Assembly: GCA_021770845.1 (NCBI GenBank)
Contig: JAETQF010000008.1
Coordinates: forward strand, 1 to 64,000
Length of the DNA: 64,000 nt
Direction of reading: 5' to 3'
DNA from: Oscillospiraceae bacterium
GTDB lineage: Bacteria; Bacillota; Clostridia; Oscillospirales; Oscillospiraceae
Under the pieces are notes generated by a model. It was given only the letters and a program-made list of their open reading frames with translations. It searched no databases and was not told the DNA's origin. Below, one piece after another: positions 1 to 64,000 of the stretch (the first letter of the stretch is position 1; each line of letters starts with the position of its first letter). Position numbers and translations under genes: made by a program.

Positions 1-410
1 AGCTTGGAGAAAAGCTGGTCGATCTCCGGGGCCTCGAAGCCGGTGAGGTCGAGGTTGAACTGTGCGTCCTGCAAATCCACCAGCAGGTCGGCGAGGAGCT
101 GCTCGTTCCATTCGCCGGAGATTTTGTTGAGCGCAATGTTCAGCGCCTTGACCTTGGCCTCGTCCTCGATGTGGAGGACAACGCACTGCGCCTCGGTGTA
201 GCCGAGGTCTTTCAAAACCGTCAATCGCTGGTGGCCCCCGATGACCGTCATGTCGTGGTTCACGATGATCGGCTCCACATAGCCGAACTCCTGGATGGAG
301 TTTTTGATTTTCTGGTACTCCTTGTCGCTGGGCTTGAGCGCCTTCCGGGGGTTGTAGGCGGTGGGGCGCAGTTGACCGAGCGGGAGTGTCTGCCATTGCA
401 TTTCACTCAT
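1..410 (-). CDS. ParB-like nuclease domain protein (3' end cut by window edge)
   Basis: The reading frame starts at an ATG at 410 behind AGGAGG and stays open to base 1, so the C-terminus is missing. The visible 136 residues form a ParB/Srx-like N-terminal domain: LGQLRPTAYNPRK near residue 9, then EFGYVEPIIVN and the GGHQRL box typical of the fold. In phages and integrative elements this domain usually precedes a DNA methyltransferase domain; whether one follows cannot be seen. The start overlaps the upstream stop by four bases (ATGA), so it is translationally coupled to the HTH/zinc-finger gene. The ParB-like fold is clear; the role in the phage is inferred. Confidence 0.8.
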   Translation of the reverse strand, partial: MSEMQWQTLPLGQLRPTAYNPRKALKPSDKEYQKIKNSIQEFGYVEPIIVNHDMTVIGGHQRLTVLKDLGYTEAQCVVLHIEDEAKVKALNIALNKISGEWNEQLLADLLVDLQDAQFNLDLTGFEAPEIDQLFSK

Positions 411-886
411 ACTGTTCCCTCCTGACGCAGCCGGGGAGAAACATACGGCTCCCGACCATCCTCCGCTCCCCAGAAGCGGTCGCGGATGTAGCACTCGTGG
501 CTGCAATATTTTCTGGTTTGGTTCCCGTAGGACTGGAAGGGCTGACCGCAGTAGGCGCAGGTGCCGTGGTAGGTGGCCTCGGCGCTCCGTTCGCTCTGCT
601 CCGGGTGAGCGGCCCACCAATGCCGTCTGCATTGGTCTGAGCAGAACCGCCGCCGCCTGCCGGTGCGCGGCTGCTCCAGCGGTCTGCCGCAGCTCGCACA
701 CACCAGGCCCTTCTCGATCTGCTCCTTCATGTTCATGGTGAACTCGGAGGCCAAGCCCTCCAGCCCGTGGCTCTTGCAGTAGTTGCGCACGATGTCGCGG
801 GAAAGCCCGGTGGCGGAGGCGATGGCTTTGTAGCCCGCGCCCCGCATCCGAAGCCCGCGAATCTGGCGTTCCTGGTATTCTGTCAT
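407..886 (-). CDS. HTH and double zinc-ribbon phage protein
   Basis: This 159-residue protein begins with a helix-turn-helix of the kind that reads TEYQERQIRGLRMRG then YKAIASATGLSRD, as in resolvase or sigma-like DNA-binding domains. Two zinc-knuckle motifs follow: CASCGRPL paired with FCSDQC around residues 63-86, and CAYCGQPF paired with YCSHEC around 110-132. Proteins of this shape recur in Firmicutes prophages beside HNH and terminase genes, but no defined function is established. It lies between the HNH gene and the ParB-like gene and was probably part of a late-early transcript. DNA binding is inferred from the motifs. Confidence 0.75.
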   Translation of the reverse strand: MTEYQERQIRGLRMRGAGYKAIASATGLSRDIVRNYCKSHGLEGLASEFTMNMKEQIEKGLVCASCGRPLEQPRTGRRRRFCSDQCRRHWWAAHPEQSERSAEATYHGTCAYCGQPFQSYGNQTRKYCSHECYIRDRFWGAEDGREPYVSPRLRQEGTV

Positions 887-1141
887 GGCTGTGCTATCCT
901 TTCTTGGGCGTGAAAAAGGCCGCTGGGGACGGTCAAAACTTCATCCCAAGCGGCGGACAAGGTGAACTTTTCCGCAAAACGGCGGTCTGCTCATTTTGCG
1001 AAATCCTATGGCGCGGCGGGGCTTTCCCCGCAGCGGCCCCGGCTCCGGGGGTGTCCCCCCTTGCCAATTCCGCGAAAATTCGCAAAAGACCCCGCGCCGG
1101 TCCCCATGGCCAAGGGCTGTAGAGATTTAGACCGCCCCTGG
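887..1141. other. Intergenic region inside the prophage operon
   Basis: This 255-base gap lies between the HNH gene and the HTH/zinc-finger gene. Short frames exist on both strands (for example 933-1196 minus and 904-1122 plus), but none has a ribosome binding site or recognisable protein features. I see nothing definite here; it may hold processing or packaging signals. Confidence 0.4.
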
Positions 1142-1501
1142 TCAGTACCGAAACTCCTGGTAGCGATCTTCCGTCATGGTCTTGTGGTCGTGGCATCGCT
1201 TACACAACGCCTGCCAGTTGTCGGTGTCCCAGAACAGTTCGGGGTCACCGCGGTGCGGAGTGATGTGGTCAACAACAGTGGCCTTGACCAGTCGGCTCTT
1301 CTCTTGACACCGAGCGCACAGCGGATGGGCGTGGAGGAACGCGGCGCGGGCCTTCTGCCAGCGGCATCCGTATCCCCGCTCGGTGGCGGTCTTGCGGTCC
1401 TGAGCGTGCTGCGGTCGATGCTCCTCGCAGTACATACTGCCGTAGGGGATCAGCCGACCGCAGCCTGGGTGCTTGCAGGGGATGTTCGGTCGGCGCGGCA
1501 T
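1142..1501 (-). CDS. HNH endonuclease
   Basis: The product is about 119 residues, the usual size for phage HNH nucleases encoded next to terminase genes. Cysteine pairs (CKHPGC, YCEEH) sit near the N-terminus. The HNH core is VVDHITPHRGD, then NWQALCKRCHDHKT at the C-terminal end, with CARCQ forming the partner zinc pair. I placed the start at the ATG at 1501 (MPRRPNIPC) because relatives usually begin this way, although no strong ribosome binding site precedes it. A good AAAGGAG site lies further up, before a 10-codon frame whose TGA ends just before this ATG, so coupling is possible. Known relatives assist DNA packaging. Confidence 0.85.
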   Translation of the reverse strand: MPRRPNIPCKHPGCGRLIPYGSMYCEEHRPQHAQDRKTATERGYGCRWQKARAAFLHAHPLCARCQEKSRLVKATVVDHITPHRGDPELFWDTDNWQALCKRCHDHKTMTEDRYQEFRY

Positions 1502-1689
1502 GGTCAGCCACCACCGCCTGTGTTCAGTCTTTTCATGAAACACACTCTCCTTTCCTATGTACGGGCGCGGGGAAAGGATAGAAGCCGCGTCCGGCAAAGA
1601 AAAAGGACCCAAGAGGCAGTCGCCTCCGGGTCCGTACAGTCTTTGCAATTTTAATCATAGCACAGGAGAAATGAAAAGTCAGTATGCAC

Positions 1690-2049
1690 TTAGTATGCGA
1701 TTGCACCGATCTGGATTTCCAGAGCCTCGGTCACCTTTGCCATAATGCCGTGGTCCTTGATGTGGCCCCGCCGCTCCACCAGCTTACATTTGTCGATGGC
1801 GGTCACCTGCTCTGCCAGGGCCACGCTGGGCTGGGTGAGGCCATGCCGCTTGGAGCATGGGATCAGCACATGGGTGGGCAGCGACCGCTTTTTCCGAATC
1901 TGGCCGGTCAGCGGCACTACGGTCACCACCGGGGAGTGGACGTTCGCCACATCGTTGCTCACCACCAAAACCGGGCGCACACCACACTGCAAGGAGCTGC
2001 TGGTGTCGCATCCGCAGTTCACAAAGTAGATGTCTCCTCGTTTACACAT
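1690..2049 (-). CDS. PemK/MazF-like endoribonuclease, solitary
   Basis: The 119-residue product has the MazF/PemK fold signature: KRGDIYFVN at the N-terminus, the GVRPVLVVSND box, VTVVPLTG, and the LAEQVTAID segment. In characterised relatives this fold cleaves mRNA at short specific sequences. The ATG at 2049 sits behind AGGAGG. No MazE-like antitoxin gene is adjacent: the upstream neighbour, 13 bases away, is the sigma-like gene. In this phage setting it may act as an accessory or host-takeover nuclease, or be neutralised from elsewhere. The family call is firm; the biological role is inference. Confidence 0.85.
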   Translation of the reverse strand: MCKRGDIYFVNCGCDTSSSLQCGVRPVLVVSNDVANVHSPVVTVVPLTGQIRKKRSLPTHVLIPCSKRHGLTQPSVALAEQVTAIDKCKLVERRGHIKDHGIMAKVTEALEIQIGAIAY

Positions 2050-2062
2050 TTTCTGCCGCCTC

Positions 2063-2554
2063 CTATCGCAGTATGTACTCCGCCATCTCCTTATCGTGGG
2101 TGGCGTAGAGTGAATCCAACTCGCAGATGGCCCTTTTCCGATATTTCCCGATGGTGGCCCGACACACATGGTGCTTTGCCTCCACAGCGTCCCAGGTGAG
2201 CCGCTCCACGGTCAAATCCCACATCAGCGGGGCCAGCTCCGGCGAGATGGCCCGGATAGCCGAATGGAAAAAGTCGATCTCCTCCTCCAAGGCCAGCAGC
2301 TTGACGGTCAGGTGGTCGATCCAATCCCGGTTGATGCGGTGGACCCGGTCACGGTAGCTCTCGCTGATGGTGGCGGTCTTATCCGAGATGTTGCTGGTCT
2401 GCACCCGCTCACCCTGCGGGGAGGAGAAGTTCATCGAGTCGATGACCTCCTCCTCGGTGACCCCTTGGAAATTGGCAAGCTGGTGCCGGAGGCAATCCCG
2501 CTCCATGACCATTCCGGGGTAATCTTTAATGATCCTTTCCACTCGTTCACTCAT
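2063..2554 (-). CDS. Phage sigma-factor-like protein (DUF1492/ArpU type)
   Basis: This 163-residue protein is mostly helical. Its C-terminal segment, VERLTWDAVEAKHHVCRATIGKYRKRAI, fits a region 4-like helix-turn-helix. Proteins of this type sit at the end of the replication module in many Firmicutes siphophages and are thought to switch on late or terminase gene expression. The ATG overlaps the stop of the SNF2 helicase gene by four bases (ATGA). The N-terminal half has a DYPGMVMERDCLRHQL coiled segment. The exact family name is uncertain; a DNA-binding late regulator is the best reading. Confidence 0.7.
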   Translation of the reverse strand: MSERVERIIKDYPGMVMERDCLRHQLANFQGVTEEEVIDSMNFSSPQGERVQTSNISDKTATISESYRDRVHRINRDWIDHLTVKLLALEEEIDFFHSAIRAISPELAPLMWDLTVERLTWDAVEAKHHVCRATIGKYRKRAICELDSLYATHDKEMAEYILR

Positions 2555-3897
2555 GTGACACCTCCGATCCGGGCCTTCACCGCTGCGATCAGCGCGGTCT
2601 GGCTCATATCCTTCTGCTCCAGCGCCCTCACGATGTCCTCGTCATGGGTCCCGGCGGTCACGAGGTGCTGGACAACGACCGTGTGTTTCTGGCCCTGCCT
2701 CCAGAGCCGAGCGTTTAACTGCTGGTAAAGCTCCAGCGACCAGGTGAGGCCGAACCACACGATGGAGGAGCCGCCATCCTGCAAATTCAGCCCATGCCCA
2801 GCAGAGGCGGGATGGATCAGAGCCACCGGGATTTTTCCAGCATTCCAATCGGCGATGTCCTCCGGCCTGTCGATGGTGCGGACATCGAACCGCTGGCGGA
2901 TGCGCTCCAGATCGTGCTTGAACCAGTAGGCCACCAGGAGCGGCTTGCCGTTCGCCGCCTCGATGATGTCCTCCAGCGCATCCAGCTTTCGGTCGTGGAT
3001 ATGGTGGACTTGGCGGTTGTCGCCGTAGACCGCGCCGTTCGCCATCTGCACCAGCTTGCCGGAGAGAGATGCGGCGTTCACAGCATCCAGGTCGCCGTCC
3101 TTCAGATGGAGGACCATGTCCCGCTCGAAATCCTCGTAGAGTTTCCGCTCCTTGGCGCTCATCTTCACCTCCACCTGGGTGCTGACCAGTTCCGGCATAT
3201 CGAGGAAGTCAGCGGCCTTCATGGAAATGCAGATGTCGGAGATCAGCTCGTAGATCTTCTCCTCCGCGCCCTCCTTAGGCTTGTAGCTGTAGATGACCTC
3301 CCGGCTGCGCTTGTCCGGCAGGAAGAACCGCTCCCGGTATCCGCCTACGAACCGCCCCAACCGCTGGCCCATGTCCAGCAGATACATCTGGGGCCACAGG
3401 TCGAGGAGGCCGTTGGGCTGCGGGGTCCCGGTCAGGCCGATGACCCGGCTGATCCGGGGCCGCACCCGCTTCAGCGCCCGGAACCGCTGTGCCTTGCTGC
3501 TCTTGAAGGAGGACAGCTCATCAATGACCAGTGTGTCGAAATCCCAGTGGTAGTTGTCCACCAGCCAAGCGACATTCTCCCGATTGATGATGTAAATCTT
3601 GGCCCTGCGCTGGAGGGCGGCGCGGCGCTCCTTCTCGCTGCCGAGGACCAGCGACCAGGTGAGGCCGTTCAGATGCTCCCACTTCGCCAGCTCCGCGGGC
3701 CAGGTGTTCTCCGCCACACGCTTCGGGGCCACCACCAGCACCTTGCCCACATCGAAGCTGTCCAGGAGCAGCGACCAGAGGGCGGTCAGCGTGATGACGC
3801 TCTTGCCCAGACCCATGTCCAGGATCAGGCCGCAGGCCGGATGCTCCAGCACGAAGTTGGTAGCGAAGGACTGGTATTCATGCGGTTTGTACTTCAT
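2551..3897 (-). CDS. SNF2/DEAD-family phage helicase
   Basis: The product is about 448 residues and has both RecA-like lobes of a superfamily 2 helicase. Motif I is GLGKSVITLTAL near residue 35, motif Ia is VVAPKRVAENTW, and motif II is the variant LVIDELSSFKS in place of DEAH. Motif III is GLTGTPQPN, and the C-terminal lobe has the QLNARLWRQGQ arginine-finger motif VI. I chose the ATG at 3897 (MKYKPHEYQ) with GGAG nine bases upstream; a TTG at 3912 is possible. It overlaps the VRR-NUC gene by 20 bases. In this phage module it is expected to remodel DNA during replication. Confidence 0.9.
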   Translation of the reverse strand: MKYKPHEYQSFATNFVLEHPACGLILDMGLGKSVITLTALWSLLLDSFDVGKVLVVAPKRVAENTWPAELAKWEHLNGLTWSLVLGSEKERRAALQRRAKIYIINRENVAWLVDNYHWDFDTLVIDELSSFKSSKAQRFRALKRVRPRISRVIGLTGTPQPNGLLDLWPQMYLLDMGQRLGRFVGGYRERFFLPDKRSREVIYSYKPKEGAEEKIYELISDICISMKAADFLDMPELVSTQVEVKMSAKERKLYEDFERDMVLHLKDGDLDAVNAASLSGKLVQMANGAVYGDNRQVHHIHDRKLDALEDIIEAANGKPLLVAYWFKHDLERIRQRFDVRTIDRPEDIADWNAGKIPVALIHPASAGHGLNLQDGGSSIVWFGLTWSLELYQQLNARLWRQGQKHTVVVQHLVTAGTHDEDIVRALEQKDMSQTALIAAVKARIGGVT

Positions 3898-4159
3898 CCA
3901 AAATCTCTCCAATCTGCTCTTTGCTGTCCAGGACGAACACCCGGAACCCCAGAGCGGTAAGCTGTTCGATGCGTCTGCGCTGGAGGGGCCTGGGCTTTTT
4001 CCCCGGAGCCTTCACCTCCACAAAGGCCAATTTGCCACCGGGGAGGAGTAGGAGGCGGTCCGGCACCCCATCCAAACCGGGTGACACGAATTTGGGTGCG
4101 AACCCCCCACGCTTAATTGCCTCGGTGACGAGCCTGCGCTCTATGGCACTTTCCCTCAT
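3878..4159 (-). CDS. VRR-NUC domain nuclease
   Basis: This 93-residue protein is a minimal VRR-NUC domain of the PD-(D/E)XK nuclease superfamily. The visible active-site elements are the early glutamate in ESAIERRL, the aspartate in GVPDRLLLLPGG, and the FVEVKAPG strand giving E-x-K. Stand-alone VRR-NUC proteins in phages are structure-specific nucleases that likely resolve replication or recombination intermediates. The start is the ATG at 4159; the frame extends further upstream without a ribosome binding site. Its 3' end overlaps the start of the SNF2 helicase gene, so the two are probably made together. Confidence 0.9.
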   Translation of the reverse strand: MRESAIERRLVTEAIKRGGFAPKFVSPGLDGVPDRLLLLPGGKLAFVEVKAPGKKPRPLQRRRIEQLTALGFRVFVLDSKEQIGEILDEVQTA

Positions 4160-4160
4160 T

Positions 4161-4345
4161 GTTTCTGGCCCCCTGTTTCTGACTGTGTTTCTAAGCCCCA
4201 AAACCCCTATACGCGCATATAGGCGTGTTTCTGCTATTTCTTTTTATTTATTTCATTACTCCATAAAGAAAGGTAGAAACACAGAAACAAAGAGCCAGAA
4301 ACCCTTGCAAACAGTGACTTTCTCCCTGTTCCTGTGTTTGTTTCT
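4161..4345. repeat. Cluster of GTTTCT/AGAAAC repeats between phage replication genes
   Basis: The hexamer GTTTCT or its complement occurs eight times in 185 bases: 4161, 4175, 4187, 4227 and 4340 in one orientation, 4275, 4283 and 4297 in the other. The decamer at 4272-4281 is an exact inverted copy of 4339-4348. The spacer lies between the VapE-type primase-helicase gene and the VRR-NUC gene. Such clustering could mark an origin, a regulator site or an RNA structure. The repeats are plain in the sequence; their role is unknown. Confidence 0.5.
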
Positions 4346-4376
4346 ACCGTCAAACTGGAAACGCTGGAAACAGCGG

Positions 4377-6740
4377 CTACCCCCGCACGAAGGTTTTCTG
4401 CGTTCCGTACAGCGGGAACCGGGTCTTGCCGAACTTGTTCTCGGTGGTTATCACCCAGCCGCCAATCTTCTGGAGAATGCCCTCGATCTCGTAGGAGTCC
4501 GTCCGCTTGATGTTCTCCCGCTCCTTGCCGAAGCACTCACACCAAATCTCCATGCAGCACACCCGCTCCCGGCGAACGGCGCCGGTGGCCGCAGATCCGG
4601 AGAACTCCCCGCCGCCCAGGTAGCTCCGCCGCTGGTAGAGGTCCATGCTGAACCAATTATCCGGGAGCAGCCGCTCCAGATACTGCTCCACCAGCCCTTC
4701 GCGGTCATCTGCCTCCATAGCCTCCTGCTGGGCCTGGTACGCTTCCTCGGCGGTGCTGCCCTTCAGATACAGTTCCTCCCCGGCCCGGTACCGCTCCAGA
4801 GCCTCGGCCCACACCTGGTCAACCTCCGTCAGCTCCCACGGGTGCATGGCCCCGGTGCCGGTGACATTGACGGGCCAGAACCGCCGGTTGCCGGTCACAT
4901 CCCGGAGGAAGCCCCGGTCGGCATTGCTGGAGCCTACGATGATATTGGTGCGCGGATGGCTCTCCACCACGGTGCCGTATGCCTGCCGGAACTTATCATC
5001 CGAGCGGCTGAGAAAGGACTTGACCGTTTCCACATCCACCTTCTTGATGCCGTTCATTTCGGCGATCTCCAGAATCCAATAGCCCTGGAGCTTCTCGGCG
5101 GCGGTCTTGTCCCGCATATCCGCGATGGAGAGGGAGTCGGAGAACCACTCCCGGCCCAGCAGGGCGTAGAAAGTGGATTTGCCCATTCCCTGGGGTCCGT
5201 TGAGGACGAGCATGGAATCGAACTTGATCCCCGGCTCATAAATCCTCGCTACCGCAGCGCACAGGGTCTTCCGGGTCACCGCCCGGACATAGGGCGTGTC
5301 ATCCGCGCCCATGTAGTCCACCAGCAGGGTGTCCAGCCGCTCGGTCCCGTCCCATGTCAGGCCGTTCAGATACTCCTTCACCGGGTGGTAGAGCCGCTCG
5401 GCGGATACCACCGCCAGCAGAGCGTCCTTGAACTTGGTGGGCGACCAGACGCCATAGACCCGTTCGAAGTACAGTTTGGCGTTGGCGAGGTCGGCATCGT
5501 TCCAGCCGGGGCGCACCTGTTTCCAGGGCAGCGGCCCGATCACGTCCACCATGCCCTTGAACTCGTTGTAGACGATGTTCTGGAGGTTGGGGTCGTTGCG
5601 GACGATGGCGGCGATGTTGGTGAGGGTGTCCTTCACCCGGCCCTGCTTGTCCAGTTCCAGTTCCGTCTGCCAGTCCTCTCCGGTGGCGGTAGAGAACTCG
5701 GACTCTGCCAGCGCCTGCCGCTCCTTGGCAAGCTGGAGCTTGACCTGGGTGTCCTGCACCGCGAAATCCTGCATGGCCTGGAAGGAGGGCAGCTTGGAAG
5801 GCGGCGCGTCCGGGTCGGCCTTGCCGTCCAGCGCACCGAACTTGTGCAGCCGCACCACGTCAAAAGCATTCAGCAGCTTGCCGCAGGCCGGATCGGTGGC
5901 GTGGTGGCTGTAGGCAAAGCAGTCATCGTAAATGACCACACCGGCATGGGAGTCGGCGGGGATGTAGTCGTAGCGGCCCGGCATGGAGCTGTGCTTATAG
6001 ACATCCGGGATGAAGGTGTCGATGGCGGCGGTGATGGAGTAGGCGCGGCAGAAGGCCCCGACCATCCCCGCCTTGGTCAGCGGGTCGGCCTGCTTCTTGA
6101 TCTCCTGCTGCACGATGGTCTGCTGGCGGCGGGAAACAGGCCACTCCGCCGTGTTGTGCCAGTCGGTGTACTTCGCCAGGATGGTATCCGGGTCGAGCAG
6201 ATCGCCATCGATCTCCTTGGCAGCGAACTCGCCGTCCGAGGAGGTGGAGGGCCAGTACATCAAACGGCTCGGTTCGTAGGTGGTGTCATCGAACTGTTCG
6301 ATGCCGATCTCCTCCGCCACCTTCCGGGCCACCGCCATGTACTCGTCCGGGCCGACCTCGCGGGAGAGGGGGATGATGAGCCGGAGCCGCGGGGCCTCCG
6401 GGGTGTGTTTGTGGGTGGAGTAGAAGTAGCAGTGGAAAGAGAAGAACATCTCCACCTGCTCGATGACCTCCGGGGAGGCGTAGTCCATGTCCAGGGATAG
6501 GGCCGAGCGGGTCAGCACACAGTCCTTCTTCCGGCGACCGCCCTTCAGCGTACCGAGGACGAAGCCGCCGATGTCCTTGATGGCATCCTGCTGGGCCTTG
6601 GGCATCTTCTTGAACTCCGCCACCGTCTCGGCGGTCACCTTGGTCTGGAAGATGCGGTCGCGGAACTCGTCCAGTTCCATCTCCGTCAGACGCCATTTTT
6701 TGTCCATTCGGCTGTTGCCGATAGATACCTTGATTTTCAT
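4377..6740 (-). CDS. VapE-type primase-helicase
   Basis: This 787-residue protein has two parts. The N-terminal 250 residues resemble an archaeo-eukaryotic primase: SLDMDYASP supplies a D-x-D-type acidic motif, followed by HTPEAPRLRLIIPLSREV. The C-terminal part is a virulence-associated E (VapE) P-loop NTPase with Walker A GPQGMGKST near residue 516, a WILEIAEMNG Walker B region and the IIVGSSNADRGFLRD sensor region, followed by NRRFWPV. Phage proteins of this architecture prime and unwind DNA. The start has GGGGAGG eight bases upstream, and the ATG overlaps the preceding stop by four bases. It is the core replication initiator candidate of the module. Confidence 0.92.
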   Translation of the reverse strand: MKIKVSIGNSRMDKKWRLTEMELDEFRDRIFQTKVTAETVAEFKKMPKAQQDAIKDIGGFVLGTLKGGRRKKDCVLTRSALSLDMDYASPEVIEQVEMFFSFHCYFYSTHKHTPEAPRLRLIIPLSREVGPDEYMAVARKVAEEIGIEQFDDTTYEPSRLMYWPSTSSDGEFAAKEIDGDLLDPDTILAKYTDWHNTAEWPVSRRQQTIVQQEIKKQADPLTKAGMVGAFCRAYSITAAIDTFIPDVYKHSSMPGRYDYIPADSHAGVVIYDDCFAYSHHATDPACGKLLNAFDVVRLHKFGALDGKADPDAPPSKLPSFQAMQDFAVQDTQVKLQLAKERQALAESEFSTATGEDWQTELELDKQGRVKDTLTNIAAIVRNDPNLQNIVYNEFKGMVDVIGPLPWKQVRPGWNDADLANAKLYFERVYGVWSPTKFKDALLAVVSAERLYHPVKEYLNGLTWDGTERLDTLLVDYMGADDTPYVRAVTRKTLCAAVARIYEPGIKFDSMLVLNGPQGMGKSTFYALLGREWFSDSLSIADMRDKTAAEKLQGYWILEIAEMNGIKKVDVETVKSFLSRSDDKFRQAYGTVVESHPRTNIIVGSSNADRGFLRDVTGNRRFWPVNVTGTGAMHPWELTEVDQVWAEALERYRAGEELYLKGSTAEEAYQAQQEAMEADDREGLVEQYLERLLPDNWFSMDLYQRRSYLGGGEFSGSAATGAVRRERVCCMEIWCECFGKERENIKRTDSYEIEGILQKIGGWVITTENKFGKTRFPLYGTQKTFVRG

Positions 6741-7132
6741 TTCTGCCTCCCCGCTGTCAGGTCACGGATGTTCCGAGTGAGCTGTGTGTGCTGCCGGGTC
6801 AGAGCCTTGAACCGCCGAAGCCGTTCCTGGTATTCCTTCGGGTCACACGGCAGCTCGTCCAGGGACCCTTCCAAACTCATGGCCTCCGCCATGCAGGACT
6901 TGGCTTTGCGGACCAGCGCCACCAGCAGCTCCTTTTGCTGGGCCTCGGAGCAGTTATCCCGGACGAGCCGGAACAGCTTCTTCGCCTTGGTGTTCGTGCA
7001 AGGGAAAAAGGTCTCCACGTTGACCTCGATGTAACCGTTGGGGTGGTCCACCCGGAAAGTTTCGATGTTGCGGATAGCCTCGTATGCGGTGGGGTCTGCG
7101 TACCCCTCCGAGTTGTATCTGCTGATACTCAT
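6737..7132 (-). CDS. Conserved-position phage protein of unknown function
   Basis: The 131-residue product is charged and probably helical in its second half (QKELLVALVRKAKSCM, then EYQERLRRFKALTRQH). No catalytic motif or known fold is apparent. The N-terminal portion has a possible beta segment, NGYIEVNVETFFPCTNTKAKK. It is tightly packed between the antirepressor and primase-helicase genes, overlapping the latter by four bases, so it is surely translated with the replication genes. Function is unknown. Confidence 0.75.
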   Translation of the reverse strand: MSISRYNSEGYADPTAYEAIRNIETFRVDHPNGYIEVNVETFFPCTNTKAKKLFRLVRDNCSEAQQKELLVALVRKAKSCMAEAMSLEGSLDELPCDPKEYQERLRRFKALTRQHTQLTRNIRDLTAGRQK

Positions 7133-7134
7133 AG

Positions 7135-7887
7135 TCAGGCCCCTTTCTCGATCAGCGGCAGGATGCCGTCCTCTTTCATAAAACCGTAGATGAACAGACG
7201 GCCTTTCTGCGTCCAGTAGGTATGCACTTTGGTGTGCGGCTCCCCATCGGTGCCGGAGTAGCTATGGGTCTTGGTGCTGGTGTAGCCCTTTTCGGCGTAC
7301 TTCTGGTAAAGGAGCCAGATGTCGCCCTGCTTGAACTGAACACCCTTTTCGTGGAGCCAGCGGTTCATCCAGACCGCCGACTTGCCGTAGTCCTTGGCGA
7401 TGGCGGAGGTGGAGATGAGGTCCTTGCAGTTCAGCACCAGGTCGTAGTAGCTGGCCTTGGGCTGCAGCTCCGCGATCTGCTGGCTCTGGACAGCGATGGT
7501 GCCGGTCAGCTCGGCGTTATGCCGGGTCAGCAGGGCCAGACGGTCATTGGCAAACTGCAAGGCCCGCGCCATAATCGCGTCCGGGCTGTTCCATGCCGCC
7601 TCCACCTGGAGGAAATACTGCCGCACCTGCTTACCGATGTCGGTGCGCTGGATCATGCACAGCTCCTTCGCCATGTTGATGGTGAGCTGGTGGTCGGTGC
7701 TGGGTCTGCCGCCGGTACTTTCGCTCAAAATTGCGCTAAAGTCCACTCCTTCGGCAAAACCGTACTCGCACATCCGGGGAAACCAGTCTTTGTATGCGGT
7801 CCTGATCTGCAAAGCCCGGTGCAATTCCCGACCGCTGACAGTGGGGCGGTCGCCGCCGCTGTAGTTGATTTTTACAAGTTCATTCAT
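7135..7887 (-). CDS. Phage antirepressor with AntA and KilAC domains
   Basis: The 250-residue protein has an N-terminal AntA/AntB-type domain: VSGRELHRALQIRTAYKDWF, then VDFSAILSESTGGRPSTDH and INMAKELCMIQRT. A coiled linker follows (LQFANDRLALLTRHNAELTG, QQIAELQPKA). The C-terminal KilAC domain includes KDLISTSAIAKDYGKSAVWM and ends in an HTKVHTYWTQKGRLFIYGFM strand pair. Such proteins bind and inactivate phage repressors or act as DNA-binding regulators. It sits just downstream of the DNA polymerase gene, 12 bases away. The likely target would be the XRE repressor at 16480-16788, but that is inference. Confidence 0.9.
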   Translation of the reverse strand: MNELVKINYSGGDRPTVSGRELHRALQIRTAYKDWFPRMCEYGFAEGVDFSAILSESTGGRPSTDHQLTINMAKELCMIQRTDIGKQVRQYFLQVEAAWNSPDAIMARALQFANDRLALLTRHNAELTGTIAVQSQQIAELQPKASYYDLVLNCKDLISTSAIAKDYGKSAVWMNRWLHEKGVQFKQGDIWLLYQKYAEKGYTSTKTHSYSGTDGEPHTKVHTYWTQKGRLFIYGFMKEDGILPLIEKGA

Positions 7888-7899
7888 AACGAAAATACC

Positions 7900-9837
7900 T
7901 CAATCTTTCTTATAGAACTCGCACTCATATCCGTCCGCCCGGAGCGGGAGGCCAGCGGCCCAGGCCGGAGCCTCGGACATGATGCGGCAAATCTCATCCA
8001 CGGAGGAGATACCCTCCGGCACCTCCACTACGGCCTCATCGTGTATGTGCATGACGATCTCGAAGCCAGCGTTCCGCAGCCGGAGCATAGCGAGGGCCAG
8101 CAGATCGCGCGCTGTTCCTTGGACGATGTTCTCTGTCAGCTTGGGGCCATATGTCTCGATGCGTGACCACTTCTTGTTCTCGCCCACACCCTCATAGGTG
8201 AGGCTCTCCCGACCGAATCGGTTAGGGAGCATCCGGGGCTTGACATAGGAAAGCCGCCGCCCGGAGGGGAGGGTGATAAAGAGCATCCCGGAGCGGCAGG
8301 AGAAACACAGCGAACCGAGACGCACCTCCGTCTTGGTTCGGAACGCTTTCACCGCAGCGGCATCCACATCCCACCAGAACTTCACGATGTGGGGATTGGC
8401 CCCGCGCCACTGGTCCACCAGCGGCTGAAGTTCCTCCTCGGCCAGCCCCATGTCCAGAGCGCCCATCGAGGTGAGCGCACCCACGCTGCCGCCGTAGCCG
8501 AGGGCCAGTTCAGCGATTTTGCCCTTCTGCCGGAGGTGGGCGTTCTGCCCATGCTTCTCCACGGGGACATGGAACATCTTGGAGGCCGATGCGCAGTAAA
8601 TGTCGCCGCCCTGCTCGAAGGTTTCCAGCCGCCATAGCTCCCCGGAGAACCAGGCCAGCACCCGCGCCTCGATTGCGGCGAAGTCTGCCACGATGAAGCG
8701 GCACCCCGGCTTGGGGACAAAGGCGGTGCGGATCAGTTCGGAAAGCACACCGGGAGTTGAGTCGTAGAGCATCTCCACCCGCTCGAACTCGCCTCGCTTG
8801 ACCAGGCTCCGGGCCAGCGCCAAGTCGGGGATGTGGTTCTGGGGGAGGTTTTGCACCTGCACCAGCCTCCCGGCCCAGCGGCCTGTTCGGTTCGCTCCGT
8901 AGAATTGGAGCAACCCATGAACACGCCCATCCGAGCAGACCGACCGCTGGATGGCTTCGTACTTCTTCACGGAGGTCTTCCCCAGCAGGAGCCGGAGCAT
9001 GAGCATCTCCCGCACCTCGCTGGTGGCCTGGGGGAGAAGGCCCTTGATGGCCTTTTTGTCGAGGCTGTCCACCTCGACACCACGTTCCGCCAGCCAGCCC
9101 TTGATCTGCGCCAGCGAGTTGGGATTGGCAAGGCCAGTGAGCTGCTGGGCCTGGGCGGTGGCCCTCGCCTTGAACTCTGCATCGCAGCGCACCGCCTGAG
9201 CCGTGAGGGTCTGATCGACCATGATGCCCCGGTCGTTGATCTCCTGATCCAGCCGGTACAGTTCCATCTCGCGCTCTGGGATGGGGTAGTTGCGGAGCTT
9301 CTCCCTGATCTCCCGCTCGGCATCCACGTCCCGGATGCAGTAGGCTTTGAACCGCTCCCACATCTCCGGGGCATCCTCCGGGCGGTTCCGGGTCCGGCCC
9401 CCGTTGGCCTTGGTGGGCTTGCAGGGCATGGAGAAGTAGCGGAGCAGAGCCACACCCTCCTTCAGCTTTTTCCGCTTGATGTTCAGCACCTCGCCCACCC
9501 CGTCCAGGGTAAGGGGCAGGGCCAGCATCGCGGATTGGACTGCGGTACACTGCCAAGACACCGGGGAGAGCTGCCACCCCAGGTGGCGGGAGATACACGT
9601 CCGCTCGAACGCGGCGTTGAAAGCCGTCTTGGTGACGGCCTCATCCTCCAGCGCCTCCAGCACCCGGTCCGGGAGCTGCTCTCCGCAGGCCAGATCGACC
9701 ACTTGGGTCGGCTCATCGTCAAAGGCATAGGCGAAGAGGAGAATTTGAAACTGCGGGGAATTTGTGTAGGCGTGGACCCCGCACTTCGGAAGGTCCACGT
9801 CAGAAAATGTCTCGATGTCGATAGCCAATAGGCTCAT
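7900..9837 (-). CDS. Family A DNA polymerase (phage)
   Basis: The 645-residue protein is a complete polymerase I-like enzyme without a 5' nuclease domain. The 3'-5' exonuclease motif I is LAIDIETFSD at residues 4-13. Polymerase motif A is FIVADFAAIEARVLAWFSGE, motif B is the RQKGKIAELALGYGGS segment, and motif C is MHIHDEAVVEVP near residue 600. The start is the ATG at 9837 with GGAGG upstream. It replicates the phage genome with the DUF2815 and VapE proteins encoded alongside. The spacing to DUF2815 (69 bases) and to the antirepressor (12 bases) fits one operon. Confidence 0.95.
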   Translation of the reverse strand: MSLLAIDIETFSDVDLPKCGVHAYTNSPQFQILLFAYAFDDEPTQVVDLACGEQLPDRVLEALEDEAVTKTAFNAAFERTCISRHLGWQLSPVSWQCTAVQSAMLALPLTLDGVGEVLNIKRKKLKEGVALLRYFSMPCKPTKANGGRTRNRPEDAPEMWERFKAYCIRDVDAEREIREKLRNYPIPEREMELYRLDQEINDRGIMVDQTLTAQAVRCDAEFKARATAQAQQLTGLANPNSLAQIKGWLAERGVEVDSLDKKAIKGLLPQATSEVREMLMLRLLLGKTSVKKYEAIQRSVCSDGRVHGLLQFYGANRTGRWAGRLVQVQNLPQNHIPDLALARSLVKRGEFERVEMLYDSTPGVLSELIRTAFVPKPGCRFIVADFAAIEARVLAWFSGELWRLETFEQGGDIYCASASKMFHVPVEKHGQNAHLRQKGKIAELALGYGGSVGALTSMGALDMGLAEEELQPLVDQWRGANPHIVKFWWDVDAAAVKAFRTKTEVRLGSLCFSCRSGMLFITLPSGRRLSYVKPRMLPNRFGRESLTYEGVGENKKWSRIETYGPKLTENIVQGTARDLLALAMLRLRNAGFEIVMHIHDEAVVEVPEGISSVDEICRIMSEAPAWAAGLPLRADGYECEFYKKD

Positions 9838-9906
9838 AACTGCCTCCAGATAAGGCAAGGAGGGGTGGAGGCTCTCCACCCCTCCCGCCGAGCGGTCGTG
9901 TGTGTG

Positions 9907-10452
9907 TTAGGACAGGAAATCCTCGTCCTCGTCAGCCATAGCCTCGAAATCGTCAGAGGCTTTGGTGCGGCCGCCCAGGGCCTCGCCGTCCTTCACAAAC
10001 TGGACATTGCCCAGGCCAGCGGCGATGCCGCGGTTTCCATTGCTGTTGTAGCCGTAGAAGGTCACGCTGACATTGCAGTAGCAGCCGCTGTACACCTCGC
10101 TCTGATCGATGATGGGCTGCACCTTGCGGTCCACCACCTGGGGAGCCTGACGGCTGTTGGCGTTGAGGAAGAAGCTCCCGGCATACGCCTCGTCATCGGG
10201 CCGGTCAGTGTCGCCGTCCCGGAGCGGGGTCTTGAGGTTGGGGGGAATCTTGCCGCCCCACTTCCCCACCGAGTCCTTCTTGGCCTGCTCGATGGCGTTC
10301 TTGATGGCGGTGATGGTCTTGGTGTCCTTCTTGGACACGATCAGCGAAGCGCCGTACTTGGGGTCGGAGCCGTTTACGCTGGTCGGCTCGAACAGGTGGG
10401 CGTAGCTGATGCGGCAGGAAATGATAACCTTGGTCGAATTGATAGCAGACAT
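9907..10452 (-). CDS. DUF2815 ssDNA-binding-like protein
   Basis: This 181-residue protein belongs to DUF2815, which is always found next to DUF2800 nucleases and phage polymerases. The typical features are the early VIISCRISYAHLFEP strand, GASLIVSKKDTKT, and the central YAGSFFLNANSRQAPQVVD. The tail is acidic (DEDEDFLS), as in single-stranded DNA-binding proteins that recruit partners through the C-terminus. By fold prediction for the family it acts as a T7 gp2.5-like SSB; that is family knowledge, not shown here. It lies three bases downstream of DUF2800. Confidence 0.85.
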   Translation of the reverse strand: MSAINSTKVIISCRISYAHLFEPTSVNGSDPKYGASLIVSKKDTKTITAIKNAIEQAKKDSVGKWGGKIPPNLKTPLRDGDTDRPDDEAYAGSFFLNANSRQAPQVVDRKVQPIIDQSEVYSGCYCNVSVTFYGYNSNGNRGIAAGLGNVQFVKDGEALGGRTKASDDFEAMADEDEDFLS

Positions 10453-10455
10453 AAC

Positions 10456-11586
10456 TTAAACCTCCTGAAATTCCGCAGATGCGGTGTCCTTGGTGACTTC
10501 TTGTCGTTTGTCGGATTGGGGAACGAGGGTCAGCTTGCCCTGGGGCTTAAACACATAGGGGCCGAGGATACGGTTGAACTCCTCCTTGCCCATGAGCCGC
10601 TCCATGTCGCCGATCCCGATGAGGGACTTCTTGAAAATGTCGGTGTAGCCGCTGGCCTGGGCCGCTGCCGCCACCTCGTCCTCGCTGCTGTACTTTCTGA
10701 CGCTGCGGCCCTCCACCAGCTTGAAACCGGGCCATTGTTTCCCGTGGATGATGGCCTCGTCCTGGGCAAAGGCATACACGTCCGCTGCCCACTTCGCCAG
10801 CTCGTCCGAGCGGCGGAGGACTTCAGCGATCTCCTCATCATCCAGCAGAGCAGGCTGGCGGAATTCCATCTGGGCCAGCTTGAGGAACTCCTCGGCCCTG
10901 GCGCGGCACTGGTTCCGGGCCTTGCAGAACCGGCACCAGGAGCCAGCGGCGAACTCCCCGGCCCCCATGAGGGCCATCGCCCCAGTGGGGCGGAGGACTT
11001 CCTCGCCCCACTCCTTCAGTTCTGCCGGGTCGATCTCCCAGGTGGAGCAGTGGTTGAGCCGGGGCTGGAAGATGGTCAGCCGCACCACTTTGGGGTCATA
11101 GAGCAGTTCCGCCTTGCTGAGAACACCCAGGCCGTAGATCATGAGCTGCTCATTATGGTCGGCGAACACTTGAACGCCGCGGCCCAGCTTGAGGTCGATG
11201 ATGTGGATGTAGCTGTCGGTCACGATGACCATGTCAGCGGTGCCGAAACAACCCTCCACATACTCCGAAGCGTCCACCCGCTGCTCCACGGTGAACACCG
11301 GGTCCTTGCAGACCCGCCGCGCCTCCTCGATCTCGCCTTGGACGAAGGAAACATACTCGTCCACGGCCTCCAGCAGCTCGTCCGAGTAGTAGTCGGACAC
11401 GGGGCGGCGGGTACGCTGCTTGAGGTGCTTTTTGATGAGGTGTTCGGCCATCGCATGGCCTGCGGTCCCCTCGGCAGCGTAGGCGCTCTCCTCATCCTGG
11501 AACTGCTCCTCCAGCATCAGAGAGGGAGGACAGTGCAGACGGCGGTTCGCAGCCGAGGGGGAAAACCTCGCATGAGTGGAAGGCAT
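10456..11586 (-). CDS. DUF2800 RecB/Cas4-like nuclease
   Basis: The 376-residue protein is a PD-(D/E)XK nuclease of the DUF2800 family. SPSAANRRLHCPPSL is the N-terminal motif, EGTAGHAMAEHL follows, and the catalytic strand pair is TADMVIVTD then IHIIDLKLGRG (D-x-K). Cysteines in WCRFCKARNQCRA, with one near the N-terminus, suggest an iron-sulfur cluster as in AddB or Cas4. It probably processes DNA ends in replication or recombination with DUF2815. Its ATG overlaps the upstream stop by one base (TGATG). Confidence 0.9.
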   Translation of the reverse strand: MPSTHARFSPSAANRRLHCPPSLMLEEQFQDEESAYAAEGTAGHAMAEHLIKKHLKQRTRRPVSDYYSDELLEAVDEYVSFVQGEIEEARRVCKDPVFTVEQRVDASEYVEGCFGTADMVIVTDSYIHIIDLKLGRGVQVFADHNEQLMIYGLGVLSKAELLYDPKVVRLTIFQPRLNHCSTWEIDPAELKEWGEEVLRPTGAMALMGAGEFAAGSWCRFCKARNQCRARAEEFLKLAQMEFRQPALLDDEEIAEVLRRSDELAKWAADVYAFAQDEAIIHGKQWPGFKLVEGRSVRKYSSEDEVAAAAQASGYTDIFKKSLIGIGDMERLMGKEEFNRILGPYVFKPQGKLTLVPQSDKRQEVTKDTASAEFQEV

Positions 11587-11879
11587 CAGAGCGCCTCCAC
11601 TTCTCGGAGGAGGTCAGCGTAGTCCTCCGGCTTGACGCCAGACAGTTTGCCAGCGTCATACTTCATCAGCAGGGCCTTGACCTGGGCGGTCTTGCCCTCA
11701 TCGCTCTTGGCGGACATGGCGGCGCGGACCTGCTCGATGGTGACGGGTTTATCGTTCTTCTTGGTCGGCTCCGGGGCCGCAGTGGAGGTGGCCTCCGCTC
11801 CCTGTTCAGCCAGGGAGCGGTAGCCAGCCGCCAGCAGCTCGAAGCCTTCAGCCAGTTGGCTGTAGACTTTTTTATCCAT
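11586..11879 (-). CDS. Small phage protein of unknown function
   Basis: This 97-residue protein has a helical N-terminus (YSQLAEGFELLAAGYRSLAE), a low-complexity Ala/Thr/Pro linker, and a helical C-terminal domain. The C-terminal part, ITIEQVRAAMSAKSDEGKT-like then KALLMKYDAGKLSGVKPEDY, resembles the short rRNA-like or recombination accessory domains found beside DUF2800 genes. No catalytic residues are apparent. It is coupled to DUF2800 through a one-base overlap. Function is unknown. Confidence 0.75.
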   Translation of the reverse strand: MDKKVYSQLAEGFELLAAGYRSLAEQGAEATSTAAPEPTKKNDKPVTIEQVRAAMSAKSDEGKTAQVKALLMKYDAGKLSGVKPEDYADLLREVEAL

Positions 11880-11895
11880 TTATGGTATCCTTTCT

Positions 11896-12291
11896 TCAGA
11901 CAATGTTCGCGCCGTTCAGCTCGGCGAGGAACTCGGCATCCACCCGATCATCGATGGAAAGCGTGTCCGGGGTGATGCGGTTGAGCTGCTCATCGTAGCA
12001 GCGGATGGGGATGCGCATCTTCTTGGCGATCTCTAGCTCATACTTCATGCCCTTGGTGATCTTGCTGCCGATGAGCCACATCATGTCGCTGGCCTTCAGC
12101 AGCTCGGCCCCAAGCTGGATGCCGAGGATGCGCTCGTCCGGGCGGTCATCCCGGAGGAACTGCGGATACATCAGGTGGGGGATGACGGGGACATAGCCGC
12201 TCATGGCAGCGATACGTCCGGCGTCCTTGGCGACCTTGATGTTGTGTTCGAGGTCCCCGCGGTACGGGGAGCAGATGAAAACTTGCTGCAT
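11896..12291 (-). CDS. DUF4406-like nucleoside deoxyribosyltransferase-fold protein
   Basis: The 131-residue protein starts QQVFICSPYRGDLEHNI and has PVIPHLMYPQFL and SDMMWLIGSKITKGMKYE, the pattern of nucleoside 2-deoxyribosyltransferase-like (DUF4406/DUF7768) proteins. Phages encode these early, probably for nucleotide or base-modification metabolism. As the first gene of the leftward operon, its 5' region (12292-12420) should contain the early promoter. A glutamate in the GMKYELEIAKK segment matches the usual catalytic position of the fold. The substrate is unknown. Confidence 0.8.
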   Translation of the reverse strand: MQQVFICSPYRGDLEHNIKVAKDAGRIAAMSGYVPVIPHLMYPQFLRDDRPDERILGIQLGAELLKASDMMWLIGSKITKGMKYELEIAKKMRIPIRCYDEQLNRITPDTLSIDDRVDAEFLAELNGANIV

Positions 12292-12416
12292 GGTGTCTAT
12301 CCTTTCGAGTCATTCGGGTGCATCCCGTTCGGTTGATGGTTGCTGCCTCCGCCACCCGGTCGGGCGGGCGGTGGCTGTATGAGTGGCCAACTCATGACAG
12401 GGAACTTATCGTAGAT

Positions 12417-12444
12417 ACCGTTTCTGTCAAGACATCTAAACGGT
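12417..12444. promoter_or_regulatory. Possible operator with ACCGTT half-sites at the phage early promoter
   Basis: ACCGTTT (12417-12423) is inverted as AAACGGT (12438-12444) with a 14-base centre. On the minus strand TTGACA overlaps this site, with a weak -10 (GATAAG-like) further left, so it could drive the leftward phage operon. The same ACCGTT half-site recurs in front of the XRE gene near 16815 and 16860. The repeat is visible; repressor binding is inferred. Confidence 0.4.
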
Positions 12445-12489
12445 TACTTTTGTGGATAACGTTACTTTTTGAACAGGAGGGGCAGAGGC

Positions 12490-13380
12490 ATGGAGGCAAA
12501 AAAAATCCCGTACCTTTGCGGTGGAACTCTCTTCTTCCTGCTTGTGCAGGCAAAAAAACCGAGAACCAATGCAAGGGAACGGAAATCAGGGATAAAAGAT
12601 CATCTATCAGACCCTGAAATGATGGAGGGGCTGATACGTTCAATTACTGGAAATAATGTTGATACCCAAGGGGAGAGCCTAAAAAAGAATACTTCTCAAT
12701 TTCGAGAATGCCAGATAGACGGAAGTGTTTATATCCTATTCAATGATCATGCTACTGCCACAAGCTATGATTACGATGTGGTAAACAATTACGACAGTGT
12801 ACTTCTGAGAATGCAGCAATTTGCGGACAACTTTCTTAATCCCACAAAAGCGGCATGGCTTGTAAGGGTACTGCTTGATGTAGTAGAACTGGATGCAGAG
12901 GATGGTGATTGGTTTTATGTGCAACAGGACGGCTTATCCCTTTCAAAGTCTGGCTTGTTGAAAGCGGAACATCTTGAACTTCAGCCCTTTCTGGTTGGTA
13001 TTATCCATTACATATTGATGCACCGCTCTGATAATAAATCCGGGCGGGATACGCTGGACGCATGGGGAATCAAAAAAAGCGGTTCTGAACGAAAACTGAG
13101 GAATGATTTCTCATTGGGCTCTTCCCGAAAAGTCGATGTCGGCTGGTATACCCCTCCCGAAAGGGACGCTGATGCTGAAGGGTTGAGAACTGAGGAAGAC
13201 CAGAGAGATGAATCGGAATATGCTGAGGCAGAAGTCATAGATGAGGACTCTGGAAAAGCGAAGATTGAAGCCGAAGCCACACACCAGTCTGTATTTATCA
13301 ATAGCGGTAGCGGTGTCCAGATAGGAGTCAATTATGGAACGATTAACCTATCACCACATCGAGATACAAAGGATAACTGA
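12490..13380 (+). CDS. Uncharacterised defence-cassette protein with C-terminal RHIM-like motif
   Basis: The ATG at 12490 has AGGAGG nine bases upstream and gives 296 residues. The body (about 75-200) is an unrecognised helical domain with YILFNDHATATSYDYDV and FLNPTKAAWLVRVLLDVVE. A charged linker (about 215-265, rich in Asp and Glu) leads to the motif NSGSGVQIGVNYGTINL at residues 271-287, ending ten residues before the stop. Its VQIG core (276-279) matches the RHIM tetrad of RIPK1 and RIPK3. The next gene carries a related motif at its N-terminus. It is the first gene of a three-gene cassette with an ABC ATPase, and base composition is AT-richer than the phage genes. The effector activity is unknown. 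Confidence 0.8.
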   Translation: MEAKKIPYLCGGTLFFLLVQAKKPRTNARERKSGIKDHLSDPEMMEGLIRSITGNNVDTQGESLKKNTSQFRECQIDGSVYILFNDHATATSYDYDVVNNYDSVLLRMQQFADNFLNPTKAAWLVRVLLDVVELDAEDGDWFYVQQDGLSLSKSGLLKAEHLELQPFLVGIIHYILMHRSDNKSGRDTLDAWGIKKSGSERKLRNDFSLGSSRKVDVGWYTPPERDADAEGLRTEEDQRDESEYAEAEVIDEDSGKAKIEAEATHQSVFINSGSGVQIGVNYGTINLSPHRDTKDN

Positions 13381-13466
13381 TGGCGAAAGAAATGCACCAC
13401 AGTTCCTCCGTGGAATTGATTGCAGACAACGGAAATGACATTTGCAAGGAAGTGCCTAATGGATAA
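13380..13466 (+). CDS. Possible 28-codon bridging ORF
   Basis: This short frame starts at an ATG that overlaps the stop of the preceding gene (TGATG). Its TAA lies inside the first codons of the next gene, whose ATG at 13459 is upstream of this stop. It would encode MAKEMHHSSSVELIADNGND plus eight more residues. Such end-to-end overlap suggests translational coupling, or that the next gene once had a longer N-terminus lost to a frameshift. There is no direct proof that it is made. Confidence 0.3.
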   Translation: MAKEMHHSSSVELIADNGNDICKEVPNG

Positions 13467-14124
13467 AGACCAGTTGATTCCATCGGAAATTATATCTGCG
13501 ATTGCTCAAACCCCTAATCCCAATATATTAGTGAACCAGGGGGACGGCATTCAGATCCAACAGAACAGTGGTCCAATCAATGTCAATGTAGACGGCTCCG
13601 AATTGACTGAACTATTATCCCGTATGTTCGGATGCAGGCCAACAGGAAATTTCGTGACACACGCTGTAGAATGGGCATCACTCAGTCGGACACATTATTG
13701 CCTTTTTGTGTTGGAAAACGAGGAATATAATGATGGTGTATTCTCCATAGCAAAAGACCGCGCATTGCAAAAATACACACCCAAGGAAGTCCGGGATAAA
13801 TACCGGATGCTAAATCTGGTGGATATAGACGAACTCAGACATATGCCCTGCATATTCGCAAAACGAAATATGCATTACAAGGGAACAGAGCCTCACCACC
13901 CGGCCCTTGTGGGACGGATATCCGATGCTGTGCCGCAGGGCGAGGTCGTAAAGATATATTTTAGTGGATTTCAGGCGTTTCCCCAACAGATACTAAACCA
14001 AAATACAGCATTGCTACATATGGCATCTGCATCTTTGCGGAATGAGCTTGACGAAGAGCATTGGGCAATTAAGCAATGTGACCTGATTGATGCCTTTGCA
14101 ACAATGAATATTGAAATTAAGTAG
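13459..14124 (+). CDS. Uncharacterised defence-cassette protein with N-terminal RHIM-like motif
   Basis: The ATG at 13459 has AAGGAAG six bases upstream and gives 221 residues; a TTG at 13420 is less likely. Residues 23-42 hold the motif NILVNQGDGIQIQQNSGPIN, whose IQIQ core aligns with VQIG at the end of the upstream protein. The remaining 170 residues are an unrecognised alpha/beta domain (THAVEWASLSRTHYCLFVLE, then PHHPALVGRISDAVPQGE). Its position between the first protein and the ABC ATPase fits the middle component of a three-part ATPase-linked conflict system. Ten bases separate it from the ATPase gene. No enzymatic motif is evident. Confidence 0.8.
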   Translation: MDKDQLIPSEIISAIAQTPNPNILVNQGDGIQIQQNSGPINVNVDGSELTELLSRMFGCRPTGNFVTHAVEWASLSRTHYCLFVLENEEYNDGVFSIAKDRALQKYTPKEVRDKYRMLNLVDIDELRHMPCIFAKRNMHYKGTEPHHPALVGRISDAVPQGEVVKIYFSGFQAFPQQILNQNTALLHMASASLRNELDEEHWAIKQCDLIDAFATMNIEIK

Positions 14125-14133
14125 GAGGGTGTT

Positions 14134-16404
14134 ATGAACGAAAAAGTATCCGCACTAATTAGTAAAATAACGGTAAACTCGCCTGTCTTTAACAACGAGG
14201 TGTTTTCCCCTACCCTAATAAATTACTTTTTCGGCAAAAACGGTACGGGAAAATCTACGATTGCCAAACTTATTGGCAAACCGGAAACCACCGAGTGGCG
14301 TTCTGGCATATTACCCGATGACTATGAATTTCAAGTATATAATGAGGAATTTATTCAGGAAAACATCCAGAGTTACGGGAATATTCCCGGTGTCTTTACC
14401 ATAACGAAGCAAAATGCTGCTGTTAAGGCGGAAGTGGATAAAAAGACCACCGAACTGAAGACATTGTCCGATAAGAAAAATACGATAGGCAGAAAGATTA
14501 CAGAAAACACCAATCAATTAGGCAGTATACTCAATACCCTTGTGTCTGCTCTTTGGGAAAAAACCGAAGCCACAAGAAAAATGTATCCTGCAACACAGAC
14601 AGGATTTACTACAAATAAGAAGAAATTTGTCACCGAGCTTATGAAGCACAAACCCGGTTCGGTTGACGAAGATGCGGTTAAGGAGCTGTATGCTTTAGCA
14701 TATGGTGAAGGCGGCAGGCACTATGAGGAATTGAAGTCTGTGTCTGCTTCAACGATTCCATCGACCTCACTTTTGGGAAAGACGATAGTAAGCAGCAGCC
14801 ACACGACCTTTTCTGATTTTTTAAATGCGTTGAATGCCACAGCGTGGGTGAATCAGGGACACCGGGAGTACCAACACACTGCAGGCAAAAAATGCCCTTA
14901 CTGCCAACAAGACCTCCCAGACAGCTTCGAGGACGACCTTGCTTCCTGCTTTGATGAACAGTATAAGAAGGAAATGGCGCAACTGCAGGAGTTTATCCAG
15001 GCTTATAGGGCTGCTTTGAACGATATTTATTCCGTTCTGAGTGGAAATGCAAAAAGCAACTTTGCCTGCGATCAACTTGCGGCATATACCACAGAATTTG
15101 AACTCTTCATGGAGAAAGCAAAGGCGAATGTAGCGCAACTCGAAAAGAAGTGGAATGACCCGGCCCTGGTTGTAGAGCCGGATGATCTCTCCACCTATCT
15201 ACATGATTTGAATGAGCTGGCAGAACAAATTAATCAGAAAATCCGGCAAAATAATGCTATTCTTGCGGACATACCAACAAAGCAGAAAGAATGCGCCAAC
15301 ATGGTATGGACACTGATGGCAACTATTTGTCAAGCAGACATCGCTGTTTACCAAAGCGAGAATGATCGAATAAGGTCTGAGATTTTAAGGCTTCAGGGCG
15401 AACAGGAAAAAGCAGAGACCGATATTGGAACGCTTAATGACGAAATCGCACAACTGAACAAACAGACAGTAAACACAACCGCCGCCAAGGATAGTATCAA
15501 TGCCCTCATAAAATCATCTGGTTTCCAAGGCTTCTCCCTGAGAGAAAAACCGGGAGCGCAGTATGTCTATCAGCTCGTCAGGGAGGACGGAACAATTGCT
15601 AAGGGTTTGAGTGAGGGTGAGCGACATTTTATAGCGTTCTTGTATTTTTACCATATGGTAATGGGGAGTCAGTCTGACGAGGGCAAAATGAAAGACAAAA
15701 TTGTCGTGATTGACGATCCGGTTTCCAGCATGGACAGCAGCGCTCTCTTTACGGTTGCCTCTCTCGTCCGGGAAATGATAGCTGTATGCTATAACAACTA
15801 TGAGCTGACCGAAGAAGAAAATGTGGATGACCATATCAGACAGATTTTCTGTCTGACTCACAATCCGTTCTTCTTCAAAGAGATCATATATAACCGCATA
15901 GCCGCATATGAATGTGTCTCCGTCTATGAAATCAAAAAGCAGGCAAATAATTGTTCTGTCATCGACAAATGTGAACAGGATAGTCCCCGCGTGGGCGATG
16001 GCAAAATCAACCGTAATCCTGTTGTAAACACCTATGAGGCGCTGTGGAGAGAGTACAGAACATCGGAAGACCCAGTGGCCCTTATGAATGTTTCCAGACG
16101 GATTCTGGAATACTACTTCCTTCAGATGTGTGGGTATTCTAATGGCAATATACGAAGTGACTTAATGGAAACACACCGTTCTGCTTTTGAAACCCGTCTT
16201 CCTGATGGAACGGTCGATCATACGAGATATGATATTGTCGATGCTATGGTTTCTGTGCTGGACGTTGGGGCGCTCTCATTTAATGATGGTTTATACTTTG
16301 ATGCATCATCTGTTGATCCCTCACTGTTAAAGGATGCATTCAGGCAAGTGTTTGATGTTTTGAACCAAATGCAACATTACAAGATGATGATGCAGGAAAA
16401 TTGA
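14134..16404 (+). CDS. AAA_13/PrrC-like ABC ATPase of a defence cassette
   Basis: The 756-residue protein is an SMC/ABC-type ATPase with a long coiled-coil insertion. Walker A is GKNGTGKS at residues 34-41. A zinc-hook-like CPYC pair sits at 254-257 in the coiled coil, the ABC signature is LSEGE at 492-496, Walker B is VVIDDP at 524-529 and the H-loop histidine is 576. This layout matches the AAA_13 family that includes PrrC and RloC, which sense phage infection. The C-terminal 150 residues contain RRILEYYFLQMCG but no PrrC anticodon-nuclease triad I can identify. It probably acts as sensor and motor for the two upstream proteins. It ends near a strong bidirectional terminator. Confidence 0.9.
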   Translation: MNEKVSALISKITVNSPVFNNEVFSPTLINYFFGKNGTGKSTIAKLIGKPETTEWRSGILPDDYEFQVYNEEFIQENIQSYGNIPGVFTITKQNAAVKAEVDKKTTELKTLSDKKNTIGRKITENTNQLGSILNTLVSALWEKTEATRKMYPATQTGFTTNKKKFVTELMKHKPGSVDEDAVKELYALAYGEGGRHYEELKSVSASTIPSTSLLGKTIVSSSHTTFSDFLNALNATAWVNQGHREYQHTAGKKCPYCQQDLPDSFEDDLASCFDEQYKKEMAQLQEFIQAYRAALNDIYSVLSGNAKSNFACDQLAAYTTEFELFMEKAKANVAQLEKKWNDPALVVEPDDLSTYLHDLNELAEQINQKIRQNNAILADIPTKQKECANMVWTLMATICQADIAVYQSENDRIRSEILRLQGEQEKAETDIGTLNDEIAQLNKQTVNTTAAKDSINALIKSSGFQGFSLREKPGAQYVYQLVREDGTIAKGLSEGERHFIAFLYFYHMVMGSQSDEGKMKDKIVVIDDPVSSMDSSALFTVASLVREMIAVCYNNYELTEEENVDDHIRQIFCLTHNPFFFKEIIYNRIAAYECVSVYEIKKQANNCSVIDKCEQDSPRVGDGKINRNPVVNTYEALWREYRTSEDPVALMNVSRRILEYYFLQMCGYSNGNIRSDLMETHRSAFETRLPDGTVDHTRYDIVDAMVSVLDVGALSFNDGLYFDASSVDPSLLKDAFRQVFDVLNQMQHYKMMMQEN

Positions 16405-16450
16405 TAGCCTCTCAAATAGTATGTCTTCGTCTTTCATTTTGTAATAAAAA

Positions 16451-16480
16451 ACAGGAAGTCCACTCGGACTTCCTGTTTTT
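16451..16480. terminator. Bidirectional intrinsic terminator
   Basis: ACAGGAAGTCC (16451-16461) pairs perfectly with GGACTTCCTGT (16466-16476) around an ACTC loop. A-rich sequence precedes it and a T-run follows, so it can stop both the plus-strand ABC cassette and the minus-strand XRE gene. Confidence 0.9.
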
Positions 16481-16788
16481 TACTTTGTATTCATAGCCCG
16501 GAGCATCTGTAGTGCTGCCTGCTTCTGCTCCGGGGTGAGCGACACCCAATTATCGAACAACTCTTTCAGTTCTGGGGTCAGCTCGACCATATCCTGCTCC
16601 GCAAAGAACTGTGCCAGCGAAATACCAAAGGCTGCACACACGGCCTCTAAGGTAGAAATAGAGGGAACAGTATTCCGCTTGAAGATGTTTGCAAGGGTAG
16701 ATTCGGAAAGGCCGCTCTCCTTTGCCAGCCGATAGGCTGTCCATCCCCGTTCAGACATTAACTGCCGCAGTTTGGAATGCGTGTCCAT
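16480..16788 (-). CDS. XRE-family repressor
   Basis: The 102-residue protein has an N-terminal lambda-repressor-like HTH: LRQLMSERGWTAYRLAKESG, then LSESTLANIFKRN and SISTLEAVCAAFGISLAQFF. The C-terminal tail (LTPELKELFDNWVSLTPEQK) is the oligomerisation segment common in Firmicutes XRE regulators. It is divergent from the DUF1273 gene, with the promoter region in between, and is the only clear repressor in the island. It is a good candidate for the lysogeny or element repressor, with the antirepressor at 7135-7887 as its possible opponent. Confidence 0.9.
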   Translation of the reverse strand: MDTHSKLRQLMSERGWTAYRLAKESGLSESTLANIFKRNTVPSISTLEAVCAAFGISLAQFFAEQDMVELTPELKELFDNWVSLTPEQKQAALQMLRAMNTK

Positions 16789-16841
16789 GATGCCACCTCC
16801 CTTGACAATATTTTACCGTTCACTTAAATAGCTTTATACAG

Positions 16842-16870
16842 TTGACTTGTACGGAATATACCGTTATATT
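16842..16870 (+). promoter_or_regulatory. Promoter of the DUF1273 gene with palindromic operator
   Basis: TTGACT (16842-16847) and TATATT (16865-16870) are 17 bases apart. The spacer holds ACGGAATATACCGT, an imperfect palindrome built from the ACGG/CCGT half-sites, and another ACCGTT lies near 16815. This is where the divergent XRE regulator would be expected to bind. Confidence 0.65.
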
Positions 16871-16903
16871 AAACTGTATTAACCATTGCAGGAGGGCGGT
16901 AAA

Positions 16904-17419
16904 ATGACGGAGCAGGAACTGCGGCAACATCGGTGTTGCTTCACTGGCCACAGGCCGGAGAAATTGAAAATAGCAGAGGACAAGGTGATTAAAAGTCTAA
17001 AAAAAGAAATCCGCACAGCTATTGCTGACGGATTTCAAACATATATCTCCGGAGTAGCAAGAGGTTTCGATCTCTGGGCGGCGGAGATCGTGCTGGCCTT
17101 CCGGGACGAGGGCGTATCGGTTCGGCTGATTTGCGCCAGCCCCTATAAAGGTTTTGAGAGTCGCTGGAGCCGGGAATGGCAGGAGCGGTACCGCCGGGTC
17201 GTGGAGCGGGCGGACTTAGTTCGGTTCATTTGTCCCGGATACAGCCGGGATTGTTTCCAGCGGCGAAACGAGTGGATGGTTGACCATTCGGCGCGGGTGA
17301 TTGCCGCCTACAACGGCGGGCCTGGTGGCACGAGGAACACAGTGGAGTACGCTATACGTCATAGCGTGCCAGTAGTTTATGTTCCGTTGGGACCTAACTC
17401 AGATATCCTCATCAAGTAA
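16904..17419 (+). CDS. DUF1273 SLOG-fold protein
   Basis: The 171-residue protein starts at an ATG behind AGGAGGGCGG. RCCFTGHRPEKL is the hallmark of DUF1273 (YpsA-like), followed by FQTYISGVARGFDLWAAE and the SPYKGFESRW segment. GGPGGTRNTVEYA is the nucleotide-binding loop of the SLOG superfamily. Members are linked to sensing nucleotide-derived signals, and mobile elements often carry them. It lies directly after a good promoter and converges on the Vsr gene with a 21-base overlap of 3' ends. The ligand is unknown. Confidence 0.9.
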   Translation: MTEQELRQHRCCFTGHRPEKLKIAEDKVIKSLKKEIRTAIADGFQTYISGVARGFDLWAAEIVLAFRDEGVSVRLICASPYKGFESRWSREWQERYRRVVERADLVRFICPGYSRDCFQRRNEWMVDHSARVIAAYNGGPGGTRNTVEYAIRHSVPVVYVPLGPNSDILIK

Positions 17420-17878
17420 ATCGGACAGTTCATGTGAGCATTCTATAGTATTCACGGTCTGGTCGAAAATACAATCCCTAATGACAGCTATGCACTCTTC
17501 GGTGTTTTTGGCGATGTCCTTTCCCCAGAAACGAATAACTGTCCACCCAAGATAATTAAGTTTTCGATTTATTTCATTGTCCCTTTCCATATTACGGCTT
17601 ATTTTCTTTTCCCAATATTCAGGATTTACTCCGTTTCGAATCCTGGGGAGCAATACTGTATACCAATCCTTTCCATGAAAGAATTCACTGTCGCAGAAGA
17701 TGGCAATTTTATATTTGGTCAACACTATATCCGGTTTTCCAGGCAAAGCAGCGTAGTTCTTTCGGTAACGGTAGCCGCTGTGCCATAAAGCCTTTCGGAG
17801 TTTCACCTCAATAGCAGTGTCTTTGGAGCGAATACGTGACATCGCTTTGTGCCGCTGTTCCCTTGTTAAATCATCCAT
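17399..17878 (-). CDS. vsr: Very short patch repair (Vsr) endonuclease
   Basis: The 159-residue protein matches Vsr throughout: the N-terminal REQRHKAMSRIRSKDTAIEV, then RYRKNYAALPGKPDIVLTKY, the FCDSEFFHGKDW metal and zinc region, and LNYLGWTVIRFWGKDI at the end. Vsr nicks beside T:G mismatches that arise when 5-methylcytosine deaminates. It accompanies the C5 methyltransferase encoded 3.5 kb upstream on the same strand, which explains its presence. It uses the usual FCDSEFFHG spelling where many family members have FVDGCFWHG, so the site is recognisable but variant. Confidence 0.93.
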   Translation of the reverse strand: MDDLTREQRHKAMSRIRSKDTAIEVKLRKALWHSGYRYRKNYAALPGKPDIVLTKYKIAIFCDSEFFHGKDWYTVLLPRIRNGVNPEYWEKKISRNMERDNEINRKLNYLGWTVIRFWGKDIAKNTEECIAVIRDCIFDQTVNTIECSHELSDLLDEDI

Positions 17879-17954
17879 TGGGCCACCTCCGTTTTGTTGC
17901 TATCATAATGCAGCCACTCATCCACCAGCACCTATAGTACCGAGAACCTGTACA

Positions 17955-17995
17955 CACAAGTCGGGGAGCAAACTGGCTTCGCTCCCCGACTTGTG
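17955..17995 (-). terminator. Strong hairpin after the LlaJI-like gene
   Basis: A perfect 15-base stem (17955-17969 with 17981-17995) with an 11-base loop separates the LlaJI-like gene from vsr. There is no clear T-run on either side, so it could be a weak terminator or an RNA stability element rather than a classical one. Confidence 0.55.
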
Positions 17996-18007
17996 CGGTT
18001 AGGACAA

Positions 18008-19489
18008 TTAGAGCTCTAATGCGGATATGTCTAAAGGCTTTCGAATCAAGTATAGATCATACATTTTCACCGCCGGAAGCAAACGAATTTGAATATCGGT
18101 CAGTTCCAGATTGCGCAACATGGAAAGTGAGGCTGTACCAAGTTTGGCCACATTGGCTTGCTCGGTTGGTATCAGAAAACAATTTTTTACATCTTGAATA
18201 TGGTTCTGATTAATAAAATCCCGATAGGCCAACTGATAGAGGTACTGCTTTGTCACATCCCCAACTCCAGGCTGTCCTCTTAACGGCTTGCCGCTTTCGA
18301 GCTGGATGCAATAATATTTGGCATCAAAAATCACGAAAGTATAGGTGCCATCTTCCTCATAGATGTTGATAAGGTCTGGAGTAAGCGTCTCTGCGGCTGC
18401 TTTCACAAATGCTGTGCCATCAGCGTTCCAGCCCTGCCACTGCGGTTTCTCAATGATATCGATAAGAAGAGCCTTGGGATCATAGCCTGGGGCCAGCCCG
18501 TCTGGAAGTGGAAGGTGGCGGAGTTGTGTTTTGAGTTTGTTGTTGAACACCTCCGCACAGACATCCTCCCACACCAAATTAAAGCTGTTCGTCCCATACA
18601 TACTGATTCCTTCGGATTCGGCAAGGGTGCGATGGTGTGCGATATAGGCGTAGAGCGTTTTGAGAACTGTCTGTCTGTGAGTATTGAATTGAACCCCTAA
18701 TTCGGACTGGAGTCGATAAAGAATGTATTCTTTGTCGCCAAAATCATCCAGAGCCTCATCGGAAACATCTGCCTCTACCAAATCAAAGAGGTCTATCAGC
18801 CCTGCGTCTCGAAGCTGACGGGAGCTTTCGGAAACAATGCACCTGTGCAGTCGGTGGAAAAAATCCTGCTCGTCATCAATAGAGCGATGTGTGTAGATGT
18901 CAACGTAGTACGGGCGATTGTTGTTAATCAATGCAAACCCGTTGTCAATGGTCTGCCCCCAAAGAATAGGCCCCTCGCCATTGACTTCAACAATATCCTC
19001 GGAATTAATGTATGCGCCATATTGATGGTAGTCCTCCAGAAGAAACAGCATGACCGCGAGAATGTTAAAGCTGCTGCTCTGGCCATCACCATTGTAGAGG
19101 TTGACGATTTGTTCTTTACTGCCGTACCTCCGTAAAACACGGATTACCTGCTTCATCTCGGTATCAGGAGCATCGTTCAGAGTTATGTACTTGGGAAAGC
19201 ACTTGATGACCCTATCGCCGGTTGTCAGCACACCAACATAGGTGAAAACATAGAAACATTCACTGCTCTCGCCAGCGTCATCGGCTATCTCGATATCAAC
19301 ATCCGACAAATCCGAAAGCTCCCTCTGCCCCGCAGTGTTTTTCACAGCCTTCATGATGCCGAATGATTTGAGACGCCGGATGAAAGATTCGGCATCGGAT
19401 TCACTAAAACTGAAAATAGACTTGATTTCGTTTTTGGTATAGCGTTTCTGCTCACGCACATACCGAGAGATGAATCCCATAGCGGTCAC
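18008..19489 (-). CDS. LlaJI-like restriction subunit (McrC analogue)
   Basis: The 493-residue protein resembles the second subunit of LlaJI-type restriction systems. The N-terminal third is a winged-helix-like region (YTKNEIKSIFSFSESDAESF), and the C-terminal part carries a PD-(D/E)XK-type core: GLAPGYDPKALLIDIIEK... then DLINIYEEDGTYTFVIFDAK, where D-x-K is the catalytic pair, and QLAYRDFI. Its ATG overlaps the McrB-like stop by four bases (ATGA), as expected for partner subunits. The McrB-like protein would translocate and this subunit would cut. Family assignment is good; sequence specificity is unknown. Confidence 0.85.
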   Translation of the reverse strand: MTAMGFISRYVREQKRYTKNEIKSIFSFSESDAESFIRRLKSFGIMKAVKNTAGQRELSDLSDVDIEIADDAGESSECFYVFTYVGVLTTGDRVIKCFPKYITLNDAPDTEMKQVIRVLRRYGSKEQIVNLYNGDGQSSSFNILAVMLFLLEDYHQYGAYINSEDIVEVNGEGPILWGQTIDNGFALINNNRPYYVDIYTHRSIDDEQDFFHRLHRCIVSESSRQLRDAGLIDLFDLVEADVSDEALDDFGDKEYILYRLQSELGVQFNTHRQTVLKTLYAYIAHHRTLAESEGISMYGTNSFNLVWEDVCAEVFNNKLKTQLRHLPLPDGLAPGYDPKALLIDIIEKPQWQGWNADGTAFVKAAAETLTPDLINIYEEDGTYTFVIFDAKYYCIQLESGKPLRGQPGVGDVTKQYLYQLAYRDFINQNHIQDVKNCFLIPTEQANVAKLGTASLSMLRNLELTDIQIRLLPAVKMYDLYLIRKPLDISALEL

Positions 19490-21405
19490 CTCTCGAAGTC
19501 ATTGTACTTGGCAAGGAAATCCGCTCCGAATATTTCAATCCCTGTCTCATCAAAAGCGGAACACACAGAGGAATACTTGCTTGCATCGCACCCCTCAAAC
19601 AGACGGCGCTTGACCGATTTGGCAGCATCCTCATAAAGATACATGATGACCTTGCTCTTAAAGGCAGCAATAAACTTTTCCGGGGAGGCCATCCGCTGAT
19701 CGTCACCATAGGCAAAGACCTGTTTCGACAGGAAATAGGGGCCGAGCAGCTTGTCCTCATTAATATTATATGTTACAGCCAGTGTGTCATTGAGGGCCTT
19801 TCGGAGCTGGTTCCAGTTGATGTCACGGGCGTGGCCACCGCGCCCCAGAGTAACGACACCGCCAACCTCGGCATCGTTCTCATCGATACCGATGTACTCA
19901 AAACTCCACCGCCGCTTGAAAGCGGTGTCCATCGGGTAGACTCCCTGATCCGCACTGTTCATCGTTGCCCAAATGAACATATTGTCCGGGATACGGAGGC
20001 TGTCCGGGGATTTGCCAAGTTCGGAAATCAGATATTTTCTGATATCCTCCGTGGCGTGGATTTCATACTCACTTGCCCCTGAGTCGGAGCGATCCAAGAG
20101 CTGGAATACCTCACCGAACACTGCGGCCACTTTTGCACGATTGATTTCTTCGATGAGCAGAAGGTGGGGTTGGGGTGATTCGGTGCGTCCGCTTTTTAAT
20201 GCCGCTACCAGCACACGCATAAAAGGCCCCGGTACAAAGTCATAACGAATTTCTCCGGTTGGCCCGGTCACCGGCTTGTAGGTGCCGACAAACTGCGAAT
20301 AGGTATACTCCGGGTGGAAGGTGACACGTTCATAGGAACCGCTGGTATCAGCCAGCAGGGAATCTTTGTCCTCGTTCAGTCGGTGGCTCTTGCCAGTACC
20401 GGGAGCGCCGAATACGATCCTGTTTCGCTCGAAGGAGGTTGGGAGGCCAGTTTCAAAGCGAATCGTCAAGAGCAGCTCAAACAGCCAGTCAAGGAAAGCG
20501 CCTCTGGCATCCTCACGGTCTGGACGCCACTGAGAGGAAACGTAGTATTCATCCTCGCCAATGCTGTATGTATCTGCATAGTAGCGCGGTCTGCCAGCTT
20601 CATCCTGCATCCCCGCTCTGAACTCTTCGTCTGTTGTTCCCGCCGGACGCTTATAAAGGATGCCATGTAGATTATTGTGCCGGAACAGCAGAGAGCATTG
20701 CTCCCGGCTTTCAAGAGTTGGCAAAGTGTAGCCGTTAAAAAGCCGATGGCGTGACATAATATCAAGGCTGGTGAAAATGAACTCTTTATTGTCCATCGCC
20801 ATCAGTTCTTCACGAGTATACTCATGCGCGGCTGTTTCTTCGCCATAGAATCCACGCGGGTTGGGAACCGTGTAATCAAACAAAGGCTCCAATTCTGGGT
20901 AGGCAGTCACGGAATCCTGGCGAAAATCAGGGCAGACAGCGCGGAGGACAAAGAAAAAGGCTTTTAACTCTGAACGCTCCGAATCCTGTGTAATCATACG
21001 AATGGTCTGGTTCGAGTGGTCATCAAGGCCGATCACAGGCAGCGTCGAACACCAATAATAGGCCGCAGGAGCATCTCTCAAAATATCAGTGCGGCTCACC
21101 GCATCTGGAAAGATGTATGAAATATCGACAACTGTCGTACTCTCATCATTATATTTTTCCCCACGGTCTATGCTTCTGACAACACCGAGGGCCTTAAATC
21201 CTTGTTTCCATGCCGTAGGCATACCTTTGCTGTTATCGGAACCCAGCCACAAAAACGTGTAGGTTCCCGGTAAGAGGTCCGCAGGAACCTGAGTACAGAC
21301 CACCGAAATAGTCATAGGTGAAGTCAAGATGCCGCTCTCTTGCGCATCGATCAACCTTATGTCCTCAACACTCGTTTTACCAAGCCGCAATGTAGCAAAT
21401 GTCAT
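19486..21405 (-). CDS. McrB-like AAA+ restriction ATPase
   Basis: The 639-residue protein has an N-terminal DNA-recognition region and a C-terminal AAA+ domain of the McrB class. Walker A is FGAPGTGKSHRL at about residue 331, Walker B is LLLIEEINRA, and the sensor segment reads MFIWATMNSADQGVYPMDTA followed by FKRRWSF. In McrBC relatives this NTPase (often GTP-dependent) drives DNA translocation before cleavage. It overlaps the methyltransferase gene by 29 bases and the LlaJI-like gene by four. Together these define an LlaJI-type system. Confidence 0.9.
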   Translation of the reverse strand: MTFATLRLGKTSVEDIRLIDAQESGILTSPMTISVVCTQVPADLLPGTYTFLWLGSDNSKGMPTAWKQGFKALGVVRSIDRGEKYNDESTTVVDISYIFPDAVSRTDILRDAPAAYYWCSTLPVIGLDDHSNQTIRMITQDSERSELKAFFFVLRAVCPDFRQDSVTAYPELEPLFDYTVPNPRGFYGEETAAHEYTREELMAMDNKEFIFTSLDIMSRHRLFNGYTLPTLESREQCSLLFRHNNLHGILYKRPAGTTDEEFRAGMQDEAGRPRYYADTYSIGEDEYYVSSQWRPDREDARGAFLDWLFELLLTIRFETGLPTSFERNRIVFGAPGTGKSHRLNEDKDSLLADTSGSYERVTFHPEYTYSQFVGTYKPVTGPTGEIRYDFVPGPFMRVLVAALKSGRTESPQPHLLLIEEINRAKVAAVFGEVFQLLDRSDSGASEYEIHATEDIRKYLISELGKSPDSLRIPDNMFIWATMNSADQGVYPMDTAFKRRWSFEYIGIDENDAEVGGVVTLGRGGHARDINWNQLRKALNDTLAVTYNINEDKLLGPYFLSKQVFAYGDDQRMASPEKFIAAFKSKVIMYLYEDAAKSVKRRLFEGCDASKYSSVCSAFDETGIEIFGADFLAKYNDFER

Positions 21406-22909
21406 TTATATCCCCCCCAGCAACTTTCTTTGATTTCTCAGCTTCCAACGCCTTCCGCAAAGGTGGAAAGAGCTTCCGGCCTTGATTGTCAACGCGGCGG
21501 ATGATTCCTTCCGCTGCATTTGAAGTGAGGTAGTAGCGGTCGCCAACCCGCTCACGCTCCACAATATCTAAAAGGTTGGACGGAATGGGGGTCGCCGGAG
21601 TGGGGCTGACGGCCCCGCCAATAAATGAATCATCCCACGCAAGCCCAGCCTTGGGCCATTTATAGCTTTGTGTACCATCAGAAAAGTCTATCTCCGATAG
21701 ATGAAGCGAGGACCATGCGGTTTTGGCAAACTCAGGGACGAAGGATTGCATATCATCCCGATTTAACACTGGGCGCTCAGTCAGCAGTTCGGTATAGACC
21801 CGCTGTGCGATCCATTCCACAACAGGGACAGAAACAGCGTTCCCTACGGCTGTGTACCTCAAAGTATCTGTTTCCTCACCTTCGGAGGTATAGCGTGGTG
21901 GAAGCGTCCAATAATCAGGGAAGCCTTGGAGACGTTCGTACTCTTTCGGTGTTAAGCGGCGCACGCCATCCGCACAAACAACATAAGTTCGGCTCCAATC
22001 TGTGCCAGTATGCCTTCCAGACGTAGCAGCAAGGCAATATGCCACCTTGGGAACCTTCGGATACTCGTCCTCGTTGCCCGCCTCAGTTAAAAAATCTTTT
22101 CGCTCGTTCGCTTTTTTATGAGCGCCCGATTGATCGAACATGACTCGGAGCGCCTTCTGAGGGGATGCTTTCCAGCAACAGAGGTAAACGCGGGGGCGGG
22201 ACTGCGGTACGCCAAAGTAGCGGCTATTCAAAAGCCTCCAAGCTACAGCATACCCCATTGAGGTCATCCGCTGCAATATCACTCCAAAATCCCGGCCACC
22301 ATTGGAATTAAATAGCCCCTCGACATTCTCGATAATGACAACCTCTGGGGACTTGGCTTGAATGAGGTCTGCGTATTGGTAGAAAAGCCCTGATCGGCTA
22401 CCACCAAGGCCAAGCCGCGTTGCTGCACCCCTGGCTACCGAAATGTCCTGGCACGGGAATCCCCCGCACCAAACCGCAGCATCCGGGATGCTTCCTGCTT
22501 GAACTTTGCATATATCAGTAGCTCTCTGTACATTGGGCCAATGCGAAGTTAAGACCTCGTTGCAGAAACTATTGATTTCACAGAGATAGCTTGTTTCAAA
22601 ACCATGTCGTTCAAACGCAATATCAAAGCCACCGATTCCTGCAAAGAATGAATTGACTTTAAAAGGCTGGCGTAAATTCTTCTGAACAAGGGGGTTATCT
22701 GTTGCCGATTGGTCGGAAACTTCAGCAATTTCGGAAATATCACACGAAAGAGCCGCACAAATCTTTGCAAGCACCTCAGTCGTGACGATTTCATTTTTTC
22801 CCAGTTTAGCTATAGAAGCTCGACTTATCCCAGCAGCTTCACGAAGGTCTTTCTTCTTAAGCCCCTTCTCAGCAAGGCGGTGCCACAGCCTGTCATATAC
22901 GATGGTCAT
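21377..22909 (-). CDS. DNA cytosine-5 methyltransferase with N-terminal HTH
   Basis: The 510-residue enzyme begins at the ATG at 22909 behind GGAGG. Residues 1-65 form an XRE-type helix-turn-helix (LRDAAG-like LREAAGISRASIAKLGKNE), which suggests autoregulation. The methyltransferase motifs follow: FAGIGG at 89-94, the catalytic GGFPCQDISVA with Cys153, ENVEGL at 194-199, QSRPRVYL near 236 and GNAVSVPVVEWI near 350. It protects host DNA from the adjacent LlaJI/McrB-like nuclease, and Vsr repairs deamination at its sites. The gene is AT-richer than the core genome, in keeping with horizontal transfer. Confidence 0.95.
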   Translation of the reverse strand: MTIVYDRLWHRLAEKGLKKKDLREAAGISRASIAKLGKNEIVTTEVLAKICAALSCDISEIAEVSDQSATDNPLVQKNLRQPFKVNSFFAGIGGFDIAFERHGFETSYLCEINSFCNEVLTSHWPNVQRATDICKVQAGSIPDAAVWCGGFPCQDISVARGAATRLGLGGSRSGLFYQYADLIQAKSPEVVIIENVEGLFNSNGGRDFGVILQRMTSMGYAVAWRLLNSRYFGVPQSRPRVYLCCWKASPQKALRVMFDQSGAHKKANERKDFLTEAGNEDEYPKVPKVAYCLAATSGRHTGTDWSRTYVVCADGVRRLTPKEYERLQGFPDYWTLPPRYTSEGEETDTLRYTAVGNAVSVPVVEWIAQRVYTELLTERPVLNRDDMQSFVPEFAKTAWSSLHLSEIDFSDGTQSYKWPKAGLAWDDSFIGGAVSPTPATPIPSNLLDIVERERVGDRYYLTSNAAEGIIRRVDNQGRKLFPPLRKALEAEKSKKVAGGDINDICYIAAW

Positions 22910-23046
22910 CCTATCCCTCCGCTGTTTCGCTATTTCTCGCCTTTTAATTATAAGCGGACCACCGTAAAAAATCAACCTGAAAATCTGTGAACGCAGACTT
23001 TTTTAGATTTGGATATATTCAAAACATCTCAAATCGGGGCAATTTG

Positions 23047-23154
23047 ACGATAGCCACACAAAAGTACGGTAGCTCCATAGTTTGACGGTAGCCTTTACCA
23101 GACAGATTTTTCGCCCTCACTGTTTAACGGTAGCGGCCACGACTGCACGATAGC
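23047..23154. repeat. Five ACGRTAGC direct repeats beside the tmRNA gene
   Basis: The octamer ACG(A/G)TAGC occurs at 23047, 23066, 23085, 23127 and 23147, all in the same orientation, with steps of 19, 19, 42 and 20 bases. Three copies extend to TTT(G/A)ACGRTAGC. The array fills the otherwise empty 422-base gap (22910-23331) between the methyltransferase gene and tmRNA. Such phased repeats near an integration site could be arm-type recombinase or excisionase sites. The repeats are certain, the function is inferred. Confidence 0.7.
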
Positions 23155-23285
23155 TTGGCCCATTAGTGGCCCCAAAAAGCAAAAAAGCACCGCCTTCGGC
23201 TCGGCTTTCTGCCAGGTCAAAGGTGGTGCTTTTCTCAAAAGTGTTTGAAATTCCGCTATTTCCAGCGGTTTTAGGTAAAAAATAA

Positions 23286-23326
23286 GGACGATTGCCCTGA
23301 TACCCATTGTATCAAAGTAATCGTCC
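23286..23326 (-). terminator. tmRNA terminator
   Basis: On the minus strand GGACGATT pairs with AATCGTCC, with an inner GATAC/GTATC stem, followed by a TTATTTTTT tract. It begins five bases after the tmRNA CCA end, so it is the likely transcription stop for ssrA. Confidence 0.85.
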
Positions 23327-23331
23327 TTACA

Positions 23332-23678
23332 TGGTGGAGGCGAGGGGAGTCGAACCCCTGTCCGAAAGCGCGTCCACAGGAACCTCTCCGAGCGCAGACG
23401 GTCGGTTACATTCCCTTACTCAGCCGCAGGCCGTCAAACTGCTGAGCTTGGTAGAGTCATGATCCATGGCACGGTCAACTCTTTCCGTACTCATGTTCAC
23501 CACTGAGATGACGCCCCAACCCGGCTCGTGGTCCTTCCGGGCGGGACGGCCGCGTTAAGCCGCGGCGAGAACTACGTTGTCGTTGTTCTTTAATTTATAA
23601 GCTGCCCGTTTTTAGGATGTCAGGCGCATCCGCTCGCTATTCCTGCTTCGGCACCCCCGTCGAAACCAGTACGCCCCC
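23332..23678 (-). ncRNA. ssrA: tmRNA
   Basis: The 347-base minus-strand gene has the 5' end GGGGGCGTACTGGTTTCGAC and the 3' end TTCGACTCCCCTCGCCTCCA plus CCA. The two ends pair to form the tRNA-like acceptor stem (GGGGGCG with CGCCTCC). The internal frame reads a resume GCT then YKLKNNDNVVLAAA and a TAA stop, a typical hydrophobic proteolysis tag. It works with SmpB, encoded just upstream, to rescue stalled ribosomes. The 3' end faces the prophage island, which fits use of ssrA as an integration site. No sigma-A -10 element is visible directly upstream, so it may be processed from the smpB transcript. Confidence 0.95.
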
Positions 23679-23679
23679 T

Positions 23680-23790
23680 CGTCGTCGCAAAGTCCGCTTT
23701 GTTCCGCTTCCGCCTGCGGCGAAAGCTCCACACGCTCCCTTGCTCCTCCTCTCCCCACAAAGCCTGAGGGACGGCTTTGCGGGGGCCCCA
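23680..23790 (-). repeat. Dispersed element, copy 1, abutting tmRNA
   Basis: This about 110-base segment, read on the minus strand, is roughly 75-80% identical by eye to 37379-37488 on the plus strand. It starts GGGGCCCCCGCAAAGCC, holds two imperfect hairpins (CCGCAAAGCC against GGCTTTGTGG, and GCTTTCGC against GCGGAAGC), and ends GGACTTTGC then CGACG. It ends one base before the tmRNA 5' end, where a promoter would normally lie. Confidence 0.7.
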
Positions 23791-23846
23791 TTGGCCGCCG
23801 CAGGCGGCCGAGCGGATCTCTGTTTCCGCAAAGGGACTAATCTAAA

Positions 23847-24707
23847 TTACACCCTCTCCGGCGCGGGGTAATCCACGCCCTGGGTGTCCACGGTGACCTT
23901 CTTCATCCGCTGATCCTGCCTGGGGCGGTCGCTGTAGTCCCGCTTGGCGCCGACGATGGCGTCCGCCGTGTCCAGGCCCTCGATGACCTTGCCAAAGGCG
24001 GCGTAAGCGCCGTCCAGGTGGGGCGCGTCGTCCACCATGATGAAGAACTGGCTGCCCGCCGAGTCCGGATCCATGGTGCGGGCCATGGACAGCACGCCCC
24101 GGGTGTGGATCAGGCCGTTTTGGAAGCCGTTCTGGCTGAACTCGCCCTTGATGCAGTAGCCGGGGCCGCCCATGCCGGAGCCCTCCGGGTCGCCCCCCTG
24201 GATCATGAAGCCGGGGATCACCCGGTGGAAGATGGTTCCGTCATAGAACCCGCGGCCCCGGGAGGCCCGATCCATCTCCCGCTTGGCGTCCCGCCGGGCG
24301 GCATCCTCCCGCTTGTCGTAGAGCTTTTTGCCCTTGGCCAGGGCCAGCTCCACCTTCACCCGGGGGCCGGAGAAGTACAGTGACAGGGGTATGAGCGCAT
24401 AGCCGTCCTGCTGCACCCGGGCCTGGAGCTTGCGGATCTCCCGGCGGTGGAGCAGCAGCTTCCGGGTGCGCCGGGGATCCTTATTAAAGATGTTGCCCTT
24501 CTCATAGGGGGACACGTGCATCCCGTACAGGAACATCTCCCCGTCCTTCACCGCGCAGAAGGAGTCCCGCAGGTTGACGGTTCCCTGGCGGATGGACTTG
24601 ACCTCGGTGCCCGCCAGCTCGATGCCCGCCTCGAATTTGTCCTCGATGAAATAGTCGTGGAACGCCTTCCGGTTGGAGGCGATCTGCTTTACCGACTGCT
24701 TGCCCAT
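23847..24707 (-). CDS. smpB: SmpB fused to a truncated cyclophilin
   Basis: The 286-residue product begins at the ATG at 24707; a promoter at 24745-24773 rules out longer forms. Residues 1-152 are a nearly complete SmpB ([38 protein letters not shown], then the basic [17 protein letters not shown] tail). At residue 153 the sequence changes, without a linker, to a peptidyl-prolyl isomerase: [36 protein letters not shown] and [11 protein letters not shown]. The cyclophilin lacks its first 35 or so residues, including the first strands. This looks like an in-frame deletion that joined two genes. SmpB function could survive; isomerase activity is doubtful. Assembly or sequencing error is a possible cause. 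Confidence 0.85.
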
Positions 24708-24744
24708 GTCCGGCGTTTCCCCCCTTGTTCCATCGTAGTAACTC

Positions 24745-24773
24745 AGCATACCACACCATCCGCCCGAATGCAA
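24745..24773 (-). promoter_or_regulatory. smpB promoter
   Basis: On the minus strand TTGCAT (24768-24773) and TATGCT (24745-24750) are 17 bases apart. The predicted start near 24738 leaves a 30-base leader before the smpB ATG. Confidence 0.7.
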
Positions 24774-24833
24774 GGGAAAACAGGCCCCTGTTTTGTTACA
24801 TTTTGATTACGGCGGCCCCCGGCAAATCCCCTC

Positions 24834-24862
24834 TTGTTTTTACGAAGGGAATAGCATATAAT
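24834..24862 (+). promoter_or_regulatory. murI promoter
   Basis: TTGTTT (24834-24839) and TATAAT (24857-24862) are 17 bases apart, upstream of murI at 24901. It is divergent from the smpB promoter. Confidence 0.75.
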
Positions 24863-24900
24863 AGCAGGGCTTCAAACCTGTATGGGAAGGGAGGGCGCCT

Positions 24901-25719
24901 ATGGATACGCGGCCCATCGGGGTGTTCGACTCCGGCCTGGGCGGGCTCACCGCGGTGCGGGAGCTGGCCCGGATCATGCCGGAGGAGGATCTGGTTTACT
25001 TCGGGGATACGGGCCGGGTGCCCTACGGCGGGCGCTCCCGGGAGATCCTGGTGAAATACGCCCGGCAGGACACGGCCTTCCTGCGCTCCTTCCACCCCAA
25101 GGCCATCGTCATCGCCTGCGGCACCGTGTCCACCACCGCCCTGGACGTGCTCCGGGCGGAGAACGACATCCCCATCTTCGGGGTGGTGGGGCCCGCCGCC
25201 CGGGCCGCCGCCCACGTCACCCGGAACGGCCGGGTGGGGCTCATCGGCACCAAGGCGTCCATCCGCTCCGGGGCCTATGAGCGCACCCTGGCCAAGCTGC
25301 GCCCCGGGCTGGAGGTCACCGCCCGGGCCTGCCCCCTGCTGGTGCCCCTGGTGGAGAGCGGCCGCTTCCGCCCCGGCGATATTGTGGCGGAGACGGTGGC
25401 GGGCGAGTACCTGGCCCCCCTCCGGGAACGGGGGGTGGACACCCTGATCCTGGGCTGCACCCACTATCCCCTGATGAAGGCGGTGATCGGCGCGTACATG
25501 GGCCCGGACGTCAGCCTGGTGGACGTGGGGGAGCAGTGCGCCCGGTGGGTGAAGCGCCAGCTGGAGCTGGACGGCCTGCGCAACCAGCGCCCCGGCGCGG
25601 GGCGGCGGCGCTATTTTGTCAGCGACAGCGCGGAGGACTTTTCCGACCTGGCCTCCCTCTTTTTAGGGGAGGATGTCCACGGCGGCGTGGAGCAGATCGA
25701 CATTACGGCTTACGAGTGA
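24901..25719 (+). CDS. murI: Glutamate racemase
   Basis: The 272-residue enzyme makes D-glutamate for peptidoglycan. It has the Asp/Ser loop VFDSGLGGLTAVREL at residues 8-22, YFGDTGRVPYG at 33-42, and the two catalytic cysteines at C73 (IACGTVSTTA) and C186 (LILGCTHYPL). The usual ACNTA has become ACGTV, a change at the residue after the first cysteine plus one, so the acidic-pocket geometry may differ slightly. It precedes DUF1934 by eight bases, and both are probably one transcript from the promoter at 24834. Confidence 0.95.
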   Translation: MDTRPIGVFDSGLGGLTAVRELARIMPEEDLVYFGDTGRVPYGGRSREILVKYARQDTAFLRSFHPKAIVIACGTVSTTALDVLRAENDIPIFGVVGPAARAAAHVTRNGRVGLIGTKASIRSGAYERTLAKLRPGLEVTARACPLLVPLVESGRFRPGDIVAETVAGEYLAPLRERGVDTLILGCTHYPLMKAVIGAYMGPDVSLVDVGEQCARWVKRQLELDGLRNQRPGAGRRRYFVSDSAEDFSDLASLFLGEDVHGGVEQIDITAYE

Positions 25720-25727
25720 GGAACACT

Positions 25728-26168
25728 ATGACGGATAATGTGATTATATCCATTAAGGGCAGGCAGCTGTACGCCGAGAGCAGCCCCGACGAGGTGGAGC
25801 TGGTGACCTCCGGCACCCTGAAGCGGGACGGCGCGGGGGGCTACATCGTGTCCTACGCGGAGACGGAGCTCACCGGGCTGGAGGGCACCACCACCCGGCT
25901 CCACGTGGATGGGGGCCGTGTGACCCTGCTGCGGGAGGGAAATGTGAACTCCCAGATGGTGTTTGAGGAGGGCAGGCGGCACCTGTCCATGTACGAGACA
26001 CCCTACGGGGCGCTGTCCATCGGCATCAACACCCGGCGGATGCGCTCCACCCTGGGGGAGGCGGGGGGCGATTTGGAGATCGACTACGCCATTGAGATCG
26101 ACAACCTCATCGCGGGGCAGAACCTGTTCCGGATGAACGTGCGGGCCAACCCGCCCCTGCGCCAGTGA
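25728..26168 (+). CDS. DUF1934 beta-barrel protein
   Basis: The 146-residue product is a lipocalin-like DUF1934 (YwiB) protein: VIISIKGRQLYAESSPDEVE, then YIVSYAETELTGLEGTTT, MVFEEGRRHLSMYETPYGAL and the final LEIDYAIEIDNLIAGQNLF. The fold is a small intracellular beta-barrel with no assigned reaction. The ATG at 25728 follows GAGGAAC. It lies between murI and the rimP-nusA operon, as in many Clostridia. Its function is unknown. Confidence 0.9.
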   Translation: MTDNVIISIKGRQLYAESSPDEVELVTSGTLKRDGAGGYIVSYAETELTGLEGTTTRLHVDGGRVTLLREGNVNSQMVFEEGRRHLSMYETPYGALSIGINTRRMRSTLGEAGGDLEIDYAIEIDNLIAGQNLFRMNVRANPPLRQ

Positions 26169-26193
26169 GGGGGAATTTTTTCACATTGGGGGT

Positions 26194-26222
26194 TGCAATC
26201 CCCGGTGGTTCGTGGTAAACTA
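26194..26222 (+). promoter_or_regulatory. rimP-nusA-infB operon promoter
   Basis: TTGCAA (26194-26199) and TAAACT (26217-26222) are 17 bases apart. The transcript would start near 26229, twelve bases before the leader hairpin at 26241. Confidence 0.65.
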
Positions 26223-26240
26223 CAGCTATGTAAGGTATGA

Positions 26241-26273
26241 AAGGAGTGAGGCTGGCGCCTCACTCCTTCTTTT
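26241..26273 (+). terminator. Leader terminator-like hairpin ahead of rimP
   Basis: AAGGAGTGAGG (26241-26251) pairs perfectly with CCTCACTCCTT (26258-26268) around a six-base loop, followed by CTTTT. It lies between the promoter and rimP, so it can act as an attenuator of the whole operon, or as the end of the DUF1934 transcript. Confidence 0.75.
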
Positions 26274-26295
26274 GAGAGGAAGGAGCCGATACAGG

Positions 26296-26739
26296 ATGGC
26301 AAAGGTGACGGACGCGGTGGCCGCCCTGGCCCTCCCCATCGTGGAGGGGGCGGGCTGCACCCTGTGGGACGTGGAATACGTGAAGGAGGCCGGGGAGTGG
26401 TTCCTCCGGGTCTACATCGACCGGGAGGGCGGCGTGGACATCGACTGCTGCGAGGCCGTCTCCCGCCCGCTGTCCGACGCGCTGGACGAGGCCGACCCCA
26501 TCCAGGGCAGCTACACCTTCGAGGTGTCCTCCGCCGGGCTGGATCGGGCGCTGAAGAAGCCCGCCCACTTTGCCGCCTGTATGGGCAGGCCGGTGGACGT
26601 GCGCTTCTACCGCCCCGTGGACGGGCGCAAGGAGCTCACCGGCATCCTCACCGGCTATGAGGACGGGGCCGTCCTGGTGGACGGGGTACGCTTTGAAAAG
26701 AACGACGTGGCCCAGGTGCGGCTGCACGTCGAGTTTTAA
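26296..26739 (+). CDS. rimP: Ribosome maturation factor RimP
   Basis: The 147-residue protein matures the 30S subunit. It shows the N-terminal half LALPIVEGAGCTLWDVEYVK then FLRVYIDREGGVDIDCCEAV, the signature SYTFEVSSAGLDRALKKPAH, and an Sm-like C-terminal domain (LTGILTGYEDGAVLVDGV). The start at 26296 matches relatives; AAGGAG lies 11 bases upstream. It is 14 bases ahead of nusA in the conserved order rimP-nusA-ylxR-ylxQ-infB-rbfA. Confidence 0.95.
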   Translation: MAKVTDAVAALALPIVEGAGCTLWDVEYVKEAGEWFLRVYIDREGGVDIDCCEAVSRPLSDALDEADPIQGSYTFEVSSAGLDRALKKPAHFAACMGRPVDVRFYRPVDGRKELTGILTGYEDGAVLVDGVRFEKNDVAQVRLHVEF

Positions 26740-26753
26740 GGAGTCGATGGACA

Positions 26754-27917
26754 ATGGCCAGAAAAAAAGTCGCCGCAAAGAGCACGGAGCTGGACACCAA
26801 GGAATTTTTCGCCGCCATCTCCGATATTGAGCAGGAAAAGGGCATTCCCAAGGCCTATATGCTGGAGAAGATCACCCAGGCCCTGGTGGCCGCCTACAAG
26901 CGGGATCACGAGGGGATCACGGACAACGTGGTGGTGGACGCCAACGAGGAGCTGGGCACCGTGCGGATGTACGTGAAGAAGGACGTGGTGGAGGAGGTGG
27001 ACAACCCCCACACCGAGATCAGCCTGGAGGACGCCCAGAAGGCCCTGCCCCGGGCTCAGCTGGGGGACGTGCTCCGCATTGAGATCAAGCCCAAAAACTT
27101 CGGCCGCATCGCCGCCCAGACCGCCCGTCAGGTGATCATCCAGGGGATGCGGGAGGCGGAGCGGGGCATGATCTTCGACGAGTTCTCCGCCAAGGAGCAC
27201 GAGATTTTGACGGGCACCGTCACCCGGGTGGACGAGCGCAGCGGCTCGGTGGCCATCCGGCTCACCTCCGGCTCCGAGTTCACCGACGCCTTCCTGTCCG
27301 CCGGCGAGCAGGTGAAGGGCGAGGTCATCCACGAGGGCGACCGGGTGCGGGTGTACGTGGTGGAGGTGCGGCAGGCCAGCCGCGGGCCCCAGGTGCTCAT
27401 CTCCCGAACCCACCCCGGCCTGGTGAAGCGGCTGTTTGAGCTGGAGGTGCCCGAGATCTACGACGGCACGGTGCAGGTCATGTCCATCGCCCGGGAGGCG
27501 GGCAGCCGCACCAAGCTGGCCGTGTGGAGCGACGACGAGAACGTGGATCCCATCGGCGCCTGCGTGGGCCCCCGGGGCCAGCGGGTAAACGCCGTGGTGG
27601 AGGAGCTGCGGGGCGAGAAGGTGGACATCATCAAGTGGTCGGAGGATCCCGGCCAGTACGTGGGCGCCGCCCTGGCCCCCGCCGACGTGATCAGCGTCAC
27701 CGAGCTGGAGGAGGGCAAGAGCTGCCGGGTGGTGGTGCCCGACGATCAGCTGTCCCTGGCCATCGGCAAGGAGGGGCAGAACGCCCGCCTGGCCGCCCGT
27801 CTGACCGGCTATAAAATCGACATCCGTCCCGCCAGCGCCCCCGAGCCCCCCGAGGAGGAGGCCCCGGAGGCCGCCCCGGAACCGGACGGGGACGAGGATA
27901 TCCCGGAGGAAGAATAA
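26754..27917 (+). CDS. nusA: Transcription factor NusA
   Basis: The 387-residue protein has an N-terminal RNA polymerase-binding domain ([20 protein letters not shown]), an S1 domain ([20 protein letters not shown]), and two KH domains. KH1 includes [20 protein letters not shown] and the [20 protein letters not shown] loop, and KH2 ends [20 protein letters not shown]. The tail is acidic and proline-rich ([20 protein letters not shown]). It controls pausing, termination and antitermination. It lies in the translation operon and is followed by a perfect inverted repeat element at its stop codon. Confidence 0.96.
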
Positions 27918-27921
27918 ATAT

Positions 27922-27997
27922 GTAGGGGAGGGGCTTGCCCCTCCCGGGGGAACAGAGCGCAGATCGGTCAGACGGGAGGGGCAAGCCCCTCCCCTAC
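27922..27997. repeat. Inverted-repeat element between nusA and ylxR
   Basis: A 25-base arm at 27922-27946 is repeated in perfect inverse at 27973-27997 around a 26-base centre. Each arm is itself nearly palindromic (GGGAGGGGC TT GCCCCTCCC). The element begins GTAGGGG and ends CCCCTAC, four bases after the nusA stop. It is MITE- or REP-like and would fold into a strong RNA structure inside the operon mRNA. Confidence 0.85.
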
Positions 27998-28034
27998 GAC
28001 CCGTATTCGCCCGCTTCAAAAGGGGGAGAACACC

Positions 28035-28310
28035 ATGCCCAAGAAAATACCCATGCGCCAATGCCTTGGCTGCCGGGAGATGAAGCCCAAGCCGGAGCTG
28101 ATCCGGGTGGTGCGTTCCCCCGAAGGGGAGCTGTCCCTGGACTTCCGGGGAAAGAAGCCGGGCCGGGGGGCCTATCTGTGCCCCGATCCCGGCTGCCTGG
28201 CCCGGGCGAAAAAGAGCCGCGCCATCGAGCGGGCCCTGTCCGCCCCCATGCCCCCCGAGGTGTGGGAGGGCCTGGAGACCCAGATGAAAGCGGGTGACGG
28301 CGGTGACTGA
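28035..28310 (+). CDS. ylxR: YlxR (DUF448) RNA-binding protein
   Basis: The 91-residue protein has the YlxR signature KIPMRQCLGCREMKPKPELI, then LIRVVRSPEGELSLDFRG and KPGRGAYLCPDPGCLARA. Two cysteine pairs (CLGC and CPDPGC) suggest metal binding. YlxR proteins are encoded between nusA and infB, and some bind RNase P RNA. The ATG at 28035 has GGGGGAG upstream. It overlaps the following L7Ae-like gene. Confidence 0.92.
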   Translation: MPKKIPMRQCLGCREMKPKPELIRVVRSPEGELSLDFRGKKPGRGAYLCPDPGCLARAKKSRAIERALSAPMPPEVWEGLETQMKAGDGGD

Positions 28311-28695
28311 CAGCGCCCTATCCCTGCTGGGGCTGGCCCTGCGGGGGAGCAACCTGGCCGTGGGCGAGGAGCCGGTGGCGGAGGCCTGCAGGACGGGCCG
28401 GGCCCAGCTGGTGCTCACCGCCGCCGACGCGGCCCCCAACAGCGCGGAACGGGCCCGGCGCTGGGCCCAGGCCGGGGCCGTCCCGTGGATCCCGGCCCCC
28501 TGGACGAAGGAGGAGCTGGGCGGGGCCCTGGGGCGCTCCGTGTGCGCCATGGCGGCCCTCACCGACCGGGGTCTGGCCGCCGCGCTGGCAGCCAAGCTGG
28601 CCCTGCGGGACGAAGCCCTGCGCCCCATAGCCTCCCAGCTGGAGGAAAAGAAGAAGCCGCGGGCTCAGAAAAAGCCCGCTGTCCGTGAGATTTAG
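28294..28695 (+). CDS. ylxQ: L7Ae/L30e-family protein YlxQ
   Basis: The product (133 residues from GTG 28294, or 130 from GTG 28303) is an L7Ae/L30e-type kink-turn RNA-binding protein of the nusA-infB cluster. It reads ALSLLGLALRGSNLAVGEEP, then AQLVLTAADAAPNSAERARR and LGRSVCAMAALTDRGLAAAL, with a lysine-rich tail (KKKPRAQKKPA). Binding to RNA kink-turns is family knowledge. It overlaps ylxR by up to 17 bases and ends just before infB, so translation is probably coupled. Confidence 0.9.
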   Translation: MTAVTDSALSLLGLALRGSNLAVGEEPVAEACRTGRAQLVLTAADAAPNSAERARRWAQAGAVPWIPAPWTKEELGGALGRSVCAMAALTDRGLAAALAAKLALRDEALRPIASQLEEKKKPRAQKKPAVREI

Positions 28696-28707
28696 GAGGT
28701 GGCCTGT

Positions 28708-31038
28708 TTGAGCCTTGCGAAACTGAACGCCCGGGATGTGGCCAAGGACTTTGGGATGCAAGCCAAAGCCATTACCGCCATTCTGACCGAGTACACCAAA
28801 GAGACTGTGTCTCCCACCAGGATCCTGACGGATCGGGAGCTGTCCATCATCTTTGAGCACCTGACCCAGCACAACCAGGTGGACTCCATCGAGTCCATCT
28901 ATGCCGACGTATACCAGGAGCCCGCCAGGGAGGAGCCAAAGGGCGCCCCCCAGAAGGACGGCAAGGCCGCCCCGGCCCCCGCCCAGGGGAAGGGCGCCCC
29001 CGCCCCCCAGAAGGAGCAGGCCAAGCCCGCCGCCCCCGCCAAGCCCGTGGGCCGCGCCCCGGAGAAGAAGGTGGTGGATACCCGGAAGGGCGGCGGCCCC
29101 AACCTGGAGAAGTACGATCAGCGCCTGGAGGATCTGGCCCCCGACAAGGCCAACCGGATGCAGACCGGCAAGCAGAAGTTCCAGAACCGGGGGGGCAAGA
29201 ACCGGGGCCAGAGCTTTGGCAACAAGCGCAAGCAGGAGGAGCAGGATCGGATGCGCCGCCTCCAGCTGGAGATCGCCAAAAAGACCCCGCTGACGGTGAA
29301 GATCCCCGACGAGATCGGCGTGGGCGAGCTGGCCTCCCGGATGAAGAAGACCGGGGCGGAGGTGGTCAAGTGCCTCATCCGCAACGGTGTCATGGCCTCC
29401 CTGTCCGACATCATCGACTACGACACCGCCGCCCTGGTGGCCATGGAGCTGGGCTGCAAGGTGGAGAAGGAGGTCATCGTCACCATCGAGGAGCAGCTCA
29501 TCGACACCGCCGAGGACAAGGAGGAGGATCTCCAGTCCCGGGCCCCGGTGGTGGTAGTCATGGGCCACGTGGATCACGGCAAGACCTCCCTGCTGGATCA
29601 CATCCGCAACGCCAACGTGGTGTCCGGCGAGGCGGGGGGCATCACCCAGCACATCGGCGCCTACCAGGTGCTGGTGAACGGCAAGCCCATCACCTTCCTG
29701 GACACGCCGGGCCATGAGGCGTTTACCGCCATGCGGGCCCGGGGCGCCATGGTCACCGATATCGCCATCCTGGTGGTGGCGGCGGACGACGGCATTATGC
29801 CCCAGACCGTGGAGTCCATCAACCACGCCAAGGCCGCCGGGATCCCCATCATCGTGGCCATCAACAAGATGGATAAGCCGGAGGCCAACCCGGATCGGAT
29901 CAAGCAGCAGCTCACCGAGTACGAGCTGGTGCCCGAGGAGTGGGGCGGCGAAACCATCATCTGCCCCATCTCCGCCAAGACGGGCATGGGCATCGACAAC
30001 CTGCTGGAGATGGTCACCCTCACCGCCGAGATGCGGGAGCTGAAGGCCAACCCCAACCGCACCGCCCACGGCGCGGTCATCGAGGCCCGGCTGGACAAGG
30101 GCCGGGGCCCCGTGGCCACCCTGCTGGTGCAGAACGGCACCCTGAAGCAAGGCGACGTGATCATTGCCGGCATGGCGGTGGGCCGCGTCCGGGCCATGAC
30201 GGACTACAAGGGCAACAAGGTCACCGAGGCGGGGCCCTCCGTGCCTGTTGAGATCATCGGCATGGGCGAGGTGCCCGGGGCGGGGGACGACTTCCACGCC
30301 GTGGCCGACGAGCGGATGGCCCGGGAGCTGGTGGAGCAGCGCAAGGCGGAGATGAAGAACGCCACCACCGGATCCGCCAAACAGAAGGTGTCCCTGGAGG
30401 AGCTGTTCAGCCAGATCCAGGCGGGCGAGATGAAGGATCTGAACATCATCGTCAAGGCGGACGTGCAGGGCTCCGCCGAGGCCGTCAAGGCCAGCCTGGA
30501 GAAGATCTCCAACGAGGAGGTGCGCGTCCGGGTGATCCACTGCGCCGTGGGCGCGGTGAACGAGTCCGACGTGATGCTGGCCGCCACCTCCAACGCCATC
30601 ATCGTGGGCTTCAACGTCCGCCCGGACAAGAACGCCGCCGACTCCGCCGCCCGCAACAAGGTGGATATGCGGATGTACCGGGTGATCTACGACTGCATCA
30701 ACGAGATCGAGGCCGCCATGAAGGGAATGCTGGCCCCCAAGTTCCGGGAGGTGGCCCTGGGCGAGGCCGAGGTGCGGCAGGTGTACAAGATCACCGGCGT
30801 GGGCTTCGTGGCCGGGTGCTACGTCACCGAGGGCAAGGTGGCCCGGAACGCCCAGATCCGGCTCGTCCGGGACGGCATTGTGATTCACGAGGGCGTGATG
30901 AACTCCCTCCAGCGGTTCAAGGACAGCGTGAAGGAGGTCGCCCGGGGCTACGAGTGCGGCATTGGCATCGAGAAGTACAGCGATATCAAGGAGGGCGACA
31001 TTATCGAGGCCTTCGTGATGGAGCAGATTGAGGTATAA
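28708..31038 (+). CDS. infB: Translation initiation factor IF-2
   Basis: The 776-residue factor starts at a TTG at 28708 with AGGAGG eight bases upstream; a GTG at 28699 overlaps that site and is unlikely. The N-terminal IF2_N-like segment ([20 protein letters not shown]) is followed by a lysine/alanine/proline-rich linker. A second IF2_N region and the GTPase come next: [24 protein letters not shown], and [10 protein letters not shown]. Domains II-IV and the fMet-tRNA-binding C-terminal domain complete it ([20 protein letters not shown]). It delivers initiator tRNA to the 30S subunit. Confidence 0.97.
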
Positions 31039-31071
31039 ACGGAGTGCGGATGAAAGAAAGGAGCGCGGAAC

Positions 31072-31224
31072 ATGGGCACCGAGGCCGAGAGGCAGGATAC
31101 CAGAAAGGCAATGGCATTTGACCTGTTCGACATCCTTGATGAAAAGCCGGAGCAGGAAACCTACACCGTGGACGAGATCAAAAAATTGATTCGCGTGTAC
31201 CTTAAAACAGCGGATCAGAAGTAA
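31072..31224 (+). CDS. Small 50-residue protein of unknown function
   Basis: This frame has AAAGGAG ahead of the ATG at 31072. It encodes a mostly helical 50-residue protein (RKAMAFDLFDILDEKPEQET then TVDEIKKLIRVYLKTADQ). No family is recognised. It follows infB by 33 bases and is closed by the terminator at 31234, so it is probably the last gene of that transcript segment. Confidence 0.65.
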   Translation: MGTEAERQDTRKAMAFDLFDILDEKPEQETYTVDEIKKLIRVYLKTADQK

Positions 31225-31233
31225 AACGGGCTT

Positions 31234-31262
31234 GGGGCGGGCGGGTTCGCCCGCCCCGTTTT
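31234..31262 (+). terminator. Terminator after the infB segment
   Basis: GGGGCGGGCG (31234-31243) pairs with CGCCCGCCCC (31248-31257), followed by GTTTT. It ends the plus-strand transcript and, being symmetric, may also serve the convergent gene at 31265. Confidence 0.85.
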
Positions 31263-31264
31263 CC

Positions 31265-31522
31265 TTACCGCAGGGACGCGCCCAACTGGAACCCGCAAGC
31301 AAAGGCTGCCTCCATGTCCCGCAGACGCAGCTCCTCCGCGCAGTCGTACAGGGCGGATACCCGGCGGAGCACATCCGGCGGGCTAAGCTCCTCCAGCGCG
31401 GCCCGGTTCTGCTCCACCGCCCGGGCGCACTCGTCCCGGCTCTGCTGGGCCTCCCGGTCGTAGAAGCCGTCCAGGCGATATCTGCTGGCGTATTCCCAGA
31501 GGACGCGGGTTAATTCATCCAT
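31265..31522 (-). CDS. Small protein of unknown function
   Basis: The 85-residue protein is helical and acidic (RVLWEYASRYRLDGFYDREA, then SRDECARAVEQNRAALEELS and DMEAAFACGFQLGASL). No motif identifies a family with confidence, although similar short proteins appear next to XRE regulators in gut Clostridia. It is divergent from the XRE gene at 31610 and has its own promoter at 31569-31597. The pair looks like a small module inserted into the translation operon. Confidence 0.65.
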   Translation of the reverse strand: MDELTRVLWEYASRYRLDGFYDREAQQSRDECARAVEQNRAALEELSPPDVLRRVSALYDCAEELRLRDMEAAFACGFQLGASLR

Positions 31523-31568
31523 AATGATCCCTCCACAAAATGAATTGCGAACTATATTTCACGTCTAT

Positions 31569-31597
31569 AATATACACGAAAAGTTTATCGTAGTCAA
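31569..31597 (-). promoter_or_regulatory. Promoter of the small 31265 gene
   Basis: On the minus strand TTGACT (31592-31597) and TATATT (31569-31574) are 17 bases apart. An imperfect palindrome, roughly TTTCGTGTATATTATAGACG then TGAAA, covers the -10 region and could be the XRE operator. Confidence 0.6.
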
Positions 31598-31609
31598 GGG
31601 AGTAATCTC

Positions 31610-31828
31610 ATGATTTTTAACGACCGCCTAAAAGCATTGCGAAAAGAACGAGGCATGACACAAGAACAGGCTGCACAAGCGCTGTCTATTACGCTACGTA
31701 ATTATCAGCGAATTGAATCCAGTGGGAACACACCGAATTATGCAAACCTTGTTCGCCTTGCGGATTTTTTTGACGTTTCCATGGACTACCTGGGGGGCCG
31801 CACGGACAAGCGCGAGGTCAACCGTTAA
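31610..31828 (+). CDS. XRE-family regulator
   Basis: The 72-residue protein is a single lambda-repressor-like HTH domain: FNDRLKALRKERGMTQEQAA, then LSITLRNYQRIESSGNTPNY and LADFFDVSMDYLGG. AAGGGAG precedes the ATG. It is AT-richer than the flanking operon genes and divergent from the small gene at 31265, which it may control. Its insertion between infB and rbfA suggests recent acquisition. Confidence 0.9.
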   Translation: MIFNDRLKALRKERGMTQEQAAQALSITLRNYQRIESSGNTPNYANLVRLADFFDVSMDYLGGRTDKREVNR

Positions 31829-31864
31829 TTTCGGAGATACTAACCTCTTAAAGGAGGAATTTCT

Positions 31865-32254
31865 ATGCCAAGCAACCGAATCGGCCGCGTCAACGAGGAG
31901 ATCCAGCGGGAGCTGGCCGCCCTCATCCCCACCGTCAAGGATCCCCGGGTGGCGGAGGCGGGCATGGTGAGCGTCACCGCCGTGGACACCACCCCCGATC
32001 TGAAATACGCCAAAATCTACGTCAGTGCCCTGAACAAGGACAGCAGCGCCCAGCTTTTGAAGGGCCTCAAGTCCGCCGCCGGCTACCTGCGCCGGGAGCT
32101 GGGCCGGGCGCTGAACCTGCGCAACACCCCGGAGCTGTCCTTCGTCCGGGACGACTCCATCGACAAGGGGGCCCACATCCTGGATCTGCTGCGGGATCCG
32201 GACGTGGTGAAGCCCCCCAACCCCGCCAACGAGCACATTCAATTGGATCCGTAG
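31865..32254 (+). CDS. rbfA: Ribosome-binding factor A
   Basis: The 129-residue protein has the RbfA KH-like fold: RIGRVNEEIQRELAALIPTV, then VAEAGMVSVTAVDTTPDLKY, AKIYVSALNK and the closing ELSFVRDDSIDKGAHILDLL. It acts in late 30S maturation and cold adaptation. AAAGGAGG precedes the ATG. The TAG stop lies inside a repeat element (32251-32383), so the element's first bases supply the stop codon. Confidence 0.95.
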   Translation: MPSNRIGRVNEEIQRELAALIPTVKDPRVAEAGMVSVTAVDTTPDLKYAKIYVSALNKDSSAQLLKGLKSAAGYLRRELGRALNLRNTPELSFVRDDSIDKGAHILDLLRDPDVVKPPNPANEHIQLDP

Positions 32255-32383
32255 GGAGCGATGTGTGCCGGTGGCACACGCCCATCGCACGACCGAGCCG
32301 ACAGGCGAGACACGATGTCCTCATCGGCCCTATCGGCACCACACCAAAAACAGGGCGGGGCCGGTGAGGACACCGGCCCCTAC
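32251..32383. repeat. GTAGGG...CCCTAC element between rbfA and nrnA
   Basis: The 133-base segment starts GTAGGG at the rbfA stop and ends CCCCTAC. It contains GTGTGCC-GGT-GGCACAC and a GGGGCCGGTG/CACCGGCCCC hairpin. The same terminal GTAGGG/CCCTAC is seen in the nusA-ylxR element, so both may be related miniature elements. Confidence 0.6.
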
Positions 32384-32397
32384 GGAAAGGAACCACC

Positions 32398-33369
32398 ATG
32401 CCTACCACCATCACCGTTGCCCAAGCGGCAGATTTTTTGAAACAGCGCGACAACTACCTGATCCTGACCCACAAGCGGCCCGACGGGGACACCATCGGCT
32501 GCGCCGCGGGGCTGTGCCGCGCCCTGCGGGGGCTGGGAAAGACCGCCTATGTTCTGCCCAACGAGGACGCCACCACCCTGCTGGAAAGCTACCTGGACGG
32601 CCTGACGGCCCCGGAGGGCTTCACCCCGGACACGGTGGTGAGCACCGATGTGGCCACGGAGAACCTGCTGCCGGACAGCGCCGCGCCTTACAAGGGCCGG
32701 ATCGATCTGGCCATCGACCACCACCCCTCCCAGGAGTTTTTCGCCAGGGAGACCTGCCTGGAGGCGGACAAGGCCGCCTGCGGGGAGATCATCTGGAAGA
32801 TCTGCGGCGAGCTGGGGGTGATGGACGGGGAGATCGCCACGCCGCTGTACGTGGCCATCGCCACCGACTGCGGCTGCTTCGTCTACGCCAACACCACCCC
32901 CCACACCCACCGGGCGGCGGCGGCGCTGATGGAGCAGGGTATCCCCTTCCAGGAGCTGAACAAGCGGCACTTCCGCACCAAGTCGGTGGCCCGGATGAAG
33001 CTGGAGAGCCTGATTGTCGAGCATATGCACCTGTATCATGACGGCACGGTGGCGGTGGCCCCCATCTCTCTGGAGCTGATCGCTCAGGCCGGCGCCACCA
33101 GCGAGGACACGGACGACATCGCCGCCTTCCTGGGCCAGCTCAAGGGCGTGCTCCACACCGCCACCATCCGGGAGCACGAGGGGGGCGAGTGCCGCGTCTC
33201 CGTGCGCACCAAGGCGGACGAGCTCAACGCCACCCGGGTGTGCGCCCGACTGGGCGGCGGTGGGCACAAGGCCGCCTCCGGCTGCACGGTGAAGGGGACG
33301 GTGGAGGAGGCGGAGCGGGCCATCCTGGCCGCCATCGACGCACAGCTGAGCGAACCCAGTCAGGACTGA
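32398..33369 (+). CDS. nrnA: DHH-family bifunctional oligoribonuclease/PAP phosphatase
   Basis: The 323-residue enzyme has the DHH motif set: THKRPDGDTIGCAAG at residues 24-38 (metal ligands), VVSTDVATE, the signature LAIDHHPSQEFF near residue 105, and AIATDCGCFVYANTTP. The DHHA1 C-terminal domain ends in RLGGGGHKAASGCTV. NrnA degrades nano-RNA and pAp. It lies downstream of rbfA, in the usual rbfA-nrnA-truB-ribF order. Confidence 0.95.
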   Translation: MPTTITVAQAADFLKQRDNYLILTHKRPDGDTIGCAAGLCRALRGLGKTAYVLPNEDATTLLESYLDGLTAPEGFTPDTVVSTDVATENLLPDSAAPYKGRIDLAIDHHPSQEFFARETCLEADKAACGEIIWKICGELGVMDGEIATPLYVAIATDCGCFVYANTTPHTHRAAAALMEQGIPFQELNKRHFRTKSVARMKLESLIVEHMHLYHDGTVAVAPISLELIAQAGATSEDTDDIAAFLGQLKGVLHTATIREHEGGECRVSVRTKADELNATRVCARLGGGGHKAASGCTVKGTVEEAERAILAAIDAQLSEPSQD

Positions 33370-33381
33370 AAGGTCAAGGGC

Positions 33382-33413
33382 CTTCTTCTTTTTCTCGAGA
33401 GAAAAAGAAGAAG
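33382..33413. repeat. Palindromic repeat between nrnA and truB
   Basis: A 15-base arm (33382-33396) repeats in perfect inverse (33399-33413) around a GA centre; the core reads TTTTTCTCGAGAGAAAAA. It resembles in style the CTCTCGCGCGAGAG palindrome at 59701. The gap to truB is otherwise empty. Confidence 0.75.
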
Positions 33414-33479
33414 CAAGAAAAAGAGCTTGAAGCTGGGCGTTGATGGAGCAGGCTCCTTGCCGGGAGGGGGATTCTTGAT

Positions 33480-34367
33480 ATGGCAAATGGAATCATTGTG
33501 ATTGATAAGCCTTCCGGGTGGACTTCCATGGACGTGTGCGCCAAGCTGCGGGGGATGTTCCACGAGAAGCGGGTGGGCCATGGGGGCACGCTGGATCCCA
33601 TGGCCACCGGGGTGCTGCCGGTGTTCCTGGGCCGGGCCACCCGGGCGGTGGAGTTCGCCGCCGATTCCGATAAGGAGTACATCGCGGGGCTAAAACTGGG
33701 GGTTGTCACCAACACCCAGGACACCTCCGGGGAGGTGCTGGAGGAGCGGCCCGTGGAGGTGAGCGGGGAGCAGCTTCGCCGGGTGCTGGAGCGGTTCACC
33801 GGGGACATTGAGCAAATCCCCCCCATGTATTCCGCCATCAAGGTGGGCGGCAAAAAGCTGTACGAGTTGGCCCGGAAGGGCAAAGAGGTGGAGCGGAAGC
33901 CCCGCCCCGTCACCATTCACGCCCTGGAGGTGCTGGACGAGGCGCCGCCCGAGGGGGCGGACTGGCTCCTGCGGGTGGTGTGCTCCAAGGGCACCTATGT
34001 GCGCACCCTGTGCCACGACCTCGGACAGGCCCTGGGCTGCGGGGGGTGCATGGCCTCCCTGCGGCGGGTCAAGGCGGCGGGCTTTACGCTGAAGGACGCC
34101 GTGACGCTGGAAGCGGTGCAGGAGGCGGTGGATCGGGGGGAGGGGGACTCCCTCCTGCTGACGGTGGACGCCTATTTTGCCGATGTGCCCATACTGGTGC
34201 TGAAAACCGCCGGAGCGGAGAAGAAAATCCGCAACGGCGCGGCACTGAATGCCCGTGATCTCCCGGACGGGGAGTACCGGGTGTACGGCATGGACAAGAC
34301 CTTTCTGGCCCTTGGACGGGTAGCGGGCGGGACGCTCACTACCGTCAAGAGCTTTTTCGAGGTGTAA
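33480..34367 (+). CDS. truB: tRNA pseudouridine(55) synthase
   Basis: The 295-residue enzyme makes pseudouridine 55 in the T-loop. It shows GIIVIDKPSGWTSMDVCAKL, the catalytic HGGTLDPMATGVLPVFLG with Asp39, IPPMYSAIKVGGKKLYELAR and the RTLCHDLGQALGCGG region. A short C-terminal PUA-like domain follows. The ATG is 110 bases after nrnA with a GGGAGGGGG site. It is six bases ahead of ribF, the conserved pairing. Confidence 0.96.
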   Translation: MANGIIVIDKPSGWTSMDVCAKLRGMFHEKRVGHGGTLDPMATGVLPVFLGRATRAVEFAADSDKEYIAGLKLGVVTNTQDTSGEVLEERPVEVSGEQLRRVLERFTGDIEQIPPMYSAIKVGGKKLYELARKGKEVERKPRPVTIHALEVLDEAPPEGADWLLRVVCSKGTYVRTLCHDLGQALGCGGCMASLRRVKAAGFTLKDAVTLEAVQEAVDRGEGDSLLLTVDAYFADVPILVLKTAGAEKKIRNGAALNARDLPDGEYRVYGMDKTFLALGRVAGGTLTTVKSFFEV

Positions 34368-34373
34368 TACCAA

Positions 34374-35291
34374 ATGGATACTCAACGAAACGTAATCGCC
34401 CTGGGCTTCTTCGACGGGGTGCATCTGGGCCACGGGGCGCTGCTGCGGCGGGTGGCAGAGCGGGCCATGGAGCTGGACGCCCGTCCCTGCGCGTTCACCT
34501 TCGACCAGAGCCCCGCCGCCGCCCTCACCGGGCGGGAGGTGCCCCTTCTCACCGGGGTGGACGACCGGGCCTGGCTGATGGAGACGATGTACGGCATCCG
34601 GGAGGTCATTGTGGCCCCCTTCGCCCTCATGCGGGACATGGACTGGCGGGATTTCGTGGGGGACTACCTCCGGCGGGAGCACGGGGCCGTCCACGTGGTG
34701 GCGGGCCACGACTTCCACTTTGGACGGGGGGGTGAGGGCACCCCCCAGCGGCTGGCGGAGGAGTGCGCCCGCCTGGGGATGGGCTGCGACATCATCCCCC
34801 GGGTGGAGCTGGACGGGGTGACGGTGTCGTCCACCCACATCCGGGGCCTGGTGGAGCGGGGGGAGCTGGAGGAGGCCAACCGCTTCCTGGGCCACCCCTT
34901 TGTGCTGTCCGGCCCGGTGGTGCACGGCAGTGAGCTGGGCCGCACCCTGGGCACCCCCACTGCCAACCTGCACATACCGCCGGAGATCATCGTCCCCGGC
35001 TTCGGGGTGTACGCGGGCCGGGTATGTCTGCCGGACGGCGAGAACCGGCTGGCAGTCATCAACATAGGGGTGCGCCCCACGGTGAACGCCGCCCTGTCCG
35101 GCGTGACGGTGGAGCCGTGGATTCTGGATTTCAGCGGCGACCTGTACGGCAAAACCCTCCGGCTGGAGCTCCACAAGCGGCTGCGCCCGGAGCGGAGGTT
35201 TGACGGCGTGGACGAGCTGCGGGCCGCCATCCTGGAAAACGCAGCGCAGACCCGGGCCTATTTCGCCGCAAAGGAGCGCGCCTCATGTTAG
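34374..35291 (+). CDS. ribF: Bifunctional riboflavin kinase/FAD synthetase
   Basis: The 305-residue protein makes FMN and FAD. The N-terminal adenylyltransferase has ALGFFDGVHLGHGALLRRVA, FTFDQSPAAAL and VVAGHDFHFGRGGEGTP, then SSTHIRGLVERGELEEANRF. The C-terminal flavokinase has GTPTANLHIPPEIIVPGFGV, and HKRLRPERRFDGVDELRAAI at the end. It overlaps the following DUF554 gene by seven bases. It supplies flavin for the Bcd-Etf and Rnf proteins encoded downstream. Confidence 0.95.
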   Translation: MDTQRNVIALGFFDGVHLGHGALLRRVAERAMELDARPCAFTFDQSPAAALTGREVPLLTGVDDRAWLMETMYGIREVIVAPFALMRDMDWRDFVGDYLRREHGAVHVVAGHDFHFGRGGEGTPQRLAEECARLGMGCDIIPRVELDGVTVSSTHIRGLVERGELEEANRFLGHPFVLSGPVVHGSELGRTLGTPTANLHIPPEIIVPGFGVYAGRVCLPDGENRLAVINIGVRPTVNAALSGVTVEPWILDFSGDLYGKTLRLELHKRLRPERRFDGVDELRAAILENAAQTRAYFAAKERASC

Positions 35292-36004
35292 CCACTGTCA
35301 TCAATGTCCTTCTGGTGCTGCTGGGCAGCGCCGCCGGCCTGCTGTTCAAGAACCTGATCAGCCCCCGCCTTATGGCCGTCCTCACCCAGGCCCTGGGCCT
35401 GTGCGTGCTGGGCGTGGGCATCAGCAGCGCCATTGGAACCCAAAATATGCTGTGCGTCATCGTGTGCATGGTGCTGGGCGCCGTGCTGGGAAACGCCGTG
35501 GACATCGAGCGCCGGCTGGAGGGGGCCGGGGATCTGCTCCGGGCCCGGATCCCCAAGGGGGAGGGGACGGGCCGCTTCACCGAGGGCTTTGTCAACGCCT
35601 CCCTGCTGTTCTGCGTGGGGGCCATGGCCATCACCGGCTCCATCGAGGCGGGGCTGAACCACAACTATGAGATCATCGTGTCCAAGGGCGTCATCGACGG
35701 GGTGACCTCCATCTCCTTTGCCGCCACCATGGGGATCGGCGTGGCCTTTTCCGTCCTGCCGCTGCTGATCTACCAGGGGGGCATCACCCTGCTGGCGGAG
35801 TGGCTGGGGCCTTACCTGCCCCAGGCGGTGATCACCGAGATGACCGCCGTGGGCGGCGCGCTGATCATCGGCATCGCCGTCAATATGCTGGGGCTGGGCA
35901 GGGAGCGGATCAAGGTGGGCAATATGCTGCCCGCCATGTTCCTGCCCATCGCGTACATACCGCTGGCGGACTGGATCAGTGCGCTGGCAGAAAAATTGCA
36001 GTAA
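35285..36004 (+). CDS. DUF554 membrane protein
   Basis: The 239-residue protein has about six to seven hydrophobic segments, starting LATVINVLLVLLGSAAGLLF and including MLCVIVCMVLGAVLGNAVDI. The DUF554 family signature is ASLLFCVGAMAITGSIEAGL. Its transport function is undefined. It begins inside ribF. Its last 75 bases recur, diverged, at 36151-36225 after an inserted hairpin chain, and the two copies encode different C-termini. Confidence 0.9.
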   Translation: MLATVINVLLVLLGSAAGLLFKNLISPRLMAVLTQALGLCVLGVGISSAIGTQNMLCVIVCMVLGAVLGNAVDIERRLEGAGDLLRARIPKGEGTGRFTEGFVNASLLFCVGAMAITGSIEAGLNHNYEIIVSKGVIDGVTSISFAATMGIGVAFSVLPLLIYQGGITLLAEWLGPYLPQAVITEMTAVGGALIIGIAVNMLGLGRERIKVGNMLPAMFLPIAYIPLADWISALAEKLQ

Positions 36005-36150
36005 GCAGATTGCCCACAGGGCCCCGCCGTAAGGCGGGACGGCGCTTGCGCCGCAAATGCTTTGCGCGGCAAAGCATTTTATCCGGATCGGATTCACTCC
36101 GGGCCGGATAAAATCCAATGGGGCCCCATCAAAGCCTGCTTTGATGGGGT
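36005..36150. repeat. Hairpin chain inserted after DUF554
   Basis: Three perfect or near-perfect hairpins follow each other: AAATGCTTTGC/GCAAAGCATTT (36055-36079), TTTTATCCGG/CCGGATAAAA (36077-36113) and CCCCATCAAAG/CTTTGATGGGG (36124-36149). A smaller CCCGCC/GGCGGG pair lies at 36022-36038. The segment separates the real DUF554 3' end from a second copy of that end, so it looks like an inserted miniature element. Confidence 0.65.
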
Positions 36151-36225
36151 GGCAATATGCTGCCCGCCATGTTTCTGCCCATTCTGTACTTACCGCTGGC
36201 GGACTGGCTGGCGGGGCTGTTCTGA
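36151..36225 (+). pseudogene. Duplicated 3' fragment of the DUF554 gene
   Basis: The first 23 bases are identical to 35918-35940, and most of the rest is similar. In the same frame it reads GNMLPAMFLPILYLPLADWL then AGLF and stop, against GNMLPAMFLPIAYIPLADWI in the intact gene. There is no start codon context. It is a leftover of duplication or displacement of the original gene end. Confidence 0.8.
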
Positions 36226-36233
36226 GAAGAAAA

Positions 36234-36268
36234 TGACCGCCTCCCAGGCTGGGGGGCGGTCACTTTTT
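36234..36268 (+). terminator. Terminator of the truB-ribF-DUF554 transcript
   Basis: TGACCGCC (36234-36241) pairs with GGCGGTCA (36255-36262), followed by CTTTTT. It separates the translation operon from the butyryl-CoA operon. Confidence 0.85.
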
Positions 36269-36336
36269 CCACCGCGGCCCAGGCGGGAAAGCTGGAGAAT
36301 TTTTGTGAAAATCCGAAAGATTGCCGCAAAAACACC

Positions 36337-36365
36337 TTGCAATAGCCGGACAAAGGCGGTATACT
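36337..36365 (+). promoter_or_regulatory. Promoter of the crt-hbd-bcd-etf operon
   Basis: TTGCAA (36337-36342) and TATACT (36360-36365) are 17 bases apart. The start would be near 36372, giving a leader of about 190 bases before crt. Confidence 0.8.
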
Positions 36366-36404
36366 ATGTGAGGATTCAATGGGACTTCCCCGATCCACCC
36401 TGAC

Positions 36405-36453
36405 GCGGCATGACCGGCGGACGTCGCCTCGGCTCATTGCCGCACCCCTTTTT
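36405..36453 (+). terminator. Possible attenuator in the crt leader
   Basis: GCGGCATGA (36405-36413) pairs with TCATTGCCGC (36434-36443), with an inner GGCG/CGCC stem, and CCCCTTTTT follows. It lies after the promoter and before crt, so it could reduce read-through into the operon under some condition. No leader ORF or known riboswitch is evident. Confidence 0.5.
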
Positions 36454-36564
36454 CTTTGGTTTGTTAAAAAAATAGCGAACTTTTCTGCCGGAGGAAGCAG
36501 GGCGGCGGGACGTCTCTGGAGCCAGATCTCATAGCGCGAGTACATTTATTAAGGAGGCAATGTG

Positions 36565-37341
36565 ATGTCATTTGTAAACTTTGAACAGCAGGGCGCTGTG
36601 GCCATCCTGACCATCAACCGCCCCGAGGCGCTCAACGCCCTGAACAGCCAGGTGCTGAGCGATCTGGACGAGGCCATCGCCAAGGTGGAGGCCGCGGACG
36701 ACGTTCACGCGGTTATCCTCACCGGCGCGGGCCGCTCCTTCGTGGCGGGCGCCGACATCGGCGAGATGAAGGGCTTCTCCGCCCGGGACGGCAAGCAGTT
36801 CGGCGTCCACGGCGGCGGCGTGTTCCTGAAGCTGGAGAACCTGTCCAAGCCCGTCATCGCGGCGGTGAACGGCTTCGCCCTGGGCGGCGGCTGCGAGCTG
36901 TCCATGGCCTGCGACATCCGCATCGCCTCCGAGAAGGCCAAGTTCGGCCAGCCCGAGGTGGGCCTGGGCATCACCCCGGGCTTCGGCGGCACCCAGCGCC
37001 TGCCCCGGATCGTGGGCATCTCCAAGGCCATGGAGCTGATCCTCACCGCCAAGGTCATCAACGCCGCCGAGGCCAAGGAGATCGGCCTGGTCAGCGCGGT
37101 CTATCCCCCCGAGGAGCTGATGGACAAGGCCATGGAGCTGGCCAACGCCATCTGCGCCAACGCCCCCATCGCCGTGGCCGAATCCAAGCGGTGCATCCGC
37201 ATGGGGATGCAGACCGACATCGCCACCGGCTCCGCCTTCGAGGCCGAGGCCTTCGGCGTGACCTGCGGCACCGAGGACAAGAACGAGGGCATGGGCGCCT
37301 TCCTGGAGAAGCGCCAGGAGAAGCATTTCCAGAACAAGTAA
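36565..37341 (+). CDS. crt: Crotonase (3-hydroxybutyryl-CoA dehydratase)
   Basis: The 258-residue enzyme of the enoyl-CoA hydratase family reads VAILTINRPEALNALNSQVL, then the oxyanion-hole FVAGADIGEMKG and AAVNGFALGGGCELSMACDI. The catalytic glutamate region follows: FGQPEVGLGITPGFGGTQRL. It dehydrates 3-hydroxybutyryl-CoA to crotonyl-CoA in butyrate formation. The ATG at 36565 has AAGGAGG seven bases upstream. Its last 50 bases are duplicated exactly at 37490-37539. Confidence 0.95.
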   Translation: MSFVNFEQQGAVAILTINRPEALNALNSQVLSDLDEAIAKVEAADDVHAVILTGAGRSFVAGADIGEMKGFSARDGKQFGVHGGGVFLKLENLSKPVIAAVNGFALGGGCELSMACDIRIASEKAKFGQPEVGLGITPGFGGTQRLPRIVGISKAMELILTAKVINAAEAKEIGLVSAVYPPEELMDKAMELANAICANAPIAVAESKRCIRMGMQTDIATGSAFEAEAFGVTCGTEDKNEGMGAFLEKRQEKHFQNK

Positions 37342-37539
37342 TTGTCCGGCCGCTTCCCGACACCCGCACGCCCATGCCGGGGCCCCCGCAAAGCCGCCCT
37401 TCAGGCTTTGTGGGGAAAGGAGGGGCAAGGAAATGAAGCGAGCTTTCGCGCTTGCGCGGAAGCGAACGGAATGGACTTTGCCCCGACGCGGGCGCCTTCC
37501 TGGAGAAGCGCCAGGAGAAGCATTTCCAGAACAAGTAAT
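37293..37539 (+). repeat. Fifty-base direct repeat of the crt 3' end around a dispersed element
   Basis: Bases 37293-37342 (the crt 3' end and stop) are repeated exactly at 37490-37539. Between them lies a 147-base insert, of which 37379-37488 is copy 2 of the dispersed element seen at 23680-23790. The second repeat precedes the 44-base gap to hbd. This looks like an insertion with an unusually long target duplication, or a local tandem duplication later interrupted. Confidence 0.9.
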
Positions 37540-37583
37540 CCCAATTTCATCCACATAAATTTTTTATCAGGAGGTACATCATC

Positions 37584-38456
37584 ATGAAAAAAGTAGGCGT
37601 GATCGGCGCGGGCACCATGGGTCAGGGCATCGCCAAGGCGTTTGCGCAGTCCGGCTGGACTGTGGCTCTGTGCGACATCAAGCAGGAGTGGGCCGACAAC
37701 GGCAAGGCCAAGATCCAGAAGGGCTACGCCAAGCTGGTGGAAAAGGGCAAGATGGATCAGGCCAAGGCCGACGCCAACGTGGCCGCCATCACCGCCGGCC
37801 TGAAGGAGGATCTGTGCGCCGACTGCGATCTGATCGTGGAGGCCGCCTTTGAGGATATGGGCGTGAAGCAGACTACCTTCGGCGAGCTGGACAAGATCTG
37901 CAAGCCGGAGTGCATCTTCGCCTCCAACACCTCCTCCCTGTCCATCACCGAGATCGGCAAGGGCCTGAGCCGTCCCCTCATCGGGATGCACTTCTTCAAC
38001 CCCGCCGACCGGATGAAGCTGATTGAGGTCATTGCCGGCGCCAACACCCCCTCCGACATGGTGAACACCATCGTGGCCATCTCCGAGGAGCTGGGCAAGA
38101 CCCCCGTGCAGGTCAATGAGGCCGCCGGGTTCGTGGTCAACCGCATCCTGATCCCCATGATCAACGAGGCCGCCTTCATCAAGATGGAGGGCGTGTCCAA
38201 CATCGCCGGCATCGACGCCGCCATGAAGCTGGGCGCCAACCACCCCATGGGCCCCCTGGAGCTGGGCGACTTCATCGGCCTGGACATCTGCCTGGCCATC
38301 ATGGACGTGCTGTACCACGAGACCGGCGACAGCAAGTACCGCGCCTGCCCGCTGCTGCGGAAGATGGTGCGCGGCGGCCAGCTGGGCGTGAAGTCCGGCA
38401 AGGGCTTCTATGTCTACAACGCCGACCGCACCAAGACTGCCGTTGACGAGCTGTAA
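37584..38456 (+). CDS. hbd: 3-hydroxybutyryl-CoA dehydrogenase
   Basis: The 290-residue enzyme reads KKVGVIGAGTMGQGIAKAFA, the NAD(P)-binding Rossmann start. It continues with FASNTSSLSITEIGKGLSRP, the catalytic GMHFFNPADRMKLIEVI (His138 region), and VNEAAGFVVNRILIPMINEA. It interconverts acetoacetyl-CoA and 3-hydroxybutyryl-CoA. AGGAGG precedes the ATG. It is second in the operon; no thiolase gene lies in this window, so acetoacetyl-CoA comes from elsewhere. Confidence 0.96.
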   Translation: MKKVGVIGAGTMGQGIAKAFAQSGWTVALCDIKQEWADNGKAKIQKGYAKLVEKGKMDQAKADANVAAITAGLKEDLCADCDLIVEAAFEDMGVKQTTFGELDKICKPECIFASNTSSLSITEIGKGLSRPLIGMHFFNPADRMKLIEVIAGANTPSDMVNTIVAISEELGKTPVQVNEAAGFVVNRILIPMINEAAFIKMEGVSNIAGIDAAMKLGANHPMGPLELGDFIGLDICLAIMDVLYHETGDSKYRACPLLRKMVRGGQLGVKSGKGFYVYNADRTKTAVDEL

Positions 38457-38493
38457 GAGGCTGCCGGGCAAGTTGATAAGGAGGTAAAAACAC

Positions 38494-39648
<1,155 letters not shown>

Positions 39649-39663
39649 GGAGGTAGAAACACC

Positions 39664-40470
39664 ATGAAAATCATTGTCTGTGTCAAGCAGGTGCCCGACA
39701 CCTCCGGCGTGGTGGCCGTCAAAGCGGACGGCACCATGGATCGTGCCGCCATGGCCACCATCTCCAACCCCGACGACATGAACGCCCTGGAGGCGGCCCT
39801 GCAGATCAAGGAAACCAACCCCGACGTGAAGGTGTGCGTCGTGTCCATGGGCCCCCCGCCCACGGAGTCCATGCTCCGGGAGTGCCTGGCCATGGGGGCC
39901 GACGAGGCCTACCTCGTCTCCGCCCGTGAGTTCGGCGGCGCCGACACCTGGGCCACCTCCAACACCCTGGCCGCCGCCATCGAGAAGATCGGCGTGGACA
40001 AGGGCGACATCGTGATGTGCGGCCGTCAGGCCATCGACGGCGACACCGCCCAGGTGGGCCCCCAGATCGCCGAGAAGCTGGGCCTGCCCCAGGTCACCTA
40101 CGTCACCGCCATCGACTACAAGGCCGGCGAGCTGACGGTGCGGCGGGAGCTGGAGGACGGCTACATGACCATCAAGGTGCAGACCCCCTGCGTGCTCACC
40201 TGCATCAAGGAGCTGAACACCCCCCGGTACATGAGCGTCCCCGGCGTCATGGAGTGCTATTCCAAGCCCTACGCCGTGTGGGACTACGAGGCCCTCAAGG
40301 ACAGCAAGTGGGTCGGCCCCGTGGAGAACGTGGGCCTGAAGGGCTCCCCCACCCAGGTGTACAAGTCCTTCTCTCCCCCGGTGAAGGGCAAGGGAACCAT
40401 GATCGAGGGCGCCGACAAGGCCGCCTGCGAGAAGCTGGTTTCCATGCTGGGCGAGAAGCACATCATTTAA
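39664..40470 (+). CDS. etfB: Electron transfer flavoprotein beta subunit
   Basis: The 268-residue protein begins MKIIVCVKQVPDTSGVVAVK and contains GPPPTESMLRECLAMGADEA, the CGRQAIDGDTAQVGPQIAEK nucleotide-binding loop and YMTIKVQTPCVLTCIKELNT. It carries NADH-side flavin in bifurcating Etf complexes. AAGGAGG precedes the ATG. Its neighbours bcd and etfA complete the Bcd-Etf complex. Confidence 0.96.
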   Translation: MKIIVCVKQVPDTSGVVAVKADGTMDRAAMATISNPDDMNALEAALQIKETNPDVKVCVVSMGPPPTESMLRECLAMGADEAYLVSAREFGGADTWATSNTLAAAIEKIGVDKGDIVMCGRQAIDGDTAQVGPQIAEKLGLPQVTYVTAIDYKAGELTVRRELEDGYMTIKVQTPCVLTCIKELNTPRYMSVPGVMECYSKPYAVWDYEALKDSKWVGPVENVGLKGSPTQVYKSFSPPVKGKGTMIEGADKAACEKLVSMLGEKHII

Positions 40471-40488
40471 GGAAAGGGGCGCTTGAAT

Positions 40489-41595
40489 ATGGCCTATAAT
40501 AGTAAAGACACCGCCGCCTTCAAGGGCGTGTGGGTATTTTGTGAGCAGCGGGACGGCGTGATCCTGGGCACCGGCTACCAGCTGCTGAGCGAGGGCCGGA
40601 AGCTGGCCGACGACCTGGGCGTGGAGCTGTGCGGCGTGCTGCTGGGCAGCGGCGTGAACGAGCAGTACGCCAAGGCCCTGGGCGGCTACGGCGCGGACAA
40701 GGTGTACATCTGCGACCACGAGCTGCTGAAGGACTACACCACCGACGCCTACACCAAGGTGCTGTGCGATCTGGTGGAGGACAAGAAGCCCGAGGTGTTC
40801 CTGATTGGCGCCACCAACATCGGCCGCGACCTGGGCCCCCGTGTGGCCGCCCGGCTGCACACCGGCCTGACCGCCGACTGCACCCACCTGGACGTGGACG
40901 TGGAGAAGTACAAGGCCTTCCTGAAGACCACCTCCACCATCGACGTGGACAACACCCCCTTCGAGGACACCAAGAACCTGAAGATGACCCGTCCGGCCTT
41001 CGGCGGCCACCTGATGGCCACCATCGTGTGCCCGGACTACCGTCCCCAGATGTCCACGGTGCGTCCCGGCGTGATGCAGACCCAGGCCTTCGACGAGGCC
41101 AAGAGCCAGCAGACCGTGCTGGAGAAGATTGACGTCAAGCTGGACAAGTCCGACATCCATGTTGACCTGGTGGAGATCAAGAAGTCCGCCAAGAAGCTGG
41201 TGGATCTCATCGGCGCCGACGTGGTGGTGGCCGTGGGCCGCGGCATCAGCTCCAACCCCACCCGGGGCATCGAGATCGCCGAGGAGCTGGCCAATGTGCT
41301 GGGCGGCGTGGTAGGCGCGTCCCGCGCGGTGGTGGACGCGGGCTGGATCGGCGTGGATCACCAGGTGGGCCAGACCGGCAAGACGGTGCACCCCAAGATC
41401 TACGTGGCCCTGGGCATCTCCGGCGCCATCCAGCATCTGGCCGGTATGCAGGACTCCGAGTGCATCATCGCCGTGAACAAGAACGGCAGCGCCCCGATTT
41501 TCGACGCGGCCACCTACGGCATCACCGGCGACCTGTTCAAGGTCGGCCCCATGCTGGCCGAGGCCATCAAGAGCTTCAAGGCGAGCAAGGCCTGA
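40489..41595 (+). CDS. etfA: Electron transfer flavoprotein alpha subunit
   Basis: The 368-residue subunit has GATNIGRDLGPRVAARLHTG and TADCTHLDVDVEKYKAFLKT, and the C-terminal FAD domain includes VVAVGRGISSNPTRGIEIAE, ASRAVVDAGWIGVDHQVGQT and AINKNGSAP-like IAVNKNGSAPIFDAATYGIT. The ATG at 40489 has GGAAAGGGG upstream; a TTG at 40483 is less likely. It is the last gene of the operon, followed by a strong terminator. Confidence 0.96.
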   Translation: MAYNSKDTAAFKGVWVFCEQRDGVILGTGYQLLSEGRKLADDLGVELCGVLLGSGVNEQYAKALGGYGADKVYICDHELLKDYTTDAYTKVLCDLVEDKKPEVFLIGATNIGRDLGPRVAARLHTGLTADCTHLDVDVEKYKAFLKTTSTIDVDNTPFEDTKNLKMTRPAFGGHLMATIVCPDYRPQMSTVRPGVMQTQAFDEAKSQQTVLEKIDVKLDKSDIHVDLVEIKKSAKKLVDLIGADVVVAVGRGISSNPTRGIEIAEELANVLGGVVGASRAVVDAGWIGVDHQVGQTGKTVHPKIYVALGISGAIQHLAGMQDSECIIAVNKNGSAPIFDAATYGITGDLFKVGPMLAEAIKSFKASKA

Positions 41596-41623
41596 GAAAA
41601 CCCAAAGATTTACAGTTTGTAAA

Positions 41624-41659
41624 GCCCAGGGGGGACAAAGTGTCCCCCCTGGGCCTTTT
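41624..41659 (+). terminator. Terminator of the butyryl-CoA operon
   Basis: A perfect 13-base stem (41624-41636 with 41642-41654) is followed by CTTTT. It lies 29 bases after etfA. Confidence 0.93.
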
Positions 41660-41750
41660 GTGCATTTCTACATAATTTTTACATGGAAATATGTGGGGCG
41701 CCCAGAATTGGTATTGAAAACTCCCTGTAAACTTCCACATCTTGTACCCG

Positions 41751-41767
41751 TGTCGAATTTTGTCGAA
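41751..41767 (+). promoter_or_regulatory. Tandem Spo0A-type boxes
   Basis: TGTCGAATTT occurs twice in direct succession (41751-41760 and 41761-41770), giving two TGTCGAA sites exactly ten bases apart. TGTCGAA is the consensus of the sporulation regulator Spo0A. The boxes lie about 80-100 bases before the DUF6514 gene and just upstream of a candidate promoter. Binding is inferred. Confidence 0.65.
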
Positions 41768-41785
41768 TTTTGCGATTTCTTTCCC

Positions 41786-41814
41786 TTGCGCGGCGGGAAG
41801 ATCTTGGCAATAAT
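41786..41814 (+). promoter_or_regulatory. Candidate promoter of the DUF6514 gene
   Basis: TTGCGC (41786-41791) and AATAAT (41809-41814) are 17 bases apart. It is weak by itself, which would fit activation from the upstream TGTCGAA boxes. Confidence 0.45.
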
Positions 41815-41849
41815 GGAGTTAACCCAAGGAAAGAGAGGTGAACTCACTC

Positions 41850-42119
41850 ATGCGCGAGCTGTTCCTGAAAACGCTGGATCTTCCTGACGAGACCGGTACG
41901 CTCCGCAGCTACGACTACTCCATTCTCATCGACGAGATGGACGTGGGCCCGTTTTCCTGCGAGAGCTACGGCATCCGGGTAGCTGAGCGGGGCGGAGCCG
42001 AGGCCTCGGCCGCCCACGTGACGTGCAGCGCCGCCCGCATTGATGAGCTCAGCGACCTGGTGGTGCGCAATGCGGTCACGCCTACCACCCTGAATGATGT
42101 TCTGTCCGACTGGCTGTAA
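41850..42119 (+). CDS. DUF6514 family protein
   Basis: The 89-residue protein (from the ATG at 41850; a GTG at 41838 is possible) has the pattern of DUF6514: YDYSILIDEMDVGPFSCESY, GIRVAERGGAE, then RIDELSDLVVRNAVTPTTLN and DVLSDWL. The function of this small clostridial family is unknown. The tandem Spo0A-like boxes upstream suggest expression linked to sporulation or stationary phase. It is a single-gene unit closed by a terminator at 42186. Confidence 0.8.
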   Translation: MRELFLKTLDLPDETGTLRSYDYSILIDEMDVGPFSCESYGIRVAERGGAEASAAHVTCSAARIDELSDLVVRNAVTPTTLNDVLSDWL

Positions 42120-42185
42120 CTGTCCGAACGGGTTCCAACTGCTCTGCGGTTCCAAAGGCTGTACACTGTCCGACGGTTGTAATAA

Positions 42186-42220
42186 CGCGGGGCGCCTCAC
42201 AGGGCGTCCCGCGGTTTTTT
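42186..42220 (+). terminator. Terminator of the DUF6514 gene
   Basis: CGCGGGGCGCC (42186-42196) pairs with GGGCGTCCCGCG (42202-42213), with one G-U pair, followed by GTTTTTT. The convergent ATPase gene ends inside the T-run. Confidence 0.85.
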
Positions 42221-43295
42221 AGAGCCGTTCCAGAGAGAGGATCTCGTCGGCGGTGCGGTCGGCGGTCTCCATCACGCCGTCGAAGTCCACATAGGGGTTA
42301 TAGAGCCGTTCCAGCTTGTCGTGGGCGGCCTTGGCCTGGGCCAGACCGGCCACCGCCTCCTCCGTCAGGGCGGCGGCCACCCGCCGGGTGAAGCGCAGCC
42401 GGGGTTTGGCGGCCCGGCAGGCGTCGGCGTCCACCATGGCGTCCAGCCGCAGGCGGCGGTAGGCCCGGTGGGGCCAGGGGGCCTCCGGGGTGGAGGTGAC
42501 GAAGGCCAGGGAGAGATCGGGGAAGATGAGGTGGGCCAGCCGATCCGGGGCCATGGGGTCGGGGCAGGCCACCGCCCGGTGCCCCGCCGCCAGCCCCGCG
42601 GTGAGGATGGGGTTGAGCAGATGGTGGGCCAGCCCGGAGCTGTCCGCCAGCTCATACACACGGCCCGCCTGGGCCTCCACCGTGCCCCAGAGGGTGAGGG
42701 CACCCTTGTGGGTGACGGCGGACAGGAACCGCTGATCCGCGCCCCCCGCACCGCCGGGCTTTTTCAGCTCCCGGCCGATGATCCCCGCCGCCCGCTTGGC
42801 CAGCTTCTGCTGCACCGCCGGGACGGCCAGCAGCTCGTTGATGTCCCGGCGCAGCTCCCCCGCCGCGCCCAGGCAGCGGTACACCCGCTTGTAGTGGCCC
42901 TGGTATTCGGCGGTGGCGGCCATAATGTCCTCCTTGATGGGCTGGAGGCCGGCGCGGTCGTAGAAGCCGCTCAGGTCTATGTAGCGGTCAACGGCGCCGG
43001 GACAGCCGGGTTCGAGGACGTGGGGCGCCGTCCCGTCCACCACCGCGGCCCCCAGGGCCGGGATGATCACCGCGTCCAGGGACTCCGGATCCCCCGAGCA
43101 CAGCACCTCCTCCGTCTCCAGCCCCGCGGCCTGGGCGTGCCGCTCCACCCGGCGCATGAGGGTGGACTTGCCGCTGCCCGGGCCGCTCTTGATGATGTAT
43201 ACCGCCCGGAACCGCCGGGGGTCGGACAGCTGGTGGTAGAGGGAATAAAACCCCGAGGGCGTATTCCCCCCCAGGAAATATTGGATCTTCGGCAT
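42219..43295 (-). CDS. P-loop ATPase of the PRK06851 type
   Basis: The 358-residue protein reads KIQYFLGGNTPSGFYSLYHQ at the N-terminus, followed by Walker A VYIIKSGPGSGKSTLMRRVE near residue 32. It has the later SGDPESLDAVIIPALGAAVV and a second AAVTHKGALTLWGTVEAQAG region. It matches a conserved clostridial ATPase family (PRK06851) in which the FLGGNT start is diagnostic; its role is not established. Its gene is convergent with DUF6514 and divergent from the hydrogenase. Confidence 0.85.
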   Translation of the reverse strand: MPKIQYFLGGNTPSGFYSLYHQLSDPRRFRAVYIIKSGPGSGKSTLMRRVERHAQAAGLETEEVLCSGDPESLDAVIIPALGAAVVDGTAPHVLEPGCPGAVDRYIDLSGFYDRAGLQPIKEDIMAATAEYQGHYKRVYRCLGAAGELRRDINELLAVPAVQQKLAKRAAGIIGRELKKPGGAGGADQRFLSAVTHKGALTLWGTVEAQAGRVYELADSSGLAHHLLNPILTAGLAAGHRAVACPDPMAPDRLAHLIFPDLSLAFVTSTPEAPWPHRAYRRLRLDAMVDADACRAAKPRLRFTRRVAAALTEEAVAGLAQAKAAHDKLERLYNPYVDFDGVMETADRTADEILSLERL

Positions 43296-43449
43296 CCTGA
43301 TAAAGCCTCCTCCTGATTGGCCGGCATTCCCGGCCTGGGTTTTCTCTCCAGACTATGCCGGCGGAGGCCAAAAGGTGCGCCCCGCCGGCCTGTCCGCCCC
43401 GCCGCCAAATCCACCGGAAATTTTCCACCTAAAATCGGCGCTTTTTGCC

Positions 43450-43478
43450 TTGACGGGGGCCATCATCCACGGTATAAT
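43450..43478 (+). promoter_or_regulatory. Hydrogenase promoter
   Basis: TTGACG (43450-43455) and TATAAT (43473-43478) are 17 bases apart, about 80 bases before the hydrogenase ATG. Confidence 0.85.
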
Positions 43479-43556
43479 TCAACACAGTGAATCGACATTT
43501 TTTTAACAATGCGGGCCGGCCAGCCGCCCGCGCCGATGCTGAGGAGGGAACAGCCC

Positions 43557-45047
43557 ATGCGCCACTATGAAACTACGGTACAAAAGCTGAAGGATGATGT
43601 GCTCACCGCCGTGGCCCGCCTTGCCTGGAACGAGCGGCTTCAGACCAACGACCTGCTGAACATTCCCGAGGAGATCATCCCCGGCCCCGAGGCCCAGATG
43701 CGCTGCTGCATCTACAAGGAGCGGGCCATCGTCAACAGCCGGGTGAAGATGGCCATGGGGGGCGACCGGGCCAACCCCGCCCTGGTGGAGGTGCTGCCCA
43801 TCGCCTGCGACGAGTGCCCCGTCACCGAGATCAGCGTGGGCCCGTCCTGCCGGGGCTGTATCGCCCACCGCTGCGTGGAGGTGTGCCCCAAGGGGGCCAT
43901 CCGCATTGAGAACCACCGCTCCGTCATCGACCACTCCAAGTGCGTGCTGTGCGGCAAGTGCATCGAGGCCTGCCCCTACGGCGCCATCACCAAGAATATG
44001 CGCCCCTGCGAGCGGGGGTGCCCGGTGAAGGCCATCACCATGGGCCCCGACCGCAAGGCCACCATCGACGTGAACAAGTGCATCTCCTGCGGCCAGTGCG
44101 TGATCCAGTGCCCCTTTGGCGCGGTGATGGACAAATCCTACATTGTGGACGTGATCCAGATGCTGCTGGGGGCGGACAAGTGGGGCCTCCACGTCTACGC
44201 CATTCTGGCCCCCTCCTTCGTGGGCCAGTTCGACTGCACCCCCGGCCAGATGGCCGCCGCCCTGAAGGAGATGGGCTTCTACGACGTGCAGGAGGTGGCG
44301 CTGGGCGCCGACCTCACCGCCCAGGCCGAGGCCGCCGAGTTTGAGGAGCGGGGAGGCGGCCCCATGACCTCCTCCTGCTGCCCCGCCTTCGTGGCCTTTG
44401 TGGAGCGGCATATGCCGGATCAGGTGCCCCTGGTGTCCACCACCCCCTCCCCCATGGTGATGCTGGGCCGGAGCATCAAGGATCGGGATCCCCTGGCCCG
44501 GGTGGTGTTCATCGGCCCCTGCGTGGCCAAGAAGCGGGAGTTCCACCTGGGCCGCACCCGGGCCAGCGTGGATCTGGTACTTACCTTCGAGGAGCTGTAC
44601 TCCATGCTGTCCGCCAAGGACATCGACGTGTCCAAGATGAAGGAGATCCCCCTGGATCACGCCAGCGGCTTCGGCCGGGCCTTTGCGGCCGGGGGCGGCG
44701 TGGCGGCGGCGGTGGCCCAGGGCCTCAAGGAGCGGGGCAGCACCGTGGAGGCCAGGACGGTGGCCTGCAGCGGCATTGAGGAGTGCAAGATGGCCCTGCT
44801 GAAGATGTCCAAGGGGGTGCTGCCGGAGAACTTCATCGAGGGCATGGCCTGCATGGGCGGCTGCGTCCAGGGCCCGGGCATCATCAACCGCAGCCCCAAG
44901 AACAAGAACGAGGTGGCCAAGCACGCCAAGGAGGCGGGCAAGCGCACCATCACCGACTCGGTGAACGCCATCGGCGGCCCCGCTGAGGTGCCCGCCGAGA
45001 GCAGCGACAAGAAGCCCGGCGGCGCCGTGGAGAAGGCCCGGGCGTAA
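43557..45047 (+). CDS. Group B [FeFe] hydrogenase
   Basis: The 496-residue protein starts at the ATG at 43557 behind GAGGAGGGAA. The N-terminal part carries ferredoxin-like clusters: CRGCIAHRCVEVCPKGAIRI, CVLCGKCIEACPYGAITKNM and CISCGQCVIQCPFGAVMDKS. The H-cluster domain has L1 TSSCCPAFV (271-279), L2 GPCVAKKRE (320-328) and L3 MACMGGCVQGPG (430-441), the spellings of monomeric group B enzymes. The direction in vivo (H2 production or uptake) is unknown. It could reoxidise ferredoxin made by Bcd-EtfAB. It forms a single-gene unit. Confidence 0.92.
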   Translation: MRHYETTVQKLKDDVLTAVARLAWNERLQTNDLLNIPEEIIPGPEAQMRCCIYKERAIVNSRVKMAMGGDRANPALVEVLPIACDECPVTEISVGPSCRGCIAHRCVEVCPKGAIRIENHRSVIDHSKCVLCGKCIEACPYGAITKNMRPCERGCPVKAITMGPDRKATIDVNKCISCGQCVIQCPFGAVMDKSYIVDVIQMLLGADKWGLHVYAILAPSFVGQFDCTPGQMAAALKEMGFYDVQEVALGADLTAQAEAAEFEERGGGPMTSSCCPAFVAFVERHMPDQVPLVSTTPSPMVMLGRSIKDRDPLARVVFIGPCVAKKREFHLGRTRASVDLVLTFEELYSMLSAKDIDVSKMKEIPLDHASGFGRAFAAGGGVAAAVAQGLKERGSTVEARTVACSGIEECKMALLKMSKGVLPENFIEGMACMGGCVQGPGIINRSPKNKNEVAKHAKEAGKRTITDSVNAIGGPAEVPAESSDKKPGGAVEKARA

Positions 45048-45070
45048 ATCCTCCCCCCTGCCCAGTTCAA

Positions 45071-45104
45071 AGCCTGCCGCCCTCAACGGGCGGCAGGCTT
45101 TTTG
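45071..45104 (+). terminator. Hydrogenase terminator
   Basis: AGCCTGCCGCCC (45071-45082) pairs with GGGCGGCAGGCT (45088-45099), followed by a T-run. It lies 23 bases after the stop. Confidence 0.92.
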
Positions 45105-45133
45105 CCGTCATCCGGAAACTTCCAAAAAATTTA

Positions 45134-45172
45134 GAACGAACGTTTGACAAATCGAACGAACTGTGGTATAAT
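45134..45172 (+). promoter_or_regulatory. lexA promoter with overlapping SOS-type box
   Basis: TTGACA (45144-45149) and TATAAT (45167-45172) are 17 bases apart, a perfect consensus. GAACGAACGTTT (45134-45145) matches GAAC-N4-GTTY and overlaps the -35. A second CGAACGAAC lies in the spacer. LexA autorepression is the natural reading. Confidence 0.75.
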
Positions 45173-45233
45173 ACGCCCAAGTCAAGATCCGCGGCCGGGT
45201 GGGCGGATCGATTTCTTGGAAGGAGCTTGCGCC

Positions 45234-45839
45234 ATGGGTAAACTGACCCCCAAGCAGCAGCAGATCTATGAGTTCATCTCCACCTTCGCGGACGAGCACG
45301 GCTACCCCCCCTCCGTGCGGGAGATCGCCCAGGCGGTGAACCTGAAATCCCCCGCCACCGTCCACTTCCACCTGAAGGGCCTGCGGGAGGCGGGCTACAT
45401 CTCCCAGGCGGAGGGCAAGACCCGGGCCATCACCATCGTGGGCGGCGACGCCGCCGGACGGAAGGATCAGGTGCCCCTGGTGGGCTACGTGGCGGCGGGC
45501 TCCCCCATCCTGGCCCAGGAGCACATCGAGGAGTACCTCACCTTCGACACCGGCGGCCTGTCCGGGGAGCACTTCGCCCTCACCGTCCGGGGCGAGTCCA
45601 TGCTGGAGGCGGGCATCCTTCCCGGCGACGTGGTGGTGGTGCATCAGCAGCCCCAGGCCCGGAACGGGGACATTGTGGTGGCCCTGTTTGAGGACGAGGC
45701 CACCGTGAAAACCTTCCGCCGGGAGCGGGACGGCCACATCTGGCTCTACCCGGAGAACTCCAGCCCGGAGTACCAGCCCATCGACGGGGAGGGCTGCTCC
45801 ATCCTGGGCCGGGTGGTGGCGGTGATCCGGCGGTACTGA
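45234..45839 (+). CDS. lexA: SOS repressor LexA
   Basis: The 201-residue repressor begins at the ATG at 45234 behind AAGGAG. It shows LTPKQQQIYEFISTFADEHG, then PSVREIAQAVNLKSPATVHF (winged HTH), the self-cleavage site AAG with Ala88-Gly89, Ser122 in TVRGESMLEAGILPGD and Lys159 in EATVKTFRRE. The promoter overlaps an SOS box (autoregulation). It is a separate unit between the hydrogenase and a small gene. Confidence 0.96.
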   Translation: MGKLTPKQQQIYEFISTFADEHGYPPSVREIAQAVNLKSPATVHFHLKGLREAGYISQAEGKTRAITIVGGDAAGRKDQVPLVGYVAAGSPILAQEHIEEYLTFDTGGLSGEHFALTVRGESMLEAGILPGDVVVVHQQPQARNGDIVVALFEDEATVKTFRRERDGHIWLYPENSSPEYQPIDGEGCSILGRVVAVIRRY

Positions 45840-45856
45840 GCAAATAATGCAGGAAA

Positions 45857-45889
45857 GGGGCGCTTCCCACCGGGGAGCGCCCCTTTTTT
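45857..45889 (+). terminator. lexA terminator
   Basis: A 12-base stem (45857-45868 with 45872-45883, one G-U pair) is capped by ACC and followed by TTTTTT. Confidence 0.95.
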
Positions 45890-45989
45890 CACCGTCTCTA
45901 TATAATGCCGGTTTATGGGACTTTCTGTGTGGTATCCTGTGTACAGAACGAAGGGGGAGCACCCCCAACACAGAAAGGAGCGTCCCAAT

Positions 45990-46106
45990 ATGTACGAGAT
46001 CAAATCCATCCGTGGCCACGTTGAGGTCTTTCTGGACGGCACGTTCTGCTTCTCCGCCGACACCTGGGGCGAGGCGGAGCAGGAGATCGCCCTCATGACC
46101 GCGTAA
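45990..46106 (+). CDS. Small 38-residue protein
   Basis: AAAGGAG precedes the ATG at 45990. The protein reads MYEIKSIRGHVEVFLDGTFC then FSADTWGEAEQEIALMTA. It looks like a small beta-hairpin plus helix. A -10-like TATAAT lies at 45901, without a matching -35. It is closed by a terminator. The frame seems real because of its ribosome binding site and bracketing terminators; its function is unknown. Confidence 0.65.
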   Translation: MYEIKSIRGHVEVFLDGTFCFSADTWGEAEQEIALMTA

Positions 46107-46116
46107 GAGAACCGAA

Positions 46117-46145
46117 AACCCCCTGCGGCAAAGCCGCAGGGGGTT
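46117..46145. terminator. Bidirectional terminator
   Basis: A 13-base perfect stem (46117-46129 with 46133-46145) around AAA lies between the small plus-strand gene and the convergent protease gene; T- or A-rich bases flank both sides weakly. Confidence 0.85.
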
Positions 46146-46162
46146 CTATTATGCAAACGGGT

Positions 46163-47569
46163 TCACCGCCCGAAGAAGTAGCCCCAGGGGAAGTTATTGA
46201 AAAAGTCGTCGCCGCCGTCCCCGCCGTAGGGATACTGGCCGCCGTAGCTTCCGCTGGAGGTGGGCTGGGGATTGGGATTGGTCTGGCCCTGATTGCCGGA
46301 GGTGTCCGGCTCGTTCTCCTGCTCGTCAAAGGTGAGCTGGAGGGTCAGCGTCTCGCCGGAGCGGTACACCTCAATGGACACCGTGTCCCCGGCTCGGTAG
46401 CTGTTCTTTACGGACACCATCTGGTTGGCGTCGGTGATCTCGGTGTCGTCGATCTTGGTGATGATGTCCCCGGGGCGGAGGCCGGCGGTCTCGGCGCAGG
46501 AGCCCTCCTCCACGCCGTTGACATACACGCCGGAGGGCCAGCCGAAGGCCTGCTTGTTCTCCTCAGACACCGTCCTGGGGTAGAGCACCCCCATGTAGGG
46601 CCGGCCGGTGACGTAGCCGTACTGCATATAGTCGGTGACGATGCCGATGACGTCGTTGATGGGGATGGCGAAGCCGATGCCCTCAATGGACGCCTGGGAG
46701 GACTGGCCGTTGTTGCTGAGCTTGGCGGAGGTGATGCCCACCACCCGGCCGTAGCTGTCGAACAGCGGGCCGCCGGAGTTGCCGGAGTTGATGGTGCAGT
46801 TGGTCTGGATCATGTTGTTCATCACGGTGCCGTCGCTCATGGTGATGGAGCGGCCGGTGGAGGACACGTTGCCCGAGGTCTGGGAGAAGGACAGGGTGCC
46901 CAGGGCGTTGCCGATGGTGCACACCTGCTCGCCCACCACCAGGTCGTCGGAGTCGCCCAGCACCACCGGCTTCAGGCCGGACACGCCGTCAATCTTCAGC
47001 ACCGCCACGTCGTTGAGCTCCTCGCCGCCCACCAGCTTGGCGTCATAGGTGTCGCCGTTGTTCAGCGTCACCTTGATGGAGGTGGCCCCGTCGATGACGT
47101 GGTAGTTGGTGACGATGTAGCCGTCCTCGCTGATGATGAAGCCGGAGCCCGCCCCGGCGGTGGGCTGCTGGTACCAGCCGTTGGTGGCCATGCCGGTCAC
47201 CGAGATGCACACGCTGGAGTCGGCGTAGGCGGCGTAGATCTCGGACAGGCTCATGGGGGTGAGGCCGTCGGCCTGCTTCACATTCACCGCCGTGGGATCC
47301 ACCTCGTTGCGGTAGATGGTGGTCTCGCCCTTGGGGCCTTGGCTCAGGCGGTCGTAGGCCGCCGCGCCGCCCACCCCCGCGCCGCCCCCCACCAGGGCGC
47401 AGCACAGCACCAGGGCCACCGCCTTGCCCGCGCCGCCCTTCTTCTTGGGGGGCTGGGGAGGAATGGGGGACTGGGGGCGATCCCAGGGGTCGCCGCCCTG
47501 CTGGGGCTGGGGCTGGGTGTAGTTGTAGCGGTAATTGCCGCTGCCGTCAAAACCGTTTTGATCATACAT
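46163..47569 (-). CDS. HtrA/DegP-type membrane-anchored serine protease
   Basis: The 468-residue protein has a Gln/Pro-rich cytoplasmic N-terminus, a transmembrane segment at about 49-72 (AVALVLCCALVGGGAGVGGA), a trypsin-like domain and one PDZ domain. The catalytic triad is H157 (TNYHVID), D187 (LNDVAVLKI) and S265 (NSGNSGGPLF). The PDZ part reads PGDIITKIDDTEITDANQMV, and the tail is rich in Gly and Tyr. The start at 47569 has AAAGGAG eight bases upstream. It handles misfolded extracytoplasmic proteins. It is probably stress-regulated, but no operator is seen. Confidence 0.95.
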   Translation of the reverse strand: MYDQNGFDGSGNYRYNYTQPQPQQGGDPWDRPQSPIPPQPPKKKGGAGKAVALVLCCALVGGGAGVGGAAAYDRLSQGPKGETTIYRNEVDPTAVNVKQADGLTPMSLSEIYAAYADSSVCISVTGMATNGWYQQPTAGAGSGFIISEDGYIVTNYHVIDGATSIKVTLNNGDTYDAKLVGGEELNDVAVLKIDGVSGLKPVVLGDSDDLVVGEQVCTIGNALGTLSFSQTSGNVSSTGRSITMSDGTVMNNMIQTNCTINSGNSGGPLFDSYGRVVGITSAKLSNNGQSSQASIEGIGFAIPINDVIGIVTDYMQYGYVTGRPYMGVLYPRTVSEENKQAFGWPSGVYVNGVEEGSCAETAGLRPGDIITKIDDTEITDANQMVSVKNSYRAGDTVSIEVYRSGETLTLQLTFDEQENEPDTSGNQGQTNPNPQPTSSGSYGGQYPYGGDGGDDFFNNFPWGYFFGR

Positions 47570-47740
47570 GGGAATTGCTCCTTTCAAATTCCGTCATGGA
47601 ACGCTGTTTCAAAAGCGGGGAGGCCGCCGGGGCCCTCTCGTCCGCCGCTGAGGATACAATACCCCATAATTGTGTCCAAATTATGTCGCAGGGCCGAAAT
47701 GATTTTGAATTTACCCTGAAAAAAACCTGAAAACGGCCCG

Positions 47741-48397
47741 TCACCGCTTCCCCCGGCCCCGCCGCAGGTCGAACAGAATCAGGGCGGCGCAGCCCAGCAC
47801 CAGCAGCGCCAGAATGAGAAGGGCGCAGTCGCGGAAGAACTCCTGGGGCAGGATGTTGATGATCTGATCCTCCGCCGGGTCAAAGAGCCAGTTGTCCTTG
47901 CCGGGGAAGAACAGGGCGTGGAACACCACGAAGGCCCGGTTGAAGTCCAGCGCCGCCAGCGCCCCCACCAGCAGGAACGCACCCCCCAGCCCCGCCCCCG
48001 CCCAGAAGCCGGGGCCGCGGCCCCGCGGCCGGGCGGGCCTGCGTCCGGTGAAGCGGGCGTACAGCAAAACCGCCGCCAGCAGGCCCAGGGACGCCCCCAG
48101 CACCCGCAGATCCAGCAGGAACAGCCCCCGCACATCGGTGAAGTGGGCTTTGCCCTCCTCCGACCACTTCAGCACGCCGGTGGAGAATTCCTCCGCCCCC
48201 AGGCAGTAGTCCAGCATCTCGTCGAAGGCGGTTTTAATCTCGTTTTCCGTCAGCCCGGTGCGTTCCACCAGCTTTAGGGGGCCGATGTGGGCGTAGTAGA
48301 AGGGGCGGCACAGGATGGGGGCGGCGATGGACGCGGTGAGCAGCGCCAGGGCCGTGCAGACGGCCATCAGGGCGCACAGGGGCTTGCTTTCCTTCAT
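47741..48397 (-). CDS. TIGR01906/DUF1461 integral membrane protein
   Basis: The 218-residue protein has four hydrophobic segments: CALMAVCTALALLTASIAAP at the N-terminus, LFLLDLRVLGASLGLLAAVL, GAGLGGAFLLVGALAALDFN and CALLILALLVLGCAALILFD. The loop FHALFFPGKDNWLFDPAEDQ and ILPQEFFRD match the DUF1461 family. Its function is unknown. It overlaps the upstream membrane-protein gene by four bases. Confidence 0.9.
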   Translation of the reverse strand: MKESKPLCALMAVCTALALLTASIAAPILCRPFYYAHIGPLKLVERTGLTENEIKTAFDEMLDYCLGAEEFSTGVLKWSEEGKAHFTDVRGLFLLDLRVLGASLGLLAAVLLYARFTGRRPARPRGRGPGFWAGAGLGGAFLLVGALAALDFNRAFVVFHALFFPGKDNWLFDPAEDQIINILPQEFFRDCALLILALLVLGCAALILFDLRRGRGKR

Positions 48398-49050
48398 GGG
48401 GCTTCCTCCTTTTCGGGCAGGGCGGACAGGGTGATGAGCACCTGGGAGGGGAGATAGAACAGCCACATCCCCACCGACACAACGGGATACAGCGGGGCGG
48501 CGGCGGGCAGGGCGTTGAACAGCCCCACGCACAGGTCGCACCCCACAAACAGGGTGAGGCCGGCGGCGAACAGCCGCCGGGGACGGCCCCGGCCCGTCCA
48601 GGCCAAAACCGTGTTGGACAGAAGCTGGGAGAAGTACAGCCCCGCCAGCAGGTTCACCGGGGAGGCAAGCTCCAGGGCGTACAGCCCCACCCCCGCCCCC
48701 AGGGCCAGGGCGGAGCGCAGGGGCCAGCCGCTGTCCGCCCCCATGCGGCGCAGGCGGAGGTAATAGGCCGTCTGGACGCACAAAAACAGGGCGATGCCCG
48801 CGGCATAGTGATCGTTTCGCACCAGCAGGAACCAGTCCGCCCCGGCGGTGAGGGCCAGGGCGGCGGGAACCAGCCGGTCGCCGCCCCAGTTGACGCAGGC
48901 CAGCAGGGAGAAGCCCAGGCACAGCAGGATCCCCGCGTATTTGATGGGGACGGACAGTCCGCCCCGGCCGGTGAGATCCAGGGCGAGGAAGGCGGCGTAC
49001 AGCGCCCCCTCCGCCGCCAGGAACGCGGCAGTGTACTTTTTTCCTTCCAG
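48394..49050 (-). CDS. Integral membrane protein, start uncertain
   Basis: The 218-residue product has six or seven hydrophobic segments (YAAFLALDL, YAGILLCLGFSLLACVNWGG, LVPAALALTAGADWFLLVRN, LLAGLYFSQLLSNTVLAW). The DHYAAGIALFLCVQTAYYLR segment resembles YhhN/lysoplasmalogenase-type proteins, but weakly. No ATG or GTG has a good ribosome binding site; the best candidate is a CTG at 49050 with AAGGAGGAG six bases upstream. The frame is open to 49128, where a possible -10 at 49080-49085 argues against a longer protein. Confidence 0.75.
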   Translation of the reverse strand: MEGKKYTAAFLAAEGALYAAFLALDLTGRGGLSVPIKYAGILLCLGFSLLACVNWGGDRLVPAALALTAGADWFLLVRNDHYAAGIALFLCVQTAYYLRLRRMGADSGWPLRSALALGAGVGLYALELASPVNLLAGLYFSQLLSNTVLAWTGRGRPRRLFAAGLTLFVGCDLCVGLFNALPAAAPLYPVVSVGMWLFYLPSQVLITLSALPEKEEAP

Positions 49051-49112
49051 GGCGGCTCCTCCTTCCGGCGTTTGGGGAGAGTATACCACATTTGCCGGAA
49101 AAAGGGAAGGGC

Positions 49113-49141
49113 TTGACGGAGGCGGCAAGGGGTGGTATACT
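49113..49141 (+). promoter_or_regulatory. Promoter of the MFS exporter leader
   Basis: TTGACG (49113-49118) and TATACT (49136-49141) are 17 bases apart. The transcript would begin near 49148 and carry a 290-base leader before the MFS gene. Confidence 0.8.
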
Positions 49142-49160
49142 GATGCTGCTTTCTCAAAAA

Positions 49161-49316
49161 GGAGGAAACCGGAGGCAATGTCTTACTTCAGCTGCTACAG
49201 TTTGCGACATTAGGATCCTTTTCGCACACAGGCGGAACGGGCGCGCCATTGAGCGGGCTTGGTTTTGTGTGTGCAAAAATGGCCCGCAACTGAGCTGAAG
49301 TGCCTCCATGACCTCC
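49161..49316 (+). promoter_or_regulatory. Long-range leader RNA structure
   Basis: Five left-arm blocks have matching blocks in reverse order on the right. GGAGG (49161-49165) pairs with CCTCC (49312-49316), GGAGGCA (49171-49177) with TGCCTCC (49301-49307), ACTTCAGCT (49185-49193) with AGCTGAAGT (49293-49301), CAGTT (49198-49202) with AACTG (49288-49292) and GCACACA (49224-49230) with TGTGTGC (49268-49274). The structure would hide both leader ribosome binding sites unless opened. Confidence 0.75.
49178..49213 (+). CDS. Putative 11-residue leader peptide
   Basis: AAAAAGGAGG and a second GGAGG lie just before this ATG. The frame reads MSYFSCYSLRH and stops at TAG. Its codons lie within the left arm of a long inverted structure, so a ribosome stalled here would change the RNA fold. 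It resembles the leader peptides of antibiotic-responsive attenuators. Translation is inferred. Confidence 0.6.
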   Translation: MSYFSCYSLRH

Positions 49317-49370
49317 TGGCCCCTGCCGCGGACTGCGGCGGGCGGCTGGTGATGCGCTGCGCTTTTTTGC

Positions 49371-49408
49371 GGGCCGCACCCCGGACGGGGTGCGGCCCCT
49401 TTGTGTTT
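49371..49408 (+). terminator. Attenuator terminator ahead of the MFS gene
   Basis: GGGCCGCACCCC (49371-49382) pairs perfectly with GGGGTGCGGCCC (49387-49398) and is followed by CTTTGTGTTT. It ends 28 bases before the MFS start. A T-run at 49363-49368 after GCGCTGCGC may be a second stop. Confidence 0.75.
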
Positions 49409-49436
49409 GGCGCTTCATTGAGAAAGGATGTTTATT

Positions 49437-50711
49437 ATGGATACGAAAAAGCCTTCCCAAGGGCTTTGGACTTGGGATTTTACCATCATCACCGCGGGCA
49501 GCGTCATCTCCCTCATCGGCGGCGTGCTGTCCAGCTTCGCCATGAGCATCATGGTGCTGGACTACACCGGATCGGTGTTCCTCTACGCCCTGTTCAACGC
49601 CGCCTACCAGATCCCCATGCTGGCGTGCCCCGTTTTAGCGGGGCCCTATCTGGATCGGATGAGCCGGAAAAAGGTGATCTACCGGCTGGACTTCCTGTCC
49701 GCCGGGATGTTCGCGGGGCTGGCCCTGCTGCTGCGGACGGGCTGGTTCAGCTTCCCGGCCCTGCTGTGCTTCAACCTGATCCGGGGGGGCGTGGACAGCG
49801 TGTACATGGTGGCCTACGACAGCCTCTACCCCAACCTGGTGGAGGAGGGAAACCTGTCCAAGGCCTACTCCATCTCCGGGATGCTGCAATCCATCATGCT
49901 GATGGCCTACCCCCTGGGGGCGCTGGCCTACGAGACGCTGGGCGGCGTGGAGCCGCTGTTTGCCATCAACGCGGTGTGCTTCTTCGCCGCCGCCTGCTTT
50001 GAGCGGTGCGTCCGCCATGTGGAGACCCATATGGACGCCGCTCCGCCGGCGGACGGCCTGGGGGCGCTGAAACGCTTCGGCCGGGATCTCCGGGAGGGGG
50101 TGGACTACATCGCCGGGGAGAAGGGCCTGCTGGCCGTCACCCTGTACTTTATGTTCTCCAACTTCGCCGGGGTGGGCTCGGATCAAATGTTTCTGCCCTT
50201 CTTCCGGAACCACAGCGCCCTGTTTGCCGCCTGGCCGGTGGCGGCGGTGACCCTGGGCGCCATCGTGTCCACCTGCTCTGAGGCAGGCCGGGTGGCGGGC
50301 GGGCTGCTCCACTACCGCTTCCGGCTCCCGGCGGCGAACAGGTTTCCCGTGGCCATGGCGGTCTACACAACCCTGCCCGTCCTTTACGGGGTTCTGCTGT
50401 TTCTGCCTGTCCCGGCCATGGCGGCGGTGTTTTTCCTCTACGGGGTGCTGGGGGTGACCTCCTACAACATCCGCATCGCCGCCACCCAGTCCTACCTGCC
50501 CGACAGCAAGCGGGCCCGGTTCAACGGCTCCTTCCAGATGCTCACCTCCCTGGGCTCGCTGTGCGGCACCCTGCTGGCGGGCTCCCTGGCGGAGGTCATG
50601 CCCGAGCGGGCGGTGATCCTGCTGTTCAGCGCGGCGGGGCTGGCGGCGGCCTGGCTGTTTATCTTCCGGCGCCGCCGGGAGGTGGCCATCCTCTACAACC
50701 GGGAGGTGTAA
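49437..50711 (+). CDS. MFS efflux transporter (macrolide-efflux-like)
   Basis: The 424-residue protein has about twelve hydrophobic segments with the MFS-3 loop LAGPYLDRMSRKKVIYRLDF, and it resembles Mef/LmrA-type drug exporters (FTIITAGSVISLIGGVLSSF at the N-terminus, LLFLPVPAMAAVFFLYGVLG later). The start at 49437 has AGAAAGG nine bases upstream; an ATG at 49428 is less likely. Its long leader with an 11-residue peptide and terminator suggests induction by an inhibitor of translation. The substrate is unknown. Confidence 0.88.
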   Translation: MDTKKPSQGLWTWDFTIITAGSVISLIGGVLSSFAMSIMVLDYTGSVFLYALFNAAYQIPMLACPVLAGPYLDRMSRKKVIYRLDFLSAGMFAGLALLLRTGWFSFPALLCFNLIRGGVDSVYMVAYDSLYPNLVEEGNLSKAYSISGMLQSIMLMAYPLGALAYETLGGVEPLFAINAVCFFAAACFERCVRHVETHMDAAPPADGLGALKRFGRDLREGVDYIAGEKGLLAVTLYFMFSNFAGVGSDQMFLPFFRNHSALFAAWPVAAVTLGAIVSTCSEAGRVAGGLLHYRFRLPAANRFPVAMAVYTTLPVLYGVLLFLPVPAMAAVFFLYGVLGVTSYNIRIAATQSYLPDSKRARFNGSFQMLTSLGSLCGTLLAGSLAEVMPERAVILLFSAAGLAAAWLFIFRRRREVAILYNREV

Positions 50712-50751
50712 TTTGTCCCACAAAAATCGGCAAATAGGAATAGATTTTCCC

Positions 50752-50779
50752 TTGCGTTTGAAATGAGACGTGATATAAT
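50752..50779 (+). promoter_or_regulatory. Rnf operon promoter
   Basis: TTGCGT (50752-50757) and TATAAT (50774-50779) are 16 bases apart. The leader of about 130 bases before rnfC contains a GC-rich hairpin built from GCAGGCGTCTCCC and GGGGGACGCCGCCTGC. Confidence 0.75.
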
Positions 50780-50919
50780 AGTCAGTACGTGAGCAGGCGT
50801 CTCCCGGTGTTTGGCAGGTTCCATTCGCCGCCGGCGGGGGACGCCGCCTGCCTGTTCCGGGCCCCGCCGCCCGGGGCGGGCCGCGCGTAAGGAGAAACTA
50901 CGATTGAGGAGGAAGTTCT

Positions 50920-52272
50920 GTGTTTAAGGGCAAACTGCATGGAATTCATGCGCCCCACAGGAAGAACACTGTGGACTGCGCGCCGGCGCGTATGCCGGTG
51001 CCCGCGGTGATCACCGTCCCCATGTCCATGAACATCGGGGCCCCGGCCAAGCCGGTGGTCAAGGTGAACGACACGGTGAAGGTGGGGCAGCTGATCGCGG
51101 AGGCCGGAGGCTTCATGTCCGCGCCCATCTATTCCGGCGTGTCCGGCAAGGTGAAGCGTCTGGACGAGATCGTCGGCTCCAACGGCCGGTTCGACACCGT
51201 CATCGTCATCGAGAGCGACGGCGAGCAGGCGGTGTGGGAGGGCATTAAGCCCCCCGTGGTCACCGACAAGGACAGCTTTGTGGAGGCGGTGCGCCAGTGC
51301 GGCTGCGTGGGCCTGGGCGGCGCGGGCTTCCCCACGTCCGTCAAGCTGAACGTGGATCCCGACCGGGTGCACAACATCATCATCAACGGCGCGGAGTGCG
51401 AGCCCTACATCACCTCGGATACCCGCACCATGATCGACAACGCCGACGACGTGATCTACGGCGCCCAGCTCCTCCAGAAGTACTACACCGCCGACCGGAT
51501 CGTCATCGGCATTGAGGACAACAAGCCCCAGTGTGTGAAGATCATGGAGGAGGCGGGCAAGGGCGTGCCCGGCTTCGAGGTGGCCTCCCTGCCGGCCCTG
51601 TACCCCCAGGGCGGCGAGAAGGTGCTCATCTACAACACCACCGGCGAGGTGGTGCCCGAGGGCAAGCTGCCCATCGACGTGGGCGCCATCGTCATCAACT
51701 GCACCACCCTGGCGGTCATCGCCAGGTACATCCGCACCGGGATGCCCCTGGTGGAGAAGGTTGTCACCATCGACGGCTCCGCCATCGCCAACCCCCAGAA
51801 CGTCATCGCCCCGGTGGGCACCCCCATCCAGAACCTGCTGGATTTCGTGGGCCTCAAGTGCGAGCCCAAGAAGGTGCTGTACGGCGGCCCCATGATGGGC
51901 ATTTCCGTCCCCAGCCTGGACGCCCCCATCATGAAGAACACCAACGCCATCATCGCCTTCGACGAGAAGGACGCCGAGGATCCTGTGCCCTCCGCCTGCA
52001 TCCGCTGCGGGCGCTGCGTGGCCCACTGTCCCTTCAACCTGATGCCCGCCGCCATCGAGAGCGCCTACAACAACAAGGAGCCGGAGAAGCTCAAGGCCCT
52101 CAAGGTGAACCTGTGCATGGAGTGCGGCTGCTGCTCCTTCAGCTGCCCCGCCCGCCGGCCCCTGGTGCAGGTGAACAAGCTGGCCAAGGCTATGCTCAAC
52201 AAGTACAACGCCGAGCAGAAGGAAGCGGCGGAGAAGAAAGCCGCCAAGGAAAAAGAAAAGGAGGCGGTCTGA
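50920..52272 (+). CDS. rnfC: Rnf complex subunit C
   Basis: The 450-residue protein starts at GTG 50920 with GAGGAGG upstream. It has GGFMSAPIYSGVSGKVKRLD (lipoyl-like domain), the GCVGLGGAGFPTSVKL NADH/FMN loop, GAECEPYITSDTRTM and two 4Fe-4S sites CIRCGRCVAHCPFN and CMECGCCSFSCPARR, with a lysine-rich tail. It is the NADH-binding subunit of the ion-pumping ferredoxin:NAD+ oxidoreductase. The six rnf genes follow in the order C-D-G-E-A-B. Confidence 0.97.
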   Translation: MFKGKLHGIHAPHRKNTVDCAPARMPVPAVITVPMSMNIGAPAKPVVKVNDTVKVGQLIAEAGGFMSAPIYSGVSGKVKRLDEIVGSNGRFDTVIVIESDGEQAVWEGIKPPVVTDKDSFVEAVRQCGCVGLGGAGFPTSVKLNVDPDRVHNIIINGAECEPYITSDTRTMIDNADDVIYGAQLLQKYYTADRIVIGIEDNKPQCVKIMEEAGKGVPGFEVASLPALYPQGGEKVLIYNTTGEVVPEGKLPIDVGAIVINCTTLAVIARYIRTGMPLVEKVVTIDGSAIANPQNVIAPVGTPIQNLLDFVGLKCEPKKVLYGGPMMGISVPSLDAPIMKNTNAIIAFDEKDAEDPVPSACIRCGRCVAHCPFNLMPAAIESAYNNKEPEKLKALKVNLCMECGCCSFSCPARRPLVQVNKLAKAMLNKYNAEQKEAAEKKAAKEKEKEAV

Positions 52273-52273
52273 G

Positions 52274-53206
52274 ATGAATAAGAACATGGTCGTCTCCGTC
52301 AACCCCCATATCTACGCGTCCCAAACCACCCAGACTATCATGCGGGACGTGCTCATCGCCCTGTTCCCCGCCGTCATCGCGTCCATCGTGTTCTTCGGGA
52401 TCAAGGCCCTGCTGGTGGAAGTGGTGTGCGTGGCGGTGGCCGTGCTGTGCGAGTGGGCCTTTGAGAAGATCACCCGCCGGCCCGTCACCATCACCGACCT
52501 GTCCGCCGCCGTCACCGGCCTGCTGCTGGCCCTGAACCTGCCGGTGGACATCCCCCTGTGGCAGGCGGTGTTCGGCGCGTTTGTGGCCATCGTGGTCATC
52601 AAGCAGTTCTTCGGCGGCATCGGCCAGAACTTCGCCAACCCCGCCATCACCGCCCGCGTCATCATGCTGGTGGCCTTCTCCGGCACCATGACCGCCTGGG
52701 CCATCCCCGCCTTTACCGATGCCACCTCCGCCGCCACCCCCCTGGCCATCCTGAGCTCCGAGGGCGCGGCGGGCCAGCTGCCCACCCTGGGGCAGATGTT
52801 CCTGGGCGCCCGGGGCGGCTCCATGGGCGAGACCTCCTGCCTGGCCCTGCTGCTGGGCGGCATCTACCTGGTCTACCGCAGGGTCATCACCTGGCACACC
52901 CCTGTGGCCTTCATCGGCACCGTGCTGGTGTGCACCGCCCTGCTGGGCCAGCAGCCCCTCTATCAGGTGATGGCGGGCGGCCTGTTCATCGGCGCCATCT
53001 TCATGGCCACCGACTACACCACCTCCCCCCCCACCCCCGCCGGCAAGCTGATCTTCGGCCTGGGCTGCGGCCTGATCACCGTGCTCATCCGCGTCTGGGG
53101 CAACTATCCGGAGGGCGTGTCCTTCTCCATCCTGCTGATGAACATCCTGAATCCGTACATCTGTGAGTGGACGAAAACCAAACCGTTTGGAGGTGTGCAG
53201 GCATGA
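52274..53206 (+). CDS. rnfD: Rnf complex subunit D
   Basis: The 310-residue membrane protein has the covalent FMN threonine in RGGSMGETSCLALLLGGIYL and MATDYTTSPPTPAGKLIFGL. It begins NPHIYASQTTQTIMRDVLIA and has about eight membrane segments. It forms the electron path and ion channel of Rnf. It lies two bases after rnfC and overlaps rnfG by four bases. Confidence 0.96.
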   Translation: MNKNMVVSVNPHIYASQTTQTIMRDVLIALFPAVIASIVFFGIKALLVEVVCVAVAVLCEWAFEKITRRPVTITDLSAAVTGLLLALNLPVDIPLWQAVFGAFVAIVVIKQFFGGIGQNFANPAITARVIMLVAFSGTMTAWAIPAFTDATSAATPLAILSSEGAAGQLPTLGQMFLGARGGSMGETSCLALLLGGIYLVYRRVITWHTPVAFIGTVLVCTALLGQQPLYQVMAGGLFIGAIFMATDYTTSPPTPAGKLIFGLGCGLITVLIRVWGNYPEGVSFSILLMNILNPYICEWTKTKPFGGVQA

Positions 53207-53745
53207 CGAAAGCGAAATCCAATGTGGTCAGCGACTTTGTGGCCCCCATCGCCGTGCTGGTGATCATCTGCGCGGTGATGAGCCTGCTGCTGGCCCTCAC
53301 CAACGACGCCACCGCCCCCATCATCGCCGCCGCCGAGGCCAAGGCCAAGGAGGAGGCCCGGATGGAGGTGCTCCCCGAGGCCGACAGCTTCCTTCAGGTG
53401 GAGATCGCGGGCCTGCCCGCCTCCGTCACCGAGGTGTTCCAGGCCGAGAACGGCGCGGGCTACACCTTCTCCATCACCGCCCAGGGCTACGGCGGCAAGA
53501 ACACCCTGAAGATGGCCGTGGGCATCGACATGGACGGCAAGATCACCGGGACGAAGGTGCTGGATCACAAGGAGACGGCCGGTCTGGGCTCCAAGATTAC
53601 CACCGACGCCTTCCAGGGCCAGTTCCCCGGCAAGGATCGGGGGCTGGAGGGCGTGGACAACATCTCGGGCGCGACCTTCTCCTCCAACTATTTCCGGGCC
53701 GCCATCGCGGACGCCTACACCGCGTTCGACCTGGTGAACGGCTGA
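53203..53745 (+). CDS. rnfG: Rnf complex subunit G
   Basis: The 180-residue protein starts at the ATG at 53203 (ATGA overlap with rnfD). It has one N-terminal membrane anchor (APIAVLVIICAVMSLLLALT) and a flavin domain with the flavinylated threonine in NISGATFSSNYFRAAIADAY. It passes electrons on the outer face of the membrane. No ApbE flavin transferase gene is in the window; one is needed to attach FMN. Confidence 0.96.
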   Translation: MTKAKSNVVSDFVAPIAVLVIICAVMSLLLALTNDATAPIIAAAEAKAKEEARMEVLPEADSFLQVEIAGLPASVTEVFQAENGAGYTFSITAQGYGGKNTLKMAVGIDMDGKITGTKVLDHKETAGLGSKITTDAFQGQFPGKDRGLEGVDNISGATFSSNYFRAAIADAYTAFDLVNG

Positions 53746-53758
53746 GGAAGGGAGGCAC

Positions 53759-54460
53759 ATGGATATGAAAAACAATAAGCTGAAAATCCTGACCAACGGC
53801 ATCATCAAGGAAAACCCCATCCTGGTGCTGATTCTGGGCACCTGCCCCTTCCTGGCGGTCACCACCCAGGCGTCCAACGCCATTGGCATGGGCGCGGCGG
53901 TCACCTTCGTGCTGCTGTGCTCCAACATCATGATCTCCCTGCTGCGCAAGGTGATCTCCGACAAGGTGCGCATCCCCTGCTACATCGTGGTCATCGCCTC
54001 CTTCGTCACCCTGGTGCAGATGATCGTCAAGGCCTACCTGCCCGACCTGGACAAGGCCTTGGGCCTGTACCTGCCCCTCATCGTGGTGAACTGCATCATC
54101 CTGGGCCGGGCGGAGATGTTCGCCAACAAGAACAACCCCTTCGACTCCGCCCTGGACGCCATCGGCATGGGCGTGGGCTACACCCTGGCCATGCTGGCCA
54201 TGGCCTCCATCCGCGAGATCTTCGGCGCGGGCACCTGGTTCGGCATCGAGATTCCGGTGCTGATCGACAACAACATCTCCATCATGACCATGGCCCCCGG
54301 CGGCTTCGCCATCTTCGGCATTCTCATCGCCATCATCAACAAGGCCAGCAACGGCAAGGCCATCAAGAAAAAGGACTTCAGCTGTGAGGGCTGCCCCAGC
54401 GCCGCCGCGTGCAACGGGCAGAACTGCGCTGAGAAGAAGAAGGAGGCTGCCGCGAAATGA
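53759..54460 (+). CDS. rnfE: Rnf complex subunit E
   Basis: The 233-residue protein has six membrane segments, beginning NGIIKENPILVLILGTCPFL, and contains ASNAIGMGAAVTFVLLCSNI and NCIILGRAEMFANKNNPFDS. The C-terminal CEGCPSAAACNGQNCAEKK is an unusual cysteine-rich extension that could bind a metal. The ATG at 53759 or 53765 can serve as start. It overlaps rnfA by four bases. Confidence 0.95.
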   Translation: MDMKNNKLKILTNGIIKENPILVLILGTCPFLAVTTQASNAIGMGAAVTFVLLCSNIMISLLRKVISDKVRIPCYIVVIASFVTLVQMIVKAYLPDLDKALGLYLPLIVVNCIILGRAEMFANKNNPFDSALDAIGMGVGYTLAMLAMASIREIFGAGTWFGIEIPVLIDNNISIMTMAPGGFAIFGILIAIINKASNGKAIKKKDFSCEGCPSAAACNGQNCAEKKKEAAAK

Positions 54461-55068
54461 AAGAGTTATTAGCCATCGTCATGGCGGCCGTTCTGGTGAA
54501 CAACTACGTGCTGGCCCAGTTCCTGGGCATCTGCCCCTTCCTGGGCGTGTCCAAGAAGCTGGATCAGGCCGCCGGTATGAGCGTGGCCGTCATCTTCGTC
54601 ATGGTGCTGGCCACCGCCGTCACCTATCCCATCCAGAACTTCGTGCTCAACCAGCTGGGGCTGGGCTACCTCCAGACCATCGTGTTCATCCTGGTGATCG
54701 CCGCCCTGGTGCAGCTGGTGGAGATCATCCTCAAGAAGTACATCCCCGCCCTCCACGCCTCCCTGGGCGTGTACCTGCCCCTGATCACCACCAACTGCGC
54801 GGTGCTGGGCGTGTGCATCAGCAACGTGGACAACTACATGGGCGTCACTGCCTTCGGCGGCTCCTTCGTCCAGGCGCTGTTCAACGCCCTGGGCTCCGGC
54901 CTGGGCTTCCTGCTGGCCATGGTGCTGTTCTCCGGCGTGCGCAGCCGGGTGGACAAGTGCAAGTGCCCCGAGTGCTTCAAGGGGATGCCCATCACCCTGA
55001 TCTCCGCGGCCATCGTGTCCGTGTCCTTCATGGGCTTCGCCGGCCTCGTGGAAAACCTGCTGGGTTAA
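54457..55068 (+). CDS. rnfA: Rnf complex subunit A
   Basis: The 203-residue membrane protein has six segments, starting LLAIVMAAVLVNNYVLAQFL and with the GICPFLGVSKKLDQAAGMSV signature. RnfA and RnfE are homologous and together hold a 2Fe-2S centre through conserved cysteines (here C24 region). It ends in FMGFAGLVENLLG. It precedes rnfB by 15 bases. Confidence 0.96.
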   Translation: MKELLAIVMAAVLVNNYVLAQFLGICPFLGVSKKLDQAAGMSVAVIFVMVLATAVTYPIQNFVLNQLGLGYLQTIVFILVIAALVQLVEIILKKYIPALHASLGVYLPLITTNCAVLGVCISNVDNYMGVTAFGGSFVQALFNALGSGLGFLLAMVLFSGVRSRVDKCKCPECFKGMPITLISAAIVSVSFMGFAGLVENLLG

Positions 55069-55083
55069 GGAGGGGAAGCGTTT

Positions 55084-55908
55084 ATGGATAATCCGATTGT
55101 CATTGCAGTGATCGTGGTGGCCGTCATCGGCCTGCTGTGCGCCGTGATGCTGACCATCGCCTCCAAGTTCATGGCGGTGGAGGTGGACGAGCGCATCCCC
55201 ATGGTGCGCGAGTGCCTGCCCGGCGCCAACTGCGGCGCCTGCGGCTTCGCCGGGTGCGACGGGTACGCCGCCGCCCTGGTGGAGGATCCCGAGCTGGCCG
55301 TCAACCTGTGCGTCCCCGGCGGGGCCACCGCCGCCGAGAGCATCGGCAAGGTGCTGGGCCGGGAGGCCGGCGACGTTGCCAAGCAGGTGGCCGAGGTGCG
55401 CTGCTCCGGCACCTGTGAGGCCACCTCCGTGAAGATGGACTACAAGGGCCTGGAGAGCTGCGCCGCCGCCAAGCTGCTGTTCGGCGGCACCGGCAAGTGC
55501 GTCTACGGCTGCATCGGCCTGGGCGACTGCGCCCAGGTGTGCCCCGTGTCCGCCATCCACATCAACGGCGGGCTGGCCCGGGTGGACGCCAGCGTGTGCA
55601 TCGGCTGCGGCCTGTGCGCCAAGACCTGCCCCAACGGCGTCATCGCCATCCGCCCCGCCGACGCCCACATGGTGGTGGACTGCAACAGCCACCAGAAGGG
55701 CGCGGGCACCCGCAAGAGCTGCTCCGCGGGCTGCATCGGCTGCCATCTGTGCGAGAAGAACTGCCACACCGGGGCCATCACCGTCACCGACAACCTGGCG
55801 TCCATCGACTACGCCAAGTGCGACGGCTGCGGCAAGTGCATCGAGGTGTGTAAGGCCGGGTGCCTGGTGGCGCTGAACATCACCAAGGCTGAGGTCGTCA
55901 ACGGCTGA
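55084..55908 (+). CDS. rnfB: Rnf complex subunit B
   Basis: The 274-residue protein has one membrane anchor (IAVIVVAVIGLLCAVMLTIA), the CLPGANCGACGFAGCDGYAA cluster, and several 4Fe-4S motifs (CVYGCIGLGDCAQVCP, CIGCGLCAKTCPNG, CIGCHLCEKNCHTG, CDGCGKCIEVCKAG). It accepts electrons from ferredoxin. It is the last rnf gene, followed by a hairpin at 55924. Confidence 0.97.
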   Translation: MDNPIVIAVIVVAVIGLLCAVMLTIASKFMAVEVDERIPMVRECLPGANCGACGFAGCDGYAAALVEDPELAVNLCVPGGATAAESIGKVLGREAGDVAKQVAEVRCSGTCEATSVKMDYKGLESCAAAKLLFGGTGKCVYGCIGLGDCAQVCPVSAIHINGGLARVDASVCIGCGLCAKTCPNGVIAIRPADAHMVVDCNSHQKGAGTRKSCSAGCIGCHLCEKNCHTGAITVTDNLASIDYAKCDGCGKCIEVCKAGCLVALNITKAEVVNG

Positions 55909-55923
55909 TAAGAGGAAATCGGA

Positions 55924-55951
55924 GGCACGGCGGGCCATAGCCCGCCGTGCC
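55924..55951 (+). terminator. Hairpin after the rnf operon
   Basis: GGCACGGCGGGC (55924-55935) pairs with GCCCGCCGTGCC (55940-55951) around CATA. No T-run follows, so it may be a processing or stability element. Confidence 0.55.
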
Positions 55952-56013
55952 CCGAAGCATGGACGGGGGAAGGCCGCGAGGCCCTCCCTCCGTTGCGGTT
56001 TTGGAGGAATTCT

Positions 56014-56391
56014 GTGGAGTGGTTGAAAACCCATCGGAACGATGTTATACTGATTGCCGTACTCATCGCCCTGGGCGGTGCGCTGCTGCTGTGGCTGGGG
56101 CTCACCCGGCAGGTGGGAGGCGTGGCCCGGGTGCAGATCGACGGCGAGACGGTGATGGAGCTGCCCCTCAGCCAGGACGCCCGGGTGGAGTTAGGCGAGC
56201 CGGGCCGCGGCAACCTGTTGATCATTGAGAACGGCACGGCCCGGGTGGAGCGGGCGGACTGCCCCGACCAGGTGTGCGTGCGCCAGGGGGCGGTGCGCTA
56301 CAACGGGGAGTCCATCGTCTGCCTGCCCCATAAGCTCATCGTCTCCATCGAGGGGGGCGTGGAAAACGGCGTGGACGGCTCCACGGGTTAG
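56014..56391 (+). CDS. NusG domain II protein
   Basis: The 125-residue protein starts at GTG 56014 with GGAGG eight bases upstream. One membrane anchor (DVILIAVLIALGGALLLWLG) leads to a beta-rich NusG_II-like domain with VQIDGETVMELPLSQDARVE and the CPDQVCVRQGAVRYNGESIV cysteine motif. Genes of this type sit beside Rnf operons and Gx-transporter genes and are suspected to act in flavinylation-related redox processes. The role here is inferred from the neighbourhood. Confidence 0.85.
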   Translation: MEWLKTHRNDVILIAVLIALGGALLLWLGLTRQVGGVARVQIDGETVMELPLSQDARVELGEPGRGNLLIIENGTARVERADCPDQVCVRQGAVRYNGESIVCLPHKLIVSIEGGVENGVDGSTG

Positions 56392-56400
56392 GAGGATGGG

Positions 56401-56889
56401 ATGAAAGCGTCAAAAGTGGCCCAGTACGGGCTGTTGACCGCCCTGGCCCTGGTGCTGTCCTATCTGGAGTCGCTGGTGCCCCCCCTGTGGGTGCCGGGGG
56501 TGAAGCTGGGCCTGCCCAACCTGGCTATCGTGTTTGCCCTGTACCGCCTGGGCTGGAAGGACGCCTGCGTGATCTCGCTGGTGCGGGTGGTGCTGGTGGC
56601 CCTGCTGTTCGGCAACGGGGCGGCGCTGGCCTACAGCGCGGCGGGGGCGGCGCTGAGCCTGACCCTCATGGGTCTGCTGAAGCGGACGGGGAAGTTCTCC
56701 TCGGTGGGCGTCAGCGTGGCGGGGGGTGTGGCCCACAACGCGGGGCAGATTTTAGTGGCCATGGCCATGCTGGGGACCTCCCGGCTTGCGTGGTATCTGC
56801 CGGTGTTGTGGATTTCCGGGACGGTGGCCGGGGTGCTGATCGGGATCGTGTCCGGGATACTGGTAAAGCGGGTGCCGGAACAAAAATGA
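56401..56889 (+). CDS. Gx transporter family membrane protein
   Basis: The 162-residue protein has five or six membrane segments, beginning VAQYGLLTALALVLSYLESL, with the PGVKLGLPNLAIVFALYRLG signature and KRTGKFSSVGVSVAGGVAHN. It is of the Gx/ECF-type small transporters found with NusG_II genes and linked to quinone or flavin trafficking. It follows the NusG_II gene by ten bases. The substrate is unknown. Confidence 0.85.
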   Translation: MKASKVAQYGLLTALALVLSYLESLVPPLWVPGVKLGLPNLAIVFALYRLGWKDACVISLVRVVLVALLFGNGAALAYSAAGAALSLTLMGLLKRTGKFSSVGVSVAGGVAHNAGQILVAMAMLGTSRLAWYLPVLWISGTVAGVLIGIVSGILVKRVPEQK

Positions 56890-56899
56890 GGTGGTTCGC

Positions 56900-57100
56900 A
56901 TGAAATTGAAACCGGTTGGATTGCTGACCCTTGTGGTCTGGGGGATTGTGTCGGTGCTCTGGATTGGGCGCTCCATTTACAACGCTGTGTCCGGCATGGA
57001 GGGGACGCCGTGGTTTAACGTCCTGCTGGCCGCAATTTGGTTTGCCAGTTTTTGCGTTATGCTCTATCGGTTTTGGAAGGGCCGGAAAGGCAAAGAATAA
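56900..57100 (+). CDS. Small membrane protein
   Basis: The 66-residue protein starts at ATG 56900 with GAGGTGG upstream. It has two hydrophobic segments (PVGLLTLVVWGIVSVLWIGR and VLLAAIWFASFCVMLYRFWK) and a basic tail. Nothing else is recognised. It lies inside the Gx-transporter to glmM series with short gaps. Confidence 0.75.
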   Translation: MKLKPVGLLTLVVWGIVSVLWIGRSIYNAVSGMEGTPWFNVLLAAIWFASFCVMLYRFWKGRKGKE

Positions 57101-57112
57101 GGAGGTTTTCCC

Positions 57113-57781
57113 ATGAATTTGAACACAACCGGGCTGTTTGACCTGAGCCACACCCTGGCTGGGGACTATCTGGCCCGCTTTGCATACCCCTGGCAGGCCC
57201 TGGACGGCATCAAGGAGCTGATCCTCACTCTGGGCCCCGCCCTGGGGAACGACTACGAGGAGCGCGCCCCCCAGGTGTGGGTGCACGAGACGGCCAAAAT
57301 CGCCCCCACCGCCTTCCTGGGCGCGCCCTGCATCATCGGCCCGGACACCGAGGTGCGCCACTGCGCCTTTATCCGGGGCTCCGCCCTGGTGGGGGCAAAC
57401 TGCGTCGTCGGCAACTCGGTGGAGCTGAAAAACGTGATCCTGTTCGACAGCGTCCAGGTGCCCCACTACAACTACGTGGGCGACTCCATCCTGGGCTACA
57501 AGAGCCACATGGGGGCGGGCTCCATCACCTCCAACGTGAAGTCGGACAAAACCCCCGTCACCGTGAAAAACGAGGGGGAGGCCATGGAGACGGGCCGGAA
57601 GAAGTTCGGCGCGATTTTAGGCGACTGCGTGGAGGTGGGCTGCAACAGCGTGCTCAACCCGGGCACCGTCATCGGCCCCCGCAGCAACGTCTATCCCCTG
57701 TCCTGCGTCCGGGGCGTGATTCCGGCGGACAGCATCTATAAGACCGGGGGCGTCGTCGTCCCCAAGCGGAAGGGAGACTGA
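57113..57781 (+). CDS. Left-handed beta-helix (GlmU-like) acyltransferase-fold protein
   Basis: The 222-residue protein has a hexapeptide-repeat beta-helix: IAPTAFLGAPCIIGPDTEVR, ALVGANCVVGNSVELKNVIL, and the GlmU-like HYNYVGDSILGYKSHMGAGS then ITSNVKSDKTPV. It lacks the pyrophosphorylase domain of GlmU. It may act on an amino-sugar substrate in wall synthesis, in line with glmM downstream (2 bases away). The catalytic histidine and acetyl acceptor cannot be proven from sequence. Confidence 0.8.
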   Translation: MNLNTTGLFDLSHTLAGDYLARFAYPWQALDGIKELILTLGPALGNDYEERAPQVWVHETAKIAPTAFLGAPCIIGPDTEVRHCAFIRGSALVGANCVVGNSVELKNVILFDSVQVPHYNYVGDSILGYKSHMGAGSITSNVKSDKTPVTVKNEGEAMETGRKKFGAILGDCVEVGCNSVLNPGTVIGPRSNVYPLSCVRGVIPADSIYKTGGVVVPKRKGD

Positions 57782-57783
57782 CT

Positions 57784-59151
57784 ATGGGAAAATACTTCGG
57801 CACCGACGGCTTCCGGGGCAAGGCCAACGTGGAGCTCACCGCCCATCACGCCTATGAGGTGGGCCGCTTCCTGGGCTGGTACTACGGCCGGGAGCGCAAG
57901 GCCCGCATCGTGGTGGGCAAGGACACCCGCCGCTCCAGCTATATGCTGGAGTACGCCATCAGCGCGGGCATGGCCGCCTCCGGGGCGGACGTGTACCTGC
58001 TCCACGTCACCACCACCCCCTCCGTGTCCTACGTCACCCGGACGGACGGGTTCGACTGCGGCGTGATGATCTCCGCCTCCCACAACCCCTACTATGACAA
58101 CGGCATCAAGCTGATGAACCGGGAGGGGGAGAAGATGGACGAGGGCACCATCCGGCTGGTGGAGGACTATCTGGACGGCACCCTGTCTGTGGACGGCCAG
58201 GCCCTGCCCAAGCTGCCCTTCGCCACCGGCGAGGGGATCGGCAGCATCGTGGATCACGCCGCGGGCCGCAACCGCTATATGGGCTACCTGATCTCGCTGG
58301 CGGTGTACTCCTTCCGGGGGAAGAAGATCGCCCTGGACTGCGCCAACGGCTCCGCCTGGAGCATCGCCCCCAACGTGTTCCGCTCTTTAGGCGCGGACGT
58401 GTATGTCATCAACGACCGCCCGGACGGGCTGAACATCAACCTAAACGCCGGATCCACCCACATCGATGGGCTCAAAAAGTACGTGGTGGAGCACGGCTGC
58501 GACGCGGGCTTCGCCTTCGACGGGGACGCCGACCGCTGCCTTGCCGTGGACGAGAAGGGGAACCTGGTGGACGGCGACCAGATCATGTATCTGTACGGCC
58601 TGTATATGAAGGAGCGGGGCAAGCTGCTCACCAATACGGTGGTGACCACCGTCATGTCCAACTTCGGGCTGTACAAGGCGCTGGACGCGGCGGGCATCGG
58701 GTACGTCAAGACCGCCGTGGGGGATAAGTACGTCTATGAGGACATGGTGAAGAACGGCCGCCGTTTGGGCGGCGAGCAGTCAGGGCACATCATCTTCTCC
58801 AAGTACGCCCGGACGGGGGACGGCATCCTCACCGCCCTGAAGGTGATGGAGGTGATGATGGCCAAGAAGGAGACGCTGAGCCGTCTGGCGGAGCCGGTGA
58901 CCATTTATCCCCAGGTGCTGATCAACGTGCGGGTGAAGGACAAGAAAACCGCCCAGGACGATCCCGCCGTCCAGGCGTCGGTACAGGCCGTGGCGGACGA
59001 GCTGGGGGACACGGGCCGGATCCTGGTGCGGGAGTCGGGCACCGAGCCGCTGGTGCGCGTGATGGTGGAGGCTTCGGAAAAGGGCCTTTGCCAGGCCCTG
59101 GCCCAGCGGGTGGTGGACGTGATCCGCACCCAGGGGCACGGGGCGGAATAA
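57784..59151 (+). CDS. glmM: Phosphoglucosamine mutase
   Basis: The 455-residue enzyme has YFGTDGFRGKANVELTAHHA, the phospho-serine loop VMISASHNPYYDNGIKLM with Ser99, the metal loop FAFDGDADRCLAVDEKGNLV, and the substrate VGDKYVYEDMVKNGRRLGGE then QSGHIIFSKYARTGDG. It converts glucosamine-6-phosphate to glucosamine-1-phosphate. Its C-terminal phosphate-binding RESGTEPLVRVMVEA is present. It is followed by the 601-base repeat element. Confidence 0.96.
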   Translation: MGKYFGTDGFRGKANVELTAHHAYEVGRFLGWYYGRERKARIVVGKDTRRSSYMLEYAISAGMAASGADVYLLHVTTTPSVSYVTRTDGFDCGVMISASHNPYYDNGIKLMNREGEKMDEGTIRLVEDYLDGTLSVDGQALPKLPFATGEGIGSIVDHAAGRNRYMGYLISLAVYSFRGKKIALDCANGSAWSIAPNVFRSLGADVYVINDRPDGLNINLNAGSTHIDGLKKYVVEHGCDAGFAFDGDADRCLAVDEKGNLVDGDQIMYLYGLYMKERGKLLTNTVVTTVMSNFGLYKALDAAGIGYVKTAVGDKYVYEDMVKNGRRLGGEQSGHIIFSKYARTGDGILTALKVMEVMMAKKETLSRLAEPVTIYPQVLINVRVKDKKTAQDDPAVQASVQAVADELGDTGRILVRESGTEPLVRVMVEASEKGLCQALAQRVVDVIRTQGHGAE

Positions 59152-59153
59152 TG

Positions 59154-59754
59154 GCAGGGTTGCGCCCTGCCGGGGGCGTTACTTTTCCCACGTGGGAAAA
59201 GTAACCAAAAGGACGCTTAAGGGGGAGACCGCCGGATCGCGCTTCGCGCTCAGGCGGTCTCCCCCTTAAGAATCCCCCATTTACGGGGGCTGTCAGATCG
59301 GTGGGGTTGATGGGTACCCTTCCGGCGCGGAGGGGATACGGACGCGGATGCCCCTGTCGCCGCTGCCGCTGAGTGGTGTGGGTACTGAGAAGTGGGTGGG
59401 ATCCACGTCAGATGCGCCTGGGTGTCGTGTGGTGCTTCACGGGTGCGGATTGGGTGCGCTGCTTGCGGCGGGGTGGTTAGCCTGAGAAGCTCAGGCGCCA
59501 GCCGTGGGAACCACCTGGGTGCTGTCCCCACACACGGGCGGCAGCACCAATGGGGGAGAAGCCAGTCCAGTCTTTGCGCGCCGGTCACTCCCCCGCCCCG
59601 CAAAATCGGCGTGCCCTTGACCTTAATGGGGGTTCTTAGGGGGTGGCCGACTAAGGACGCGAAGCGTCCGCCGGAGGCCACCCCCTAAGCGCGCTCTTTG
59701 GTTACTTTCTCTCGCGCGAGAGAAAGTAACGCCCCCCGCAGGGGCGTACCCTGC
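59154..59754. mobile_element. 601-base palindrome-ended repeat element
   Basis: Both ends share an inverted terminal region: GCAGGGTTGCGCCC on the left and GCAGGGTACGCCCC on the right when read inward. Each then has a perfect palindrome starting GTTACTTT (59178-59205 and 59701-59730). Further in, each end has a perfect hairpin (18-base stem 59216-59233/59253-59270; 14-base stem 59635-59648/59676-59689). No convincing ORF lies inside. It looks like a non-autonomous element, and its central 360 bases may encode a structured RNA. Confidence 0.75.
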
Positions 59755-59769
59755 AGGGGGCAAGGGGGA

Positions 59770-61365
59770 CTACCTGTCCCACTTGGCAATCAATGCCCGG
59801 ATCTGATCCTCGAACTTGCCCAGATCCTTGTTGGAGCCGCCCCGGTTGTGGGCGATGACCTCCAGCAGCTTCTGGCCCACATCCTCCAGACGGCGGTAGG
59901 CCGGGGAGGCCATGGGGGCCGCCGGGGCCTTGGGCTCCAGCACGATGCCCGGGGCGATCATGCGGTTGTCCAGCAGGTCGTAGACCTCCTCGTAGTCGGG
60001 GGCGTGGACGGCAAAGCCCATCTCCTTCAGGGTCTGGGTGTAGTTCTCCGCGGCCCGGGCTTCGCCGTGCACCACAAACACCTGCTTGGGCTTGGGGCTG
60101 AAGGCATTGATCCAGCGCACCAGCCCGTCCCGGTCGGCGTGGGAGCTCAGGCCGTGGAAGCGGACGATCCGCGCCCGGACGGCCACCTCCTCCCCGAACA
60201 AACGCACCCGCTGGGCCCCGTCCAGGATCCGGCGGCCCAGGGAGCCGTCCGCCTGGTAGCCCACAAAGAGGATGGTGCACTCCGGCCGCCACAGGTTGTG
60301 CTTCAGGTGGTGCCGGATGCGGCCCGCGTCGCACATACCGGAGGCGGAGATGATCACCTTGGGGGTGGGGTCGGTGTTCAGCCCCCGGGATTCCTCGGTG
60401 CCCTCGGTGATGTTCAGCCCCGGGAAGCGGAACAGCGCCCCGCCCCGCAGGTGCTCAATGGCGTCCTCGTCCAGGTAGCCGGTGAGGTCGCCGGAGAAGA
60501 TCTCGGTGGCCGCCCCCGCCAGGGGGGAGTCCACATACACCTGGAAATCGGGGTTATGCTTCACCAGCCCCTCCTCCTTAATCTGGCGGATGAAGTACAG
60601 CAGCTCCTGGGTGCGGCCCACGGCGAAGGAGGGGATGATCAGGTTACCCCCCTCGGCCATGGTTTCGTCAATGACCCGGGCCAGATCGTCGGCGTAGTTG
60701 GGCTTTTCTTTCACGTTGTGGAGCCGGTCGCCGTAGGTGCTCTCCGTCACCACATAGTCGGCGTCCGTGATGTACTGGGGAGAGCGGATGATGGGGGTCT
60801 TCTTGTTGCCGATGTCGCCGGAGAACACGATCTTCCGGGTCTCCTCCCCCTCGGTGAGCCACAGCTCCGCGCAGGCAGAGCCCAGCAGGTGGCCCGCGTC
60901 GATGAACCGGGCCCGGATGCCGTCGGCGATCTGGAACTCCTGCTCGTACTCCATGGTCACCACGTGCCGCAGGGCCCGCTCCACATCCACGATGGTGTAC
61001 AGCGGCTCCACGGGGGGCTTGCCCGCCCGCTGGCCCTTCTGATTCTCCCAGGCGGCGTCGCTCTCCTGGATGTGGGCGGAGTCCCGGAGCATGATGTCCA
61101 GCAGCTGGGCCGTCAGCCGGGTGCAGTAGATATTGCCCCGGAAGCCCTCCTTCACCAGCAGGGGGATGCGCCCCGAGTGATCGATGTGGGCGTGGGTCAC
61201 CACCATGTCATCGATGAGGGAGGGGGCGAAATCCAGCTCGGCGTTGTCCCGCTCGTCCCGGCCCTGTTGAAGGCCGCAGTCCACCAGCACCTTGTGGCCG
61301 TTGGCCTCCACGCAGTGACAGCTGCCGGTAACCGCCTTGGCCGCGCCGAAAAAGGTCAATTTCAT
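59770..61365 (-). CDS. MBL-fold beta-CASP exonuclease/RNase
   Basis: The 531-residue protein begins at the ATG at 61365 (MKLTFFGAAKAVTGSCHCVE). It has the metal motif VVTHAHIDHSGRIPLLVKEG, DYVVTESTYGDRLHNVKEKP and FIDAGHLLGSACAELW, and the beta-CASP/RMMBL tail ISASGMCDAGRIRHHLKHNL then GLSSHADRDGLVRWIN. It is a CPSF-73-like nuclease. GAGGTG lies upstream. It is convergent with glmM across the repeat element. Confidence 0.93.
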   Translation of the reverse strand: MKLTFFGAAKAVTGSCHCVEANGHKVLVDCGLQQGRDERDNAELDFAPSLIDDMVVTHAHIDHSGRIPLLVKEGFRGNIYCTRLTAQLLDIMLRDSAHIQESDAAWENQKGQRAGKPPVEPLYTIVDVERALRHVVTMEYEQEFQIADGIRARFIDAGHLLGSACAELWLTEGEETRKIVFSGDIGNKKTPIIRSPQYITDADYVVTESTYGDRLHNVKEKPNYADDLARVIDETMAEGGNLIIPSFAVGRTQELLYFIRQIKEEGLVKHNPDFQVYVDSPLAGAATEIFSGDLTGYLDEDAIEHLRGGALFRFPGLNITEGTEESRGLNTDPTPKVIISASGMCDAGRIRHHLKHNLWRPECTILFVGYQADGSLGRRILDGAQRVRLFGEEVAVRARIVRFHGLSSHADRDGLVRWINAFSPKPKQVFVVHGEARAAENYTQTLKEMGFAVHAPDYEEVYDLLDNRMIAPGIVLEPKAPAAPMASPAYRRLEDVGQKLLEVIAHNRGGSNKDLGKFEDQIRALIAKWDR

Positions 61366-61539
61366 CAAAAGGCACCTCGTTTCTCTTTCCTGTCTTGTGC
61401 AGGTTCTATAATGGCATTGTATAACAGGACGGAGAAAAAGTAAAGGGCTTCCCGACAACTTTCGGGAAAAACAGGGAAAGGCCGGGCTGCCCGCCCGGCC
61501 TTTCCCTGTTTTCCCGCGCCGCCCCGGAGGGGCCGGAGC

Positions 61540-62646
61540 TCAGAGGCCGGACTCGTCCAGCTTCCCCTGGCCCCGGGCCAGCTCCCGCAGCCGCCGGTTG
61601 CCCTCGTTCATCTCCCCGAAGTCCTCCACCGGGCAGAGCACCCGGGCGCACCCCTCCATCAGGTTGGCGGCCCGCCGGAGCGCCTCCTCCCCGATGGGCC
61701 GGAAGGGCTTCTCCGACACGGTCTCCACCGCCAGCGCCCGGGCCACGGGGTAGTCCAGGTCGTTCTCCCCCAGCACCCCGGCGGCAAAGGGCGTCCCCTG
61801 CCGCTGTAAGCGGCGGTAGACCGGGATGCCCGCCCCGCCGCCGCCGATGACAAACACCTCCGGCGCTCCGGAGGCCGCCTCCAGCTCCAGGGAGCCGTAC
61901 AGGGCGTTGTAGCTGCCCCGGGCCGCGCCGTACAGATCCGCGATATACTCCGCGGTGAAGATCTCCTCCGGGGGCCCCTGCCGTGCGATGGAGTCCCCCC
62001 GGACGCACACCACCCAGTCGCTGATCTTCTGGGCCAGATCCAGCTCGTGGAGGGACATCACCACCGCCAGGTTCCGGGAGCGCACCATGTCCTTCAAAAT
62101 GGCCAGCAGCTCCAGCTTGTGGCGGATGTCCAGGAAGGAGGTGGGCTCGTCCAGCACCAGCACCTCCGGCTCCTGGTTCAGCGCCCGGGCCAGCAGCACC
62201 CGCTGGCGCTGCCCGTCGCTGATCCGGGAGAAGTCCCGATCCGCCAGATCGGCGGCGTGCACCAGCTCCAGGCTCCTGGCGGTCTTGTCCCGATCCTCCT
62301 GGGTCAGGATGCCCAGCCGCCCGGTGTAGGGATACCGCCCGGTGGCCGCCACGTCGAAGCAGGTCATCAGCTCCGGGCGGACGTGGGCGGTCATGAGCAC
62401 GCTGAGCTTCCGGGCCACGTCCCGCTCGCTGAGGGCCGCCATGTCCTCCCCGCCCAGGTACACCGCCCCCCCGATGAGGGGGAGCTGCCGGATGAGGCTT
62501 TTCAAAATGGTGGATTTGCCCGCCCCGTTGGGGCCGATGAGGGTCATGATCCGCCCCCGGCGCAGCTCCAGCTCAATGCCGCTGATGAGGGCCTTCTTGT
62601 GGTAGCCCACGCTGAGGCGCTCCGTGCGCAGACGCGGTTCGCTCAT
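61540..62646 (-). CDS. FecE-type ABC transporter ATPase with C-terminal extension
   Basis: The 368-residue protein begins at the ATG at 62646. The ATPase has Walker A LIGPNGAGKSTILKSLIRQL, the signature ISDGQRQRVLLARALNQEPE and Walker B VLVLDEPTSFLDIRHKLELL. From about residue 265 a further 100-residue domain follows (EVFVIGGGGAGIPVYRRLQR, LGENDLDYPVARALAVETVS), which is not part of the usual FecE fold. It may be a regulatory or fused nucleotide-binding domain. It overlaps the permease gene by four bases. Confidence 0.92.
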   Translation of the reverse strand: MSEPRLRTERLSVGYHKKALISGIELELRRGRIMTLIGPNGAGKSTILKSLIRQLPLIGGAVYLGGEDMAALSERDVARKLSVLMTAHVRPELMTCFDVAATGRYPYTGRLGILTQEDRDKTARSLELVHAADLADRDFSRISDGQRQRVLLARALNQEPEVLVLDEPTSFLDIRHKLELLAILKDMVRSRNLAVVMSLHELDLAQKISDWVVCVRGDSIARQGPPEEIFTAEYIADLYGAARGSYNALYGSLELEAASGAPEVFVIGGGGAGIPVYRRLQRQGTPFAAGVLGENDLDYPVARALAVETVSEKPFRPIGEEALRRAANLMEGCARVLCPVEDFGEMNEGNRRLRELARGQGKLDESGL

Positions 62647-63656
62647 GCCCGGGCCCCCTTCCCGCCCCGCCGGGAGGCCATGAGGTAGAGCACCACCGGC
62701 GCGCCGAACACGGCGGTGACGGAGCTGATGGACATATCCCGGGGGGCGAAGGCGGTGCGGGCGATGAGGTCGCAGAACAGGCAGAAGGCCGCGCCCCCCA
62801 AAAAGCAGCCCGGTATGATCACGATGGGCTTGGCGGTGCGGAACAGGCCCTTCACCAGGTGGGGCACGGCGATACCCACGAAGGAGATGGGCCCCGCGAA
62901 GGCGGTGACGCAGGCGGACAGCAGGCTGGACAGCAGGATCAGCTCCGCCCGGAACCGCTTGATGTTCACCCCCATGCTCTGGGCGTACACCTCCCCCATC
63001 TGGTAGGCCCCGATGGGCTTGGACAGCAGGAAGGTGAGCACCAGGGCCGCCCCCACCACCCAGGCCATGAGCCGCACGTTTTCCCAGGAGGTGCCGGAGA
63101 AGCTGCCCAGGGACCAGTTGTGGAGGTTGACGATGTTGGAGTCGTCGCTGAAGGTGATGACGAAATCGGTGATGGCGGAGCAGATGTTGCCGATCATGAT
63201 GCCGCACACCACCAGCATGGACATATTCCGCACCCGCCGGGACATGAGCAGCACAAAGCCCATGGAGATCATGGAGCCGGCGAAGGCCCCCGCCACCATG
63301 GCCATGGAGCTGATGACGATGCCCCGGCTGAGGAAGGTCACCATCACCAGGGCCACCGTCAGCTTGGCCCCGGAGGAGATGCCCAGCACAAAGGGCCCGG
63401 CGATGGGGTTGGCGAAAAAGGTCTGGAGCAGGAAGCCGGACACCGACAGCGCCCCGCCCAGGATGGCGGCGGCCAGCAGCCGGGGCAGGCGCATCCCCCA
63501 GATGATGCCGCTCTCCGACGGCTTTAGCAGGGCGGAAAGCACCTCCCCCAGCGGTATGCTCACGCTGCCGGCGCTGATGTTCCACACCAGCAGCGCCAGC
63601 ACCAGCGCCGTCAGCAGCGCCAGCCCCGCGGCGCAGCGCGGCCGGTTGTCTTTCAT
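62643..63656 (-). CDS. FecCD-family ABC transporter permease
   Basis: The 337-residue protein has about ten membrane segments, with the FecCD pattern GVVLSALLKPSESGI-like LGEVLSALLKPSESGIIWGM, RLPRLLAAAILGGALSVSGF, GPFVLGISSGAKLTVALV and SFVGIAVPHLVKGLFRTAKP. It forms the channel for iron-siderophore, haem or cobalamin. It follows the substrate-binding protein gene by 13 bases. The exact substrate is not identifiable. Confidence 0.93.
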   Translation of the reverse strand: MKDNRPRCAAGLALLTALVLALLVWNISAGSVSIPLGEVLSALLKPSESGIIWGMRLPRLLAAAILGGALSVSGFLLQTFFANPIAGPFVLGISSGAKLTVALVMVTFLSRGIVISSMAMVAGAFAGSMISMGFVLLMSRRVRNMSMLVVCGIMIGNICSAITDFVITFSDDSNIVNLHNWSLGSFSGTSWENVRLMAWVVGAALVLTFLLSKPIGAYQMGEVYAQSMGVNIKRFRAELILLSSLLSACVTAFAGPISFVGIAVPHLVKGLFRTAKPIVIIPGCFLGGAAFCLFCDLIARTAFAPRDMSISSVTAVFGAPVVLYLMASRRGGKGARA

Positions 63657-63669
63657 AGTCTCCCCTCCG

Positions 63670-64000
63670 TCACGCCAGCCGGTAGAGGTAGGTCAGCGAC
63701 CCGTCCGCCCCATGGCCCTGCGTCAGAATCTTGTGTATGTCCAGCATCACCTCGCCCACGGACTGGGACTCCTGGAACATACTTTTCCCGGTGCACCACA
63801 CATTGCCCTCCCGCACCGCCTTGAAGTCGGCCAGGGGGGCGCTTTTGGCGGTGAGCTGCTCCAGCGTCTCCAGATTGCCCTCGATGGTGCTGTTGTAGAT
63901 GAGCACGTCCGCGTCCTTTGCCTCGTGGTAGAAGCTCTCCATCTGGATGTTCATGGTGGACAGGGCGTTCTCCCCCTCCCCCAGGTTCCGGGGCAGATAG
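63670..64000 (-). CDS. ABC transporter substrate-binding protein (5' end cut by window edge)
   Basis: The frame is open to base 64000, so the N-terminus, including any lipoprotein signal, is missing. The visible C-terminal 109 residues read YLPRNLGEGENALST, then NIQMESFYHEAKDADVLIYN, EQLTAKSAPLADFKAVREGN and SVGEVMLDIHKILTQGHGAD, typical of the final part of FecB/BtuF-like periplasmic binding proteins. It is the first gene of the importer operon. Confidence 0.85.
   Translation of the reverse strand, partial: YLPRNLGEGENALSTMNIQMESFYHEAKDADVLIYNSTIEGNLETLEQLTAKSAPLADFKAVREGNVWCTGKSMFQESQSVGEVMLDIHKILTQGHGADGSLTYLYRLA

Follow-up and report, generated by a model that had tools for sequence, protein, structure and literature searches.

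Matched Amyloid-Type Motifs in a Putative Three-Gene Defence Cassette With an RloC-Like ABC ATPase

Two neighbouring proteins in a three-gene cassette of an Oscillospiraceae bacterium share a short amyloid-type motif, located at the C-terminus of the first protein (P1) and at the N-terminus of the second (P2), and these tails have changed together across the relatives of the cassette. The cassette lies in the window, i.e. the whole stretch of 64,000 nucleotides that was analysed (contig JAETQF010000008.1), and its features are listed in Table 1. We lean, with moderate confidence, towards reading it as a three-part switch of the phage-defence type in which the matched motif pair replaces a covalent link. 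The first-pass annotation had delimited the ATPase cassette and its three genes correctly, and its proposal of a shared motif, C-terminal in one protein and N-terminal in the other, was borne out by BLASTP, shuffling and own-pair permutations.

Table 1. Position of the cassette, its motifs and the neighbouring gene blocks in the window.
Feature	Position	Strand	Basis or remarks
Phage replication module adjoining the cassette	4377..12291	-	PHROGs matches of five genes in this stretch
P1, putative effector	12490..13380	+	ATG 12490, stop 13380; 296 aa
P1 C-terminal amyloid-type motif NSGSGVQIGVNYGTIN	13300..13347	+	Sequence; Ses_B below cut-off; match to P2 head
P2, putative sensor/adaptor	13459..14124	+	ATG 13459; 221 aa
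P2 N-terminal amyloid-type motif NQGDGIQIQQNSGPIN	13534..13581	+	Sequence; predicted disorder; match to P1 tail
P3, AAA_13 RloC/Rad50-like ABC ATPase	14134..16404	+	756 aa
P3 Walker A FGKNGTGKST	14230..14259	+	Sequence
P3 CPYC, zinc-hook-like motif in coiled-coil insert	14893..14904	+	Sequence
P3 ABC signature LSEGER	15607..15624	+	Sequence
Restriction-modification cargo near the cassette: Vsr, LlaJI endonuclease, AAA_5 ATPase partner, C5 cytosine methylase	17399..22975	-	Profile matches

Matching of the P1 and P2 Tails

BLASTP of P1 against P2 gave exactly the two tails as its top match (26.9 bits, with E 2e-4 in this one-to-one comparison), followed by a next-best match at E 0.30. The local score of the P1 tail with the P2 head was 59 versus 21.1 (SD 4.2) for shuffled P2 heads, and none of 500 shuffles reached it. 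Among 29 single pairs, a non-independent set with close relatives in it, 26 had a score that no more than 3 of 300 shuffles of the pair's own head attained. Composition alone is ruled out by these shuffles as the source of the match. Weak pairs also exist (L063, L029 and L099).

P1 tails strongly tend to match the P2 head of their own cassette. Own pairs of P1 tail and P2 head scored 53.4 versus 29.7 for other pairs in 14 cassettes and 51.6 versus 28.9 in 16 cassettes (0/200,000 permutations each), and the own-pair excess held in 11 cassettes with less than 35% identity (again 0/200,000). For these sets, cassettes above the identity cut-off were merged into one each, the second P2 paralogues L045a and L012a were excluded and any X residue would count as A. 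The bodies of P1 and P2 showed no own-pair excess (26.5 versus 26.8), with 12,555 of 20,000 permutations reaching the value. Homologous cassettes retain the motif with some substitutions, among them those on five further viral contigs (P2 identity 49-76%), and in L061 (QKAEKIYYIDHVDN/QKAEKLYNIKHVEN) and L097 the pair match persists though the motif is no longer RHIM-like. Where tail and head residues are identical, their codons agree in 120 of 315 instances (for the window, in 1 of 10) and differ in 195, as raw counts, which argues against recent copying at the DNA level; on these counts recent gene conversion was rejected as the source of the match.

Domain Architecture of P1 and P2

P1 consists of a helical ‘LCGG’ domain (residues 1-225), a disordered acidic linker and the C-terminal motif; its AlphaFold model is mostly confident for residues 1-225 and under 50 for residues 226-296. 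In P2, the N-terminal motif is followed by a helix (46-57) and a core domain (66-221), and residues 1-48 are predicted disordered (pLDDT <50). The models place both motifs in disordered tails and not in an ordinary globular domain.

Judged from the position of its domain, P1 would form the effector side. A related P1 domain is found as the N-terminus of NACHT proteins in relatives, and in L056 it adjoins a separate NACHT protein that bears a matching head. This connects the family with bNACHT clade 14 (SNaCT), as the domain is fused to or motif-paired with a SNaCT14 NACHT in relatives, whereas the window cassette has no NACHT protein. A diverged P1 domain also forms the N-terminus of CTD11 proteins of ABC-3C systems. 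ABC-3C/Lamassu-type systems (e.g. a DUF2326 ATPase with a CTD11 protein) are likewise built of three components, with an SMC/Rad50-like ABC ATPase at the centre, but in P1 the motif takes the place of CTD11, and the ATPase of the cassette belongs to AAA_13 and not to DUF2326. The combination of an ATPase with MC and CTD family proteins that defines ABC-3C was not found in the cassette, since the P1 and P2 families have no Pfam match to MC or CTD families at E≤1.

The P2 core model aligned best, though weakly, with the EVE/YTH/ASCH group of PUA-like folds, to which the EVE/YTH modified-base readers belong. None of 20 P2 members matched an EVE/YTH (PUA-like) Pfam family at E≤1, and the core had no match among PDB sequences at E≤10. 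Residue W202 is invariant in 20 P2 sequences. In Vibrio, a core resembling that of P2 occurs in fusion with a CAP12-type TIR.

Relation to RHIM, PP and BASS Motifs

The core tetrad of the RHIM is (I/V)Q(I/L/V)G, and Ses_B represents the RHIM-related fungal PP motif. The corresponding tetrads of the window are VQIG in P1 and IQIQ in P2. Window P1 resembles mammalian RHIM and fungal PP in its VQIG and in a Ses_B match of 19 bits, which is below the Pfam cut-off of 23.2. Most examined cassette relatives lack the tetrad, however, as [IV]Q[IVL]G occurs in 3 P1 tails and 1 P2 head out of 29 each, and Ses_B matches at E≤1 were marginal and restricted to 2 of 23 P1 and 2 of 20 P2 sequences. The earlier designation as a RHIM is not supported in the narrow sense by the tetrad counts or by Pfam, the sole source of BASS or RHIM profiles.

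The arrangement shares features with the bacterial amyloid signalling (BASS) pairs, which include the RHIM-like BASS3. As described in the available parts of PMC8086366, PMC7889193 and PMC12261475, these are encoded by neighbouring genes with the motif at the effector-like C-terminus and the receptor-side N-terminus, and they fall into several families of short motifs with conserved N, Q and G. The cassette has such a shared motif in two adjacent genes. In those same parts, BASS pairs have an NLR receptor and the effector-like protein Bell and occur in multicellular actinobacteria or cyanobacteria, whereas the cassette has P2 and an AAA_13 ABC ATPase on the receptor side and an LCGG domain as putative effector, and those of its relatives whose host is named come mostly from Bacillota, with one Synergistaceae MAG. 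An NLR/STAND receptor was not found in the window cassette and occurs solely in relatives L056/L087.

The tails might instead be non-amyloid and assemble by beta augmentation into a small hetero-oligomer of defined size, which would act as a docking clasp and keep P1 on P2/P3 from the outset. Own-pair matching requires specific contact alone, the tails are short (about 20 residues), and a fixed stoichiometry would fit the ternary complexes that are presumed for ABC-3C/Lamassu in the accessible text of PMC10586767. However, each tail resembles its partner and does not complement it, which would favour homotypic stacking; many tails are N/G/Q-rich, and that of the window weakly matches the fungal PP/Ses_B profile. 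We consider the clasp rather unlikely and prefer an amyloid-type pair.

P3 and the RloC Nucleases

P3 matches AAA_13 over most of its length (E 1.3e-110) and the PADLOC candidate PDC-S06 (E 1.3e-188). All 25 aligned relatives retain Walker A and residues C254, P255 and C257; this set includes near-duplicates, and the Walker A pattern, CP[YF]C and SEGER were criteria for its selection. Walker B (D527, D528, P529) and T575-H576-N577 are kept in all 25 as well. The AAA_13 part of the first-pass assignment stands, but by its CPYC zinc-hook-like insert P3 is RloC-like and not PrrC-like, RloC being an ABC ATPase with a CXXC zinc-hook insert.

The CPxC insert, the AAA_13 match and the name of a Streptococcus relative, which was deposited as ‘translation-disabling ACNase RloC’, could imply that P3 itself is the toxin, an anticodon nuclease of the RloC type that P1 and P2 regulate or silence. 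The catalytic triad of RloC is Arg-X3-Glu-X36-52-His according to the part of PMC2610378 available. In the 25 aligned relatives, however, the R-x3-E positions vary (R/H, E/D), there is no conserved histidine at this spacing, and the sole invariant His after the ATPase motifs is about 90 residues past the E. P3 was rejected as an RloC nuclease on this basis, and it seems improbable that it is the toxin. It also differs from RloC and PrrC in that it shares its operon with P1 and P2.

Genomic Context

The products of the adjoining replication module are a primase/helicase, a DNA polymerase, a Gp2.5-like protein, an exonuclease and a nucleoside deoxyribosyltransferase (PHROGs), and the host element of the cassette looks like a prophage. 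Of 36 P1 loci in viral contigs, 24 combine P1, P2 and an ABC gene, which at one locus is a 443-aa piece, and some cassette relatives carry an excisionase-like HTH gene. The phage genes alongside and this HTH gene would suit a prophage regulatory or maintenance module that is not involved in defence. Yet the cassette shares a low-GC block with Vsr, LlaJI and the methylase, P3 falls within PDC-S06, and the domains are common to NACHT, ABC-3C and CAP12-type TIR proteins, which makes such a module quite improbable; from this sequence context, the role of the cassette is probably phage defence. A further reading takes the likeness of the tails as incidental, the result of a duplicated N/G-rich linker drifting under relaxed constraint; it would fit the N/G/Q-rich tails and the weak pairs but is scarcely credible given the far lower scores of composition-matched shuffles and cross-cassette pairs and the differing codons.

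Proposed Mechanism and Implications

In the switch that we favour, the matched tails suggest a prion-like handshake by which a sensor coupled to an ATPase alerts an effector. The sensing side would comprise P3, as Rad50/RloC-like ABC ATPase, and P2, with its core resembling a modified-nucleotide reader, while P1 would be the effector, its helical domain kept apart by the disordered linker. Sensing of infection, e.g. of phage DNA or DNA ends, would lead to P3/P2 clusters, in which the N-terminal motifs of several P2 copies converge into a cross-beta nucleus. This nucleus could template the C-terminal motifs of P1, which would polymerise and become active, and active P1 may then cause abortive infection or dormancy.

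More tentatively, amyloid-type templating could be a general, swappable connector in non-NLR bacterial defence. One helical effector, the P1 domain, would be wired to NACHT receptors, ABC-3C ATPases or an RloC-like ABC ATPase that works with the modified-base reader P2, the connection being either a fusion or a private pair of tail and head motifs. The numerous motif ‘dialects’, some RHIM-like and others quite unlike it, would prevent cross-seeding between neighbouring cassettes, and the receptor would read nucleic acids and seed a prion-like fibre on phage DNA.

A 2021 review, in the part available, poses the question whether NLR-independent signalling amyloids exist in fungi and bacteria (PMC7889193). 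No account of amyloid motifs in an ABC-ATPase defence cassette was found in the literature searched, which was mostly outside subscription journals. With three genes and many natural motif variants, the cassette family is a small and concrete candidate for such an amyloid. Clade-14 bNACHT proteins are described, in the accessible part of PMC12169576, as having no readily discernible effector domains. If the proposed switch is true, these proteins may link to their effector by fusion or motif, and ABC-ATPase defence would gain a prion-like step.

The motif pair of P1 and P2

The first-pass annotation proposed that P1 (putative effector, 296 aa) and P2 (putative sensor/adaptor, 221 aa) share the pattern N-x-G-x-G-(V/I)-Q-I-x-x-N-x-G-x-I-N, and this pattern is indeed present at residues 271-286 of P1 and 26-41 of P2. 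It was the top BLASTP match between both proteins (E 2e-4 in a single comparison; next match E 0.30), and when the P2 head (its N-terminus) was shuffled 500 times, the local score of 59 was never reached (shuffle mean 21.1). AlphaFold models had pLDDT <50 for P1 residues 226-296 and P2 residues 1-48, and were confident for most of the P1 core and most of P2 residues 66-221. Both motifs sit in predicted disordered tails; the globular-domain placement that had been considered as an objection was not borne out.

The annotation also called the motif RHIM-like. Window P1 scored 19 bits (E 0.0013) against the Pfam model Ses_B, below the cut-off of 23.2. One paper on amyloid motifs treats PP/ses_B as a single motif and describes PP as RHIM-like, with a seeming relation to BASS3 (PMC8086366; also PMC12261475). 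At E<=1, Ses_B matched only 2 of 23 P1 and 2 of 20 P2 members, and the tetrad [IV]Q[IVL]G occurs in 3 of 29 P1 tails (C-termini) and 1 of 29 P2 heads. The safe wording is a putative amyloid-signalling-type motif pair, RHIM-like in the window and its nearest relative (L031); the tetrad is not conserved among the wider relatives.

Matching of tails and heads

Every P1 tail (last 45 residues) was aligned locally with every P2 head (first 65), keeping one representative per P1 group at <50% identity. In the resulting 14 cassettes own pairs had a mean score of 53.4 versus 29.7 for other pairs, and 0 of 200,000 pairing permutations reached the observed sum. With two cassettes added from named records (16 cassettes) the means were 51.6 and 28.9, again with 0/200,000 permutations, as was also the case when this set was thinned to <40% (13 cassettes) and <35% identity (11 cassettes); the first set at <40% identity (10 cassettes) gave 2/200,000. 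The sets contain one P1-NACHT pair (L056) and alternative-effector pairs (L029; L099 too in the enlarged set), and the first set minus L056 and L029 (12 cassettes) still gave 0/200,000. The bodies of P1 and P2, scored as a control, gave 26.5 for own and 26.8 for other pairs (12,555 of 20,000 permutations reached the observed value). Since the own head was best for the tail in 7/16 and the own tail best for the head in 9/16, the matching is a strong tendency and not a perfect code; in the window pair, with 14 candidates each, the head came second and the tail third.

In 26 of 29 pairs, which include close relatives, the pair's score was reached by no more than 3 of 300 own-head shuffles. Exceptions were L063 (217), L029 (21) and L099 (30), and L026 was borderline (3/300 in one run, 11/500 in another). 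Identical tail/head residues had identical codons at 120 of 315 positions (5 of the 315 from L053, read in the wrong frame) and at 1 of 10 in the window pair, and therefore the likeness seems to be kept at the protein level. The main rival to an amyloid is a non-amyloid clasp between tail and head, which would follow the same pairing logic.

Conservation and swapped partners

Motif loss in homologous cassettes, a further objection raised beforehand, was not observed: five viral contigs carry the cassette (P2 49-76% identical), and their P1 and P2 alike retain the motif, albeit with substitutions; the extra P2-like gene in two of these contigs (L004, L005) has it too. Two P2 paralogues were seen in L004, L005, L012 and L030, also in L008 and L009; the longer P2 of L012 has NNYGNGPQIGT in common with the P1 tail. 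A P1-alignment scan yielded 36 viral contigs, sorted by pattern-based classification (the L053 P2 came from a frame scan, the L058 NACHT domain from a separate domain search). P1 adjoins P2 in 28, and in 24 of them the ABC signature is present as well, for L036 within a piece of 443 aa; the P1 domain is fused to a NACHT-type protein in five and lies beside a separate NACHT protein in one. Of the remaining two, one is a contig end and the other a fragment. The P1 tail varies greatly across the relatives (see table). The P2 profile (A1) matched 6/398 sampled genomes of the phylum and 3/394 of the order, with the own genome counted in both and one of the six phylum matches weak (E 7.7e-4, internal stops). 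The P1 profile (A3) matched 12/398 and 3/391, respectively; in 8 of the 15 genome rows the match was partial and weak.

Judged from the sequences, the motif connector has been exchanged between systems. All three proteins of the L056 and L087 cassettes share a motif: the P1 tail matches the head of a NACHT protein encoded separately, and the third protein (DUF6650 in L056) has a related version. P1 is replaced in L029 and L099 by another effector-like protein, which matches nothing in Pfam and has a weaker motif in common with P2. P1 and P2 are followed by a large helicase gene (~1,076 residues, SNF2-type by Pfam in L026) in L026-L028, where the ABC gene was not found within the 13-14 kb fetched. 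The Lactococcus plasmid pUCCL628C (L097, 12 kb) has a P1-P2 pair with no adjoining gene annotated as ABC ATPase, and on Vibrio tubiashii plasmid p251 (L100) a fusion of a P2-like core with a TIR domain lies close to AAA_15 ATPase and HNH genes. A small HTH gene lies between the P2 and ABC genes in L032-L034, L061, L065 and L098; that of L061 matches excisionase-family and MAD1 models, and the remaining ones were assigned from similarity or annotation.

Coordinates and motif sequences of the cassette and its relatives
Feature	Location	Remarks
P1 gene	12490-13380	codirectional with P2, P3
P2 gene	13459-14124	codirectional with P1, P3
P3 gene	14134-16404	codirectional with P1, P2
YpsA/SLOG-family protein	window 16886-17419	between cassette and Vsr gene
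Three-gene NACHT version	L056:6986-11201, L087:923-5138	P1 tail NNYGTVQNQKFISIETMNGDINL; NACHT-SNaCT14 head NRANIGNQTIINIQNMPGNIVL; DUF6650 head NYGDVKNQTIININKVNGNIVG
Alternative effector-like protein	L029:5502-6560 (352 aa), L099:4426-4989 (187 aa)	ends in QNGE(N/K)NFNLTNNGTMNFNF
P2-like core fused to CAP12/Pycsar-type TIR domain	L100:5004-5918	
P1 tail/P2 head, L039		GDGNAVVPNYGTVNL/GNDNVTIPNYGTVNL
P1 tail/P2 head, L043		NGINIGHADRV/EGTNIGIAQNV
P1 tail/P2 head, L047		ISGGNNSFYHHVDKL/VSGGNNNFVAHADTV
P1 tail/P2 head, L061		QKAEKIYYIDHVDN/QKAEKLYNIKHVEN
P1 tail/P2 head, L097		NNIYNIEHVENLN/DRIYNIEQANNVN

Identity of P1 and P3

The P1 core comprises 225 mostly helical residues without a fold match in the PDB, and L9, C10, G11, G12, C74, M108, D135, G170, G185 and T188 are invariant in 23 sequences. 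The P1 domain is N-terminal in NACHT-type proteins of L051, L055 and L090 (with SNaCT14), L058 (without SNaCT14), and L064 and L089; L057, L064 and L089 were assigned as P1-NACHT through sequence likeness or pattern, not Pfam. Clade-14 bNACHTs are described as having no effector domain that is readily discernible (PMC12169576). Proteins with ABC-3C CTD11 at their C-terminus also begin with a diverged P1 domain (hhalign probability 98.3, E 1.3e-14 in a single comparison with a group that includes one NACHT sequence, L090). These proteins (L091-L096; CTD11 by Pfam in L091-L093) have a Cys-rich middle part, which could instead be the active part, and in L091, the one neighbour scanned, a DUF2326 ATPase gene follows. 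The label of P1 as a putative effector follows from domain position: STAND proteins carry their effector at the N-terminus (PMC12169576), and so, probably, does Lamassu/ABC-3C LmuA (PMC10586767).

Across 25 aligned relatives of the ABC ATPase P3 (near-duplicates included), Walker B and the switch histidine are conserved and played no part in choosing the set; also conserved are the ABC signature, Walker A and CPxC, but SEGER, a Walker A pattern and CP[YF]C had been used to select the sequences. RloC is described as having the triad Arg-X3-Glu-X36-52-His as well as a zinc-hook insert (PMC2610378). In contrast, the triad is not conserved in the 25 P3 relatives, whose R and E positions vary and in which no histidine at that spacing is conserved. 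The best reading of P3 is therefore an ATPase of RloC/Rad50-like type with no demonstrable nuclease, even though one copy, that of Streptococcus phage Javan105, carries the annotation 'translation-disabling ACNase RloC'.

Genomic context and proposed mechanism

The window belongs to contig C16, which is 116,711 bases long, in a 48-contig genome of 2.48 Mb. The block holding the cassette has a GC content of 0.44-0.52, versus 0.60-0.67 in the rest of the window. One flank is a phage replication module by PHROGs (primase/helicase, DNA polymerase, Gp2.5-like protein, exonuclease, deoxyribosyltransferase); the other holds genes for an HTH protein, a YpsA-like protein, Vsr, LlaJI endonuclease with its AAA_5 ATPase partner, and a C5 cytosine methylase. 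With these neighbours and its low GC, the cassette looks like prophage cargo that would serve in defence.

Bacterial amyloid signalling motifs have been described for NLRs with Bell, less often CHAT or TIR, partners, and the same review poses the question of signalling amyloids in NLR-free pathways (PMC7889193). Whereas the receptor of these BASS-type pairs is an NLR, the window cassette has an ABC ATPase, for which we found no case in the literature searched. The motifs are matched, lie in predicted disordered tails and change together, the P1 domain is shared with other systems and the ABC motifs of P3 are intact. In the most likely order of events, P3 with P2 would form the sensing side and respond to a trigger, the P2 motif would nucleate an amyloid, the P1 motif would then be templated, and the templated P1 would act.
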